Source: Chloroflexota bacterium
GTDB taxonomy: Bacteria; Chloroflexota; Chloroflexia; Chloroflexales; Roseiflexaceae
DNA length: 46,325 nucleotides
Reading direction: 5' to 3'
Assembly: GCA_013388755.1 (NCBI GenBank)
Contig: JACAEQ010000143.1
Location: 1 to 46,325, forward strand
Part shown: in pieces, positions 1 through 46,325 of the stretch
How the letters are laid out: each line of letters begins with the position of its first letter
Position numbering within the stretch: position 1 is the stretch's first letter
Notes under the pieces: generated by a model
Seen by the model: only the letters and a program-made list of their open reading frames with translations
Told to the model about the DNA's origin: nothing
Database searches by the model: none
Translations under genes and position numbers: made by a program

Positions 1-18
1 CCCCCCCCCCCCCCCCCC
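1..18. other. Poly-C run at window start
   Basis: Eighteen consecutive C residues open the window. No other homopolymer of this length was seen. It may be a contig end or sequencing artefact rather than biology. No gene reads into it. Confidence 0.6.
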
Positions 19-75
19 TTCTGTTTCACGATACAAGCTCTGTCAGGCACCGGTTATACGGCGCAGAAAGCTATA

Positions 76-393
76 CTAGAGTGACACGACCTGCGCGCCG
101 CCTGTCTCACCGTGTGATGGTGCAGCTTGCTCCGGCGCAGCCTCGCGGCGTATGACCGACATGTCCGGCTCGGCGCCCTCGGCCACGGGGCGCTTGAAGA
201 TGTAGTATGCCTGGCCCGGCATCATGTGCTGGATGCCCACCAGCTCCCACCCGTCTACACCCATGCCATTCAACATGCGCCGCGCGAACGCGCTGTTACG
301 TTCGTTCGCTTCGGGGTGCATCTCGTGGCCTTCTACCGATGTTCGCCGCCAGCGATCGACGAACACAACCCTGTACTCCCAGCGGGTATGCAT
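76..393 (-). CDS. Small DUF4177-like protein
   Basis: Hypothetical protein of 105 residues. The start at 393 is chosen because a GGAG lies 7 nt before this ATG; the upstream extension has no such site and reads unlike protein. Near the N-terminus it shows WEYRVVFVDRW, then a MLNGMGVDGWELVGI segment, then YYIFKRP. This is the layout of the DUF4177 family (a beta strand, a helix carrying the 'N..G..GWELV' motif, and a final strand ending in KRP). The C-terminal 30 residues are low-complexity and polar. The biochemical role of the family is unknown. It is monocistronic, with a possible promoter between it and the upstream kinase gene. Confidence 0.7.
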   Translation of the reverse strand: MHTRWEYRVVFVDRWRRTSVEGHEMHPEANERNSAFARRMLNGMGVDGWELVGIQHMMPGQAYYIFKRPVAEGAEPDMSVIRREAAPEQAAPSHGETGGAQVVSL

Positions 394-491
394 GTGTCTG
401 CTCCTGTTTGCGTGTCGGCCGGTGCTCACCAGTATCAGCACCGGTTCGCCATGGCGACCGTTCCTGCCCGGGCAGAACAGCACCTACCGAG

Positions 492-521
492 AGTGTACAA
501 TGTAATTGTGTAATCATGTAA
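492..521 (-). promoter_or_regulatory. Possible promoter of the DUF4177-like gene
   Basis: On the minus strand, TTACAT (521-516) and TACACT (497-492) are separated by 18 nt. They sit in an AT-rich patch just after the stop codon of the upstream kinase gene. Both hexamers match the sigma-70 consensus in four of six positions. This is inference from sequence only. Confidence 0.4.
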
Positions 522-1193
522 CTAGACGATCGGGTGGTCCGTTGCCTGGTGTCGTGCCCTGCTGGTCGCCTGCGCAGCAAGCGACAGCAGATCGGCGACG
601 CCGAAGGCGGGATGGCGATGCAGCCTGGAGTCGATCACCACGTCACCGAACTGCTCGTACAGGGCTGCACGCGTTTGCAGAAGGAGAGGATAGCAGCGAA
701 CCAGCGCGGCGGCTGGATCTTCGCCGGGGAATGGTTGAAACATCCCGTTCCAGACGACCGGGCGCGGCATGGCAAGATAGTCGGCCAGGAGACACTGATG
801 CAGGTCAGGGTCGGCTGCAAGGTAGATGATCGTCGCCAGGCGACCAATGCGCGCGAGTAAATCCGGCTCAAGGTAGACGACGCTGCCGGTCATATCAATG
901 ACAACATCGTCGTCGGCAGCGACATGATCGGCAATCTCGGCGAGAATGGCGCCTTCGTAGGCCAGATAGATCCGCTCGCGCTCAGCATAGCGCCTCTCAT
1001 AGGGAAAGCCCATCCAGCGCCCGACATCGTGAACCGACACCGTGCCGGCGCCGGTTTCAACCCGTAACCGTTCAGCGATCAGGTCATCACAGTAGAATGG
1101 TGTCAACCCGGCGCCCGCCAGCCGCGCTGCCCACGACGACTTACCCACACCCGACATGCCGATCAGACCGACAACCACATGGTACTCCTGCAT
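522..1193 (-). CDS. Shikimate-kinase-like P-loop protein
   Basis: A 223-residue P-loop NTPase. The Walker A is GMSGVGKS at residues 12-19, followed by a CDDLIAERL segment at 36-44. That segment recalls the substrate-binding DxD region of shikimate kinase, and the overall length also fits an AroK-like nucleoside or shikimate kinase fold. The glycine-rich GGG motif of true shikimate kinase is not visible; a VIDMTGSVVYL segment lies in the middle of the chain instead. The ATG at 1193 follows the stop of the acetoacetyl-CoA synthetase gene by a single base, so translation is probably coupled. Being third in an operon with aroC makes a shikimate-pathway role attractive, but the missing motif argues for caution. 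A generic AAA_18/AAA_33-type kinase is the alternative. Confidence 0.75.
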   Translation of the reverse strand: MQEYHVVVGLIGMSGVGKSSWAARLAGAGLTPFYCDDLIAERLRVETGAGTVSVHDVGRWMGFPYERRYAERERIYLAYEGAILAEIADHVAADDDVVIDMTGSVVYLEPDLLARIGRLATIIYLAADPDLHQCLLADYLAMPRPVVWNGMFQPFPGEDPAAALVRCYPLLLQTRAALYEQFGDVVIDSRLHRHPAFGVADLLSLAAQATSRARHQATDHPIV

Positions 1194-1194
1194 G

Positions 1195-3180
1195 TTATGT
1201 TGATGAACGCAACTGCCCGGCCAGCGCAACAAACACGTCAAGTGTCTCCGGATTGGCCATGGCGTCGCGGTTGGCCGCCTGTTCGGGTGGAATGCCGCGC
1301 AGGATCTTTTTGACCGGCACCTCAAGTTTCTTGCCATTGAGCGTACGCGGTATATCCGGGATGGCAATAATGGCGTCGGGCACATGGCGCGGCGAAAGGA
1401 CGTCGCGAATGCGGGCGCGGATGCGCTCTTCCAGTGCGGCATCAAGCATCGCGCCAGCCTCCAGCACGACGAACAGGTACATGCGTGCAGCGCCGGTCGG
1501 TTCTTCCAGGTCAATCACCAGGCTATCGATCACCTCAGTGATCCCCTCGACCGCCCGGTACATTTCGCTGGCGCCCATGCGCACACCATAGCGATTAATG
1601 GTTGCATCGGAACGGCCGGAGATCACCAGCGTGCCGCGTTCGGTCAGCTTTACCCAGTCACCATGGCGCCACACACCAGGGTAGACATCGAAATAACTGG
1701 CACGGTAGCGCGAGCCGTCGGTATCGCCCCAGAAAAAGAGGGGCATGGATGGAAGCGGCGCGGTCAGCACAAGTTCGCCAACCACGCCGGTCAGCGAACG
1801 TCCCTGTTCGTCAAATACTTCGACCCGCGCGCCGAGACAGCGGCACTGGATCTCGCCGGCGGTTACCGGCAACAGCGGGCAACCGCCAACGAAGGCCGTG
1901 CAAACATCCGTACCGCCGCTGAGCGACACAAGCCACAGGTCACGTTTCACCTGATCATAGACCCACTGGAAACCTTCCAGCGATAACGGTGATCCTGTTG
2001 ATCCGATGGCTCGCAGTGACGCCAGTTCAAACGTCTCGCCAGGCGTGATGCCCGCTTTGCGGCATGCGCCAAGGTAGGCGGCGCTCGTGCCAAAGAGGGT
2101 CATACCGGATGCAGCGGCAAAGTGCCACAGCACGTTCATGTCAGGCCAGGCGGGACTGCCATCGTACAGGAGTACCGTACTGCCCACGAGCAGGCCACTG
2201 ACAAGAAAGTTCCACATCATCCAGCCCGTGGTCGTAAACCAGAAGAAGCGGTCATCCGGGCCGAGGTTGAGATGGAGAGCAAGCGACTTCAGGTGCTCGA
2301 GCAAAATCCCGCCATGCCCCTGTACAATTGGCTTAGGCAATCCGGTGGTACCGGATGAATACAGGATCCAGAGCGGATGATCAAACGGGACGGGTTCGAA
2401 TTCAAGCGGCGCGTCATATTGCAGGAGATCGTCCCACTGGATCGTTGCGCCATATGGTGCGGCGACTGTCGCATCCAGGCAGGGCAGCACCACGACGTGT
2501 GCAACACCGGGAAGCGCTGCGCACAATTCGGCCAATGCTGCGCGCCGGTCAAACTCGCGCCCACCATAGCGATACCCGTCAACGGCGATCAGCACACGCG
2601 GCTCAATCTGACGGAAGCGATCTATGATACTGGCGACACCCATTTCCGGCGAGCAACTCGACCAGATCGCGCCAATCGCGGCGCAGGCAAGAAACGCAAT
2701 CATCGCCTGGGGCACGTTGGGCAACATCGCCGCCACGCGGTCGCCACGGCGGATGCCAAGCGCTCGCAGGCCGGCTGCAACCGCACCGGTCTGGCGCTGC
2801 AATTCGGCCCAGGTCATCTGGCGGAAGGGCGCGCCTTCGGACTGGAAGATGATGGCGGGGTGCTCAGCAGTTGCATGGCGGAAGGCATGTTCGGCATAAT
2901 TCATCGTTGCGCCAGGGAACCAGACCGCGCCAGGCATGCTTGCGTCAGCGAGCGCCGTATGCGGCGGAGAGACGGCGCGTACATCGAAATAATCCCATAT
3001 CGACCGCCAGAACGCCGCCGGCTCATCAACCGACCAGCGCCAGAGCGAGTGATAGTCATCAAATGCCAGCCCGCGCATGTCGGCCAGCCAGTCGATGTAG
3101 CGCTGCATGGCGCTGGTACGCGCCATATCGGCTGAAGGCGCCCAGAGGATGGCACCTTCCTGAATGGGCAGATCGGTCAT
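1195..3180 (-). CDS. acsA: Acetoacetyl-CoA synthetase
   Basis: An ANL-superfamily adenylate-forming ligase of 661 residues, the usual length of acetoacetate-CoA ligase. It activates acetoacetate with ATP and CoA in the cytosol. Visible motifs are the N-terminal ACAS region, the A3 phosphate loop YSSGTTGLPKP (about residues 274-284), the FWFTTTGWMMWN block, the GGTDV block, and a C-terminal RTLNGKKLE segment with the catalytic lysine. The FPGATMNYAEH stretch and substrate-pocket sequences fit AacS better than acetyl-CoA synthetase. The ATG at 3180 is preferred; an in-frame TTG at 3201 would add seven residues and touch the aroC stop. It lies in an aroC-acs-kinase operon. The gene symbol is uncertain because acsA is also used for acetyl-CoA synthetase. 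Confidence 0.9.
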   Translation of the reverse strand: MTDLPIQEGAILWAPSADMARTSAMQRYIDWLADMRGLAFDDYHSLWRWSVDEPAAFWRSIWDYFDVRAVSPPHTALADASMPGAVWFPGATMNYAEHAFRHATAEHPAIIFQSEGAPFRQMTWAELQRQTGAVAAGLRALGIRRGDRVAAMLPNVPQAMIAFLACAAIGAIWSSCSPEMGVASIIDRFRQIEPRVLIAVDGYRYGGREFDRRAALAELCAALPGVAHVVVLPCLDATVAAPYGATIQWDDLLQYDAPLEFEPVPFDHPLWILYSSGTTGLPKPIVQGHGGILLEHLKSLALHLNLGPDDRFFWFTTTGWMMWNFLVSGLLVGSTVLLYDGSPAWPDMNVLWHFAAASGMTLFGTSAAYLGACRKAGITPGETFELASLRAIGSTGSPLSLEGFQWVYDQVKRDLWLVSLSGGTDVCTAFVGGCPLLPVTAGEIQCRCLGARVEVFDEQGRSLTGVVGELVLTAPLPSMPLFFWGDTDGSRYRASYFDVYPGVWRHGDWVKLTERGTLVISGRSDATINRYGVRMGASEMYRAVEGITEVIDSLVIDLEEPTGAARMYLFVVLEAGAMLDAALEERIRARIRDVLSPRHVPDAIIAIPDIPRTLNGKKLEVPVKKILRGIPPEQAANRDAMANPETLDVFVALAGQLRSST

Positions 3181-3197
3181 ACGTATCTCGTCATGGT

Positions 3198-4268
3198 TCA
3201 AACGCGCGCGACGCGCTGGCGCAGCAGATGGTCAGCCAGGACGAGCGCCAGCATTGCTTCGGCTATGGGAACCAGGCGCGGCAGCACCGTGGGATCATGG
3301 CGGCCATGGATTTCGATATCAGCCGGATGACCATCGCGGTCGACCGTAGACTGAGGCCGGGCGATGGAGGCAGGCGGCTTGGCGGCGATTCGCAGGATAA
3401 TCTCTTCGCCGGTGCTGATACCACCGAGAATGCCGCCGTGGTGGTTGGTGGACGTGCCAATGCTGCCATCGGCGCGGCGGATGAAGGGGTCGTTATGGGT
3501 TGAGGCCGTCATGTGCGCCACGCCGAACCCCTCACCGAATTCAACACCTTTGATCGCCGGAATACTGAACATTGCCTTGCCGATATCGGCCTGTAACTTA
3601 TCGAATACCGGTTCGCCAAGACCGGGCGGGACACCGCGCGCCCGAACCTCAACAACACCGCCGAGCGAGTCAAGGCTACGACGCGCCTGTTCGACACGTT
3701 CAACCATCAATGCGGCTACCCGTGCATCGGGGCAACGCATGATATTGCGCTCGATCTCTTGCTCATCAATTGTTTCTGCTTTCAGGTCACCGAGTTGCGA
3801 CGTCCAGGCAATCACCGAAATACCAAAGCGCGCCAGCAGCAATTTCGCCACTGCGCCACCTGCAACGCGACCGATTGTTTCGCGGGCGCTGCTGCGCCCA
3901 CCGCCACGCCAGTCACGAAAGCCGTACTTGGCATCCCAGGTGTAGTCGGCGTGGCCGGGCCGGTAAAGATCCTTGATATTCTCGTAGTGGCCGGGCTTCG
4001 CATCGGTATTGAACACCAGCATACTGATAGGAGCGCCGGTGGTACGCCCCTCGAACACTCCCGAAAGAAGCTGGACCTGGTCGAGTTCCTGGCGCGCCGA
4101 TGTGACCCGGCTCTGGCCGACACGCCGCCGATCCAGTTCGCGCTGAATGTCTGCCTCACCAAGATCAATTCCAGCCGGGCAACCATCAACGGTACAACCG
4201 ACCGCAGCGCCATGTGACTCACCCCACGTCGTGAGACGAAAGGTATGTCCGAACGAATTCCCTGGCAT
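3198..4268 (-). CDS. aroC: Chorismate synthase
   Basis: A cytosolic enzyme of 356 residues catalysing the last common step of aromatic amino acid synthesis: 5-enolpyruvylshikimate-3-phosphate to chorismate, using reduced FMN. Family signatures are clear: WGESHG at residues 15-20, the [14 protein letters not shown] block, [20 protein letters not shown] with the following [11 protein letters not shown] signature, [15 protein letters not shown] for FMN binding, and RPQSTVD near the C-terminus. The length matches the bacterial family. It is the first gene of a three-gene leftward operon, only 17 nt before the acetoacetyl-CoA synthetase start. No convincing promoter was identified in the 100-nt spacer upstream. 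Confidence 0.98.
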
Positions 4269-4369
4269 GAACGCACTATCCTCATTCGTATCAAATGGAG
4301 CACAAGGGTGCCAGGCCCTGAGCCGATTGCAGATCCAGACGGCAGATAGGCACGCCAGGCACAGGCGGT

Positions 4370-5821
4370 TCAGCGCCGGGCCTCAGCCGCCAGTTGTTCG
4401 ATCAGGCGTCGATCATCAACGAGTTTCGGCTGTCCCGGTGCAATCTGCAGAGCGCGGTCGAGCATGGTACGCGCCTGATCAAAGCGTTTCAGTTGCGCAT
4501 ATGCAAGAGCGAGTGCGCGCAGGTAGGTCACATCGAACGGCGCCTTCTTCACGGCCCATTCCCACTCCAGCGACGCGGCGTGCCACATGGCGCGATCCTT
4601 CAGCGCGACACCTTTATTGTAGTGGGTCAGGTGATCAGACGGCACGAGATGATGTTGAAAGCGTTCGAGTTTGCCGACGAAATCACCATAGCTGAGCGCA
4701 ACGAGGCCCGCCGCCAGAATGTGAAGCAGGATTGCGGCCAGCCCGACGGATCTGACAACTGGCGGCGCGAGCACATCCCACGCAGCGGGGACGGCAAGTT
4801 CGCCGGACAGGGAACGCAATACGGCACCGGCGGCATCTGCACGCGCGACGAGAAGAAACGCCATCAGCAAACCAACAACGGTCAGGGTCAGCGCCAGGTA
4901 GAGCGCCCAGATCCGCCGCTGGCGCAACGCGCGCGCAACCCAGACTCCCACAATGGTCAGCACTGTCAGGAGCGTTGCCGGGATAAGCATGCCGATCGGG
5001 TAGGCGACACCGGGCTGTATCGCGCCCGACGGATCGCCGCTGAAACGCGCCTGCTGGTAGAGCAACAGCCCGAGTAACGGGAACACGAGTGCCAGTATGG
5101 CAACCAGGGCCGCCCCGATGTTCCACACGAGCGTCAACGCGCCCAGCGACGGGGAGGGTTGCTCCGATAGGGCCGCGCGTACCAGCAGGCTATTACCGCA
5201 CTGGGTGCAACGGCGCTGGGTCACAACCGTTGGCGCGCCGCAATAGGGACACAGATTCTCAGCCGTGGCAACGGCCTCGGCAGGTTCCACCTGCGCAGGA
5301 CCGACAGCGCGCGCAGCCCTGACAGACGCCGCTGCCCCGACACGGGGTGCAGCCACCGACGCAGGGGCAACTGCCGGTGTTGTGCTGACAGACGGCGCTA
5401 CCCGGGTATAGATTGAAGCGACGGGGGCGGGTTCAACCGGCGTGGCTCCCGGTGGCGCAACAACCGGCGCGGGAGAAGCGGCGCGCGCGCGCAGGCGCGC
5501 AGGCGACAGGGCCGCAGGATCGACTTCGCGCTCAACCGCGGCTGCACCGCTGGTGAGCGGCAACAGCGGCGGCGGGGTGCCCAGGCGCGCATGGAGCCAC
5601 TCCAGCCCCTGGCGCGCGCGAGTATTGGCAGGGTTCAGCGCCAGGACGTTTTCCAGGCACACCTGCACATCAGCCGGATCGTCAACAACGCCTGAAAGCC
5701 AGAGCCAGGCACGTTCATTCCGTGCATCCGTTTCGACGACACGCAACAACAGGTCGCGCGCTTGCTCGCGGCGGCCATTGCGTGCAGCTTCAATCGCCTG
5801 CTTCAGTTGATCGCTGCTCAT
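4370..5821 (-). CDS. TPR, zinc-ribbon and membrane protein
   Basis: A 483-residue mosaic protein of unknown function. Residues 1-85 are TPR-like helices ([20 protein letters not shown], then the next repeat). Residues 85-190 are an alanine/proline-rich linker. A double CxxC zinc ribbon follows (CPYCG...CTQCG, about 192-212), then four predicted membrane helices at about 230-255, 275-300, 305-325 and 355-380. At about 395-470 there is a second TPR pair ([45 protein letters not shown]). TPR domains at both ends of a membrane block suggest a scaffolding role, which is inference. The ATG at 5821 lies 36 nt from the amidohydrolase stop, so the two may be co-transcribed. Confidence 0.8.
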
Positions 5822-5857
5822 GGTTGTGTCACTTCTATGATGATGAGCATCGGGCCG

Positions 5858-7450
5858 CTAACGTTCCCACACCACCTTACCTTCAAGCATCGTCATCCTC
5901 GCGCTGATCGTGTGCAGTTCCGACGAAGGGATCTTGAACGGATCGGCCGAGAGAACCGCCAGATCCGCCAGCATCCCGACAGCAAGGGAGCCCTGTTCGC
6001 GGCTCGCCCCGGCTGCTGCGGCCGCACCACCACAAAAGCCGCAGAGCGCTTCCTCAACCGTCAGGCATTGCTCAGCATACCAGCCGCGCGCAGGGATGCC
6101 ACCCGGGCGCTGGCGGGTCACCGCCGCGTGGACGCCAGGCCACGGGTTGAGCGACTCAACCGGCGCATCCGAGCCAAATGCCAGGATGGCGCCCGTGTTC
6201 CGCAGCGAGCGCCAGGCGTAGGCGCCTGTGCAACGGCGTCCCCAGAGCAGATCAGCGACCTCCATGTCGGCCGTGCAATGGATGGGCTGCATGGATGCAA
6301 CCACGCCAAGCTTCGCGAAGCGCGGGATGTCATCGCGATGAAGCAACTGGCAATGTTCGATGCGGTTCGGAATGGGCACAACCGGCGCCCCCTCAAGTGC
6401 CGCCTCAATAGCGTCCAGCACGTTCCGATTGGCCGCATCACCGATCGCATGAACCATGACCGACAGGCCACCCTGGATGGATGTGCGGATCGCTGCACGC
6501 AGCTCCTCGACCGGCAACACCGGCAGACCACACCCACCCCCACTCTCATAGGGTGCCAGCATATCTGCCGTCTGTGAGCCAAGCGTGCCATCAGCAAACA
6601 GCTTGGTACCGCCGATACGAATCCAGCGGTCGCCCAGACCACTGCGCAGACCGAGGGCCAGCGCCGCGTCGAGCGCATCGAGACCGATATACACCAGGCA
6701 CCGCAAGGCAAGCTGATCCCGTTCCCGCAACACCTGCAGATCACCCAGGGTTATCTGGCCATCGCCGGGGAGCATAGCAGTTGGCAGATGCATGCCGACC
6801 ATACCGTATGAATGCGCCTCACTGATCGCCTCGCGCACCGCAGCCAGTCGCTCCTCCTGCGACGGCTCAGGAATAAGGCGGCGCACCAGATCAATGGCCG
6901 TCTCCTGGAGGATACCGGTTGGCTCGCCATGCTCGCGCTGAATGGCGCCACCAACCGGGTCAGGCGTATCGCGTGTGATACCGGCCAGGCGCAACGCCGC
7001 GCTGCTCACCCACGCTGAGTGACCATCCTTGCGCGACAGGAGCGCCGGCCGGTCACCGATGACGGCATCGAGGTCGGCAGCGGTGGGCCAGCGCCCCCAG
7101 CGCGTATGGTCCCAGCCACGCCCCTGTACCCACGCGTCTTCGGCAAGTTGCGACGTTGCGGCGCCGATACGATGGAGCGCTTGATCGAGCGTGGCGGCGT
7201 CGTCGAGCAGCACATTGCGGCGCGCCAGCGCGTGCCATACCAGGTGCACATGCGCATCGGTGATGGCAGGGATCACCGCGTGACCCTGGAGATTAATACC
7301 CTCGGCACGCCCGATCACCGCGGCGCGCACCTTACCCTCGCTGCCGGCAGCAATGACGCGCCCGTTACGGATCGCGAGCGCCTGTACTCGCGGTTGCGAC
7401 GGATCGAGCGTATAGATCGGGCCGTTGTAGAGAATGAGCGGATCATCCAT
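5858..7450 (-). CDS. YtcJ-like metal-dependent amidohydrolase
   Basis: An amidohydrolase-superfamily protein (Amidohydro_3, YtcJ-like) of 530 residues with a TIM barrel and small beta-sandwich. The metal ligands HVH are at residues 67-69 in TDAHVHL. Family blocks include QGRGWDHTRWGRWP, the SRKDGHSAWVSSAAL block, GGTKLFADGTLGSQTA, MVHAIGDAANRNVLDAIE, a RIEHCQLLHRDD segment and GSDAPVESLNPWPGVHAAVTR. The substrate cannot be read from sequence; related proteins hydrolyse N-substituted formamides or cyclic amides. The ATG at 7450 is used. A GTG at 7495 would add 15 residues without extra similarity to the fold. There is no signal peptide, so it is probably cytosolic. Confidence 0.88.
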   Translation of the reverse strand: MDDPLILYNGPIYTLDPSQPRVQALAIRNGRVIAAGSEGKVRAAVIGRAEGINLQGHAVIPAITDAHVHLVWHALARRNVLLDDAATLDQALHRIGAATSQLAEDAWVQGRGWDHTRWGRWPTAADLDAVIGDRPALLSRKDGHSAWVSSAALRLAGITRDTPDPVGGAIQREHGEPTGILQETAIDLVRRLIPEPSQEERLAAVREAISEAHSYGMVGMHLPTAMLPGDGQITLGDLQVLRERDQLALRCLVYIGLDALDAALALGLRSGLGDRWIRIGGTKLFADGTLGSQTADMLAPYESGGGCGLPVLPVEELRAAIRTSIQGGLSVMVHAIGDAANRNVLDAIEAALEGAPVVPIPNRIEHCQLLHRDDIPRFAKLGVVASMQPIHCTADMEVADLLWGRRCTGAYAWRSLRNTGAILAFGSDAPVESLNPWPGVHAAVTRQRPGGIPARGWYAEQCLTVEEALCGFCGGAAAAAGASREQGSLAVGMLADLAVLSADPFKIPSSELHTISARMTMLEGKVVWER

Positions 7451-7544
7451 GGTTGCTGGTTCCAGTATGAGCTGCAGGGCTCGTGCAGGCGGCACATCTT
7501 GCGAATTGAACGTGTAGTTGCATGGTACGGGCGGAGCGCCCGCT

Positions 7545-7730
7545 TGTCAATAACTGGAGTGATGCGGTCGCCCGAGTGAGCGACTCGCGTAACCGATTGT
7601 CTTGCCTTCGGCAGAGTGGACGTTCCTTCATATCGCACCACCTTGATCGTGAATACCATGCTGCCGCAGGCTCTGGCGGAGCCAGGAATCCGCCACCACG
7701 TAAGTCGTGTTAATAACAGGAGTTATACGG
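7545..7730 (+). repeat. Dispersed repeat, copy 1 with two 23-nt cores
   Basis: The core TGTCAATAACTGGAGTGATG with CGG after it lies at 7545-7567. A diverged core lies at 7708-7730, where CGTAAGTCGTGT precedes it. Between them is a CCACCTTGATCGTGAATACC region that is matched in the second copy at 8042-8175. The repeat is non-coding and its function is unknown. Confidence 0.6.
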
Positions 7731-7756
7731 TTTCTGGAAGCACCATGGGCATGCGA

Positions 7757-7854
7757 TCATTGCGAGGAGCGCCCGCAACAGCCTGCAGCGAGCGTAGCGT
7801 GGCTGAAGCAATCGTTTCTCACCCGCGGAGATTGCTTCGCTTCGCTCGCAATGA
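7757..7854. repeat. Small palindromic element (MITE/REP-like)
   Basis: A 98-nt element with inverted ends (TCATTGCGAG at the left, CTCGCAATGA at the right) and inner inverted segments GAAGCAATCG and GATTGCTTCG. Elements of this type, with TCATTGCGAG and GATTGCTTCGC segments, are known from many bacterial genomes as dispersed non-coding repeats. No transposase is present. Confidence 0.7.
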
Positions 7855-8041
7855 CACTGCATACCAATTAACCAGCAACGGTTTGACGCAGTCCAGCACA
7901 GCAAGGTGATCTGGAGGGCCACCAGGCCCTCCAGCAACAATGGCCCGGCGGCGGCATGGCAGTTTCATTCCGGAAAAAACGCCGCACCGCCGGCGGGTGG
8001 ACACCGGCATCCGCCCCGCAAGCCGATTGCGCGAGCCACTG

Positions 8042-8175
8042 CGTAAGTCGTGTCAATAACTGGAGTGACGCGGAGCTCGCTGCCGGATAACACGGGCGAC
8101 ATTCACCACCTCGATCACGAGGACCACGCTGCTCCAGCGCTTCCAGGCGCGGAATCTGCACCGTTACGTGACTGG
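8042..8175 (+). repeat. Dispersed repeat, copy 2
   Basis: It begins with CGTAAGTCGTGT, and the 23-nt core at 8051-8073 differs from the core at 7545-7567 at a single position. A CCACCTCGATCACGAGGACC stretch follows and matches the equivalent part of copy 1. Both copies have the same orientation. Confidence 0.6.
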
Positions 8176-8364
8176 CCGAATACCAGGATGACACGATTGC
8201 CCGCTAGAAGGACCACAGTATCGCTAAAATCCACAAAAATGCGCTTTCTACTTGCATCTGATGTACCATTGGATACGTCATTCTGGTAATATGGCACCAG
8301 ACATCGTTCACCGCCGCACGATGATTATTCGGCCAGGATATGTTGCTGAGGGCGAAGAACAAGC

Positions 8365-10521
8365 ATGGCACATGACAATTCCGGTGCGCCGCCAGCCACC
8401 TATGAGGCATACAACGAGTACCTGTCTGCCTTGCACGATACGGCGCTGGCCCTGATGAACCGGCTTGACCTTGACGGTGTGCTGGAAGCGGTTGTCACGC
8501 GCGCGGCACGCCTGGCCGGCACCGACCATGGATATATCTACCTTGAGACGGCGGACAGGTCCATGATTGAGATGAAGGTCGGAATTGGCCGGCACGCTGA
8601 AAATCTGCAAACCCGTCTGCACCATGATGAAGGATTAACCGGCCATGTCTGGCAGACCGGCCAACCCGCCATCATTGACGATTACCGATCGTGGGAAGGT
8701 CACGTCAAGCGGCTGAAAACGCTCGATTTCGGCGCCGTTGTGGCCGTTCCGCTGACCTCTTCGGACCGGATTGTTGGCGTACTCGGCGTTTCGTATGAGA
8801 CGCCGAGACAAGTGGACCTCGGTGACATCGCAACCATGCTGGTGCACTTCGCCAAACTGGCGTCAATTGCGATCGACAATGCCCGGCTCTACACCGCGGC
8901 GCAACAGGAAGTCGCCGAGCGCCGTCGCGCCGAGGAAGCGTTACGGGCCAGCGAACATCAATTGCGTGAGTTGTACGTAACGACCAGACGCCAGGCGCAG
9001 GAATTGCACCTGATGGATCAGGTGCGCACGGCGCTCTCGCGGCAGATGGATCTCCAGAGTATCTTCCGTACCATTGTCGAAACGATTGCAGCAACCTTCG
9101 GCTATACCCAGGTGAGTCTTTACCTGCGCGAGGGCGACACTATGGTGTTACAGCACCAGGTTGGTTATGAGCGCATGCTGGAGCGCATCCCATTGAGCCA
9201 GGGGATCATTGGCCGTACTGTTCGCAGCGGTCGCCCGGCCTTGATCACCGATGTACGGCATGATCGTGACTATCTGGGTGCGATTGACGGGGTCGTTTCC
9301 GAGATCTGCGTGCCGCTCACGTTACAGCAACGGGTGATTGGCGCGCTGAATGTCGAGAGCACCAACGGGGTAACGCTGACCAGCGCCGACCTTTATCTGA
9401 TCAATAGCCTGGTGGAGCAGCTTAACATTGCCATCGAGCGGGCGCACCTGTACGAGGAACTCCAGCACCGTGTCGAGCAACTCGACGCCCTGCACGACAC
9501 AATGGCCGCGATCACGCGACACCTGGATCTTGATACTGTCTTGCGCGCCATTCTGGAGCGCGAGGTGAAACTCATGCGCGCGAACTGCGGTGAACTCGGC
9601 CTGTATGATCCGGAACGGAACGATCTGCGAATCCAGCTCAGTTTCAACATGGGCCGCGACTATGCTGGAACACGCCTGGCACCTGGCGAAGGTATCATGG
9701 GCCAGGTTGCATTGACACGCGCGCCGCTGGTTGTCGCAAACTACCACCAGTGGGAGGCGTGCTCACACATTTATGACGATTTGCCGCCTGCCACGCTGGT
9801 GGCAGTGCCATTACTGGCCGGCGACGAACTGATTGGTGTGATCGGGGCAGGCGATTGGAACCTGGAGCGTGTGTTCACTGAAGATGACGTGCGCCTGCTC
9901 ACCCTGTTCGCCCAGCAGGCGACGATTGCCATCCAGAACGCGCGCCTGTTTGCCGAGGCGCAATATCTTGCAACGACCGACCCGCTGATGGGGATAAACA
10001 ACCGGCGGCAGTTCTTCAACCTGGCGCGCCGCGAATATGAGCGCGCGCAGCGCCATAACCGCCCGCTGGCAGCGATGTTGTTCGACATTGACGATTTCAA
10101 ACGGGTCAACGATACCTATGGGCACACGGTCGGTGACACGGTGATGCAAGCGGTTGGAGGGATCTGCCGCGACGAATTGCGCACAGGCGATGTATCCGGG
10201 CGCTACGGCGGTGAGGAGATTATTGCGCTGCTGCCCGACACCGATTGCAGCGGCGCATTCCAGGTCGCAGAGCGGCTACGGCTGCGCCTGACCAGCATAT
10301 CGGTACGCGCCGGCGATCAGGAGTTGCGTATCACCGCGAGCTTCGGCATAGCAGCCAGCAAGAGCGGCAACCTGACGCTTGATACCTTGATTGAGCGCGC
10401 GGATCAGGCGTTGTTGCGGGCCAAGCGTCTGGGTAAGAATCGGATCGAAACCTGGCCCGAAGGATGTGACTCCGGCGACGCTGTACCGCAACAGGCAGCG
10501 CAGAGCCTTCCTATGGCGTGA
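8365..10521 (+). CDS. Three-GAF diguanylate cyclase
   Basis: A 718-residue cytosolic signalling protein. It has three GAF domains (about 35-175, 230-365 and 390-535) joined by helical linkers, then a GGDEF domain (about 545-700) that makes cyclic di-GMP from GTP. The active-site loop is GGEEI at 615-619; the usual last residue is F, and I is a mild variant. The Mg-binding FDIDDFKRVND motif is intact. The inhibitory I-site RTGD precedes the loop at the standard spacing, so product feedback is likely. No membrane segment or receiver domain is seen; the GAFs presumably sense a small ligand or a chromophore. The 3' end overlaps the convergent PBP gene by 11 nt. Confidence 0.93.
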   Translation: MAHDNSGAPPATYEAYNEYLSALHDTALALMNRLDLDGVLEAVVTRAARLAGTDHGYIYLETADRSMIEMKVGIGRHAENLQTRLHHDEGLTGHVWQTGQPAIIDDYRSWEGHVKRLKTLDFGAVVAVPLTSSDRIVGVLGVSYETPRQVDLGDIATMLVHFAKLASIAIDNARLYTAAQQEVAERRRAEEALRASEHQLRELYVTTRRQAQELHLMDQVRTALSRQMDLQSIFRTIVETIAATFGYTQVSLYLREGDTMVLQHQVGYERMLERIPLSQGIIGRTVRSGRPALITDVRHDRDYLGAIDGVVSEICVPLTLQQRVIGALNVESTNGVTLTSADLYLINSLVEQLNIAIERAHLYEELQHRVEQLDALHDTMAAITRHLDLDTVLRAILEREVKLMRANCGELGLYDPERNDLRIQLSFNMGRDYAGTRLAPGEGIMGQVALTRAPLVVANYHQWEACSHIYDDLPPATLVAVPLLAGDELIGVIGAGDWNLERVFTEDDVRLLTLFAQQATIAIQNARLFAEAQYLATTDPLMGINNRRQFFNLARREYERAQRHNRPLAAMLFDIDDFKRVNDTYGHTVGDTVMQAVGGICRDELRTGDVSGRYGGEEIIALLPDTDCSGAFQVAERLRLRLTSISVRAGDQELRITASFGIAASKSGNLTLDTLIERADQALLRAKRLGKNRIETWPEGCDSGDAVPQQAAQSLPMA

Positions 10522-13081
10522 CTGGCTCAAGCCGCACAATGGCGCGGTGTTCCAGCAGAATACCTTCCGGCGTCGTGACCCGCAGGCGTAGCGTGTACTC
10601 CCCCGGCGTACTCGTGCCGGTTGACCAGATCCCCAGAATGCCATCCGTCATCGCCGCACCCCGGGCGATGGTACGCCAGCCGGACCCCGGATCGCGTCCA
10701 TTGCCGATTTCAAGCGCATACACGCCGGCCGCAGTACCGCGCACATAGACTTGCGGCCCCCGCACAACGGTGCCGTCCACCGGTTGGGCAATGCGCGCAA
10801 TGCTCCCACCTTCACGCCCGGGCAGAGCATCCGGCGGCGGGCAGTACTGCTGCGGTGGCTGTGCAATACCGTTTGCAACCGCCCAGGCACGATACGGCGC
10901 CGGGTATGCAACAAACGTCACCTGGCGCACCTGTTCACGCGGCGTATACGATGCAGCCAGGCATGATCCATTGCCAGCCACAGCCACCGTCAGCAACGTG
11001 ATATCACTCGTGCGCGGCTCAGTACCGGCGATGAAACGCTCCATCACCGGGTGCGGGCAATCCGCGCTCGCCAGCGCGCCGGTATCGGCGCAGATCGTCG
11101 CTTCGCTGATGCCTGCTGGCCGTTCGAAGGTCAGGATCGGTCGCCCCTGATGGTAACGTTCCATTAGCGCGCGCCAGATCACACCAGCTCCATTCGACCC
11201 GGCGACTTCCTGCATCGGTGCATTGTCGTTATTGCCGACCCATACGCCAAGCGTGAGATCAGGCGTGTAGCCCACCGCCCATGAGTCGCGCCACTCATTA
11301 CTGGTGCCGGTTTTAGCGGCGACCGACCGTCCATCGCCAAGTTCCATGACATTATTCGGGCCGAACATGAAGTGGCGCGCTTCGTTGTCGCTCAAGATGT
11401 CGGTAATAAGATACGCGATCTGCTCGCCGTGTTCCCCAAGCACCTGCCGTCCTGGAGCATCGCTTGCCGTCTCAAGCACCTCACCACGGGCATTGGTCAC
11501 TTTCAGAATGGCAACCGGAGGCCGGTAGTGCCCACCATTGCGGAACGTGTTATAGGCGCCGGTGAGATCAAGCAATGTTACTTCACCAGCGCCAAGCGCC
11601 AGCGGCAGCCCATACCGCTCAGGATCATTCAGCGTTGTGATCCCCAGGCGATGCGCCAGCGCGACGAACGTGTCAACCCCGATATATTCGAGCGCCCGGA
11701 TGGCCGGAATATTGAGCGAGTTCGCCAGCGCCATTCGCAGACGTTGCGGCCCGTGGAACGCGTTGTCATAGTTACGTGGCGCGTACACTGTACTATCGCC
11801 GGCCGGGTATGTTACCGGCGTATCCCAGATGATCGTCGCCGGGGTCCAGCCACGCTGTAATGCCGCCGCATAGACGATCGGCTTGAGCGCAGAGCCTGGC
11901 TGCCGTGGCGCAAGCGTAACATTGACCTGCCCGTCAATCGCCAGATCGTTATAGTCAACACTGCCGACCATCGCGATAATCTGCGCATCGGGGGTGAGCA
12001 TCACAACGCCGGCATTCGTTGCATGACGTTCGCGCAACGGCGCATAGCCGGGTCCGCCCTCGCGCACCCACTGGCGTGCAATGCGTTCGGCCTCAGCCTG
12101 CCATGACGGATCGAGCGTGGTCACGACACGCAACCCGCCACGATGAAGCACGTCCGGTCCATACCGCTCCTCAAGCAACCGGCGCACATAGAAGACGAAA
12201 TGAGGCGCCGTCAGGTCGGTTTCGGCAGCGACAAAGCGCAGTGGTTCAGCAAAAACCTCCTGTGCCTTCTGTTCAGAGAGATAGCCATACTTCACCATCA
12301 GATCGAGCGTCGTGCGCTGGCGTTGCTTCGCGCCGGCAAGATTGTGCAGTGGGTTCAGGACGGTCGGAGATTGGGGCAGGCCGGCGAGCAAGGTGGCCTC
12401 ACCGGGTGACAGATCCTCGACATGTTTGCCGAAGTAGGCCTGGGCCGCCGCCTCGACACCGTATGCCTGGTTGCCGTAGTAGACCTCATTGAGGTAGATG
12501 CCGAGGATCTGTTCTTTGCTGTAGCGGCGCGCAACTTCAACCGCCAGAATCGCCTCGCGCAGTTTGCGCTCGAATGTGATGCGCGTGCGCTCTTCCGGCG
12601 GCAACAGGACATTGCGCACCAGTTGCTGCGTGATCGTGGAACCGCCGCTGACAACCTCGCCAGCCTGATAGTTGAGAATCAATGCGCGCAAAATGCCGCG
12701 CACATCAATCCCCGGGTTGGTATAGAACTCAGCGTCCTCGACGGCTACGGTTGCATCGGCAAGAATCTGCGGGATGCGCTCAAATGGAACCACCGTTCGT
12801 CTGCCGCTCTGCGGGTCAACCAGTTCGTAGAGTGGTGTGCCGTCACGCGCGTAGATGTACCCTGTTTCAGATGGACGATACCGCCCAATCTGTGCTGGAT
12901 CGGGCAGGTCGCGGCTATAGTAGCGGTAGGCGACGACGAGCCCGATCAGTACCAGTAGTGCGCTGATAAGCGTCACCTGCACACATGCGAGCAACAGACG
13001 CCAGAACAGGCGCAACGCCGAGCGACGCCGGCGAGGTGGAACAGGCGTCTCTTTCCTTCCGCTAGCGGGCCCAGCGAACAT
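10511..13081 (-). CDS. Class A penicillin-binding protein (PBP1A-like)
   Basis: A bifunctional peptidoglycan synthase of 856 residues. It has a cytosolic basic tail, a membrane anchor (about 30-52), and a glycosyltransferase domain with VEDAEFY (catalytic Glu115), GGSTITQQLVRN and ARRYSKEQILGIYLNEVYYG. The transpeptidase domain has SALK (Ser397, Lys400), SLN (Ser455) and KTGT (Lys590). The C-terminal 180 residues resemble the beta-sandwich tail found in PBP1C-type proteins (a GGSIARIAQPVDGTVV segment, then EYTLRLRVTTPEG). All catalytic residues are present, so the organism makes cross-linked peptidoglycan. Its end overlaps the convergent GGDEF gene by 11 nt. Confidence 0.95.
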   Translation of the reverse strand: MFAGPASGRKETPVPPRRRRSALRLFWRLLLACVQVTLISALLVLIGLVVAYRYYSRDLPDPAQIGRYRPSETGYIYARDGTPLYELVDPQSGRRTVVPFERIPQILADATVAVEDAEFYTNPGIDVRGILRALILNYQAGEVVSGGSTITQQLVRNVLLPPEERTRITFERKLREAILAVEVARRYSKEQILGIYLNEVYYGNQAYGVEAAAQAYFGKHVEDLSPGEATLLAGLPQSPTVLNPLHNLAGAKQRQRTTLDLMVKYGYLSEQKAQEVFAEPLRFVAAETDLTAPHFVFYVRRLLEERYGPDVLHRGGLRVVTTLDPSWQAEAERIARQWVREGGPGYAPLRERHATNAGVVMLTPDAQIIAMVGSVDYNDLAIDGQVNVTLAPRQPGSALKPIVYAAALQRGWTPATIIWDTPVTYPAGDSTVYAPRNYDNAFHGPQRLRMALANSLNIPAIRALEYIGVDTFVALAHRLGITTLNDPERYGLPLALGAGEVTLLDLTGAYNTFRNGGHYRPPVAILKVTNARGEVLETASDAPGRQVLGEHGEQIAYLITDILSDNEARHFMFGPNNVMELGDGRSVAAKTGTSNEWRDSWAVGYTPDLTLGVWVGNNDNAPMQEVAGSNGAGVIWRALMERYHQGRPILTFERPAGISEATICADTGALASADCPHPVMERFIAGTEPRTSDITLLTVAVAGNGSCLAASYTPREQVRQVTFVAYPAPYRAWAVANGIAQPPQQYCPPPDALPGREGGSIARIAQPVDGTVVRGPQVYVRGTAAGVYALEIGNGRDPGSGWRTIARGAAMTDGILGIWSTGTSTPGEYTLRLRVTTPEGILLEHRAIVRLEPVTP

Positions 13082-13221
13082 GACCTCTGTCTTTACGGCC
13101 AGCCGTCACACTGACGCCAGGTACAGCGTCAGCAGGGCGTCAGCTTCATATCACACACCGTACAGGCCGGATCAACGGCGGCAGGGATACACTGTCATTG
13201 AAGTATAGCATGGAGGGCACG

Positions 13222-13527
13222 ATGACAGCACTACTGGTTCTTGCAGCCGGCATTGCTGCGGCACTGGCAGCCTGCCGGTTCATCTGGCGCGAGCCGGTGG
13301 CAACCGGTGATCTCGCAATCGGGCTGGTTGGCGGCTTGATCGGGCTGATCATGGCGCGGCTATTCTCCGGCGACGGCTGGGGGCTGGCGTTACCCATTCT
13401 GGTCGCATGCGCCGGTTCGCTGGCATTGTCTGCAGTACGCCAGTCACCGCCGGCTGGCGTCGGGTCACGACCGGTCATCTATGACGGCCAGACCAGGCGG
13501 CTGGAGCGACAGGCGCGTCGCAGGTAA
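13222..13527 (+). CDS. Small membrane protein
   Basis: A 101-residue protein with three hydrophobic stretches (MTALLVLAAGIAAALAACRF at the N-terminus, then GLVGGLIGLIMARL, then LALPILVACAGSLALSAV) and a basic C-terminal tail. The ATG at 13222 is chosen because GGAGGG lies 4 nt upstream; an ATG at 13210 would place this site inside the gene. No family was recognised; the glycine-rich second helix is loosely like GlsB/YeaQ-type small membrane proteins. It stands alone between genes on the other strand. Confidence 0.6.
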   Translation: MTALLVLAAGIAAALAACRFIWREPVATGDLAIGLVGGLIGLIMARLFSGDGWGLALPILVACAGSLALSAVRQSPPAGVGSRPVIYDGQTRRLERQARRR

Positions 13528-13561
13528 TGGCTGGCGCGCATTGCGTGCCACGCAACTCTGC

Positions 13562-14386
13562 TTACGCCCCGAGCCAGGCGATCCATTCCTGTTCCAGTGT
13601 GGTGAGATCCTTACCATATACGCTGGCATACGCTGCTGAACCTGGATCGCCAGCACCGGTTATGTAGACCTGATCAAACATCTCACGCCCATAGACGCTC
13701 ATCAGGAACTCCACAAAACTGGCCCACTGGTAATAGAGCGCATTCATCTCACCAATGCTCCGCCCGGCATAATGGGTTGCGAGGGGATAGAAGACACCTC
13801 CGTCGCGCTGCGCGCGGACGTAGCTGCGAAAATCGGCGTGATCGCCAAGCCAGTATTCTCCCGCGGCCCAGGTCGCCATCCCCTCAGACAGGATGAGATC
13901 TGCGCTCAAGTGGCGCGAACCATAGCGATCATGCTGCAACTGGTGGATATATTCATGCGCCAGAATAGCAATCGCCCGGCCACTCGCCACACTATTGCAC
14001 GTCTGCACCTGGAGTGTACGCACATCCGTGTACGCAATGCCGCTCAATGCGCAGCCGGAGTCCTGCACGATGGCAACCGTCACCGGCGCGTTGAGTGTGC
14101 CGCCAAAGCGTGCGGAGGCATAGGCATAGGCGCGACGCACGCCGGCGTCTAGCTCGCCTCGTTCATTGCTATAGAGCCCGTCGTCAACAACGATATGCAG
14201 CAAGGCTGGATCGGCAGCCGGCACGGCCACCGCACCAATGGTCGGCACGGGCCGGTCGCTGGTGCCGTGGCCGGGCCAGCGCGACAACGTGACCGGCTGA
14301 TTCCGGCCGAAGAAGAGTAACGTGCCGCACACAGCCAGCACAACGATGAAGAGCATTCCAGGGGAACGCGAGCGTGAATGCATCAT
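13562..14386 (-). CDS. Membrane-anchored HExxH peptidase (peptidase MA-like)
   Basis: A 274-residue protein with an N-terminal hydrophobic anchor or signal segment (about 11-26) and an extracytoplasmic metallopeptidase domain. The zinc site is HEYIH (His144, Glu145, His148). Glu168 in LSEGMATWAAGEYW fits the third ligand of a gluzincin, as in the peptidase MA family. Cys112 and Cys130 could form a disulfide outside the cell. The substrate is unknown. The gene is divergent from mutM. A TGTTACAAT box ends 6 nt before the ATG, so the mRNA may be leaderless. The second codon is also ATG, so the start could be one codon later. Confidence 0.82.
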   Translation of the reverse strand: MMHSRSRSPGMLFIVVLAVCGTLLFFGRNQPVTLSRWPGHGTSDRPVPTIGAVAVPAADPALLHIVVDDGLYSNERGELDAGVRRAYAYASARFGGTLNAPVTVAIVQDSGCALSGIAYTDVRTLQVQTCNSVASGRAIAILAHEYIHQLQHDRYGSRHLSADLILSEGMATWAAGEYWLGDHADFRSYVRAQRDGGVFYPLATHYAGRSIGEMNALYYQWASFVEFLMSVYGREMFDQVYITGAGDPGSAAYASVYGKDLTTLEQEWIAWLGA

Positions 14387-14392
14387 GGCGCC

Positions 14393-14401
14393 ATTGTAAC
14401 A
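14393..14401 (-). promoter_or_regulatory. Extended -10 box of the peptidase gene
   Basis: TGTTACAAT on the minus strand, with TACAAT at 14398-14393. Six nucleotides separate it from the ATG at 14386, which would place transcription start at or next to the A of ATG. No good -35 was seen, as is common with TGn-extended -10 promoters. Confidence 0.55.
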
Positions 14402-14433
14402 TCTATCGCCAGCACCGTGCTGCCGCAGGGTGA

Positions 14434-14462
14434 TTGCGGCCAGGTACGAAGGCAGATATAAT
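14434..14462 (+). promoter_or_regulatory. mutM promoter
   Basis: TTGCGG at 14434-14439, a 17-nt spacer and a perfect TATAAT at 14457-14462. The ATG starts 7 nt after the last T, so the predicted transcript has no 5' leader. No ribosome-binding site could fit. Confidence 0.6.
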
Positions 14463-14468
14463 GCGCAT

Positions 14469-15293
14469 ATGCCTGAGTTACCCGAAGTTCAGCACGCTGC
14501 CGATAGTCTGGGGATTCAGATTGCCGGTGCGCGGATTGCCACGGTTGAGCGGCTCGATTGGCCGCGCATGGTCGAGACGCCTGCACCGGAGGAGTTTATC
14601 GTTCGGCTGGCCGGGCGTGAGATCCGCGGTTGGGGGCGGCGCGCCAAATGGATCCTGCTCGAACTCGATGGCGGCTGGACGCTGGCCTTGCATCTGCGCA
14701 TGTCGGGCAGCCTGACGGTGCATCCTGCCGATACTGAACCGGACAGGCATACACACCTGGTATTGCGCCTCACCGATGGTCGCCAGATCTTTTTCCACGA
14801 CACCCGCAAATTCGGGCGTGCGCGTCTCCTCGATGCTGCCGGGCTTGCAATGCTCAATGACGCCCATGGCGATGAGCCGTTATCAGAAGCGTTCACAGTT
14901 GAGCGCCTCGCCGGGCTCCTGCGCGGCCGGCAGCGCGCTATCAAGCCGTTGCTTCTCGATCAGTCGCTGATCGCCGGTATCGGCAACATCTATGCCGACG
15001 AAGCGCTGTGGTGTGCCCGGATTCACCCGCTGCACCCGGCCGCTGAGCTGAGCACCGAAGCGATCGCCGATCTCCACGCCGGCATTCGCGCGGTCCTGCG
15101 TCAGGCGCTGGCGAATGGCGGCAGCACCCTGCGCGACTACCGCAACTCGTATGGCGCACGCGGGACGAACCAGGATCACTTTCATGCCTACGATCGCGAA
15201 GGGCAGCCATGCCCGCGTTGTGGCACGATGATTGTGAAGACGGTGGTTGCGCAACGCGGCACCCACTATTGTCCGGCATGCCAGCGGAGATAG
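14469..15293 (+). CDS. mutM: Formamidopyrimidine-DNA glycosylase
   Basis: A DNA repair enzyme of 274 residues removing 8-oxoguanine and formamidopyrimidines, with AP lyase activity. The start MPELPEV is diagnostic: Pro2 is the catalytic nucleophile and Glu3 is essential. Also visible are [21 protein letters not shown], the helix-hairpin turn region [15 protein letters not shown], and a C-terminal zinc finger with CPRC and CPAC. The length is typical. The upstream in-frame extension is rejected because PELPE must follow the initiator. A perfect -10 box 6 nt before the ATG suggests leaderless translation. It ends 4 nt from a convergent membrane-protein gene. Confidence 0.97.
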
Positions 15294-15297
15294 CGAA

Positions 15298-15876
15298 TCA
15301 CTCGGTCAGCAACGCCCAGCCGCCACGGATCAACATCTCAGGTAGATAGGTCAGGATCAGGGCGGCAAGATACCCGCTCCACCAGGTTATATTGATGATC
15401 TGGCTGACGATCGGGGGCAACGAGGATGGAGCAGTGATACCGAGATAGGTCGTCAGGACATCAATACCATGTGTGAGAGCGAGCAGTACCAGCAACGCAA
15501 CCAGCTGCGAGGCGCCGCCGCGAATGTTGGGCCGTACATTGGCTTCGACATACGAGAAGATCAGGCCCAGTGGAACGAGAAGCAGGTTCCACCAGCCGGT
15601 GGGTGCAGCCACCCGTGCCGGCAATTCAAGGAATTGCGCGAGTAGATTAAGGCCGATCACAACGCCGTCAAGGGTGTACTTCGCACCTAGCGCCCACAGC
15701 GGCAAACCAAACGCCAGCATGAGCAACCCTGCGGGAGCACCGACACCAGCGCGCGCCGGCGGCTCGACGATCGGGTAGGGGGCGAACGCCCGACGCGGCG
15801 CCACCGCGGGCTGTCGTGGTTGCGGTCGGGCTGGCCGTTGCGGCGCCGATCCCAATGGTTTGCTCCGTACTGCCAC
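15298..15876 (-). CDS. Membrane protein with Pro/Arg-rich head
   Basis: A 192-residue hypothetical protein. The first 50 residues are basic and proline-rich (many RP, QP and PR pairs). Four hydrophobic helices follow: around AGLLMLAFGLPLWALGA, WWNLLLVPLGLIFSYVEA, LVALLVLLALTHGIDVLTTYLG and TWWSGYLAALILTYLPEMLI. The GTG at 15876 is preferred because AAGGAG lies 8 nt before it; a GTG at 15912 would overlap the preceding gene by 23 nt. It is probably co-transcribed with the larger membrane protein just upstream, which suggests that the pair works together. No family was recognised. Confidence 0.65.
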   Translation of the reverse strand: MAVRSKPLGSAPQRPARPQPRQPAVAPRRAFAPYPIVEPPARAGVGAPAGLLMLAFGLPLWALGAKYTLDGVVIGLNLLAQFLELPARVAAPTGWWNLLLVPLGLIFSYVEANVRPNIRGGASQLVALLVLLALTHGIDVLTTYLGITAPSSLPPIVSQIINITWWSGYLAALILTYLPEMLIRGGWALLTE

Positions 15877-15889
15877 GAATGATTCTCCT

Positions 15890-16846
15890 TCAGGCACGCT
15901 GGCGTGGCTCACTGCGCGTGGCGCGCGCGCGACGTAATGCGCGATATTCGGCCTCGCTTAATTCAACCATGCGCGATTGGCGCGCCGGCTCGCCGGTGCG
16001 CTCAGGCGCCCGCGCACCGGCCTCGCTCCGGTCAACAAGCTCATGGGTCGAAGGGTCGGTTAGCGTCCCCATTTGCAGGGTATCACCAATATATTCCAGA
16101 ATATCGCGGATGTCCTCATTGTCATCGAGCATGTTGTCGAATGGCAGTGCAACACCGGAGACCGTCTTCACCGTCTGGCCGACCTCCTTCAGCGTCCGGT
16201 CGATGCCGCTCACCAGCGACTGCATCACCGCCGCCAGTTCCTCGCGTTCCTGCACCGTCAGATTGGCAAAGCCGATGAGCGCCTTCTCCTGCGCCCGCAG
16301 CAGCGTCGCGCGCAGGATCGCAATATCCGCCTGGGTCTGCAACTCATAGCGCTTCACCAGGTGCGCCTGGCGCACCTGTTCCACCAGTTCATCGCTCGAC
16401 ACCGGCGTCCACAGCAATGCAGGAATCACGATGAAGCCGATCATACCGATCAGCACCTGCTGATAGACCAGGTTTGCATCGGCGACGACGGGTTGCGCGG
16501 CCCACCAGGCCCACTGGAGCTGGAAGGCATAGTAGAGCAGGTAGAGTGCGCACCCGATGATCACCGGGAAGGCCCAGGTGCGGGCATTGACCTTCTGCAG
16601 CAACATGCCGGCAGGCGACCAGGGAATGAGGAACGAGACCAGACTGGGCGGCGCGAGTACCAGGATGGCAGTGAAGGCAACGGCAACGATGCGGTTGTCG
16701 GTGAGTTGCGACTGGACGCCCCACCAGTAGGCGGCGGAGCCGGCCATGGCGACGAACGCCAGGATCGCCAGCAATGTCCGGGCCGTCATCTGCATGCCGG
16801 CAGGACGCCGGCGCTGTTGCCGAATCATGTCAAGGTAGTGTGACAT
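15890..16846 (-). CDS. Membrane protein with cytosolic coiled coil
   Basis: A 318-residue hypothetical protein. Four membrane helices at about 23-45, 53-75, 90-110 and 125-148 are followed by a long charged helical region (ELVEQVRQAHLVKRYELQTQ onward, about 160-235) and a disordered Arg/Glu-rich tail. The helical region suggests oligomerisation. An AGGGAAA lies upstream of the ATG. The next gene, also membrane-bound and with a basic disordered head, follows within 13 nt. No homologous family can be named from sequence alone. Confidence 0.7.
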   Translation of the reverse strand: MSHYLDMIRQQRRRPAGMQMTARTLLAILAFVAMAGSAAYWWGVQSQLTDNRIVAVAFTAILVLAPPSLVSFLIPWSPAGMLLQKVNARTWAFPVIIGCALYLLYYAFQLQWAWWAAQPVVADANLVYQQVLIGMIGFIVIPALLWTPVSSDELVEQVRQAHLVKRYELQTQADIAILRATLLRAQEKALIGFANLTVQEREELAAVMQSLVSGIDRTLKEVGQTVKTVSGVALPFDNMLDDNEDIRDILEYIGDTLQMGTLTDPSTHELVDRSEAGARAPERTGEPARQSRMVELSEAEYRALRRARATRSEPRQRA

Positions 16847-17184
16847 GGCGTGTTTCCCTGTGACGATTGTTGTGCTGGAACCATGGTAGACACGCGACGT
16901 TACTCGCCGGAACCGGATATCCGTCGAATCCTACCATTCATCGTGCCCGGGTTGCCTTGTTACCTGGTCGTTACACTACGTCAATCATGCCTGATGATCA
17001 GTAGCCGTACGATTGCGAAACTGGATCAATGTTGCACGCTACGGCAGCGCCTCGTAATCTCATCATGGCATCTCGCCACGCGGGGCGACTTCGAGAGATG
17101 GACCAGGTTGCCATACGGTCGTGGATGGTTGCGCGGCTGATCAGGATTGCAGCCGCCCCGCCGATCCGGTATAATCGAGGCAAT
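16847..17184. other. Gene-free spacer before tRNA-Arg
   Basis: Apart from the tRNA promoter at 17147-17175 nothing recognisable was seen. Short open frames here have no ribosome-binding site or protein-like composition. The spacer presumably also holds the promoter of the leftward membrane-protein pair. Confidence 0.6.
17147..17175 (+). promoter_or_regulatory. tRNA-Arg promoter
   Basis: TTGCAG at 17147-17152, a 17-nt spacer and TATAAT at 17170-17175. The -10 ends 9 nt before the mature tRNA 5' end, so the precursor would have almost no 5' leader. Confidence 0.75.
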
Positions 17185-17260
17185 GCCCCCGTAGCTCAGT
17201 GGATAGAGCGACGGTTTCCTAAACCGCAGGTCGGCCGTTCGAGTCGGCCCGGGGGCGCCA
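17185..17260 (+). tRNA. tRNA-Arg (anticodon CCT)
   Basis: A 76-nt cloverleaf. The acceptor stem GCCCCCG pairs with CGGGGGC, followed by discriminator G and an encoded CCA. The D-stem is GCTC/GAGC, and the T-stem GGCCG/CGGCC encloses loop TTCGAGT. The anticodon loop TTCCTAA gives CCT, which reads AGG. The anticodon stem pairs in four positions, with an A-C mismatch at 27-43. Confidence 0.95.
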
Positions 17261-17355
17261 CATCCCACCCACGATGATACCCGCCGGTATGCCGCACAAC
17301 AGCCGCGCCACCCATCAGCAAGTGCCATGTGGGGTGGCCTGGCGCATCATCAACG

Positions 17356-17552
17356 CCTCAGCAAGCAACGCGTACCTGGTACGAGTGATGTCCGGCAGCC
17401 ACACTGAAACCGAGCTGGTGACCGTCAGACCATATATTCATGTCCACGGTAGCGGGCCGCCAATCGCAGGTGACGTTCAAGACGGTTGCGCATCGGCAGA
17501 CGCGCCTCGTCATTCTCGATATTGCCGATGCGACAACCAGCATGTCCAGTAA
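17356..17552 (-). pseudogene. Decayed remnant of a second universal-stress domain (tentative)
   Basis: Directly after the stop of the Usp-like gene, the minus strand reads NIENDEARLPMRNRLERHLR, then LAARYRGHEYMV and a stop. This parallels LERNLRLARDLGAYIEV of the intact gene. In another frame, DGHQLGFSVAAGHHSYQVRV resembles the next block of such domains. At the DNA level a 23-nt stretch (GCCAATCGCAGGTGACGTTC on the plus strand near 17460) matches about 20 of 23 bases of the equivalent part of the intact gene near 17765. Frames are broken and no start is visible. It looks like a partial tandem copy in decay. Confidence 0.4.
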
Positions 17553-17996
17553 TCACATCGGCGCACCCGGCACCACGTCGATCACCACACTGACCGCGCG
17601 CCGGAGTCGCGTCACAATATCGCCACGGAGACGGCGAACCCATCCACCCGTATGCGGCTGGCCGATAATGATCCGTTGCACGCCGTGGTCGCGCGCAAAG
17701 CGTACGATCGAATCAACCACCTGGTGACTGTCAATCACCTCGATGTATGCACCAAGATCGCGCGCCAGTCGCAGGTTACGTTCAAGCTGAGCCGAGACCG
17801 CCGGCGCGCGCCGGGTACGAGCACCGGGCGGTTCGACATGTAACGCCAGCAATTCCGCGCCAAGCTCGACTGCAACCTGTGCAGCGCGCCGAATCACCTC
17901 CTGCGATCCAGCGCCCTCGCCAATACACGCAAGAATCGATGGAGAGCCGCTTCGATGCTCCATGTCCATGCCCATCCCACTTGCCATGCAGACCAT
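17553..17996 (-). CDS. Universal-stress (KdpD-type Usp) domain protein
   Basis: About 147 residues. The domain begins ILACIGEGAGSQEVIRRAAQ and continues GAELLALHVEPP, LERNLRLARDLGAYIEVIDS, SIVRFARDHGVQRIIIGQPH and a basic GGWVRRLRGDIVTRLRR segment. This order resembles the Usp domain of the KdpD sensor kinase rather than free-standing UspA proteins, but the histidine-kinase part is absent. The start is ambiguous: ATG codons at 17996, 17987, 17975, 17969 and 17963 are all in frame, and none has a strong ribosome site. The frame begins 5 nt after the stop of the P-type ATPase homologue, so it is the last gene of that operon. A nucleotide-binding sensor role for the ATPase homologue is inference. 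Confidence 0.75.
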   Translation of the reverse strand: MVCMASGMGMDMEHRSGSPSILACIGEGAGSQEVIRRAAQVAVELGAELLALHVEPPGARTRRAPAVSAQLERNLRLARDLGAYIEVIDSHQVVDSIVRFARDHGVQRIIIGQPHTGGWVRRLRGDIVTRLRRAVSVVIDVVPGAPM

Positions 17997-18001
17997 CGCC
18001 G

Positions 18002-20791
18002 TTATACCGCATCCTGCACAGCTTCACGCGTACGGCGATACCATTTGAAGAGTTCGTCGGCCAGCAGCATGATGAACGGGTAACATGCCAGCAATATCCA
18101 GTGCTCAGGATGCGGCGGCACGAACCCCAGGAGCGTTGCCAGGGGCTCGACATAGACCAGCACCAGCATCAACCCGAACGAAGTGATCGTTCCCGCGACC
18201 AGGGCACGATTCGTGAACGGGCCAAGCTGAAACAGTGAATAGCGTCGCGTCCGGCTGGCAAATGCCGTGCCGAGCTGCGCCATCACAATCGCCATATAGG
18301 TCAGTGTCGTCGCCTGAGCATAGATGTCGCCGCTGCTGGCCAGCAGCATCCCCGGGCGCCATCCGGCACTCCAGTAGGCCATGAAGAAAGAAAACAACGC
18401 GAGTGCGCCCTCCAGCATACCAAGCAGCGCAAATGTACGCCACAACGTCTCGCGATCCAGCAAGGGCGCGGTGCGGGATCGCGGCGGCTGGGCCAGGATG
18501 CCCGGCTCAGGCGGTTCCGTGCTGAGCGCGACCGACGGCAACAACTCCGTACCAACATCAATCGCCAGCACCTGCAATACCGTGAGCGGGATCGGCAACC
18601 CGAACACCACACTGACGACGATGACGGCGGCTTCGGCGACATTGTGCGCGAAGATGTAGGCCGCCAGTTTCTGAATATTGGCAAAGATCGCCCGGCCTTC
18701 TTCAACCGCCAGGAGTAATCCGGCAGGATGCTGGGCATTGAGGACGATATCAGCAGCGGCCACTGCCACGGCGGTGCCGGAAGCGCTGACCGCTACGCCA
18801 ATATCTGCCTGGCGCAGCGCTGGCGCATCGTTGATGCTGTCACCCAGGAATGCAACCACCTCGCCGCGCTGTTGCAGCGCCTCAACGATCCGTTGTTTCT
18901 GCGCGGCGTCCATCTGGGCAAACACCACATCCTCCAGTGGAGCAAGCAGCAAGCCGAGGCTGGCGCTACTCATGGAGTCGAGATCGGCGCCGGTCACGAT
19001 CTGGTTGCGGGGTGTATCGATCAGGCCGGCACGGCGCGCTCCCGCCTCGGCGGTCAGCCCGTACGCCCCCGTCACAACAATGATCCGAATGCCAGCTTTA
19101 TGACACCCCTCGACCAGCCGGGTAACCTCGGGCTGGGGCGGCTCCTGCAACGCGGCCAGGCCGAGGAATGTCAGATCATCCTCGATATCGCGCGCCCGCC
19201 AGGCCATCCCATCCGTTGGCTCATCGAGGCGACGCGACGCAAATGCCACCACACGCTGACCTGCGCGGGCAAAGTCATCGATCTGCCGTTCGATCTCCTG
19301 TCGCGCCTGATCGTCGAGATCTTCCTCCGCACCACGACGTCCCAGGCGCGTACAGAGCGGCAGGATCGCTCGCGCTGTGCCGCGCACATAGGCAATCAGA
19401 TCGCGCCCGTCAGGGCGCTCAATGGCAACAACAACGCTGGCAAGCTGGCGGCGCGGCTCGTAGGGGAAACTTTGCAGTCGCACCGTTTCCGCGGCAAGCG
19501 TGGCAGTATCGAATCCCGCGCGCGCCGCGGCAACCAGCAACGCACCCTCGGTCGGATCGCCCACAATGTACCAGTCGGGATGGCCGGCATCGGGAGGCAT
19601 CAAGCGCGCATTATTGCACAATGCTGCGGCGCGCAGCAGCGCCGCCAGGTCTGGCTCGGCCGCCGCGCGCACCAGCGTACGCCCGCGTAAGAACGCGCCT
19701 TCGGGCCGGTAATCGCTGCCGGTCACGGTGTAACGTTGCCCGCCAGCCCACAGACCATTTGCCGTCAGGATGCCGCTGCTCAACGTTTCAGCGCGATCGA
19801 CGCACAGCACCGTCGCTGAACTGAGACTCTCGACACCGGCAAGGCGGCGCACCAGCACACCATGGCGCGCCAGCCGGCGACGAGCCAGCGCCAGCGCGAG
19901 GGTCACCGTCGGCAGCAACCCTTCCGGCACAAACGCAACGATCATACCGATCGCGAAGATAATGCCGGCCTGAATGGAAAATTGTCGCCCCAGCACGGTC
20001 AGGGCGAACGCGCCGATACCGGCAAGGATCGCCACCCGGGTAATCGTGGCGGCCAGAGCATTCAGCGCGCGACCAAGCGGGCTTGGTTCGGCGCGTAGCG
20101 ACACGGTGCTTTCCGCGATATGGCCAAGCAACCGCTGCATACCGGTAGCGACGACCACCAGGCTACCCTGGCCCTCGAACACAATCGTGCCCGCCAGCAC
20201 CAGATTGGGGCGCTCCGTCAGCGACAGGGTCGGATCCGGCATGGGGCCAGCGACTTTGGTCACCGGCGCAGCGTTGCCTGTCAGTGCCGTCTGTTTGACG
20301 CGCAATCCTTCGCTGGCAATCAGGTAGCCGTCGGCCACCACCACGGTACCCGGGCGCAACGGCAGGATATCTCCTGGAACCACATCAACGGTCGGAACCT
20401 GGCGCACCTGGCCGGCGCGCCGTACATAGGTCGTTGCCGGAAGCAAGCGGCGGAGCGCAGCGATCGCGCGCTCCGCCAGGTATTCCTGCCACGCCGTGAA
20501 GAGGCCATTTACGAGGGCAACAATCAGAATGACCCAGCCGATGACCGGGGTATCGCTGAGGAAGGCCAGCAGGCCGGCAACCACCAGGATGAGCGAGATC
20601 CAGTTGACAAAGGAGGAAACGAGCCGATGCACCGTGGAGACGGGCAGGCCTTCGCTCAACACATTCGGGCCATAGCGCTCGCGGCGAACGGACGCCTCAG
20701 CTTCGTCGAGACCGTGGGGAGCGGTCTGCAATTCGGCGCAGACCTCGAGCGGCAACAGCGCCGCAAGTTGATCCAGCGGGCGGTCCGACAC
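18002..20791 (-). CDS. P-type ATPase homologue with degenerate catalytic motifs
   Basis: A 929-residue integral membrane protein with the full domain order of a type II/IIC cation pump: N-terminal actuator, membrane helices, PEGLLP in M4 (289-294), P and N domains, then M5-M10 with LAIDVGTELLPSVALS, which recalls the Na,K-ATPase M6 region. Key motifs differ from consensus. TGES is TGNA (171-174), DKTGTLT is DRAETLS (332-338; Asp kept, Lys lost), KGA is RGT (470-472), DPPR is EPPQ (550-553), and TGD is TGA (574-576). GDPTEGALL (411-419) and GDSINDAPAL (650-659) are kept. The frame is intact and the composition normal, so decay to a pseudogene is unlikely; a non-pumping or regulatory role is inferred. 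The GTG start has GAGGA 7 nt upstream, 30 nt after nuoE. Confidence 0.9.
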   Translation of the reverse strand: MSDRPLDQLAALLPLEVCAELQTAPHGLDEAEASVRRERYGPNVLSEGLPVSTVHRLVSSFVNWISLILVVAGLLAFLSDTPVIGWVILIVALVNGLFTAWQEYLAERAIAALRRLLPATTYVRRAGQVRQVPTVDVVPGDILPLRPGTVVVADGYLIASEGLRVKQTALTGNAAPVTKVAGPMPDPTLSLTERPNLVLAGTIVFEGQGSLVVVATGMQRLLGHIAESTVSLRAEPSPLGRALNALAATITRVAILAGIGAFALTVLGRQFSIQAGIIFAIGMIVAFVPEGLLPTVTLALALARRRLARHGVLVRRLAGVESLSSATVLCVDRAETLSSGILTANGLWAGGQRYTVTGSDYRPEGAFLRGRTLVRAAAEPDLAALLRAAALCNNARLMPPDAGHPDWYIVGDPTEGALLVAAARAGFDTATLAAETVRLQSFPYEPRRQLASVVVAIERPDGRDLIAYVRGTARAILPLCTRLGRRGAEEDLDDQARQEIERQIDDFARAGQRVVAFASRRLDEPTDGMAWRARDIEDDLTFLGLAALQEPPQPEVTRLVEGCHKAGIRIIVVTGAYGLTAEAGARRAGLIDTPRNQIVTGADLDSMSSASLGLLLAPLEDVVFAQMDAAQKQRIVEALQQRGEVVAFLGDSINDAPALRQADIGVAVSASGTAVAVAAADIVLNAQHPAGLLLAVEEGRAIFANIQKLAAYIFAHNVAEAAVIVVSVVFGLPIPLTVLQVLAIDVGTELLPSVALSTEPPEPGILAQPPRSRTAPLLDRETLWRTFALLGMLEGALALFSFFMAYWSAGWRPGMLLASSGDIYAQATTLTYMAIVMAQLGTAFASRTRRYSLFQLGPFTNRALVAGTITSFGLMLVLVYVEPLATLLGFVPPHPEHWILLACYPFIMLLADELFKWYRRTREAVQDAV

Positions 20792-20821
20792 GATATTCCT
20801 CGCGAACAGATCGCGGTTCTA

Positions 20822-21346
20822 TCACTGTTCTGCGTAACGCCCCGAGATGCTGAGCTTCTCGCCGGACTCTGCGCGCCGGCGCAACGCCGCCAGCAACTGA
20901 TCAACCTGTTGCGGCGTCGTCAGGTCGCGATGGTACTCAAGGTTGGCCTGCAACAGCGGCGCGTGATTACAGTCGGCCAGGCATTTGACACGCTGCAACG
21001 TAAACATGCCATCGGCTGTCGTCTGATCAACCGTGATGCCAAGCCGTTCCTGGATCGTGGCGATCAACTCCTCGGCGCCGCAGAATGCGCAGGGTACATC
21101 ATCGCACACTTGCAGCACCCATCTGCCAACCGGCTGCTCATAGAGCAACGAGTAGAATCCAGCCACCTCAAAGACATCGGTTGGCGGCAGATCCAGGATG
21201 GTAGCGACTTCGCGCATGGCCGCATCCGTCAGGTAACCGTACTCATCCTGGGCGAGGTACAGCAGCGGCAACACGGCACTCCGCTTCTGCGGGTACCGCG
21301 CGATGATGGCGTCAATTTCAGCGCCAGACTTTTCGAGCAGTGACAT
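20822..21346 (-). CDS. nuoE: NADH-quinone oxidoreductase subunit E
   Basis: The 24-kDa-type subunit of complex I (174 residues), a thioredoxin-like fold carrying the [2Fe-2S] cluster N1a near FMN in the NADH module. Ligands are Cys81, Cys86, Cys122 and Cys126 (CDDVPC and CLADC). VFEVAGFYSLL and the GYLTDAAM helix are typical. The ATG at 21346 is preferred over a GTG at 21382, which would extend the protein by 12 non-conserved residues. It is the last nuo gene here. Its normal partner nuoF does not follow; a P-type ATPase homologue does. Confidence 0.95.
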   Translation of the reverse strand: MSLLEKSGAEIDAIIARYPQKRSAVLPLLYLAQDEYGYLTDAAMREVATILDLPPTDVFEVAGFYSLLYEQPVGRWVLQVCDDVPCAFCGAEELIATIQERLGITVDQTTADGMFTLQRVKCLADCNHAPLLQANLEYHRDLTTPQQVDQLLAALRRRAESGEKLSISGRYAEQ

Positions 21347-21388
21347 CGAATGGCTCTCACACGTCAGGGTAAAGCGGAGCACCGGCGA

Positions 21389-22642
21389 TCAGCGGTCAAC
21401 TTCGCCCAGGATCGGATCCATCGAAGCGATCAGCGCCACCAGGTCGGCAACCAGATGGCCACGCGCCATATAGGGCAACGCCTGAAGGTTGGCGAACGAC
21501 GGCGCGCGAAAATGTACCCGGTACGGCTTCGGGCTGCCGTCGCTCACAATATAGGTGGCAAGTTCGCCGCGCGGCGACTCGACCGCTGCCAGCGCATCGC
21601 CACGCGGTGGCCTGAACCCTTCGGTCCACAGCTTGAAATGATGAATGAGCGCCTCCATGCTGTGGGTAATTTCACTCTTTGGCGGCGGCGCGATCTTGCG
21701 ATCCAGCGTCATATATGGCCCCGGGCCATGATCCTTCAGGCGCTGCAATGCCTGGCGGCAGATCGAAACGCTCTCGCGCATTTCCGCCATACGCACCAGG
21801 TACCGGTCGTAAATATCGCCGTGGGTCGCAGTAGGAATGGCGAAGGAATAGTGCTCGTAGCCGCAATACGGCATGCTCTTGCGCAGATCCCAGGCCACGC
21901 CGGCGGCGCGCAGGCCCGGGCCGGTCAACCCGAAGGCAATCGCCGCTTCGCCATCAATCGCGCCAATCCCCTGCGTGCGCTCGATCCAGAGCGGATTATC
22001 GGTCAACAGCTGCTCATACTCATCGATCCGGCCCGGCATCACCTGCAGGAACGCCGCAACCGCATCTTCGAACTCCGCAGGCAGATCGTAGGCCAGCCCG
22101 CCGACGCGGAAATAACTGGTCATCATGCGCGCACCGGAGACCAGTTCAAAGATATCGAGAATCTGCTCACGCTCGCGAAATCCGTACAGGAACACACTCA
22201 TGGCCGCCAGGTCGAGTGCGTGGGTGCCGAGCCAGACCAGGTGGCTGGAGATGCGCTGCAACTCAACGAGCAGCACACGTGCGATCGTGGCGCGTTCAGG
22301 AACATCACAGCCGAGCAACTTTTCGACCGCCAGCACATAGCTGAGATTATTGGAGAGTGGCGCCAGGTAGTCGGTACGATCGGTGAGCACGACGGCCTTC
22401 TGGTACGTCTTGCTCTCCATCGTCTTTTCGATGCCGGTGTGGAGAAAGCCGATATCAGGAGCAACATCCACAACCGTCTCGCCATCGAGTTCGACGACCA
22501 GCCGCAGGACCCCATGCGTACTCGGGTGGTGCGGCCCCATGTTGAGCACCATCGTCTCTTTCGCCCCTGCGAGTGCCGGGCGCGTGATCTGACTGGGCGC
22601 GGGGATGGTCAAGGCGCGGGGGGGTGATGGAGCGACTGTCAT
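21389..22642 (-). CDS. nuoD: NADH-quinone oxidoreductase subunit D
   Basis: The 49-kDa-type peripheral-arm subunit of complex I (417 residues), related to the large subunit of NiFe hydrogenases but without the metal cysteines. It helps form the quinone site: GPHHPSTHGVLRL contains the conserved His, and DRTDYLAPLSNN contains the quinone-contact Tyr. Other blocks are GFLHTGIEK, RISSHLVWLGTHALD, TGPGLRAAGVAWDLRKSMPY and ESPRGELATYIVSDGSPKPY. The C-terminal VDR is typical. A GAGTGAG site precedes the ATG, which is 6 nt after the nuoC stop. Confidence 0.97.
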   Translation of the reverse strand: MTVAPSPPRALTIPAPSQITRPALAGAKETMVLNMGPHHPSTHGVLRLVVELDGETVVDVAPDIGFLHTGIEKTMESKTYQKAVVLTDRTDYLAPLSNNLSYVLAVEKLLGCDVPERATIARVLLVELQRISSHLVWLGTHALDLAAMSVFLYGFREREQILDIFELVSGARMMTSYFRVGGLAYDLPAEFEDAVAAFLQVMPGRIDEYEQLLTDNPLWIERTQGIGAIDGEAAIAFGLTGPGLRAAGVAWDLRKSMPYCGYEHYSFAIPTATHGDIYDRYLVRMAEMRESVSICRQALQRLKDHGPGPYMTLDRKIAPPPKSEITHSMEALIHHFKLWTEGFRPPRGDALAAVESPRGELATYIVSDGSPKPYRVHFRAPSFANLQALPYMARGHLVADLVALIASMDPILGEVDR

Positions 22643-22648
22643 CGAAAC

Positions 22649-23173
22649 TCACTCTCTGGCAAACGGCTTATGGGCGTAGATCCGTTCCTGATTGAAGGTA
22701 AAGGCGACCTCTTCCGCCCCGAGCGGCACATCTTTCCGCAGCGGATACCCTTCCCAATCATCGGGCATCAAGATACGGTCGAGGCATGGATGGCCGGTAA
22801 AGACGATACCAAACATGTCAAATGTTTCACGCTCGTGATAATTGGCGCCCGGCCACAACCCGGTCAGTGAAGGCACCGACGGGTTATGCTCTGCGACGCC
22901 AACCTTCAGGCAGATCCGGTGCCGGTTGGTAAAGGAGAGCACGTGATAAACGACTTCAAAGCGCGGCTCACGGCCAGAATAGTCAACGCCGCACAGATTC
23001 TCGAGGAAGTTATAGCGTAACGCCGGATCATCGCGCAGGAAACGCGCCACATCAACGATCCTGGCAGGCCGGACGAAAACGCTCAGATCGCCGCGAAACT
23101 CGGCCGACCCGGTGATCGCGTCAGGCAGGGCAGTGCGCAGGCGTGTCAGGACAGTATTGTTCTCAATGGTCAC
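22649..23173 (-). CDS. nuoC: NADH-quinone oxidoreductase subunit C
   Basis: The 30-kDa-type peripheral subunit of complex I (174 residues). The family signature is [20 protein letters not shown] followed by [18 protein letters not shown]. It contacts NuoD and NuoB below the quinone pocket. The start is a GTG at 23173, supported by GGAG 6 nt upstream. It is separate from nuoD rather than fused as in enterobacteria. The 59-nt spacer between nuoB and nuoC holds no clear promoter, so it is read with the operon. Confidence 0.96.
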
Positions 23174-23232
23174 GTGTTTCTCCAGCCACAGACGCGCCTG
23201 CCCTTCTGGCGAGTGCCTCGGCAGGCATACCG

Positions 23233-23733
23233 CTATGATTGCGTCGGCTCGCGCAGCGATCCATCGAGCCGCATCCGCTTGACTTTTTCGTGCAACAGCA
23301 TGATCCCGTCAATCAGCGCCTCAGGGCGCGGCGGGCAACCAGCAATATATACGTCCACCGGCACGATCTCGTCAACTCCCTGGACGATCGCATAATTGTT
23401 GAACACCCCGCCGCATGCAGCGCAGTCGCCCATTGCAATCACCCATTTCGGATCGGACATCTGGTCATACAGGCGGCGCACGACCGGCGCCATTTTGCGC
23501 GAGACGCGCCCGGCGACAATCATCAGGTCGGCCTGGCGGGGCGACGCGCGGTTAATCTCCATACCGAAGCGCGACAGGTCATAGTTCGCACCCTGCGCGC
23601 CCATCATTTCGATCGCGCAGCAGGCCAGCCCGAAGAGCAGGGGCCACATCGCGTTCGAACGGCTCCAGTTCACCACCTGCTCCAGCGACACGGTGACGAT
23701 GCCCATATCGCCGGCTTTTTGCTCTATTCCCAC
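23233..23733 (-). CDS. nuoB: NADH-quinone oxidoreductase subunit B
   Basis: The PSST-type subunit (166 residues), carrying the terminal [4Fe-4S] cluster N2 that passes electrons to quinone. Ligands are the tandem Cys38-Cys39 (LACCAIEM), Cys104 (GDCAACGG) and Cys133 (AGCPPRPE); the spacings of 65 and 29 residues match the family. The GTG at 23733 is preferred because AGGAG lies 7 nt upstream, which makes the gene overlap nuoA by 10 nt. Alternatives are a GTG at 23754 and an ATG at 23706. The overlap suggests translational coupling with nuoA. Confidence 0.96.
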
Positions 23734-24080
23734 TCCAGTGCTCCTCGCCGCCACTCATATATCATGCCAATCACCAGCACAACAAAGAACACCCCCATGG
23801 CCGCCAGGCCGGGTACGCCGAGTTGCTTATAGACCAGGGCATACGGAAACAGGAAGATGACTTCGATGTCGAACAGGATGAAGAGCATCGCCACGAGGTT
23901 GAACTTTACCGGGAAGCGACGCTGCCCGGGGCCGATCGGCTCCATGCCGGACTCGTACGGCATCAACTTGCGCCGTGTCGGGCGTTGCGGCCCCAGGTAC
24001 CGCGACAGCACTATCACGAAGACGGCCACGAACAACGCGACCAGCAACATCACCAGGATAGGTAGATAGTCCGCAAGCAT
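23724..24080 (-). CDS. nuoA: NADH-quinone oxidoreductase subunit A
   Basis: A small membrane subunit of complex I (118 residues) with three membrane helices: [40 protein letters not shown] and the last [20 protein letters not shown]. The loop motif [11 protein letters not shown] and [12 protein letters not shown] are the family hallmarks; the acidic residues of the loop reach towards the quinone site. The ATG at 24080 has AGGGAG upstream; an earlier in-frame start would add 11 residues. It is the first gene of the leftward nuoABCDE operon, with a strong promoter about 80 nt upstream. Confidence 0.96.
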
Positions 24081-24163
24081 CCAGGGCTCCCTGGCCGGCA
24101 GGTACGCACGCAATCGTTCTGCGTGGCGACATCTTCCGTGCCCTAGCAGTATCCGGCCCAGGC

Positions 24164-24191
24164 ATTATACGACCTTCCAGGGTTGTGTCAA
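24164..24191 (-). promoter_or_regulatory. nuo operon promoter
   Basis: On the minus strand TTGACA (24191-24186) and TATAAT (24169-24164) are both perfect sigma-70 hexamers separated by 16 nt. The predicted leader is about 75 nt. An inverted GTAC...GTAC pair with a 7-nt spacer lies just upstream of the -35. This strong constitutive-type promoter would serve nuoA-E, the ATPase homologue and the Usp gene. Confidence 0.8.
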
Positions 24192-24449
24192 GAAGTACAA
24201 AGTATGTACGTGTTCGCACATCGCGAAAGCGTGTTTCTTTACGTCGGCGGGGCGACGTGACATGGCGCCTGCGCAAGCGCTACCGCCGCCGATTCATTCT
24301 CCCGGGGGCTTCCCCCAGACCCCAAGCGTGACCACGCAACCCGGCACACGCCGTGATTCGTCGCCGCAATCAGCAGATAGCCGGTCAGGCATGGCGCGAT
24401 CGCGACACGAATCCCGATGGCGCATCCCCGTTGCGGTCACCTGTCGGCA
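24192..24449. other. Spacer between the nuo promoter and the GH gene
   Basis: No gene was recognised. A GGGGG-CTT-CCCCC hairpin at 24304-24316 lies downstream of the leftward glycosidase gene. It lacks a T tract, so it is at best a weak terminator. Confidence 0.5.
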
Positions 24450-26483
24450 TCACCATTCCAGCGCCACCATCTGATGCCCGTTCAGCAGCGGCAACGTGAA
24501 CGACACGCGACCTTGCGCGATCTGGAACGGCAGTTCGACGCCTTCGGGCGCGGTGACGACGCGCCGCACCCCGACCGGCGCGAGGACGGAAACTCTCAGG
24601 TTGTGGAGCGGAATAACATCTTCGATGACATCGAAATCCATGCCGCGCCGTTCGGGAACATAGTGCAGCAGGTGGATCACCCGGCGGTGTTCTGCCGGTT
24701 GCTCCATCAGTGTGGCAAACAGTGTGCCCGGCCCATCATGGCGCAACAGCGGCTCGGGCAGCAGTAACGCGATCGCGTTCAGTACCAATCGTTTGCACCA
24801 GCGCGGCGCGTTCTGCGCATACTGGCTGAAGACCGGCTGCGAGAAGTAGATGGCCGATCCGCGGCGGACAATCGCCGGCCCGCGCGTTATCCCCGACGAC
24901 GGTGTCTGACGGTGCGAGCAGAAGTGCTGGTAGGTCCGATCAAAGAACGACGCCACTGTGTCGGCCAGCACGTCGGCATCGGCAGCGGCGCGCACCTCCA
25001 GGCCACGCATGTACATCACGTGTTCGGTCAGCGGCATACCCGCGCCGATCGCCGGGCCAGGGCGAAGATATTCCACATAATCGCCAGCGGGGAAGTGCCG
25101 CCCGCGCACCAGCCTGCCCTGCGCGTCGCGCGGCCCTTCGCCGGCCAGTTCGACACCCAGCGCCGCCAGAGCAAAGCGCCGCTTATCCGGCGCAAGCCCG
25201 GATTCAAACGAAGCGATCAACGCGCCACCGGCGGCCAGATACTCCTCCAGCCTGGCAGCCAGCGCCGGAGCGACCGGAATGGTGTCGGGCAGGATCACCA
25301 GTTTGTAGGCGCTGAAATCGGCGTGGCTGTCAACGATATCGAACTGGTGGCCGCCCTCGTCGAGGATACGCTCCACACCCATCGTCGCCTGCGGCACGCG
25401 GCCACCCTCGGGCCCGGCAAACTCTTCCGGCGAGAGCACAGCAATATCGTTGAGCGGGCGCGCGCCGCGGCACCAGGGTTCTTTCTGCTCGACGCGACGA
25501 TAGACCGCACCAATCAGGTCGTACACCACCGGCTCGATCGCGCCCGAGGGCGGCAACTGATCGCCGATACTGCATTTCGCGCCCAGCGCCAGCATGCGAA
25601 AGCACTCATACTCCAGCGCCGCCTGGTTTTGGAACGAGTGGAAATCACCCCAGGAGGTGTGGAACTTGCCGGTCATACCGAGACACTCATGGCCAAGGGT
25701 GCGCGCATAGCGCTGGGCCACCGGAAAGTGCAGGTAGCCCCAGCCGCCGCTGGGCAGGCTTTCGAGTTCCCAATGAGTATAGGCCGCGGCAGTGGCCCGG
25801 TCGCGCGTACCGACATGGCCGGCGTTGTAGAAGATCGTGCACTCCGAATTGAACTGCCGGACAAACGCGGTCATCTCGCGCTTGAAGTCATCAATCATGC
25901 GCTGGCCGTAAGCCTGGCGATCGGCCAGGTTCGCCGGATCCATGCCCAGTGCGACCATCGCGGCGCGGCAGTGACGGCAGGCACACGGCAGCGGGTGAAC
26001 AATGTCGAAGAACAGGCCGTCAACCGGCAGGGTTTCCAGCACCTCGCGGGTATGTGCCTTGAGGAAGTCGCGGTAGGGCGAGTTCACGCACAGGCGCCGG
26101 TAAAAGCCGGCCTCGAACGGTGGCGTGCCGAATGGACGCCCCTGATCATCAATTGCCAGCCACTCCGGGTGGGCATTGGCACTGAAATGATCCCACTGCA
26201 CCGTAATGTAGATCGGCACGCGAATATCATGAGCGTGGCACGCCTCGATCTGCCGGCGCAACAGATCGGTCCGCAGATGGGGATGGCGGCGTTCGGGATT
26301 GAGCACGCTGTCATAGTAGAGCCAGCCATGGTGGCAGCGCGCGAAACAGGTGATCGAGTCGACGCGTGCGCGCGCCAGGGTGCCGGCGAACACATCGGGG
26401 TCGAACGCCGCGCCGATACCGGCGATCTGTTCGCTGGTATGGAAGTCGAGGTGAACCTGTCGAAAGCGCAATTCGCTGGGCAT
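24450..26483 (-). CDS. GHL6-like glycoside hydrolase
   Basis: A 677-residue putative glycoside hydrolase. The N-terminal TIM barrel (to about 340) has the RQVHLDFHTSEQIAGIGAAF opening and the DGLFFDIVHP strand with a following CACRHC cluster (residues 155-172), typical of the GHL6 family. A middle region (YKLVILPDTIPVAPALAARL, then YLAAGGALIASFES) resembles the trimerisation domain of GH42 beta-galactosidases. The C-terminal part is beta-rich. There is no signal peptide, so it is probably cytosolic; substrate unknown, with alpha-fucosidase-like or beta-galactosidase-like activity both possible. The ATG at 26483 has AAGGA upstream, and a -10 box lies 52 nt before it. Confidence 0.82.
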   Translation of the reverse strand: MPSELRFRQVHLDFHTSEQIAGIGAAFDPDVFAGTLARARVDSITCFARCHHGWLYYDSVLNPERRHPHLRTDLLRRQIEACHAHDIRVPIYITVQWDHFSANAHPEWLAIDDQGRPFGTPPFEAGFYRRLCVNSPYRDFLKAHTREVLETLPVDGLFFDIVHPLPCACRHCRAAMVALGMDPANLADRQAYGQRMIDDFKREMTAFVRQFNSECTIFYNAGHVGTRDRATAAAYTHWELESLPSGGWGYLHFPVAQRYARTLGHECLGMTGKFHTSWGDFHSFQNQAALEYECFRMLALGAKCSIGDQLPPSGAIEPVVYDLIGAVYRRVEQKEPWCRGARPLNDIAVLSPEEFAGPEGGRVPQATMGVERILDEGGHQFDIVDSHADFSAYKLVILPDTIPVAPALAARLEEYLAAGGALIASFESGLAPDKRRFALAALGVELAGEGPRDAQGRLVRGRHFPAGDYVEYLRPGPAIGAGMPLTEHVMYMRGLEVRAAADADVLADTVASFFDRTYQHFCSHRQTPSSGITRGPAIVRRGSAIYFSQPVFSQYAQNAPRWCKRLVLNAIALLLPEPLLRHDGPGTLFATLMEQPAEHRRVIHLLHYVPERRGMDFDVIEDVIPLHNLRVSVLAPVGVRRVVTAPEGVELPFQIAQGRVSFTLPLLNGHQMVALEW

Positions 26484-26534
26484 GGTGATGCTTCCTTGCA
26501 AACCTGGAGAGGTGATGGACCAGAACGCGTTGCC

Positions 26535-26543
26535 ATTATAGCA
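26535..26543 (-). promoter_or_regulatory. Extended -10 box of the GH gene
   Basis: TGCTATAAT on the minus strand, with TATAAT at 26540-26535. A CTGACC about 18 nt upstream could be a weak -35. The predicted leader is about 45 nt and holds the AAGGA ribosome site. Confidence 0.6.
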
Positions 26544-26593
26544 TCCGCGTCTGCGCTCGGTCAGCGGCTTCAGCGAATGGCCGCGTGGTTCAT

Positions 26594-27862
26594 TCAGCGC
26601 AGCTTCGCGCGCGCCGCGAACGCCAGGGCCATACTGAGCGCCAGGGCCGCCGCAGCCAGTAACCATCCTGCATTGCCGGATTCACCGGTGCGCGGCAAGG
26701 TCGCCGGTACGGCAGCGGCCTCCGGCGTGGCTGCGACGCCCGCCACACCGGTCACCACACCGGTCTGCGATATTTCAACGGTGGTGGTCAATGTTGCCGT
26801 TGTGGCAGTTGGCGTGAGCGTCGGCGTTTCCGGGGCGCTGGTACGGCGCGGGCGAGGTTGCTCATCCGGGAAGGGAGTCGCAGTCGGTGTGGCTTCAGCC
26901 GGGCCGGGGATAATGCGGATCGGCACCTCGGCCTGGCGCGGCGCCTGAACCTCATCGCCGAATTCATCCCGCACGCCGGTTGACTCGGCACGGTTGATTG
27001 TTGCCGCGTCAACCGATCGCAACGCCGTGAAGACGGTCGTGACCGAGATGATCTGGCCGGGGCGCAACCGGCTCAGGCCCAGCGCAGGCAGCACATCATC
27101 CCACACCAGCCTGCCGGCTGCCGGATCGGAAGTGGCACCAGGCGGTGGCGCTGCCGATGCGAACTGTAAAAATGTCGGGTCGAACGTATCCTGAAGCGGG
27201 ACGCGGGTCAGATCGGCGGCGCCGTCATTACTGATCGTGATCGTGAACGTCAGCGGCAAACCACTGGCCGCAATCGTGTCGGGCGGCAGACCCTTTTCGA
27301 CAATCACGCGCCCGCCGATCGCATCACCGGTGCTGCTGCGTCCGTCACCAGCATACTGCTGCCCGCCGAATCCAACGGCGGCGCCGATACGCGCCCGGTT
27401 GACCGTCGCCACGCGCGGCGCGATCGCGCGGAAGACCGTCGTAATCTCGATCGCCTGGCCCGGATTCAGCGGGCCAAAGAGCGTACTGGTCGTCAGGTCG
27501 CTCCAGGTAATCAACCCACCCGCAGTCGCAGGCGTCACCACACTGGTCGAGAAGGGCGGAAGCGTGCGCTCGAGTTGCAGAATACTCGATTCATACTCAT
27601 CAATCAGGGGCAGGGTCGTTACCGAGATCGTCCCGGTATTGACAATCCGGATGGTGAACGTCAGTTCCTGGCCCACCTGAATGACGTCGCTCCCCTGAAG
27701 CCGCTTTGAAATCTCAAGACTCAGCGTGCCGACCTGTGACGGAGGCGCGGCGACCGACGCGCGCGGCGCGAGCAGATAACACAGGCCCAGCACTGCCAGC
27801 GCGGCGACAATCGCAACCGCAAGGGAACGTCGCCAATCGAGCATCGTATCGTGCAACTGCAT
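26594..27862 (-). CDS. DUF11 surface protein with LPXTG anchor
   Basis: A 422-residue exported protein. A signal or anchor helix (about 13-33) is followed by two DUF11-like beta-sandwich repeats: about 43-150 (VGQELTFTIRIVNTG, LNPGQAIEITTVF) and about 175-300 (SGLPLTFTITISNDG, LRPGQIISVTTVF). A Pro/Thr-rich stalk comes next, then LPRTGE at 389-394, a hydrophobic helix and an AARAKLR tail. This tripartite end is the sortase sorting signal. No sortase gene is in the window. The ATG at 27862 is favoured by AAGGAG 5 nt upstream. DUF11 repeats are common in cell-surface proteins; the ligand is unknown. Confidence 0.88.
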   Translation of the reverse strand: MQLHDTMLDWRRSLAVAIVAALAVLGLCYLLAPRASVAAPPSQVGTLSLEISKRLQGSDVIQVGQELTFTIRIVNTGTISVTTLPLIDEYESSILQLERTLPPFSTSVVTPATAGGLITWSDLTTSTLFGPLNPGQAIEITTVFRAIAPRVATVNRARIGAAVGFGGQQYAGDGRSSTGDAIGGRVIVEKGLPPDTIAASGLPLTFTITISNDGAADLTRVPLQDTFDPTFLQFASAAPPPGATSDPAAGRLVWDDVLPALGLSRLRPGQIISVTTVFTALRSVDAATINRAESTGVRDEFGDEVQAPRQAEVPIRIIPGPAEATPTATPFPDEQPRPRRTSAPETPTLTPTATTATLTTTVEISQTGVVTGVAGVAATPEAAAVPATLPRTGESGNAGWLLAAAALALSMALAFAARAKLR

Positions 27863-27901
27863 GTCGGCTCCTTCCGCTGATGCATTGAGCATACGGCAGA
27901 G

Positions 27902-28678
27902 TCACTCGCGCGGGCGTATCTGCCCACCGCGCCCCTTTTCGGTTGCCGTGGGATTTGCCGGGGTCGCAGCAGCGCGTTCCTCCGCCGCAGCCGCCTCGCG
28001 GCGCGCTTCCGCCTCGGCGATCAGCGTCACCGTCGCGCGAAACCCCCAGACGGCCAGCAATGGCGGCGTGATCAGGAGCAGGAGGAGTAACGGCGGCCAC
28101 AACGACAACATCACAATCACGCTCATCAGCACCTGGGTCATGATGGTAAAGAATGGCCTGCCGAATGAGAGCACCAGGGCATTGCGAAACACGAGCCGCA
28201 CGCCTGGTCGCTGCTGGAGGATCGCGAGTGGCCCGAGATAGATCAGCAGGCCAACCCATGCCACCATCAGATACACGAACAAGATCACCAGGTAACCGCC
28301 AGCTGGCGCCTGCATCTGAGCATAGAAGCCGATATTGACAATAATTACGACCAGACCAGCCAGCCATGCGCCGTATACCAGCCAGCCGAAACGGTAATAG
28401 CGGCGCACTCCGGCCACAAAGTCGCCCCACGAGACGGTGCGCCCTTCGTGAATGCGTTGCGCAACGGCCGTCATGCCGCAGCTTACGGCTCCCAGCGGCA
28501 GCGCCGTTAACAGCAAAAGCGCAATCGCGCCACCCAGCGCGCCACCCAGCGCGAACCCGGCTGCAAGCGCCGGCAACGGCACGACGGCAACGAGCCAGAC
28601 GATGCCCAGCAGAGCGAGGAGCAGCAGTTCGTCGAAGGTATCACGCGCTGAGCGCCAGAACACACGAAACGGGTTCAT
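27902..28678 (-). CDS. YesL/DUF624-like membrane protein
   Basis: A 258-residue protein with about six hydrophobic helices, an N-terminal MNPFRVFWRSARDTFDELL segment and a charged, alanine-rich cytosolic tail (ARREAAAAEERAAA). The overall pattern, an amphipathic start with paired helices and a VSWGDFVAGVRRYYRFGW loop, resembles the DUF624/YesL family, whose function is unknown. The ATG has CAGGTGG a few bases upstream. It ends 39 nt before the DUF11 protein start and may be its operon partner. Confidence 0.7.
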   Translation of the reverse strand: MNPFRVFWRSARDTFDELLLLALLGIVWLVAVVPLPALAAGFALGGALGGAIALLLLTALPLGAVSCGMTAVAQRIHEGRTVSWGDFVAGVRRYYRFGWLVYGAWLAGLVVIIVNIGFYAQMQAPAGGYLVILFVYLMVAWVGLLIYLGPLAILQQRPGVRLVFRNALVLSFGRPFFTIMTQVLMSVIVMLSLWPPLLLLLLITPPLLAVWGFRATVTLIAEAEARREAAAAEERAAATPANPTATEKGRGGQIRPRE

Positions 28679-28730
28679 CGTATGCCACCTGCCGTCGGCC
28701 CGGTGCCAATCTTTTCAAATAAGCCTTTCG

Positions 28731-28776
28731 CCCCTCACCCTGCCCTCTCCCGCCGGGGGAAGCTGGTTAGGGGGCT
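28731..28776. repeat. CCCCTCACCC-type dispersed repeat
   Basis: A 46-nt C-rich then G-rich stretch. CCCCTCACCCTGCCCTCTCC is followed by a short inverted part (TCCCGCCGGGGGA) and TTAGGGGGCT. Sequences of this type occur as intergenic repeats in many bacteria. There is a single copy in this window. Confidence 0.5.
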
Positions 28777-28843
28777 GTATGGTATGGCGCCACAGATATC
28801 GTCCCATTGTAGCAGGCTTTCCGCAATCGCAGTGCGCAATCTG

Positions 28844-29869
28844 TCAGAAGCCAGCACCGCGATCGTGGCGCTGGCGCAGCAAGGCATCAAGCCGGCGCCG
28901 GGCGCGTAGCGTCTGCCACGGCGGCGGTGCCGGCTCGAGCCAGCGAGCAAAGGCGGCATCGGTAACCATGCGTCGTGACTGGATCGCGCGGCGCTCATGC
29001 AGCAGGAGACGGCAATCACGCAACGCCTCGATGCGCCCGGCAATCATGGCCGGCATCCTGGAGCCAGCCGCATAGGCGACCGCCAGCAGATCATACGCCA
29101 CGATGGCCGGCAGGCAGGCACGCAACACTCCTGCCGGGAAACAGCGTATGATCGCGCGCAGCCGGTTGCGACCCAGCAGTCGCTGTTTGAGCGGCGACCC
29201 CTGCCCGCCGGTCGCCGAGTAGACATGGCGCGCGCGGGCCGCCGGGGCGACCACGCAGGTCCAGCCACGTAACAGGGCGCGCCATGCCAGGTCGGCATCT
29301 TCCAGGTAGCTGAAGAACTCCGGTGCCATCAGGCCTGTGTCTTCAAGCATCGCGCGACGGTACAACGCGAGCCCGCCACTCGCCCCGAGCACTGGCTGCG
29401 GTGCTGCCGGCAACGACTCAACCGCGCGACCGGCCCATAGATCAAGGGCAACCCCATCGCACCGGGCATGGATCCCCGCGGAGGCAACCAGATCCGGCCG
29501 GTGGTCGAACGTCAGCACACCGGCCACGGCGCCGGCCTGCGGGAAGGATTCCATGGCCCCGGTCAGCGCCGCAACACACCCCGTCTCTACGAACGCGTCA
29601 TTATTGAGCAGCAGCAGCAACTCGCCCTGCGCAACCCGCAACCCGGCATTGACACCGCCGGCGAAGCCGAGGTTGGCCGGTAGGAGCACCCGCTGCACCA
29701 TTGGCCACGCACGTATCAGCCAGGCTACCGTACCATCCACGGAGCCATTGTCAACCACCACAATCTCAGAGTCAGGTGGGAGCTGCGCCGCCACGTGGCG
29801 CAAACAGGCATCAAGAAAGCGCAGACCATTCCAGGTGACGATGACCACCGAGAGAGCAACTGACGGCAT
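28844..29869 (-). CDS. Family 2 glycosyltransferase
   Basis: A GT-A fold glycosyltransferase of 341 residues, of the rhamnosyltransferase (WbbL-like) type. The nucleotide-sugar site is formed by SVVIVTWNG, EIVVVDNGSVDGT and NLGFAGGVNAG. The metal site is LLNNDAF, and the acceptor region has GASGGLALYRRAML and FSYLEDADLAWRALLRGW. No membrane helix is certain, although the C-terminal half has a hydrophobic stretch (AGVLRACLPAIVAYDLLAVA) that could attach to the membrane. It probably adds a sugar to a surface polysaccharide or glycolipid. It stands alone; no other polysaccharide genes adjoin. Confidence 0.9.
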   Translation of the reverse strand: MPSVALSVVIVTWNGLRFLDACLRHVAAQLPPDSEIVVVDNGSVDGTVAWLIRAWPMVQRVLLPANLGFAGGVNAGLRVAQGELLLLLNNDAFVETGCVAALTGAMESFPQAGAVAGVLTFDHRPDLVASAGIHARCDGVALDLWAGRAVESLPAAPQPVLGASGGLALYRRAMLEDTGLMAPEFFSYLEDADLAWRALLRGWTCVVAPAARARHVYSATGGQGSPLKQRLLGRNRLRAIIRCFPAGVLRACLPAIVAYDLLAVAYAAGSRMPAMIAGRIEALRDCRLLLHERRAIQSRRMVTDAAFARWLEPAPPPWQTLRARRRLDALLRQRHDRGAGF

Positions 29870-30041
29870 AGAACGCTCGCTATGCGGCGACGGAAGGTGA
29901 CCTCCAGACGATGCCGGTCATCTGCAACAAAGGCATCGTCCATGACGTACAACCATTCAGAATGAACCAGTGGCGTCTACGGCCTTACACAGACAACCAG
30001 AAACCTTACGCCCACCGCCCATTCTGGAAGGAGAATAGAGA

Positions 30042-30503
30042 ATGAACCTCCCACTCAATACACGTCGTTCAGCGATCCTGGGCATCAGCCTGATCGTCCT
30101 TGGCCTCATCTGGTGGCTGAACCTGTGGTGGCTGCTGCTGCCGGGCGCCTGTATCGCCGGTGGGGTGGCGACCTATGTGCAGCGGCGCCGGATCGGGCGC
30201 ACGGAAGAAGCCGTGCAGATCGGCCTGTGGGGCATCGGGCTCGGGCTGCTGTTCCTGATCGATTTTATCTTCCCCGGCATTCTGTTCCTGGCCGGCGCGA
30301 GTGTGCTGGCGCGCGGGCGTGAGGCGACGATTGACGAGCGTGCACAGCGCTATCTGGCTGCGCTGCGTCGCCCACGGCCAGCAGCGCGCCCGGCGGAGAC
30401 GACCCACGTGCCGGTGACGGTCCATCCTGGCGCAGCGACACAACCATCATTGCCAGTGTCGGACGTGGCGATGACCGGTGAAACGACGCGCCTGCGCGAG
30501 TAG
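30042..30503 (+). CDS. Small membrane protein, two hydrophobic hairpins
   Basis: A 153-residue protein of unknown function. Hydrophobic pairs are at about 10-45 (ILGISLIVLGLIWWLNLWWL, then LLPGACIAGGVATYV) and 60-88 (IGLWGIGLGLLFLIDFIFPG, then ILFLAGASVLA). A basic loop separates them, and the C-terminal tail is Pro/Thr-rich. It may belong to the broad group of LiaF/PspC-like envelope-stress membrane proteins, but the sequence does not prove this. GGAAGGAG lies just upstream of the ATG. It ends at a perfect hairpin shared with the convergent FtsB-like gene. Confidence 0.65.
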   Translation: MNLPLNTRRSAILGISLIVLGLIWWLNLWWLLLPGACIAGGVATYVQRRRIGRTEEAVQIGLWGIGLGLLFLIDFIFPGILFLAGASVLARGREATIDERAQRYLAALRRPRPAARPAETTHVPVTVHPGAATQPSLPVSDVAMTGETTRLRE

Positions 30504-30536
30504 TCGCGGTTCAGCGTCGTACGGTATGATACAACG

Positions 30537-30561
30537 GACCCTGGCGTTTCGCGCCAGGGTC
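30537..30561. terminator. Bidirectional terminator hairpin
   Basis: A perfect 10-bp stem GACCCTGGCG / CGCCAGGGTC with a 5-nt loop, between two convergent genes. T-rich tails are weak on both sides, so it may act as an inefficient terminator or 3' stabiliser. Confidence 0.65.
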
Positions 30562-30574
30562 TCAGCATCTTCAG

Positions 30575-31009
30575 TTATGGTGCCCCGGGCGAAGATGCCA
30601 GCGCCTGAACCCAGGCGCGCCAGTTGGGTTGCGGTGTCGGCGCGGGTAACGGTACCGGTGTGGGCACGACTTCGGCTGCCGGGCGATCGGCGAACGTCGG
30701 CAGAACCACCACGTCACCTTCAGCCGCCAGGCCCAGCTGCTCACGCGCAATCTGTTCGGCATATGCCGGTGACTCGGCATATTCGACCTCGCTACGCAAC
30801 GCGATGTTTGCCGCCTCGATCCGCGCATTCTCTGCAATCAGCGCCTCGCGGCGGCGCTCAAGCTGTGCACCGGTCATAACCTGGCCGATGAAGCTCGCCA
30901 GCATCCAGAGCGACAACACAACCATACCGAGCGTCAGCACGTGCACGCCTGCATTGCCGATACGCCGGTCAGGGCGGCGGAGATCAGATTGTCGCCGCGA
31001 ACGGGCCAT
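30575..31009 (-). CDS. FtsB/DivIC-like septum protein
   Basis: A 144-residue bitopic membrane protein: basic cytosolic head, one membrane helix (about 20-43), a short coiled coil (RRREALIAENARIEAANIAL, about 52-75), then the YAEQIAREQLGLAAEGDVVVL segment diagnostic of the FtsB/DivIC septum-formation family. The C-terminal tail is proline-rich (VPTPVPLPAPTPQP) and longer than in model FtsB proteins. It would join the FtsL-FtsQ-type complex that activates septal peptidoglycan synthesis. It lies 9 nt after the bactofilin stop, linking two cytoskeleton and division genes. Confidence 0.85.
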   Translation of the reverse strand: MARSRRQSDLRRPDRRIGNAGVHVLTLGMVVLSLWMLASFIGQVMTGAQLERRREALIAENARIEAANIALRSEVEYAESPAYAEQIAREQLGLAAEGDVVVLPTFADRPAAEVVPTPVPLPAPTPQPNWRAWVQALASSPGAP

Positions 31010-31018
31010 AGTGCTGAT

Positions 31019-31576
31019 TTACTCACCACGCCCGGGGCGTGGCGCCTCAAGCAACAGCGGCTCATCAATATTGGTCGACATGGCGCTCTGGCCACGGAAC
31101 AGGCCGCCTGGCTCGATATGCAGCGCAGCCGTCGTAATATCGCCCCAGACCTTGCCGGTTGGCGAGATCTCGAGTTGCTCAACTGCGGTAATCTCGCCTT
31201 TGACCGCGCCAGAGACGTGAACATTCTGCGCCTTGATCGTCGCAATGACCTGCCCCGTCTCGCCGATGATCAGATTGCCCAGAATCTCGACATCACCCTC
31301 GACCCTGCCGTCGATACGAATGTTACCGTCAGATTTCAGGGTACCGACGAAGCTGGTGTTGGCGCCGATGACCGTCTCAGGTTTGCCGTTGAGTGTTGCC
31401 GTGGGTACGACCTGAGGCTGCTTTCTGTTGCCGAACATCGCTCCTCCTCTACTGGCAGCGTTGCTAAATTGACGTCGTCGCTCGCGGCGAGTTGCGCGAC
31501 CGAACTGCCATACTGCCAGGGCAATCACCAGGACGGTGATCGCCGCAATTATATAAGACGTTTGACCTTCGATCAA
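31019..31576 (-). CDS. Bactofilin, possibly membrane-anchored
   Basis: A polymer-forming cytoskeletal protein. The bactofilin beta-helix spans about residues 65-165: TSFVGTLKSDGNIRIDGRVE, GDVEILGNLIIGETG, QNVHVSGAVKGEITAVEQLE, then TGKVWGDITTAALHIEPGG. Two starts compete. ATG at 31438 has a strong GGAGGAG just upstream and gives a 139-residue soluble protein. TTG at 31576 gives 185 residues with a convincing membrane helix (YIIAAITVLVIALAVWQFGR) and an RRERRR stop-transfer. The longer frame overlaps a promoter-like TTGATC-N17-TATAAT. The longer form is listed; the shorter is about equally likely. It is probably the first gene of an operon with the FtsB-like gene. Confidence 0.8.
   Translation of the reverse strand: MIEGQTSYIIAAITVLVIALAVWQFGRATRRERRRQFSNAASRGGAMFGNRKQPQVVPTATLNGKPETVIGANTSFVGTLKSDGNIRIDGRVEGDVEILGNLIIGETGQVIATIKAQNVHVSGAVKGEITAVEQLEISPTGKVWGDITTAALHIEPGGLFRGQSAMSTNIDEPLLLEAPRPGRGE
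31548..31576 (-). promoter_or_regulatory. Promoter-like sequence at the bactofilin 5' end
   Basis: TTGATC (31576-31571), a 17-nt spacer and a perfect TATAAT (31553-31548) on the minus strand. If used, transcription would start near 31541. Only the shorter 139-residue bactofilin would then be made, from a 5' leader of about 100 nt. Confidence 0.5.
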
Positions 31577-31585
31577 CTTCTCGTT

Positions 31586-31732
31586 GAAGTGGGCGTCCCA
31601 CTTCCTCCTTATTCGAACCCGAGAGGCAATCGTTCACAGTCGGAGGTTCGGCAAAAGCCCCGTAAGGGCGCTGTGCCGGGGCGTCTTTCCTTCGACAGCA
31701 GGAAGGCCTCCTCCGCACGAATCGTGAACGAT
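31586..31732. other. Highly foldable spacer between trmD and bactofilin
   Basis: Nested complementary segments could form one branched structure. The outer stem pairs ATCGTTCAC (31629-31637) with GTGAACGAT (31724-31732), and inside it CGGAGG (31641-31646) pairs with CCTCCG (31710-31715). The latter encloses two hairpins, GCCCCG/CGGGGC (31657-31662, 31677-31682) and TTCCT/AGGAA (31687-31691, 31700-31704). Next to it is a perfect 8-bp hairpin GAAGTGGG/CCCACTTC (31586-31604). It lies upstream of bactofilin on the minus strand. No known RNA family was recognised. Confidence 0.5.
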
Positions 31733-31766
31733 GACCCGAACAGCAAATCCAGCATGACGCCCATGG

Positions 31767-32522
31767 TCATGGAGCATCATCGCCACACCAGCCAAGGGTT
31801 CGCAGGTAGGCGCGATCTTCGTCAGTGAGTGCCGCGCGCACCAGTAAGTCGGGCCGGCGCGCCAGCGTGCGCTGTAAGCGCTGACGCCGGCGCCAGCGCG
31901 CAACCTCGCCGTGATGCCCCGAGATCAGGACCGGCGGCACGGCGCGCCCTTCCCATACGGCCGGGCGGGTATACTGCGGATATTCCAGCAAACCATCGCT
32001 ATGCGACTCTTCGGTGATCGATGCAGCATCAATGACCCCTGGAACCAGGCGGGCAACCGCATCAAGCACCACCATCGCCGCCAGTTCGCCGCCGGTCAAC
32101 ACATAATCGCCGATCGAGAGTTCGCGGTCAATCAGCACCTCGCGCACCCGTTCATCCACTCCTTCATAGCGACCGCACACCAGTACCAGACGCTCATACT
32201 GCGCAAGTTCCGCCGCAACCCGTTGTGTAAAAAGCTGGCCATCCGGCGACAGAAGAATGACCGGCGCTACGCCAGCCACGGCGCCATGCGGCATGGCCAG
32301 CACTGCGCGAATACATGCCGCCAGTGGCTCGGCCTTCATCACCATCCCCGCACCGCCACCGTATGGCGTATCATCGGCAGTGCGATGGCGGTCCGTCGTA
32401 TACTCGCGAATATCGTGCAGCGCCACGGTAATCCGGCCCGACTGAATGGCGCGCTTGATGATACTCTCGCTCAACGGGCCAGAAAACATGCCAGGAAACA
32501 GGGTGAGGATGTCGAAGCGCAT
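31767..32522 (-). CDS. trmD: tRNA (guanine-N1)-methyltransferase
   Basis: A 251-residue SPOUT-family enzyme that methylates G37 of tRNAs with S-adenosylmethionine, preventing frameshifting. The trefoil-knot sequence is intact: [13 protein letters not shown] at the start, [50 protein letters not shown] and the [12 protein letters not shown] tail. The ATG at 32522 matches the conserved N-terminus. A TGTTACAAT box ends 6 nt upstream, so the mRNA may be leaderless, and no ribosome site fits. It is not next to rpsP, rimM or rplS as in many bacteria. Confidence 0.97.
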
Positions 32523-32528
32523 GGTGGC

Positions 32529-32537
32529 ATTGTAACA
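32529..32537 (-). promoter_or_regulatory. Extended -10 box of trmD
   Basis: TGTTACAAT on the minus strand (TACAAT at 32534-32529), 6 nt before the ATG. It is identical in sequence and spacing to the box before the peptidase gene at 14386. Confidence 0.55.
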
Positions 32538-32681
32538 CAGCGGCGCCACTGCAGTTACCGGTTACACCGGCGAGCCACCCTGATGGCCGGCGCCGCCCCG
32601 GCAGGTACCACTCTGCCGAAGGCAAGCAGAACCGGCAGCGACTTGATCGAGGGAGGGAAGTAGTTACAAGCATGGTCAATC

Positions 32682-32710
32682 TTGACAAAATCAAGTAAAT
32701 TATGCAAGAT
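32682..32710 (+). promoter_or_regulatory. Possible carbonic anhydrase promoter
   Basis: A perfect TTGACA at 32682-32687 lies in an AT-rich patch. The -10 is unclear: CAAGAT (32705-32710) has 17-nt spacing but only three consensus matches, while the better TATACT at 32710 is 22 nt away. Confidence 0.4.
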
Positions 32711-32749
32711 ATACTCGTGATCGTCGTTTGCATTCCACGAGGTGAAGGC

Positions 32750-33247
32750 ATGACACGTTTTGACGAGTTTCTCCAGGCCAACGAGACATTTGCCGCCAGC
32801 TTCACGCGGGGAGATCTGCCTATGCCGCCAGCGCGCAAGGTAGCGGTCGTCGCCTGCATGGACGCGCGTCTGCACCCGGAGAAGGCGCTGGGAATCGATA
32901 TCGGCGACGCGCATGTCATCCGCAACGCCGGCGGTCGCGCCGAAGACGCCATACGCTCACTGGTGATTTCACAGCGGCTCCTCGGTACGCAGGAAATCGT
33001 CGTACTGCACCACACGGATTGCGGTATGCTGACGTTCACCAATGAGCAGCTTGCAGCAAAGGTCAGGGACGATCTGGGGGTCGACGTGGCGGGGCGTGAT
33101 TTTCTGCCCTTTAGCGACGTTGAGCAGAGTGTGCGCGACGACGTCGCCATCTTGCGCGCATCACCGCTGATTCCGGACGATATCCCGATCAGCGGCGCAA
33201 TCTACGATGTACGTACAGGGAAGGTTCACGAGGTTGTACGCGCCTGA
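32750..33247 (+). CDS. Short beta-class carbonic anhydrase
   Basis: A cytosolic zinc enzyme of 165 residues interconverting CO2 and bicarbonate. Zinc ligands are Cys36 in CMDAR, His88 and Cys91 in HHTDCGML. The Asp38/Arg40 dyad is intact and HVIRNAGG is present. The length matches the compact beta-CA clade found in mycobacteria and many aerobic bacteria, lacking the N-terminal arm of plant types. The ATG at 32750 has AGGTGAAGG just upstream and aligns with the MTRFDEFLQAN start of the family; an earlier ATG at 32702 would add 16 unlike residues. Confidence 0.93.
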   Translation: MTRFDEFLQANETFAASFTRGDLPMPPARKVAVVACMDARLHPEKALGIDIGDAHVIRNAGGRAEDAIRSLVISQRLLGTQEIVVLHHTDCGMLTFTNEQLAAKVRDDLGVDVAGRDFLPFSDVEQSVRDDVAILRASPLIPDDIPISGAIYDVRTGKVHEVVRA

Positions 33248-33322
33248 GACTGGTGAGCACGACCAGCACAGTGGTGCGGCCAGGTGGCATCAGTTCGATG
33301 CAGTCGCGCCGGGATGCCGCGC

Positions 33323-34288
33323 TCAGGCACCGGCGCGATACAGTTCGAGCGCCTCGCGTGGTGTACGCACCGTTATTGCTCCACTGAACGATACGCCGTT
33401 GGACGCCAGGGTTCGCGCGACATCGGCTGAGATGCCGCTGATCGCCACCTGGCAACCGATCAGGCGCAACGCCTGAACCACGCGCGCCAGCGCCAGCGCC
33501 GCGTTTCCATTGACATTCGCGGCGCCGGCGACATCGCGCACGACCAGGCGCGCCCGTTGTTCGCTGGCATGCTGAAGCAAGCGTGCGGCGAACGCCCCGG
33601 CGCGCCGGTCATCAATCGGGCCGACGATCGGCGCCAGCAGCACCCCTTCTGCCAGTGTCACCGCCGGTGTTTCCAGCTCGGCGACCAGATTGAGCAATTC
33701 TTGCTGACGCTGGTTCTGTTCGCGCAGCGTGCGCGCCCGTTCCTGCAGTTCCACCGCCTGCACATCCGCGCGTGCCAGCGCCTCCTCGGCGCGCTGCCCA
33801 TTCGCCGTTGCGCTCCGCAGGGCCGTATCGGCGACCACGCGGCTCAGCACCATGCCCAGCACAATCACAATGAACGAAGCAAGCGTGCGCACGTCGTTGG
33901 TGTACGATGTCAGAAACCCGGCCTGCGGGCCAGCGCGCAGCGTCATGATCGCCAGTATCCCCAGCGCGCTGCCGGCGATCCAGCGCGGCCCGGCAAGCAC
34001 CTGCGCGATTGCCGGCGGTACCAGCACAATCAGCGCCGATAGTTCACGCACAAACAGGTCGGGCGTCGCTATGCCGACCGTTGCCGTGACAATTACGATA
34101 TTGACCGCGCGCGCTGCTTCCCAGCCACGGAGATAGGCGGCCAGCAGCACACCGGTCAGGAGTATCGCCACAATACCGGCAAGGATGACCGGGTCGCGCG
34201 CATCCTTGAGCGCCTGGCCGGCGGTAACGAACGCAGCGCCCACCAGTTGCGCAATCAAAAGCGCCGTTACAACCTGTCGCCGACTCAT
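33323..34288 (-). CDS. Membrane protein with C-terminal STAS domain
   Basis: A 321-residue protein. About five or six membrane helices (5-150) are followed by a coiled coil (EEALARADVQAVELQERART and on, about 165-205) and an RsbR-type STAS domain (about 210-318: ETPAVTLAEGVLLAPIVGPI, DDRRAGAFAARLLQH, RARLVVRDVAGA, LRLIGCQVAISGISADVART). In RsbR/RsbS proteins the loop after the third strand carries a phosphorylated Thr or Ser; here it reads AANVNGNAALAL with no hydroxyl residue at the expected place. A GGAGG precedes the ATG. It is the third gene of the LCP/SUFU operon, 20 nt after the SUFU stop. A stressosome-like signalling role is inference. Confidence 0.82.
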   Translation of the reverse strand: MSRRQVVTALLIAQLVGAAFVTAGQALKDARDPVILAGIVAILLTGVLLAAYLRGWEAARAVNIVIVTATVGIATPDLFVRELSALIVLVPPAIAQVLAGPRWIAGSALGILAIMTLRAGPQAGFLTSYTNDVRTLASFIVIVLGMVLSRVVADTALRSATANGQRAEEALARADVQAVELQERARTLREQNQRQQELLNLVAELETPAVTLAEGVLLAPIVGPIDDRRAGAFAARLLQHASEQRARLVVRDVAGAANVNGNAALALARVVQALRLIGCQVAISGISADVARTLASNGVSFSGAITVRTPREALELYRAGA

Positions 34289-34308
34289 GGAGCCTCCGTG
34301 TGTCCTGG

Positions 34309-34992
34309 TTATACCACCGGCAGCCGCATAAAATCATACGCATCGTACACCTGCGTATGACGCTCCTGCAGCCGGCGCTCGAATGCCTCAACGCCTGCAG
34401 CGCGAATGAACTGCGCTTCAGAAAAATAGATCGGGAAGACCCACTGGATCTGGATCAACTGGTCGGCGCGTTCAATCTGGCCCCAGGGCTGAGTTTCATA
34501 CAATCGGCCATCATCGAGGTAGGGGTAGGTGAAATAGAGATATTCCATTGGTGATCCAGGAATCACCGGTTCACCAATCGGCAGAATATAGCCGGGGCCA
34601 ATCTCGAGCGTATGCCGGAACGGATGTTCAGCAACGAGCGCGAGTAGTTCGGCGGCCTGGTGCGCAGCCGGTGGCGTCGCATGCATAATGTACTCATAGC
34701 GCACGCCGCGTTCATCGCCAAAACTGGCGCGACTGAACGGAATGATCTGATAGCTCGCGCCCAGCGTGCAGAGGGTTGTATAGAGCGGGTTGGTCTCGTA
34801 CGCAAGAATCGTAAAGTTCGGTGAGACCAGCGCCTCCGGCGGCGTCACATCGCCCTGAACGACCGGGCGCACCAGAAATGCCGGGGGTCCTTTCCAGCGC
34901 AGGTAATTGTCAAATACCAGCGCCGCCGGATCATTCTCGCGAACATATGCGGCATCGAGGAGGCTGCGAAACTGGCTGACATCCAGGATCAT
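34309..34992 (-). CDS. Suppressor-of-fused (SUFU) domain protein
   Basis: A 227-residue cytosolic protein resembling the bacterial SUFU family. Visible features are a YEYIMHATPPAAHQAAELLA segment, HPFRHTLEIGPGYILPIGEP, SPMEYLYFTYPYLDDGRLYE and a LIQIQWVFPIYFSEAQFIRA block followed by GVEAFERRL. In animals SUFU is a Hedgehog pathway regulator; the bacterial role is unknown, though such proteins occur in toxin-immunity loci. Here there is no toxin nearby. Its ATG overlaps the LCP gene stop by 4 nt (ATGA), so it is translationally coupled to an envelope gene. Confidence 0.75.
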   Translation of the reverse strand: MILDVSQFRSLLDAAYVRENDPAALVFDNYLRWKGPPAFLVRPVVQGDVTPPEALVSPNFTILAYETNPLYTTLCTLGASYQIIPFSRASFGDERGVRYEYIMHATPPAAHQAAELLALVAEHPFRHTLEIGPGYILPIGEPVIPGSPMEYLYFTYPYLDDGRLYETQPWGQIERADQLIQIQWVFPIYFSEAQFIRAAGVEAFERRLQERHTQVYDAYDFMRLPVV

Positions 34993-36713
34993 GCGGGTAC
35001 CGATCCATCGCGTGCCAGCGCCGTCACCTGACGCATGTCGCCGGTGACGCGCCCGCCACCGGCACCGTAACGGGCGGAAACCAGGGAAGGCGCGACTCCA
35101 TCAACCGCAGCAAGCCATTCCTGCCGATAATCGAGGCCGACAACCACCACAATATCAACGTTGTACCCCTGCGGTGGCGCATCGGGGCCGGCGCGCGCCT
35201 GGACATAGCGTGCATCCACACCCAGCACCTCCGCCAACCGGCGGCGCGTCTCTGGCCGCCCGGTATAATCAATGATCAGCGTCTGGTCATACGTGCGGGT
35301 GACGGTTTCAGGTTCAGCCATCACGAAACCACGCGCCGCCAGGTAGGCACTGACACGGCCAGCAATCCCCTCCACCTGTGCGCCATTGAGCACCTGTACA
35401 ATTGTCCCGGGTTCGGCCACAGAGGGCAGCAGCGTCGGCGTCGGCGCGCCCGGCGCAGCCGCCGGCGCATCAGCAACGGCGGCCTGGGTGGGGAGGCTCG
35501 GAGCGGCCACGGGAGCGTCAGGAGGCGGGCCGGCCTCCCAGCGCGCAACAAGCGCATCAACGTCTACCGGGTTCCAGTAGATATCCGAGCCATCCTCACG
35601 ATCGATCGCCACATCATTGGGATTAATCGAGAGCTGGAGGATGCGGCCACCATCGAGTTCACTCGCCAGGGCGGCAACGCCCGCCATCGCCTGCAGATCA
35701 GAGAGCGGCAACGTCGTGCGCACATTCTCCGCGACGACATCAATCCAGCGTGGCAACAATGCCGCGTTGGCAAGCAAACCACGCAGACGCACCTGGTCAA
35801 GCAGCGCGCGCAGCACTTGCTGCTGCCGCCTGCCGCGATCAAAGTCGCTGCTGCCATGGCGCGTGCGAGCGTAGATCAGCGCGGTGCGCCCATCAAGCAC
35901 CTGCAACCCGGCAGGTATATAGATCCGCTCAACACCATTGTTCTCGGTCGGGAACTCAGCGTCAAGGATTGGCGCCGGCACATCGAGGAGCACGCCCCCG
36001 ACCGAATCAACCAGGCGCTCAAAGCCGCGAAAATCAACCTGCGCGATATAGTCAACGGTCACACCCAGGAACTGCTCGACCGTTTCCGCCGTCAGTGCGC
36101 CGCCGGCCGCCAGCGGATCGGTTCCGACGCCGTACAATGCTTCGGCATTGGCATACCCGTAGCCAAAGGCGGTATTGATCTTGGCCCAGCCGACATCTCG
36201 AACAAGAACGACCGAATCGCGTGGGATTGAGAGCATGCTGGCAGTGCGCGCCTGCGGATCGACACGCACCAGGATGAGGGTATCGCTCCGCACGCCTTCT
36301 TCAGGATCCGAGCGACGATCGACACCAATCAGCAGCACACTGAACGGGCGCGCGAGCAAATTGCCGCGCGGCAGATTCGCCACCGGAGCGGAAGTCGCCA
36401 CCGGTGTCGTCGGGGGCACCGGCGCCGAAACCGGAACCGCCGTCACTACCGTCGGCGCCCCAGGAGTAACGCGCACAGGAGAAGGGGCAACAACCGTATT
36501 GTGACGTGGATCTTCTTGTTGCACGCTGGCCAGCGTGCGCTCGGCACGGCGCAATGCTGTCACTCCCACTGTCACCAGCGCCAGAAGAATCAGCCCGACC
36601 ACCGCAAGCGCAAACATCCCCCAGTTACCGGCGCGCCGCCTGCGCCGCCGCGCTGCGACACGTTCACGCGCTGTGGCACCACCAGAAGCAGGCCGACGGT
36701 TTTTGTCTGCCAA
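34989..36713 (-). CDS. LytR-CpsA-Psr (LCP) family protein
   Basis: A 574-residue membrane-anchored enzyme. It has a basic head (RRRRRR near 24), a membrane helix (about 32-54), a Pro/Thr/Val stalk, and an LCP domain (about 124-300: FSVLLIGVDRRSD, RSDTLILVRVD, MLSIPRDSVV, KINTAFGYG, YARTRHGSSDFDRGRRQQQV). A low-complexity linker and a LytR_C domain (about 435-530: IVQVLNGAQVEGIAGRVSAY) follow. LCP enzymes transfer polymers from lipid carriers to peptidoglycan; the conserved Arg and Asp residues are present. The TTG start at 36713 is supported by GAGGGTCAGG upstream and lies about 30 nt downstream of the predicted transcription start. It leads the operon LCP-SUFU-STAS. Confidence 0.93.
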   Translation of the reverse strand: MADKNRRPASGGATARERVAARRRRRRAGNWGMFALAVVGLILLALVTVGVTALRRAERTLASVQQEDPRHNTVVAPSPVRVTPGAPTVVTAVPVSAPVPPTTPVATSAPVANLPRGNLLARPFSVLLIGVDRRSDPEEGVRSDTLILVRVDPQARTASMLSIPRDSVVLVRDVGWAKINTAFGYGYANAEALYGVGTDPLAAGGALTAETVEQFLGVTVDYIAQVDFRGFERLVDSVGGVLLDVPAPILDAEFPTENNGVERIYIPAGLQVLDGRTALIYARTRHGSSDFDRGRRQQQVLRALLDQVRLRGLLANAALLPRWIDVVAENVRTTLPLSDLQAMAGVAALASELDGGRILQLSINPNDVAIDREDGSDIYWNPVDVDALVARWEAGPPPDAPVAAPSLPTQAAVADAPAAAPGAPTPTLLPSVAEPGTIVQVLNGAQVEGIAGRVSAYLAARGFVMAEPETVTRTYDQTLIIDYTGRPETRRRLAEVLGVDARYVQARAGPDAPPQGYNVDIVVVVGLDYRQEWLAAVDGVAPSLVSARYGAGGGRVTGDMRQVTALARDGSVPA

Positions 36714-36750
36714 ACCTGACCCTCACAGTATCTCAGCCTTCTGGCGCGTG

Positions 36751-36759
36751 ATTATAGCA
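36751..36759 (-). promoter_or_regulatory. Extended -10 box of the LCP operon
   Basis: TGCTATAAT on the minus strand (TATAAT at 36756-36751). The predicted transcript leader of about 30 nt contains the ribosome site. It is the same nine bases as the box before the GH gene at 26535. Confidence 0.6.
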
Positions 36760-37114
36760 TAGCGTCCATTGGTATTGGTATGTAGCGCAACTCTATTTGA
36801 CAGGTGCCACACGTATCGTGTATCCTATAGATACGGGTATCAGATGTACGAACGCACTAAATAGCGTTTGTTATTAAGAGATTGTCAAACAGCATGGTTT
36901 CCAGAGACCGGCGGCACATCATTGTTTGCAGTCACGGGCATACAGGCGGTATGCCGGGTGGCGCATTCGCCGCTGGTCAACGCATCATACGCCGCGTCCA
37001 GGCGGTGCTGTCGTCCAGCGCCGCCGATGTGATACGCGCGCGCTAGCGTAGGGCCGCCCCCTTTCGCCAGCGCGCACAGATAGCGTTTTGCAGCTTCTGG
37101 AAAGGGGGAAAGGC
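36760..37114. other. Spacer between divergent LCP and HNH genes
   Basis: No gene was recognised. It holds the HNH promoter candidate with its dyad and the AT-rich LCP promoter region. Positions 36900-37100 are GC-rich and featureless to my reading. Confidence 0.6.
36797..36835 (+). promoter_or_regulatory. HNH gene promoter candidate with a GTATC/GATAC dyad
   Basis: TTGACA at 36797-36802 is followed after 18 nt by TATCCT (36821-36826). Over the -10 lies an inverted repeat GTATC-CTATA-GATAC (36820-36834). A further CGTATC at 36812-36817 is complementary to GATACG at 36830-36835. A repressor could bind here. The leader to the TTG start would be about 280 nt. Confidence 0.4.
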
Positions 37115-37621
37115 TTGGGGCAACGAGTTCTCGTTCTCAACGCAAGTTACGAGCCGCTGCAACTGATCTCCATCCGGCGTGCAGTGGTGCTATTACTGCA
37201 AGACAAGGCGGAACTGGTCGAAGCTGCCCAGCAACGTCTTCGTGCGCGCGGTCTTTCCCTCGAAATCCCTCTGGTCATCCGGCTGGTGCGCTATATTCGC
37301 ATACCACGCCGGTTGCGCCTGCCATGCTCACGGCGGGGCGTCCTGGTGCGCGATCGCGAGACCTGCCAGTACTGCGGCCAGCAACCAGGTCGCTCCCATC
37401 TAACGGTTGACCACGTGCTGCCCCGCTCGCGCGGCGGCGAGACGACGTGGGAGAATGTGGTCGCTGCTTGCCGCGAATGCAACCATCGCAAAGGTGGGCG
37501 AACACCGGAAGAAGCAAATATGCAGTTGCTCACCGTGCCGCGCCAACCGCAGTTCGTCGCCTTCGCGTTGCTCGGCGAGCTTGAGCGGCACGATGTGTGG
37601 CGAAAATACGCCTATACCTGA
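37115..37621 (+). CDS. HNH endonuclease family protein
   Basis: A 168-residue protein. The first 70 residues (RVLVLNASYEPLQLISIRRA, PLVIRLVRYIRIPRR) form the domain typical of a widespread bacterial HNH group. The C-terminal HNH fold has zinc ligands CQYC (84-87) and CREC (119-122), VDHVLPRSRGG (catalytic His100), TWENVVAAC (Asn113 or nearby) and CNHRKGGRTPEEA. These proteins occur as single housekeeping-like genes in Chloroflexi, cyanobacteria and actinobacteria; their cellular role is not settled. The TTG start at 37115 is chosen because AAAGGGGGAAAGG lies just upstream and the GQRVLVLNASYEPL start is conserved. Confidence 0.88.
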   Translation: MGQRVLVLNASYEPLQLISIRRAVVLLLQDKAELVEAAQQRLRARGLSLEIPLVIRLVRYIRIPRRLRLPCSRRGVLVRDRETCQYCGQQPGRSHLTVDHVLPRSRGGETTWENVVAACRECNHRKGGRTPEEANMQLLTVPRQPQFVAFALLGELERHDVWRKYAYT

Positions 37622-37651
37622 CGGTAACCTTCCCGCTGCCGATAGTACGGT

Positions 37652-37664
37652 GCCCCGGCGGGGC
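37652..37664 (+). terminator. Weak terminator after the HNH gene
   Basis: GCCCC-GGC-GGGGC hairpin followed by GTCTTA, 30 nt after the HNH stop. The stem is short and the T tract poor. A similar GGGGC-GTCTTT end is seen in the foldable spacer near 31680. Confidence 0.4.
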
Positions 37665-37788
37665 GTCTTACACGGGCATCCCCTGAACCTCCGGCCATAA
37701 ACGGTCACCTGCGTTCGTGGCCGTGTATTGCCTGGCCAGACGACGCGCAGGTCGTAGCGCCGCTCGCTTCGTTTCACAACAATACGAA

Positions 37789-37823
37789 AGGGGTCCGGAG
37801 CGCTGCCTGCCCTCCGGACCCCT
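37789..37823 (-). terminator. phoX terminator
   Basis: A perfect 12-bp stem, AGGGGTCCGGAG and CTCCGGACCCCT, with an 11-nt loop. It lies 23 nt after the leftward phoX stop. On the minus strand it is followed by TTTCGTATTGTTG, a modest T-rich tail, so intrinsic termination of phoX is likely. Confidence 0.75.
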
Positions 37824-37845
37824 CAGCTACCGTGAACCAGTACGG

Positions 37846-39789
37846 CTAGCGACCGATGCGGCGACCGTCAAACGCCTGGATGGCAATCACGCTGGGCCGC
37901 GGCAAACCCTGGCGGTCCGGCCAGGTGCTGATCGGCTTGTCGAACGTGCCGCCCTCACCCGGATGCTGGATCGCCAGGAAGAGCGTCCGGTTATCCGGCG
38001 TAAACTCCGGGCCACACACTTCGCTGCCCGCAACGCTCGAGAAGAACTGCTGCACGTGGCCGCGCTCCGAACCTGACGTCGGAATGGCAAACAGACCATC
38101 GTTCAGCTTGATTGCGCTGGCTGCACCGTCAGTCGCCACCCAGGCATTGCCGGCCAGGTCAAATACGATATTGTCGGGCGCGCCGATCGGGCTGACCTTG
38201 CTCTTATCGTACCCGGCAAAGAACGTCGACTCGTCTGTCGGCAGGCCCGCGAGGATGAAGATATTCCAGCTGAAGCGCGTAGCGGCATAGTTATTGCCTT
38301 CCTCGGTCAACTCAATGATGTGACCGGCACGATTATTCGCGCGCGGATTGGCCGCGTCAACCGGCGGCCCGCTGCCGACGCCACGCTGGCTATTGTTGGT
38401 CAGAAGGATGTAGACCTTCTTGTTGACCGGGTTGGTCTCGATATCCTCAGGGCGATCCATCTTTGTCGCACCCAGGGCATCGGCGGCGTTGCGCGTCTTC
38501 AGCAGTACGTCACCCTGCGACATGAAGCCATTGCCTTCATTCAGCGGGCCATAGCCATGGACAATCGGCAGCCACTCACCGCTGCCGTCCGGGTTGAAGC
38601 GCGCGACATAGAGCGTGCCGTCGTCCAGCAAGTTGGCGTTGGCGGCACGGTTGCGCGGGTTGTACTTGCCGTTAGTCACGAACTTGTAGACATACTCGCC
38701 GCGCGCGTCGTCGCCGGAGTAGGCGACCACCTGGCCGCTCGGCGCGATCGCAATTGTTGCAGCCTCGTGGCGGAAGCGACCCAGCGCCGTGCGCTTGACC
38801 GGAACCGAGGCCGGGTCATACGGATCGAACTCAACGATCCAGCCGAAGCGAAAACCTTCATTCGGCTCTTTCGCAACGTCGAACCGGTCATAGTATTTTT
38901 CCCAGAGGCGCTCCGAGGCGCCGCTGGGCATACCATACCGGTTGTGGATCGCCTTGCGATAGTCGCCATTCGGCATGCCGCGCAAGTTGGCGAAGTACTG
39001 GTGGAAGTTCTCTTCAGCGGTCAACACCGTGCCCCACGGGGTCTTGCCGCCGGCGCAGTTATTCAGCGTACCGAGCACATTCCGGCCCGTCGGATCGGCA
39101 CTGGTTCGCATCCATTCGTGGTTGGCCGCCGGCCCGCTGATTGTCATTGGCGTGAAGCCGGTAAGGCGGCGATTGTAGCGCGAGTTGCGCACCACGTTCC
39201 AGCGGCCATCGCGCCCGCGTGCAATCTCGACGATCGACACGCCATGGGCCGCCAGTTCGACATCAACCTGGGTCTTCGTCGGATCCGGCTTCTCGACGTT
39301 ATAGCCGGGGAACATGAGTTCCGGGTTGGTGTACTCGTGGTTGACCGCCAGCAAGCCGCGCGTCGAGTTCTGCGATGCATACGATGGTAGCGGGTAGTAG
39401 CCGACGAAATCGCAGTTATAGCCGAACTGCTTCTCCTGCGCCTCTTTCGTCTGGTTCCAGACGTCAAACTCGGGTGCATCGGCGGTGAGTGGCTCGCCCC
39501 AGCGAATGAGCGTTGCAGCATAATACCCGTTGGGGACCGAGATATCATCAACTTCAGGTGACGTGGGCGAAACAACGCCAAACGCCGGTGGCAGCGGCGC
39601 AGGGCGCGTTTGCGCCACGGCACTGTCAACATGCATCGCGGTTGCAGCAATTACTGCACCCGACGTCACTGTCGCGGCCCGGAGGAACTCGCGGCGACTC
39701 ATTCGCTTCTCGATCACATCCTCGAACATCTCGCCACGACCATCAACCGAGCGAACTATCAGTTTGTCCTGTTCGTCACGTCCACCCAT
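37846..39789 (-). CDS. phoX: PhoX-type alkaline phosphatase (DUF839)
   Basis: A 647-residue exported phosphatase of the PhoX family, which releases phosphate from monoesters with a calcium/iron cofactor. A Tat signal is clear: SRREFLRAATVTSGAVIAAT (31-50), with probable cleavage near AVAQ (about 60). Family blocks include NHEYTNPELMFPGY, GPAANHEWMRTSADPTGRNV, TVLTAEENFHQYF, GFRFGWIVEFDPYDPASVPV, RFRHEAATIAI, YSGDDARGEYVYKFV and RPEDIETNPVNKKVYILLTN. The length is normal. The ATG at 39789 has GGAG 8 nt upstream. PHO-box-like direct repeats lie 165-195 nt upstream, and a strong terminator follows, so it is a single-gene unit. Confidence 0.92.
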   Translation of the reverse strand: MGGRDEQDKLIVRSVDGRGEMFEDVIEKRMSRREFLRAATVTSGAVIAATAMHVDSAVAQTRPAPLPPAFGVVSPTSPEVDDISVPNGYYAATLIRWGEPLTADAPEFDVWNQTKEAQEKQFGYNCDFVGYYPLPSYASQNSTRGLLAVNHEYTNPELMFPGYNVEKPDPTKTQVDVELAAHGVSIVEIARGRDGRWNVVRNSRYNRRLTGFTPMTISGPAANHEWMRTSADPTGRNVLGTLNNCAGGKTPWGTVLTAEENFHQYFANLRGMPNGDYRKAIHNRYGMPSGASERLWEKYYDRFDVAKEPNEGFRFGWIVEFDPYDPASVPVKRTALGRFRHEAATIAIAPSGQVVAYSGDDARGEYVYKFVTNGKYNPRNRAANANLLDDGTLYVARFNPDGSGEWLPIVHGYGPLNEGNGFMSQGDVLLKTRNAADALGATKMDRPEDIETNPVNKKVYILLTNNSQRGVGSGPPVDAANPRANNRAGHIIELTEEGNNYAATRFSWNIFILAGLPTDESTFFAGYDKSKVSPIGAPDNIVFDLAGNAWVATDGAASAIKLNDGLFAIPTSGSERGHVQQFFSSVAGSEVCGPEFTPDNRTLFLAIQHPGEGGTFDKPISTWPDRQGLPRPSVIAIQAFDGRRIGR

Positions 39790-39915
39790 GGTGAACCTCT
39801 CCTTGCTAGACATCTACACGCCAGGCAACCGGGCTCCGAACTCAGACGGGCATCACTACCTTGCACAGGGTGCATGTTCTGATGCGAGGATATTGCACAG
39901 CCCTGGAACACCCAC

Positions 39916-39982
39916 ATTGTAGGCGCACCCGGCCAGGGCCATGGCGGATCGGCTGTAAAGCTTTGGTAAGGTTCTTGTTAAG
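39916..39982 (-). promoter_or_regulatory. PHO-box-like repeats and -10 of phoX
   Basis: Reading the minus strand, CTTAACA (39982-39976), CTTACCA (39970-39964) and CTTTACA (39960-39954) are three direct repeats with start spacings of 12 and 10 nt. They resemble the TT(A/T)ACA repeats bound by PhoP-type regulators. A TACAAT (39921-39916) lies about 32 nt downstream and could be the -10. This fits phosphate-starvation activation; it is inference. Confidence 0.55.
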
Positions 39983-40022
39983 AATGCATTGGATGGTGAA
40001 CGATCATGATCCAGCAAACAGG

Positions 40023-41228
40023 TCACACACCAAGCGCGGCCCGGCCGATCTGGGTCAATGCAGCATCATCCATGGGAGGATGGCCAAGGCCGGCACGTAC
40101 ATCTCGGAAATAGCGTTCCAGCGGTAGCGTGCGCGCGAGCCCCGCCGATCCAACCACGCGCAGCGCCAGGTCGGTGACTTTGATGGCGTTATTGGTGGCG
40201 ATGTGCTTCACGGCCGCGAGTTGCCAGGCGATCGCGTCGTGGCGCTCGGGGTACGCCTGCCACGCCTCTGCCGTGCCGTACAACACCGAACGGCTCTGGA
40301 ACAGGAGCAACTCAATCTCAGCAATCCGGTGTTGTACCGTCTGGAGTTCCGCGATCGGGCCGGCCATGCCGCCTGGCTGGCGCGATCGGGCGTACGCAAC
40401 CGCGAAATCGCGCGCCGCAGCAGCGATGCCGGTATAGACAGCGGCCGTCACCACTGCCCAGCCGCGCGGATCTACCGCCGCGCTGCGCTCGCTCTCGCCG
40501 GGCAACAGCGCATCGTGCGGCAGGTGAACATTCTCCAGCACAATGTCATGGCTGGCCGTCGCGCGCATACCCAGGTTATCCCAGGTTTCTTCGATACGCA
40601 ATCCTGGTGTACCGGCAGGCACCAGGAAGTTGGCGCGTCGCGGCGGTTGCCCGTCATCGTGAAGCGCAGCCAGAACATTGAAGTAGCGCAGCGCCGGCGC
40701 CAGACTGGTCCAGCTTTTTCGCCCATTGATCCGCCAGCCATTCTCGGTTCGCACGGCCATCGTACTCGGCAACCCGCCACGACTGGGACTGCCAAGACCC
40801 GGTTCGCTCGCTGCAGCGTTGATCAACGCCCCTTCAGCAACAATCTCGCGGCACAGGCGCTCGAAGAGCATGGCCGGCCAGGTGCGCGCCTGGGCAAGCA
40901 TGCCGACGTGCATAAGGTGCATGGTTGCAGCCAGAGCAACCGAACCATCGCCCCGCGCCAGGCGCTCCTGCGCCAGCGCCAGTTCCAGCGGGTTGGCACC
41001 CCGACCGCCATACTCCTCCGGCACCGTCAGCGCCAGGTAGCCGGAGTCGTGCAGATCACGGAACGTGTCAAACGGAAATGTACCGTCGCGATCGTGTATT
41101 GCAGCGCGCGAGGCCGCTCGCCCGGCCAGTTCGTCGGCAAGCGCCATGAACTCCGCCTGCCGGCTGGTTCGCGGGTAGCCGGGGAGCGCTCCGTGATACG
41201 CCGGTCCAGTTGTCGCGCTATCGGTCAT
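40023..41228 (-). CDS. Acyl-CoA dehydrogenase-fold flavoprotein
   Basis: A 401-residue member of the acyl-CoA dehydrogenase superfamily. Domains in order: helical N-terminus, beta barrel with FAD-contact blocks (INAAASEPGLGSPSRGG, WRINGRKSWTSLAPALRYF, NLGMRATASHDIVLENV) and the helical C-terminus (TVQHRIAEIELLLFQSRSVL). At the end, where dehydrogenases have the IYEGT loop with the catalytic Glu, this protein reads RDVRAGLGHPPMDDAAL. The base is therefore missing at that position, as in DszC-like group D flavin monooxygenases. Function could be dehydrogenation with another base or a monooxygenase. It lies 20 nt after the six-hairpin glycosidase. Confidence 0.82.
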   Translation of the reverse strand: MTDSATTGPAYHGALPGYPRTSRQAEFMALADELAGRAASRAAIHDRDGTFPFDTFRDLHDSGYLALTVPEEYGGRGANPLELALAQERLARGDGSVALAATMHLMHVGMLAQARTWPAMLFERLCREIVAEGALINAAASEPGLGSPSRGGLPSTMAVRTENGWRINGRKSWTSLAPALRYFNVLAALHDDGQPPRRANFLVPAGTPGLRIEETWDNLGMRATASHDIVLENVHLPHDALLPGESERSAAVDPRGWAVVTAAVYTGIAAAARDFAVAYARSRQPGGMAGPIAELQTVQHRIAEIELLLFQSRSVLYGTAEAWQAYPERHDAIAWQLAAVKHIATNNAIKVTDLALRVVGSAGLARTLPLERYFRDVRAGLGHPPMDDAALTQIGRAALGV

Positions 41229-41248
41229 GGTTTCTGCTCAGTCTCCAT

Positions 41249-43330
41249 TCAACCCTGACCATCTTCCGGGATAGTTGAGGAGGGTAATTGATGTGCGTGC
41301 ATCATATGGGACAGGGTTGCACGTGCTCCAGGAAGCACCTGCGCCTCACACCACGGGCGATCGTCACCACCGCGATAGCGCACCAGCAGCGGTACCGCGC
41401 CCTGCACATGATCCACTGCTACACTCTCGGGCGATATAACCAGGGTAACGGTATGCGCGCCCACGCGCAACCCGTGCAGAGTCGCAGATGGCCACGCCTG
41501 CGGGAGACGTGGCTCGACGGCCAGTTCATGGCGGTGCGCGAATGGACGCACTCCGAACAGCCCTTCAACGATTCCCTGGATATACAGGCCTGCCGACCAG
41601 AGCTGGACGAAACAGAGGCCAGTCGGAATGAGCTCCTTCAATGTGCCAAGCGTGCCATGGCGCGCCGTCTCGCCGATAGTGCGCAACAGCCGGACGCCCA
41701 GATCGGCCTGCCCGTCGCGAAACATTGCCAGCGCCAGCAGTCCGGTCGGCAGCGTCCACACCTGCGAATCGATACCGCGTGTGTGGACGAGCCCCCATTC
41801 ATTGACCCATTCACGCGTGATCCGCTCCAGGGTGCGTCTCGCGCGTTCCGGCGACGCAATGCCTGTCTGCGCCGGTAAGACGACCGTCCAGTGGCCATCA
41901 AACTGCGGACGGCCGTCGAGATGCAACGAATCGGCATACATCCCTTCGGCTTCGATCCACCAGTCGGCTTCGAAACGCGCCGCAAGCGTGCCGGCCAGGC
42001 TCGCAAAACGAACGGCGTCATCCGGCCGTCCCAGTGCCAGCGCCATCTCCTGTAATGCCACCAGTGCCTGATGAAGATAGCAGACGCTATCGAGTTTGCA
42101 GGCACCCATGCCGAGTCGCTCGACCACACCATCACCCACCGGATAACCATTGCCCGCCAGTATCGCGTCAAAATGCTCCAGGCCTTCGACACACAGCGGG
42201 TACATCCGTTCGAGAAAGGCGAGGTCACCCGTCCAGTGCATATAGTCCCGGCAGGCGACGGCGAACTGCGGCGTTTCCTGGGTATTGCCAGGGTGGAACA
42301 CACGGCCGTTTGTGGTGATTTCGTGTGGAATACGACCACAGCCACGCCAGCCATAACGTCCAAGTTCTTCGAGCGCGCTGCGGATCACATCGGCGAATCC
42401 GGCGGCAATCGCGCCGGAAACAGTATATTCAGTGTCACAACCAAAAAGCTGGGGATACTCCGGCAGACCTGCCAGAAAATACGGCGCGAGCACGGGCCGA
42501 TAATCCGCGACCAGCATGCGCAGGTTCTGCCGTGCAACCTGCCAGTACTGGTTGATCGCCGGATCAGGCGTGGCCAGCCGCACGTCTTCATTGTATGCGC
42601 GATAACCGGCAATCTTCGCCGAGAGCGTATCTACCGCCGCACGGAGCAGGTCGCTCGCCGGCGCCGGCGCGTCATCGCGCTGTACAGCCAGGCGCAGTTG
42701 CAGCGCGATGGCTTCGCCGGGATTCAGCACCAGAGGGAAACGCGCCGTTACAACCCGGCCGGCGCTGGCCCACGAGGCAGGCGCTGCGCTCATCAGCGTC
42801 ACTGTGACGCCTGCATATGGCCCGGGGGCGCTCCAGGCGACGCCGTTCGCCAGAACGGTCATCTCAGGCTCCGCGGGCGCGATCCCGCCGAACCAGCAGA
42901 ATCGCAGGTCGGCTTCCGCCTGGAGCAGCACAGCCGCCGATACCCGTGCGTCGCCCTCATTGCGCAGCAGGAGCGTCGCGTAATAGTGCGGCTGATCATC
43001 TGCGGCGAACTCGGTCCATTCAACGTGAATACCGGCGACCACATAGCGCCGGGTCGCGTGCGACCCGAACAGCTCGCAGATTACCGCATGATCGAGTGGC
43101 GTCACTGCGCCATGCAGGTCGAGTGCCAGCGACCACCCCTCCAGCACGCGCACTGGATTCGCCCACACGCCGCCCATCTTGCCGCGCAGATGCCATTCGC
43201 CGAACGGGCGAACCGCGCCGCCGGCGGTGACAATTGCATACAGGTGCCTGCCAGCAAGGAACACCGGCGTCTCCGGGCCAGCTTCCGCTTCCCAGACGTC
43301 ATCGCCAACATAGTAACGCTGAAGGGTCAT
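41249..43330 (-). CDS. Six-hairpin glycosidase (debranching-enzyme-like)
   Basis: A 693-residue carbohydrate-active protein. An N-terminal beta-sandwich (about 1-235) is followed by an (alpha/alpha)6 barrel (about 255-610), with LPEYPQLFGCDTEYTVSGAI, GRIPHEITTNGRVFHPGNTQ, ETPQFAVACRDYMHWTGDLA, QFDGHWTVVLPAQTGIAS and GIDSQVWTLPTGLLALAMF. A small C-terminal beta domain follows. The pattern resembles amylo-alpha-1,6-glucosidase or GH63/GH78-type six-hairpin enzymes; acidic residues such as those in CDTEY and RDYMHWTGD could be catalytic. There is no signal peptide. AAGGAG precedes the ATG, and a TGGTATAAT box lies 58 nt upstream. The exact substrate is not clear. Confidence 0.78.
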   Translation of the reverse strand: MTLQRYYVGDDVWEAEAGPETPVFLAGRHLYAIVTAGGAVRPFGEWHLRGKMGGVWANPVRVLEGWSLALDLHGAVTPLDHAVICELFGSHATRRYVVAGIHVEWTEFAADDQPHYYATLLLRNEGDARVSAAVLLQAEADLRFCWFGGIAPAEPEMTVLANGVAWSAPGPYAGVTVTLMSAAPASWASAGRVVTARFPLVLNPGEAIALQLRLAVQRDDAPAPASDLLRAAVDTLSAKIAGYRAYNEDVRLATPDPAINQYWQVARQNLRMLVADYRPVLAPYFLAGLPEYPQLFGCDTEYTVSGAIAAGFADVIRSALEELGRYGWRGCGRIPHEITTNGRVFHPGNTQETPQFAVACRDYMHWTGDLAFLERMYPLCVEGLEHFDAILAGNGYPVGDGVVERLGMGACKLDSVCYLHQALVALQEMALALGRPDDAVRFASLAGTLAARFEADWWIEAEGMYADSLHLDGRPQFDGHWTVVLPAQTGIASPERARRTLERITREWVNEWGLVHTRGIDSQVWTLPTGLLALAMFRDGQADLGVRLLRTIGETARHGTLGTLKELIPTGLCFVQLWSAGLYIQGIVEGLFGVRPFAHRHELAVEPRLPQAWPSATLHGLRVGAHTVTLVISPESVAVDHVQGAVPLLVRYRGGDDRPWCEAQVLPGARATLSHMMHAHQLPSSTIPEDGQG

Positions 43331-43387
43331 AAGTTACTCCTTCCGAGGCAGATCGCGGGCAGGTTGCTCACCGGGCGGCGCCTGCCG

Positions 43388-43396
43388 ATTATACCA
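43388..43396 (-). promoter_or_regulatory. Extended -10 box of the glycosidase gene
   Basis: TGGTATAAT on the minus strand (TATAAT at 43393-43388). It is another TGn-extended -10 and leaves about 50 nt of leader with a good AAGGAG site. Confidence 0.6.
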
Positions 43397-43488
43397 TCCA
43401 CGCCGGCCATTACGAACTCGCAGGGTCGTGTCGGCAGATGCGCTACAATAGCCTCATCACCGTCCATCTTCGGAAGCGAGGCTGGCCC

Positions 43489-43968
43489 ATGGCGGAAGAT
43501 ATCCACGACACTCCCCGTATCGCACCCGAGATTCGCATTGCCGACCTGGTGTTGCCGAACCAGGCCAACCATCTGAATACCATGTTCGGCGGTGAGGTCC
43601 TCTCACTGATGGATAAAGCCGCCGGCATCGCCGCGCTGCAATTCTGCCGCCGGATCGTTGTCACCGCCTCAACCGAGCACATTGATTTTCGTACCCCGAT
43701 CCATACCGGTGAGATCATCGAAGCGCTCGCCCGCGTCATCTATGTCGGTCGTTCGTCGCTGATCGTTCGTATTCACATCTACGCCGAACACCCGCTGATT
43801 GGTGAACGCCGCCTCTGCACCACGGGCTACTTCAGTATGGTAGCGCTCAACGATCGTGGCGAACGTGTCACGGTACCGCGCCTGCTGCTTGAGGATGCCG
43901 ACGCACGCAATGAGTGGGAGACAGGCAAGGCGTTGCGCCACGCCATTGATGCCCGCCGGAGTCGTTGA
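43489..43968 (+). CDS. Hotdog-fold acyl-CoA thioesterase
   Basis: A 159-residue YciA/BACH-type thioesterase that hydrolyses acyl-CoA to free acid and CoA, usually as a hexamer. Key blocks: NQANHLNTMFGGEVLSLMDK (catalytic Asn and Asp region), AAGIAALQFCR, ASTEHIDFRTPIHTGEIIEA, IYVGRSSLIVRIHIYAEHPL and CTTGYFSMVALNDRGERVTV. The ATG at 43489 is favoured by GGAAGCGAGG upstream. A TACAAT at 43444-43449 may be its -10. It heads a rightward operon with the PHP gene 13 nt later and miaA. Confidence 0.9.
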   Translation: MAEDIHDTPRIAPEIRIADLVLPNQANHLNTMFGGEVLSLMDKAAGIAALQFCRRIVVTASTEHIDFRTPIHTGEIIEALARVIYVGRSSLIVRIHIYAEHPLIGERRLCTTGYFSMVALNDRGERVTVPRLLLEDADARNEWETGKALRHAIDARRSR

Positions 43969-43981
43969 ACATGAGGAGCAT

Positions 43982-44884
43982 ATGGAAAACCTTCCGTTCC
44001 ATCAGCCAGGCCGCTTTTACCGCGGCAACCTGCATACACATTCGACGAGATCCGATGGCATGCTCTCGCCGGAGGCGGTCATCGCCGCCTACCGCGCACA
44101 GGGCTATGATTTTCTCACCCTTACCGATCATTTTCTTGAACGCTTTGGTTTTCCGGTTACCGACACACGATCCTTCCGCGACTCGCGGTTCACCACGCTA
44201 CTCGGCGCCGAACTCCACGCACCAGCCACTGCTGCCGGGCGACTATGGCACATCCTGGCCGTTGGTCTGCCGCTCGATTTCGCACCTCCCGCACCTGACG
44301 AAACAGCCCCAACGCTTGCATCACGCGCCGCAGCGGCCGGCGCCTTCATCGGCATCGCCCATCCCGCCTGGTATACCCTGACCGTCGAGGATGGCCTCTC
44401 GATAACCGCAGCGCACGCCGTCGAAGTGTATAACGCAACTGCCGCCTGGGACAATGATCGCGGCGATAGCTGGCATTTCGGCGATATGCTGCTGGCGCGT
44501 GGCCGGCGCCTGCTGGCGTATGCCGCCGATGATGCGCATTTCGCCGAGCGACCCGACGCATATGTGGCGTGGGTGCAGGTGCGCGCCGAGGAATGCTCAC
44601 CGGAGGCAATCCTCGCTGCGCTGAAGGCCGGCGCATTCTACTCCAGCCAGGGGCCGGTGATCGAAGATGTGACCCTCGATGAGACGCGCGTCGTCGTGCG
44701 CTGCTCCCCCGCGCGCGGTGTGTTCGTCACCGGCCCGGATGAGCGCTGCTCGCGCGAACTCGGCGATCGCCTGAGCGTGTGCGAGTTGCCGATCAGGCAG
44801 TTGCGCGATGCGCCATACATCCGGATTACTGTTGTTGATGCCGCCGGCAGAAAGGCATGGACGAACCCGATCTGGCTGAAGTAG
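43982..44884 (+). CDS. PHP-domain metal-dependent phosphoesterase
   Basis: A 300-residue PHP-family protein (polymerase and histidinol phosphatase superfamily). Metal ligands: HTH (18-20), Asp25, TDH (49-50), GAELH (Glu77, His79), a His in IGIAHPAWY, and the AADDAHF Asp/His pair. After the barrel, the C-terminal 90 residues are beta-rich. It probably hydrolyses a phosphoester; related proteins cleave 5'-phosphates of small oligonucleotides or nucleotide bisphosphates, but the substrate is not shown here. The ATG at 43982 follows GAGGAG closely. It is the middle gene of the thioesterase-PHP-miaA operon. Confidence 0.87.
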   Translation: MENLPFHQPGRFYRGNLHTHSTRSDGMLSPEAVIAAYRAQGYDFLTLTDHFLERFGFPVTDTRSFRDSRFTTLLGAELHAPATAAGRLWHILAVGLPLDFAPPAPDETAPTLASRAAAAGAFIGIAHPAWYTLTVEDGLSITAAHAVEVYNATAAWDNDRGDSWHFGDMLLARGRRLLAYAADDAHFAERPDAYVAWVQVRAEECSPEAILAALKAGAFYSSQGPVIEDVTLDETRVVVRCSPARGVFVTGPDERCSRELGDRLSVCELPIRQLRDAPYIRITVVDAAGRKAWTNPIWLK

Positions 44885-44889
44885 CAGGC

Positions 44890-45837
44890 ATGATCAATCG
44901 TGATCACCCCATCCCCCCATCGCCTGCCAACCCGATCCCGCTCCTTGCCATCGTCGGCTCGACCGCCGTCGGCAAGACAGGGCTCGCCGTTCAACTGGCG
45001 CGCGCGCTGGATGGCGAGATCGTCTCGGCAGACTCGCGCCAGGTCTACCGGATGATGGACATCGGTACGGCCAAGCCGACGCCGGAAGAGCGCGCTGCTG
45101 CACCGCATCATCTGCTTGATGTGGTGGATCCGGATGGCGACTTCTCGCTCGCGCTGTATCAAGACCTGGCAACCGCGGCGATTGCGGGCATCGCAGCACG
45201 TGGCAGGCGGCCGTTACTGGTCGGCGGAACCGGCCAGTATCTCGCAGCGGTACTGCAGGGATGGCAGTTGCCACGCGTCGCGCCGAATCCGGAACTGCGC
45301 GCCGCATTAGAGCGAGAGGCGGAAATCAAGGGCGCGTCGGCGTTGCACGCGCGACTGGCGCTAGTTGATCCGATCGCGGCCGCGGGCATTCAACCCGGCA
45401 ACATCCGGCGTGTCATTCGCGCGCTCGAAGTCTACGAAGCAACCGGCACCCCCATTTCGGCGCAGCGTTCGATACAACCGCCGCCGTATCGTATCGTGAC
45501 GCTCTGGCTCACACTGCCGCCAGCACTTCTGTATGCCCGGATTGATGCTCGCGTGGACGCAATGATGGCCGCCGGGCTCCTCGCCGAGGTGCAAGCATTG
45601 CGAGCGCGCGGCTATAGCTGGGATCTCCCATCCATGTCCGGGCTGGGGTATCGCGAGTTTCGTCCATTGTTCGACGGCACTGCCACACTCGACGACGTTG
45701 TGACGCGCCTGAAATATGATACCCACGCCTTCGCCCGCCGCCAGCCGGCCTGGTTCCGCCGCCTGCCGGGCATCACCAGGCTCACCGCCGACGCCCCCGA
45801 TCTGCTCGAGCGCGCGCTTGCGGCGGCACAGGTGTGA
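44890..45837 (+). CDS. miaA: tRNA dimethylallyltransferase
   Basis: A 315-residue enzyme that adds dimethylallyl to N6 of A37 in tRNAs reading UNN codons. It shows the P-loop GSTAVGKT (23-30), SADSRQVYRMMDIGTAKPT (46-64), LLDVVDPDGDFSLALYQDLA, LLVGGTGQYLAAVLQGW, NIRRVIRALEVYEATG and FARRQPAWFRRL, all typical. The length is normal. The ATG at 44890, 5 nt after the PHP stop, is used; an ATG at 44857 would overlap the PHP gene by 28 nt. Together with trmD at 31767 the window holds both common modifiers of tRNA position 37, though not linked. Confidence 0.96.
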   Translation: MINRDHPIPPSPANPIPLLAIVGSTAVGKTGLAVQLARALDGEIVSADSRQVYRMMDIGTAKPTPEERAAAPHHLLDVVDPDGDFSLALYQDLATAAIAGIAARGRRPLLVGGTGQYLAAVLQGWQLPRVAPNPELRAALEREAEIKGASALHARLALVDPIAAAGIQPGNIRRVIRALEVYEATGTPISAQRSIQPPPYRIVTLWLTLPPALLYARIDARVDAMMAAGLLAEVQALRARGYSWDLPSMSGLGYREFRPLFDGTATLDDVVTRLKYDTHAFARRQPAWFRRLPGITRLTADAPDLLERALAAAQV

Positions 45838-46123
45838 TCACGGCGCGCGACGAGCGGCGAGCAGAACCCTTGATCCGCGGACACGCCTCCGTTCCTGCTC
45901 GCTGCAAGGCTGGATGACTGGATTGCGAAGCTGACGGTTGACACCTATCCCTATTTGCGCTACCATCCACATGTACATAGGCCTACCCATAGATCGCCCT
46001 GTGCGATCTACGCGTGGATCGATCTTCGATCTGTGCATAGATCGCCGGTCTACTGGTAGACCGCGGTAAGTCCGCAGAATCAGTAGTTAGGCGGCGATAG
46101 CACGAACCAGAGGGAGGTAGAAC
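45838..46123. other. Spacer before the terminal gene
   Basis: No gene was recognised between miaA and the gene cut by the window end. The right half holds a dense set of dyads (separate entry). The base composition is visibly less GC-rich than the neighbouring genes. Confidence 0.6.
45990..46063. promoter_or_regulatory. Cluster of perfect dyads rich in GATC
   Basis: Three perfect inverted repeats lie in 74 nt: TAGATCGC-CCTGT-GCGATCTA (45990-46010), GATCGA-TCT-TCGATC (46017-46031) and CGGTCTAC-TG-GTAGACCG (46046-46063). A further TAGATCG half-site lies at 46038-46044. The block ends 60 nt before the ATG of the last gene. Operator sites or a structured leader are both possible. Confidence 0.55.
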
Positions 46124-46325
46124 ATGAGCAATGAACTTCACGTCTTATTTGGGGCGGGCCAGGTGGGGCGGCACCTTGCAAGGCTTCTGCTGAGCGCTGG
46201 CAAGCAAGTGCGGATCGTGAAAAGGTCACCTGGGGACACGCCGCCGGGTGCCGAGGTGATTCAAGGAGACGCTGCCGATCCAGCGTTCTGTGCCCAAGCG
46301 GCACGTGGCGCCACAACGGTTTACC
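46124..46325 (+). CDS. Rossmann-fold NAD(P)-binding protein, cut by window end
   Basis: Partial gene of 67 codons. It opens MSNELHVLFGAGQVGRHLAR, a GxGxxG dinucleotide-binding loop (FGAGQVG), followed by LLLSAGKQVRIVKRSPG at the second strand and EVIQGDAADPAFCAQAARGA with a GD motif. This is the start of an extended short-chain dehydrogenase/epimerase or NmrA-like protein. The ATG is supported by GGGAGGT 5-6 nt upstream. Its codon use seems a little less GC-rich than in the flanking operon. Confidence 0.8.
   Translation, partial: MSNELHVLFGAGQVGRHLARLLLSAGKQVRIVKRSPGDTPPGAEVIQGDAADPAFCAQAARGATTVY

Follow-up and report, generated by a model that had tools for sequence, protein, structure and literature searches.

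The stretch of DNA analysed here (the window, 46,325 nucleotides, the complete contig C81 of G000, a 5.08 Mb genome) encodes a full-length relative of the Na,K-ATPase alpha subunit which, judging from its substituted motifs, has very probably lost catalytic activity. P-type ATPases are obligate phosphoenzyme pumps, and pseudoenzymes are well known among kinases. The protein would be an IIC-like (Na,K-ATPase-like) descendant that has lost the phosphoenzyme cycle and is maintained by selection, and we propose that it acts as a cation-responsive pseudo-pump, namely a K+ or Na+ sensor or regulator working with a Usp-like partner (rough probability 0.45). It must be stressed that catalytic death is much better supported than any single role.

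The pseudo-pump gene encodes 929 aa, starts with GTG and has no internal stops. The start codon lies 30 nt after nuoE and is preceded by the ribosome-binding-like sequence GAGGAAT.

18002..20791, minus strand: pseudo P-type ATPase, type II/IIC-like, with a full-length fold (Pfam, NCBIfam and PDB searches)

Pfam matches above cut-off were obtained for the cation ATPase N-terminal, E1-E2 ATPase, nucleotide-binding, HAD and C-terminal domains, and the order of E1-E2_ATPase, cation ATPase N/C and HAD places the protein by descent in the superfamily. In NCBIfam it scored 188.6 bits with TIGR01494 (cut-off 62.3), while it failed the cut-off of the type IIC family TIGR01106 (404 vs 946 bits), as does an intact bacterial paralogue (582 bits). 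The best PDB sequence matches were Na,K-ATPase alpha subunits (E 5e-110). The AlphaFold2 model (pLDDT 83.1, pTM 0.71) matched H,K-/Na,K-ATPase with Z 45 in an alignment of 907 residues; it is E2-like in look, which is not taken as evidence for a state. The genome also contains an IIC-like paralogue (G000:C8:134852-137644) of the same architecture and 43-44% identical over the whole length, in which, unlike in the pseudo-pump, DKTGTLT, the A-domain GE, KGA, DPPR, TGD and GDGVND are intact.

Orthologues were sought among 100 relatives and in the contigs of genomes, a search that covered 26 genomes of the family Roseiflexaceae. The pseudo-pump was found in 10 of these 26 genomes, belonging to four genera: the window genome, six Roseiflexus, G002, G005 and G008. 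Identity to the window protein was 78-80% in Roseiflexus, 56-58% in G002 and G008, and 59-64% in G005, where the gene is split over two contigs. The orthologues have TGNA, RG, EPPQ, TG[AG]YGL, GDS and DR-x-[ED]-x-L in common, and these substitutions were absent from all 59 comparators; additional Chloroflexota pumps, fetched as possible intermediates, had intact DK[TS]GT. The first-pass annotation had suggested a distinct clade, and in the tree the relatives with the same degenerate motifs do group together, with 100% SH-aLRT support and 99% when only transmembrane columns were used and the catalytic motifs were left out. No further members appeared among the listed top matches in the class (158 genomes) and in a sample of the phylum (400 genomes), where all other listed matches were below about 860 bits, and the contig search gave the same loci plus distant pumps only. 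Close relatives, in which normal DKTGT and TGES would indicate an assembly error, share the degenerate motifs. An assembly or consensus error was rejected, since the motifs recur in ten separate assemblies, that of the window included, one of them a single-contig genome.

The positions considered in the catalytic centre, nearly all of them altered, are the following.

20270..20281, minus strand: TGES replaced by TGNA (A domain, residues 171-174), Glu to Asn in 9/9 clade sequences covering the site
19778..19798, minus strand: DKTGTLT replaced by DRAETLS (P domain, residues 332-338), Asp332 present in the window and Asn in G012
19460..19462, minus strand: Tyr444, aromatic like Phe475, the adenine-stacking residue of Na,K-ATPase at this position, mapped from the PDB-match alignment
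19373..19384, minus strand: KGA replaced by RGT (N domain, residues 470-472), Lys to Arg clade-wide
19133..19144, minus strand: DPPR replaced by EPPQ (residues 550-553), fixed in the clade
19064..19072, minus strand: TGD replaced by TGA (residues 574-576), with Gly instead in G002, G005 and G008
18896..18916, minus strand: hinge segment (residues 626-632), conserved Arg626 changed to Gln, Lys632 retained
18827..18844, minus strand: GDGxND replaced by GDSIND (residues 650-655), Gly to Ser fixed, Asn to Ser in G002, G005 and G008

The losses in TGNA, DRAETLS, RGT, EPPQ and TGA described in the first-pass annotation were thus all recovered at their positions, with one correction: in DRAETLS the Lys and Gly are indeed gone, but the Thr following the Gly (Thr336) persists in the window and in Roseiflexus, and it is the first Thr that is lost, while the last has become Ser. 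Similarly, GDPTEGALL, listed there as retained, is present in the window, but it is not a feature of the clade, most orthologues having GDPLEGALL or GEPLEGALL. Neither the phosphorylatable Asp in a DKTG[TS] context nor the dephosphorylation glutamate of TGE is found in the pseudo-pump, and the nucleotide and Mg2+ motifs TGD, DPPR, KGA and GDGxND are represented in the clade by TGA/TGG, EPPQ, RG[TAN] and GDS[IV][NS]D. Seven catalytic positions were changed to clade-fixed residues (E173N, K333R, K470R, D550E, R553Q, R626Q and G652S), together with further fixed single-residue replacements (T649L, G669S, E678A, N688H and I692L), while position 576 (D) is A or G, position 335 (G) is E or D, and one orthologue carries D332N. 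As many of the lost positions have passed to one fixed residue, the pattern looks like a single shift followed by constraint rather than drift.

The surroundings of the acceptor (K, T, G), the TGD and DPPR motifs (Mg2+/ATP), KGA (ATP) and the dephosphorylating Glu all serve the phosphoenzyme cycle. Because these are lost, a Post-Albers cycle is unlikely. It must be considered, nevertheless, that Asp332, Lys632, Asp651 and Asp655 are retained in most clade members, the window included, and that the adenine-stacking position is aromatic (Y/F) across the clade, so that nucleotide might be bound without hydrolysis. The same residues weigh to some extent against the sensor reading, as ATP binding or slow phosphorylation would be compatible with them, and they are what an active pump with an altered cycle would rely on, in which Asp332 would be phosphorylated using Arg333 in place of Lys and dephosphorylation would be slow or take an alternative route. 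We regard such a pump as decidedly improbable, given the replacement of the TGES Glu, the TGD Asp, the Asp and Arg of DPPR and the KGA Lys, and given that the acceptor itself is Asn in G012 (codon AAT, in a contig with 395x coverage according to the record title). In addition, as indicated below, the rate of evolution of the DKTGT segment is 8 times that of its counterpart in the intact paralogue.

Selection was estimated as dN/dS between orthologues by the Nei-Gojobori method. The values for the pseudo-pump were 0.036-0.12, far from the value near one that would speak for decay, compared with 0.076-0.148 when the intact IIC paralogue of these species was analysed; pairs with the window have dS > 1 and are rough, and those within Roseiflexus are mostly sound. 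In the analysis by segments, which used whole-gene dS, the DKTGT segment had a dN/dS of 0.111 in the pseudo-pump, being its second fastest part, whereas the paralogue, in which no part is slower, gave 0.014. The opposite was obtained for the A domain (0.027 in the pseudo-pump vs 0.066 in the paralogue), M3-4 (0.019 vs 0.044) and P2 (0.034 vs 0.054), M3-4 being the most constrained segment of the pseudo-pump. Therefore, the constraint on the phosphorylation loop appears relaxed and the remainder of the protein held. A pseudogene or a gene in decay was rejected on these values. The patchy distribution in the family (10/26 genomes searched) is what a gene decaying towards loss, or an artefact of assembly, might give, but the chance of either is next to negligible when the frame is intact in all members, dN/dS is that low, and the same fixed replacements are found down to 56% identity in separate assemblies.

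The part of the protein that is preserved includes the cation site of the membrane domain.

19910..19927, minus strand: M4 motif PEGLLP (residues 289-294), cation site, retained
18632..18646, minus strand: M5 HNVAE (residues 716-720), cation site, Asn717 and Glu720 invariant
18545..18559, minus strand: M6 DVGTE (residues 745-749), cation site, Asp745 invariant, Glu749 equivalent to Asp808
18275..18277, minus strand: M8 Gln839, invariant in the clade and the comparators

The M6-like IDVGTE (744-749) had been pointed out previously and is present. The IIC-type ligands of M4, M5 and M6 are all found (E290, N717, E720, D745 and E749, with Glu for Asp808), and together with Q839 they are invariant in every clade member with data and in L082, the nearest outsider described below. 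When the positions invariant in the 59 comparators were considered, retention in the clade was 19/21 for the membrane domain and 18/20 for the A domain, vs 41/70 for the P and N domains taken together (membrane vs P+N, Fisher p = 0.008). Like the Na,K- and H,K-ATPase alpha subunits (P2C, type IIC), the pseudo-pump therefore combines the full-length fold with ligands at equivalent M4, M5, M6 and M8 positions; unlike them, it carries substituted catalytic motifs in its A, P and N domains. Since both the membrane site and the relay formed by the A domain and P2 are under selection, ion binding and conformational change seem to retain importance for the protein.

The main rival to a sensor starts from the same site. 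In a gated leak or channel, K+ or Na+ would pass through it passively, the opening being controlled by the cytosolic domains or by the Usp-like protein. All cation ligands and the M4 PEGLLP are kept, the most constrained part is M3-4, and palytoxin can convert the Na,K-ATPase into a channel, all of which would suit this function. Nevertheless, we consider it rather unlikely, as no specialised gate or pore change is seen in the sequence and a membrane that depends on complex I could ill afford an ungated leak.

The pseudo-pump lies near the end of a possible operon, with the following elements.

24164..24191, minus strand: promoter-like TTGACA-16-TATAAT (12/12, sigma-70-like) upstream of nuoA, from a consensus scan only
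21389..24113, minus strand: nuoD, nuoC, nuoB and nuoA, part of a split second complex I cluster
20822..21382, minus strand: nuoE, directly upstream of the pseudo-pump
17553..17996, minus strand: KdpD-Usp-like protein (147 aa in the gene call), 5 nt beyond the stop codon of the pseudo-pump, with a Pfam Usp match

The order nuoA-B-C-D-E, pseudo-pump and Usp-like protein is found in the window and in six of six Roseiflexus genomes, with a spacing of 22-30 nt between nuoE and the pseudo-pump. The site at 24164-24191 suggests a single nuoABCDE-pseudo-pump-usp transcript, and the consensus scan gave no other promoter-like site on the minus strand between it and the Usp gene. A tRNA gene (17185-17257, plus strand) is convergent with the operon end, and apart from a tRNA no Rfam element was found in 13000-27500. 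Upstream of nuoA there is a large GHL6/glycosyl-hydrolase-42-type protein (24450-26666, minus strand), missing there in the compared Roseiflexus loci. In G000, a second cluster with nuoH and more complex I-like genes is located on contig C21, apart from nuoABCDE.

This arrangement, in particular the constant nuoABCDE immediately upstream at short spacing, raises the possibility that the protein regulates the NADH dehydrogenase encoded there, or another pump, or serves either as a structural partner. The linkage, however, is limited to Roseiflexus and the genus of the window: the pseudo-pump loci of G002, G005 and G008 showed no nuo gene, and the nuoABCDE genes of these three genomes, as well as those of G001 and G006, have no pseudo-pump downstream (the G008 contig stops inside nuoE). 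Regarding another pump, a required partnership with the IIC paralogue is unlikely because the search gave no close IIC paralogue for G012 or for G002. Both an obligatory complex I partner and an obligatory helper of the IIC paralogue were consequently lowered, and we hold a partner role of this kind to be quite unlikely. A window protein without Pfam match (15890-16846, minus strand) has an 86% homologue downstream of nuoE in G005, which fits an insertion event in the lineage of Roseiflexus that placed the pseudo-pump/usp pair after nuoE.

The association with the Usp-like gene is wider. This gene follows the pseudo-pump in eight genomes (the window, six Roseiflexus and G005, where it is close behind), and in the genomes searched a close homologue of its product occurs only beside a pseudo-pump. 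It was not beside the pseudo-pump in G002 and G008, which counts against the sensor reading in that the partner is either not obligatory or encoded elsewhere. The similarity is to the Usp domain of KdpD rather than to UspA/FG: NCBIfam gave KdpD (E 8.6e-17), and for the Roseiflexus orthologue KdpD 7ji4 was the only PDB sequence match. The consensus of the c-di-AMP-binding KdpD Usp domain is (A/G/C)-X-S-X-S-X2-N-(Y/F) (PMC8214093). Binding of c-di-AMP by the partner was rejected, as the window protein has C-I-G-E-G and those of Roseiflexus C-I-S-E-E, and the lack of this consensus is a further point against the sensor reading. ATP binding was likewise rejected, since in G-X2-G-X9-G-(S/T) the first Gly is kept and the others are not.

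A link with potassium is also given by the nearest outsider to the clade, L082/L032 of G029, a genome of the same order, which was placed there with 99-100% support and a long branch. In L082, DKTGTLT, DPPR, TGD and GDG are intact, with TGTS for TGES and EGA for KGA, and it has Q626, L649 and L692 in common with the clade, so it is a possible evolutionary intermediate. In its locus (L108, G029:C10:10000-27000), L082 lies between regulators of the KdpD/KdpE type and KdpA; the cluster comprises two DUF4118 histidine kinases, two response regulators, an APC permease and KdpA, and is followed by a fragment called KdpB-like from its position (24% identity to the pseudo-pump by tblastn). With L082 in a Kdp cluster and the pseudo-pump beside a KdpD-Usp-like gene, both branches would be tied to Kdp-type potassium control, in different ways, although the sister link depends on long branches, which weakens it as an argument for a sensor. 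The resemblance to the KdpD Usp domain and KdpFABC thus has two sides, the match of the small co-encoded protein and the position of L082 beside KdpA and KdpD-type kinases. Unlike KdpD, the Usp-like protein is stand-alone, without a kinase, and no KdpA match was found in the window genome; the KdpA matches of Roseiflexus are weak and, from their size, probably TrkH-like.

The first-pass annotation had proposed an evolved pseudo-pump, which these results support, with a regulatory, scaffold or channel-like role. In attention to the above indicated, the ligands that are retained, the partner of KdpD-Usp type and the sister in a Kdp cluster speak for a function in sensing or passing ions rather than for a bare scaffold. 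From the sequence, we infer the loss of phosphorylation, the cation identity, the sensing role and the contact with the partner. In the proposed sensor, a cation, presumably K+ or Na+, would bind the transmembrane site and make the membrane domain switch between an E1-like and an E2-like shape, and the conserved A domain and the second half of the P domain would pass this change to the cytosol. The most plausible receiver would be the co-encoded KdpD-Usp-like protein, and the pair would report or adjust the cation status. More tentatively, the clade may be a receptor-like pseudo-pump family, in which the Na,K-ATPase fold would have become a phosphorylation-independent cation sensor signalling via the KdpD-Usp-like protein; its origin might have been stepwise, the TGES Glu and the KGA Lys being lost first in a Kdp-linked ancestor, as in L082, and then the whole catalytic centre.

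P-type-like proteins without ATPase activity or with pump-independent functions are already known in eukaryotes. Human TMEM94/ERMA has a P-type fold without the TGES motif, and its ATPase activity was undetected in one study (PMC12134183), while it has also been described as an ER Mg2+ ATPase (PMC13322241). This nearest parallel is thus eukaryotic and disputed, its domain make-up differs from that of the pseudo-pump, and orthology is not claimed. The C. elegans CATP-1 has a pump-independent function (PMC11631496) and, unlike the pseudo-pump, keeps the D-K-S/T-G-T motif. In the literature searched, which was limited in scope, no description of a bacterial pseudo-P-type ATPase clade was found.

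A clade that has shed its catalytic centre, with the ion site preserved by selection, would represent a case in nature where ion binding has been uncoupled from transport driven by ATP, and it makes the role of the ion site and the A domain without phosphorylation testable. In this regard, the partner gene and the Kdp-linked sister lead to a concrete hypothesis on potassium homeostasis in these relatives of thermophilic phototrophs.
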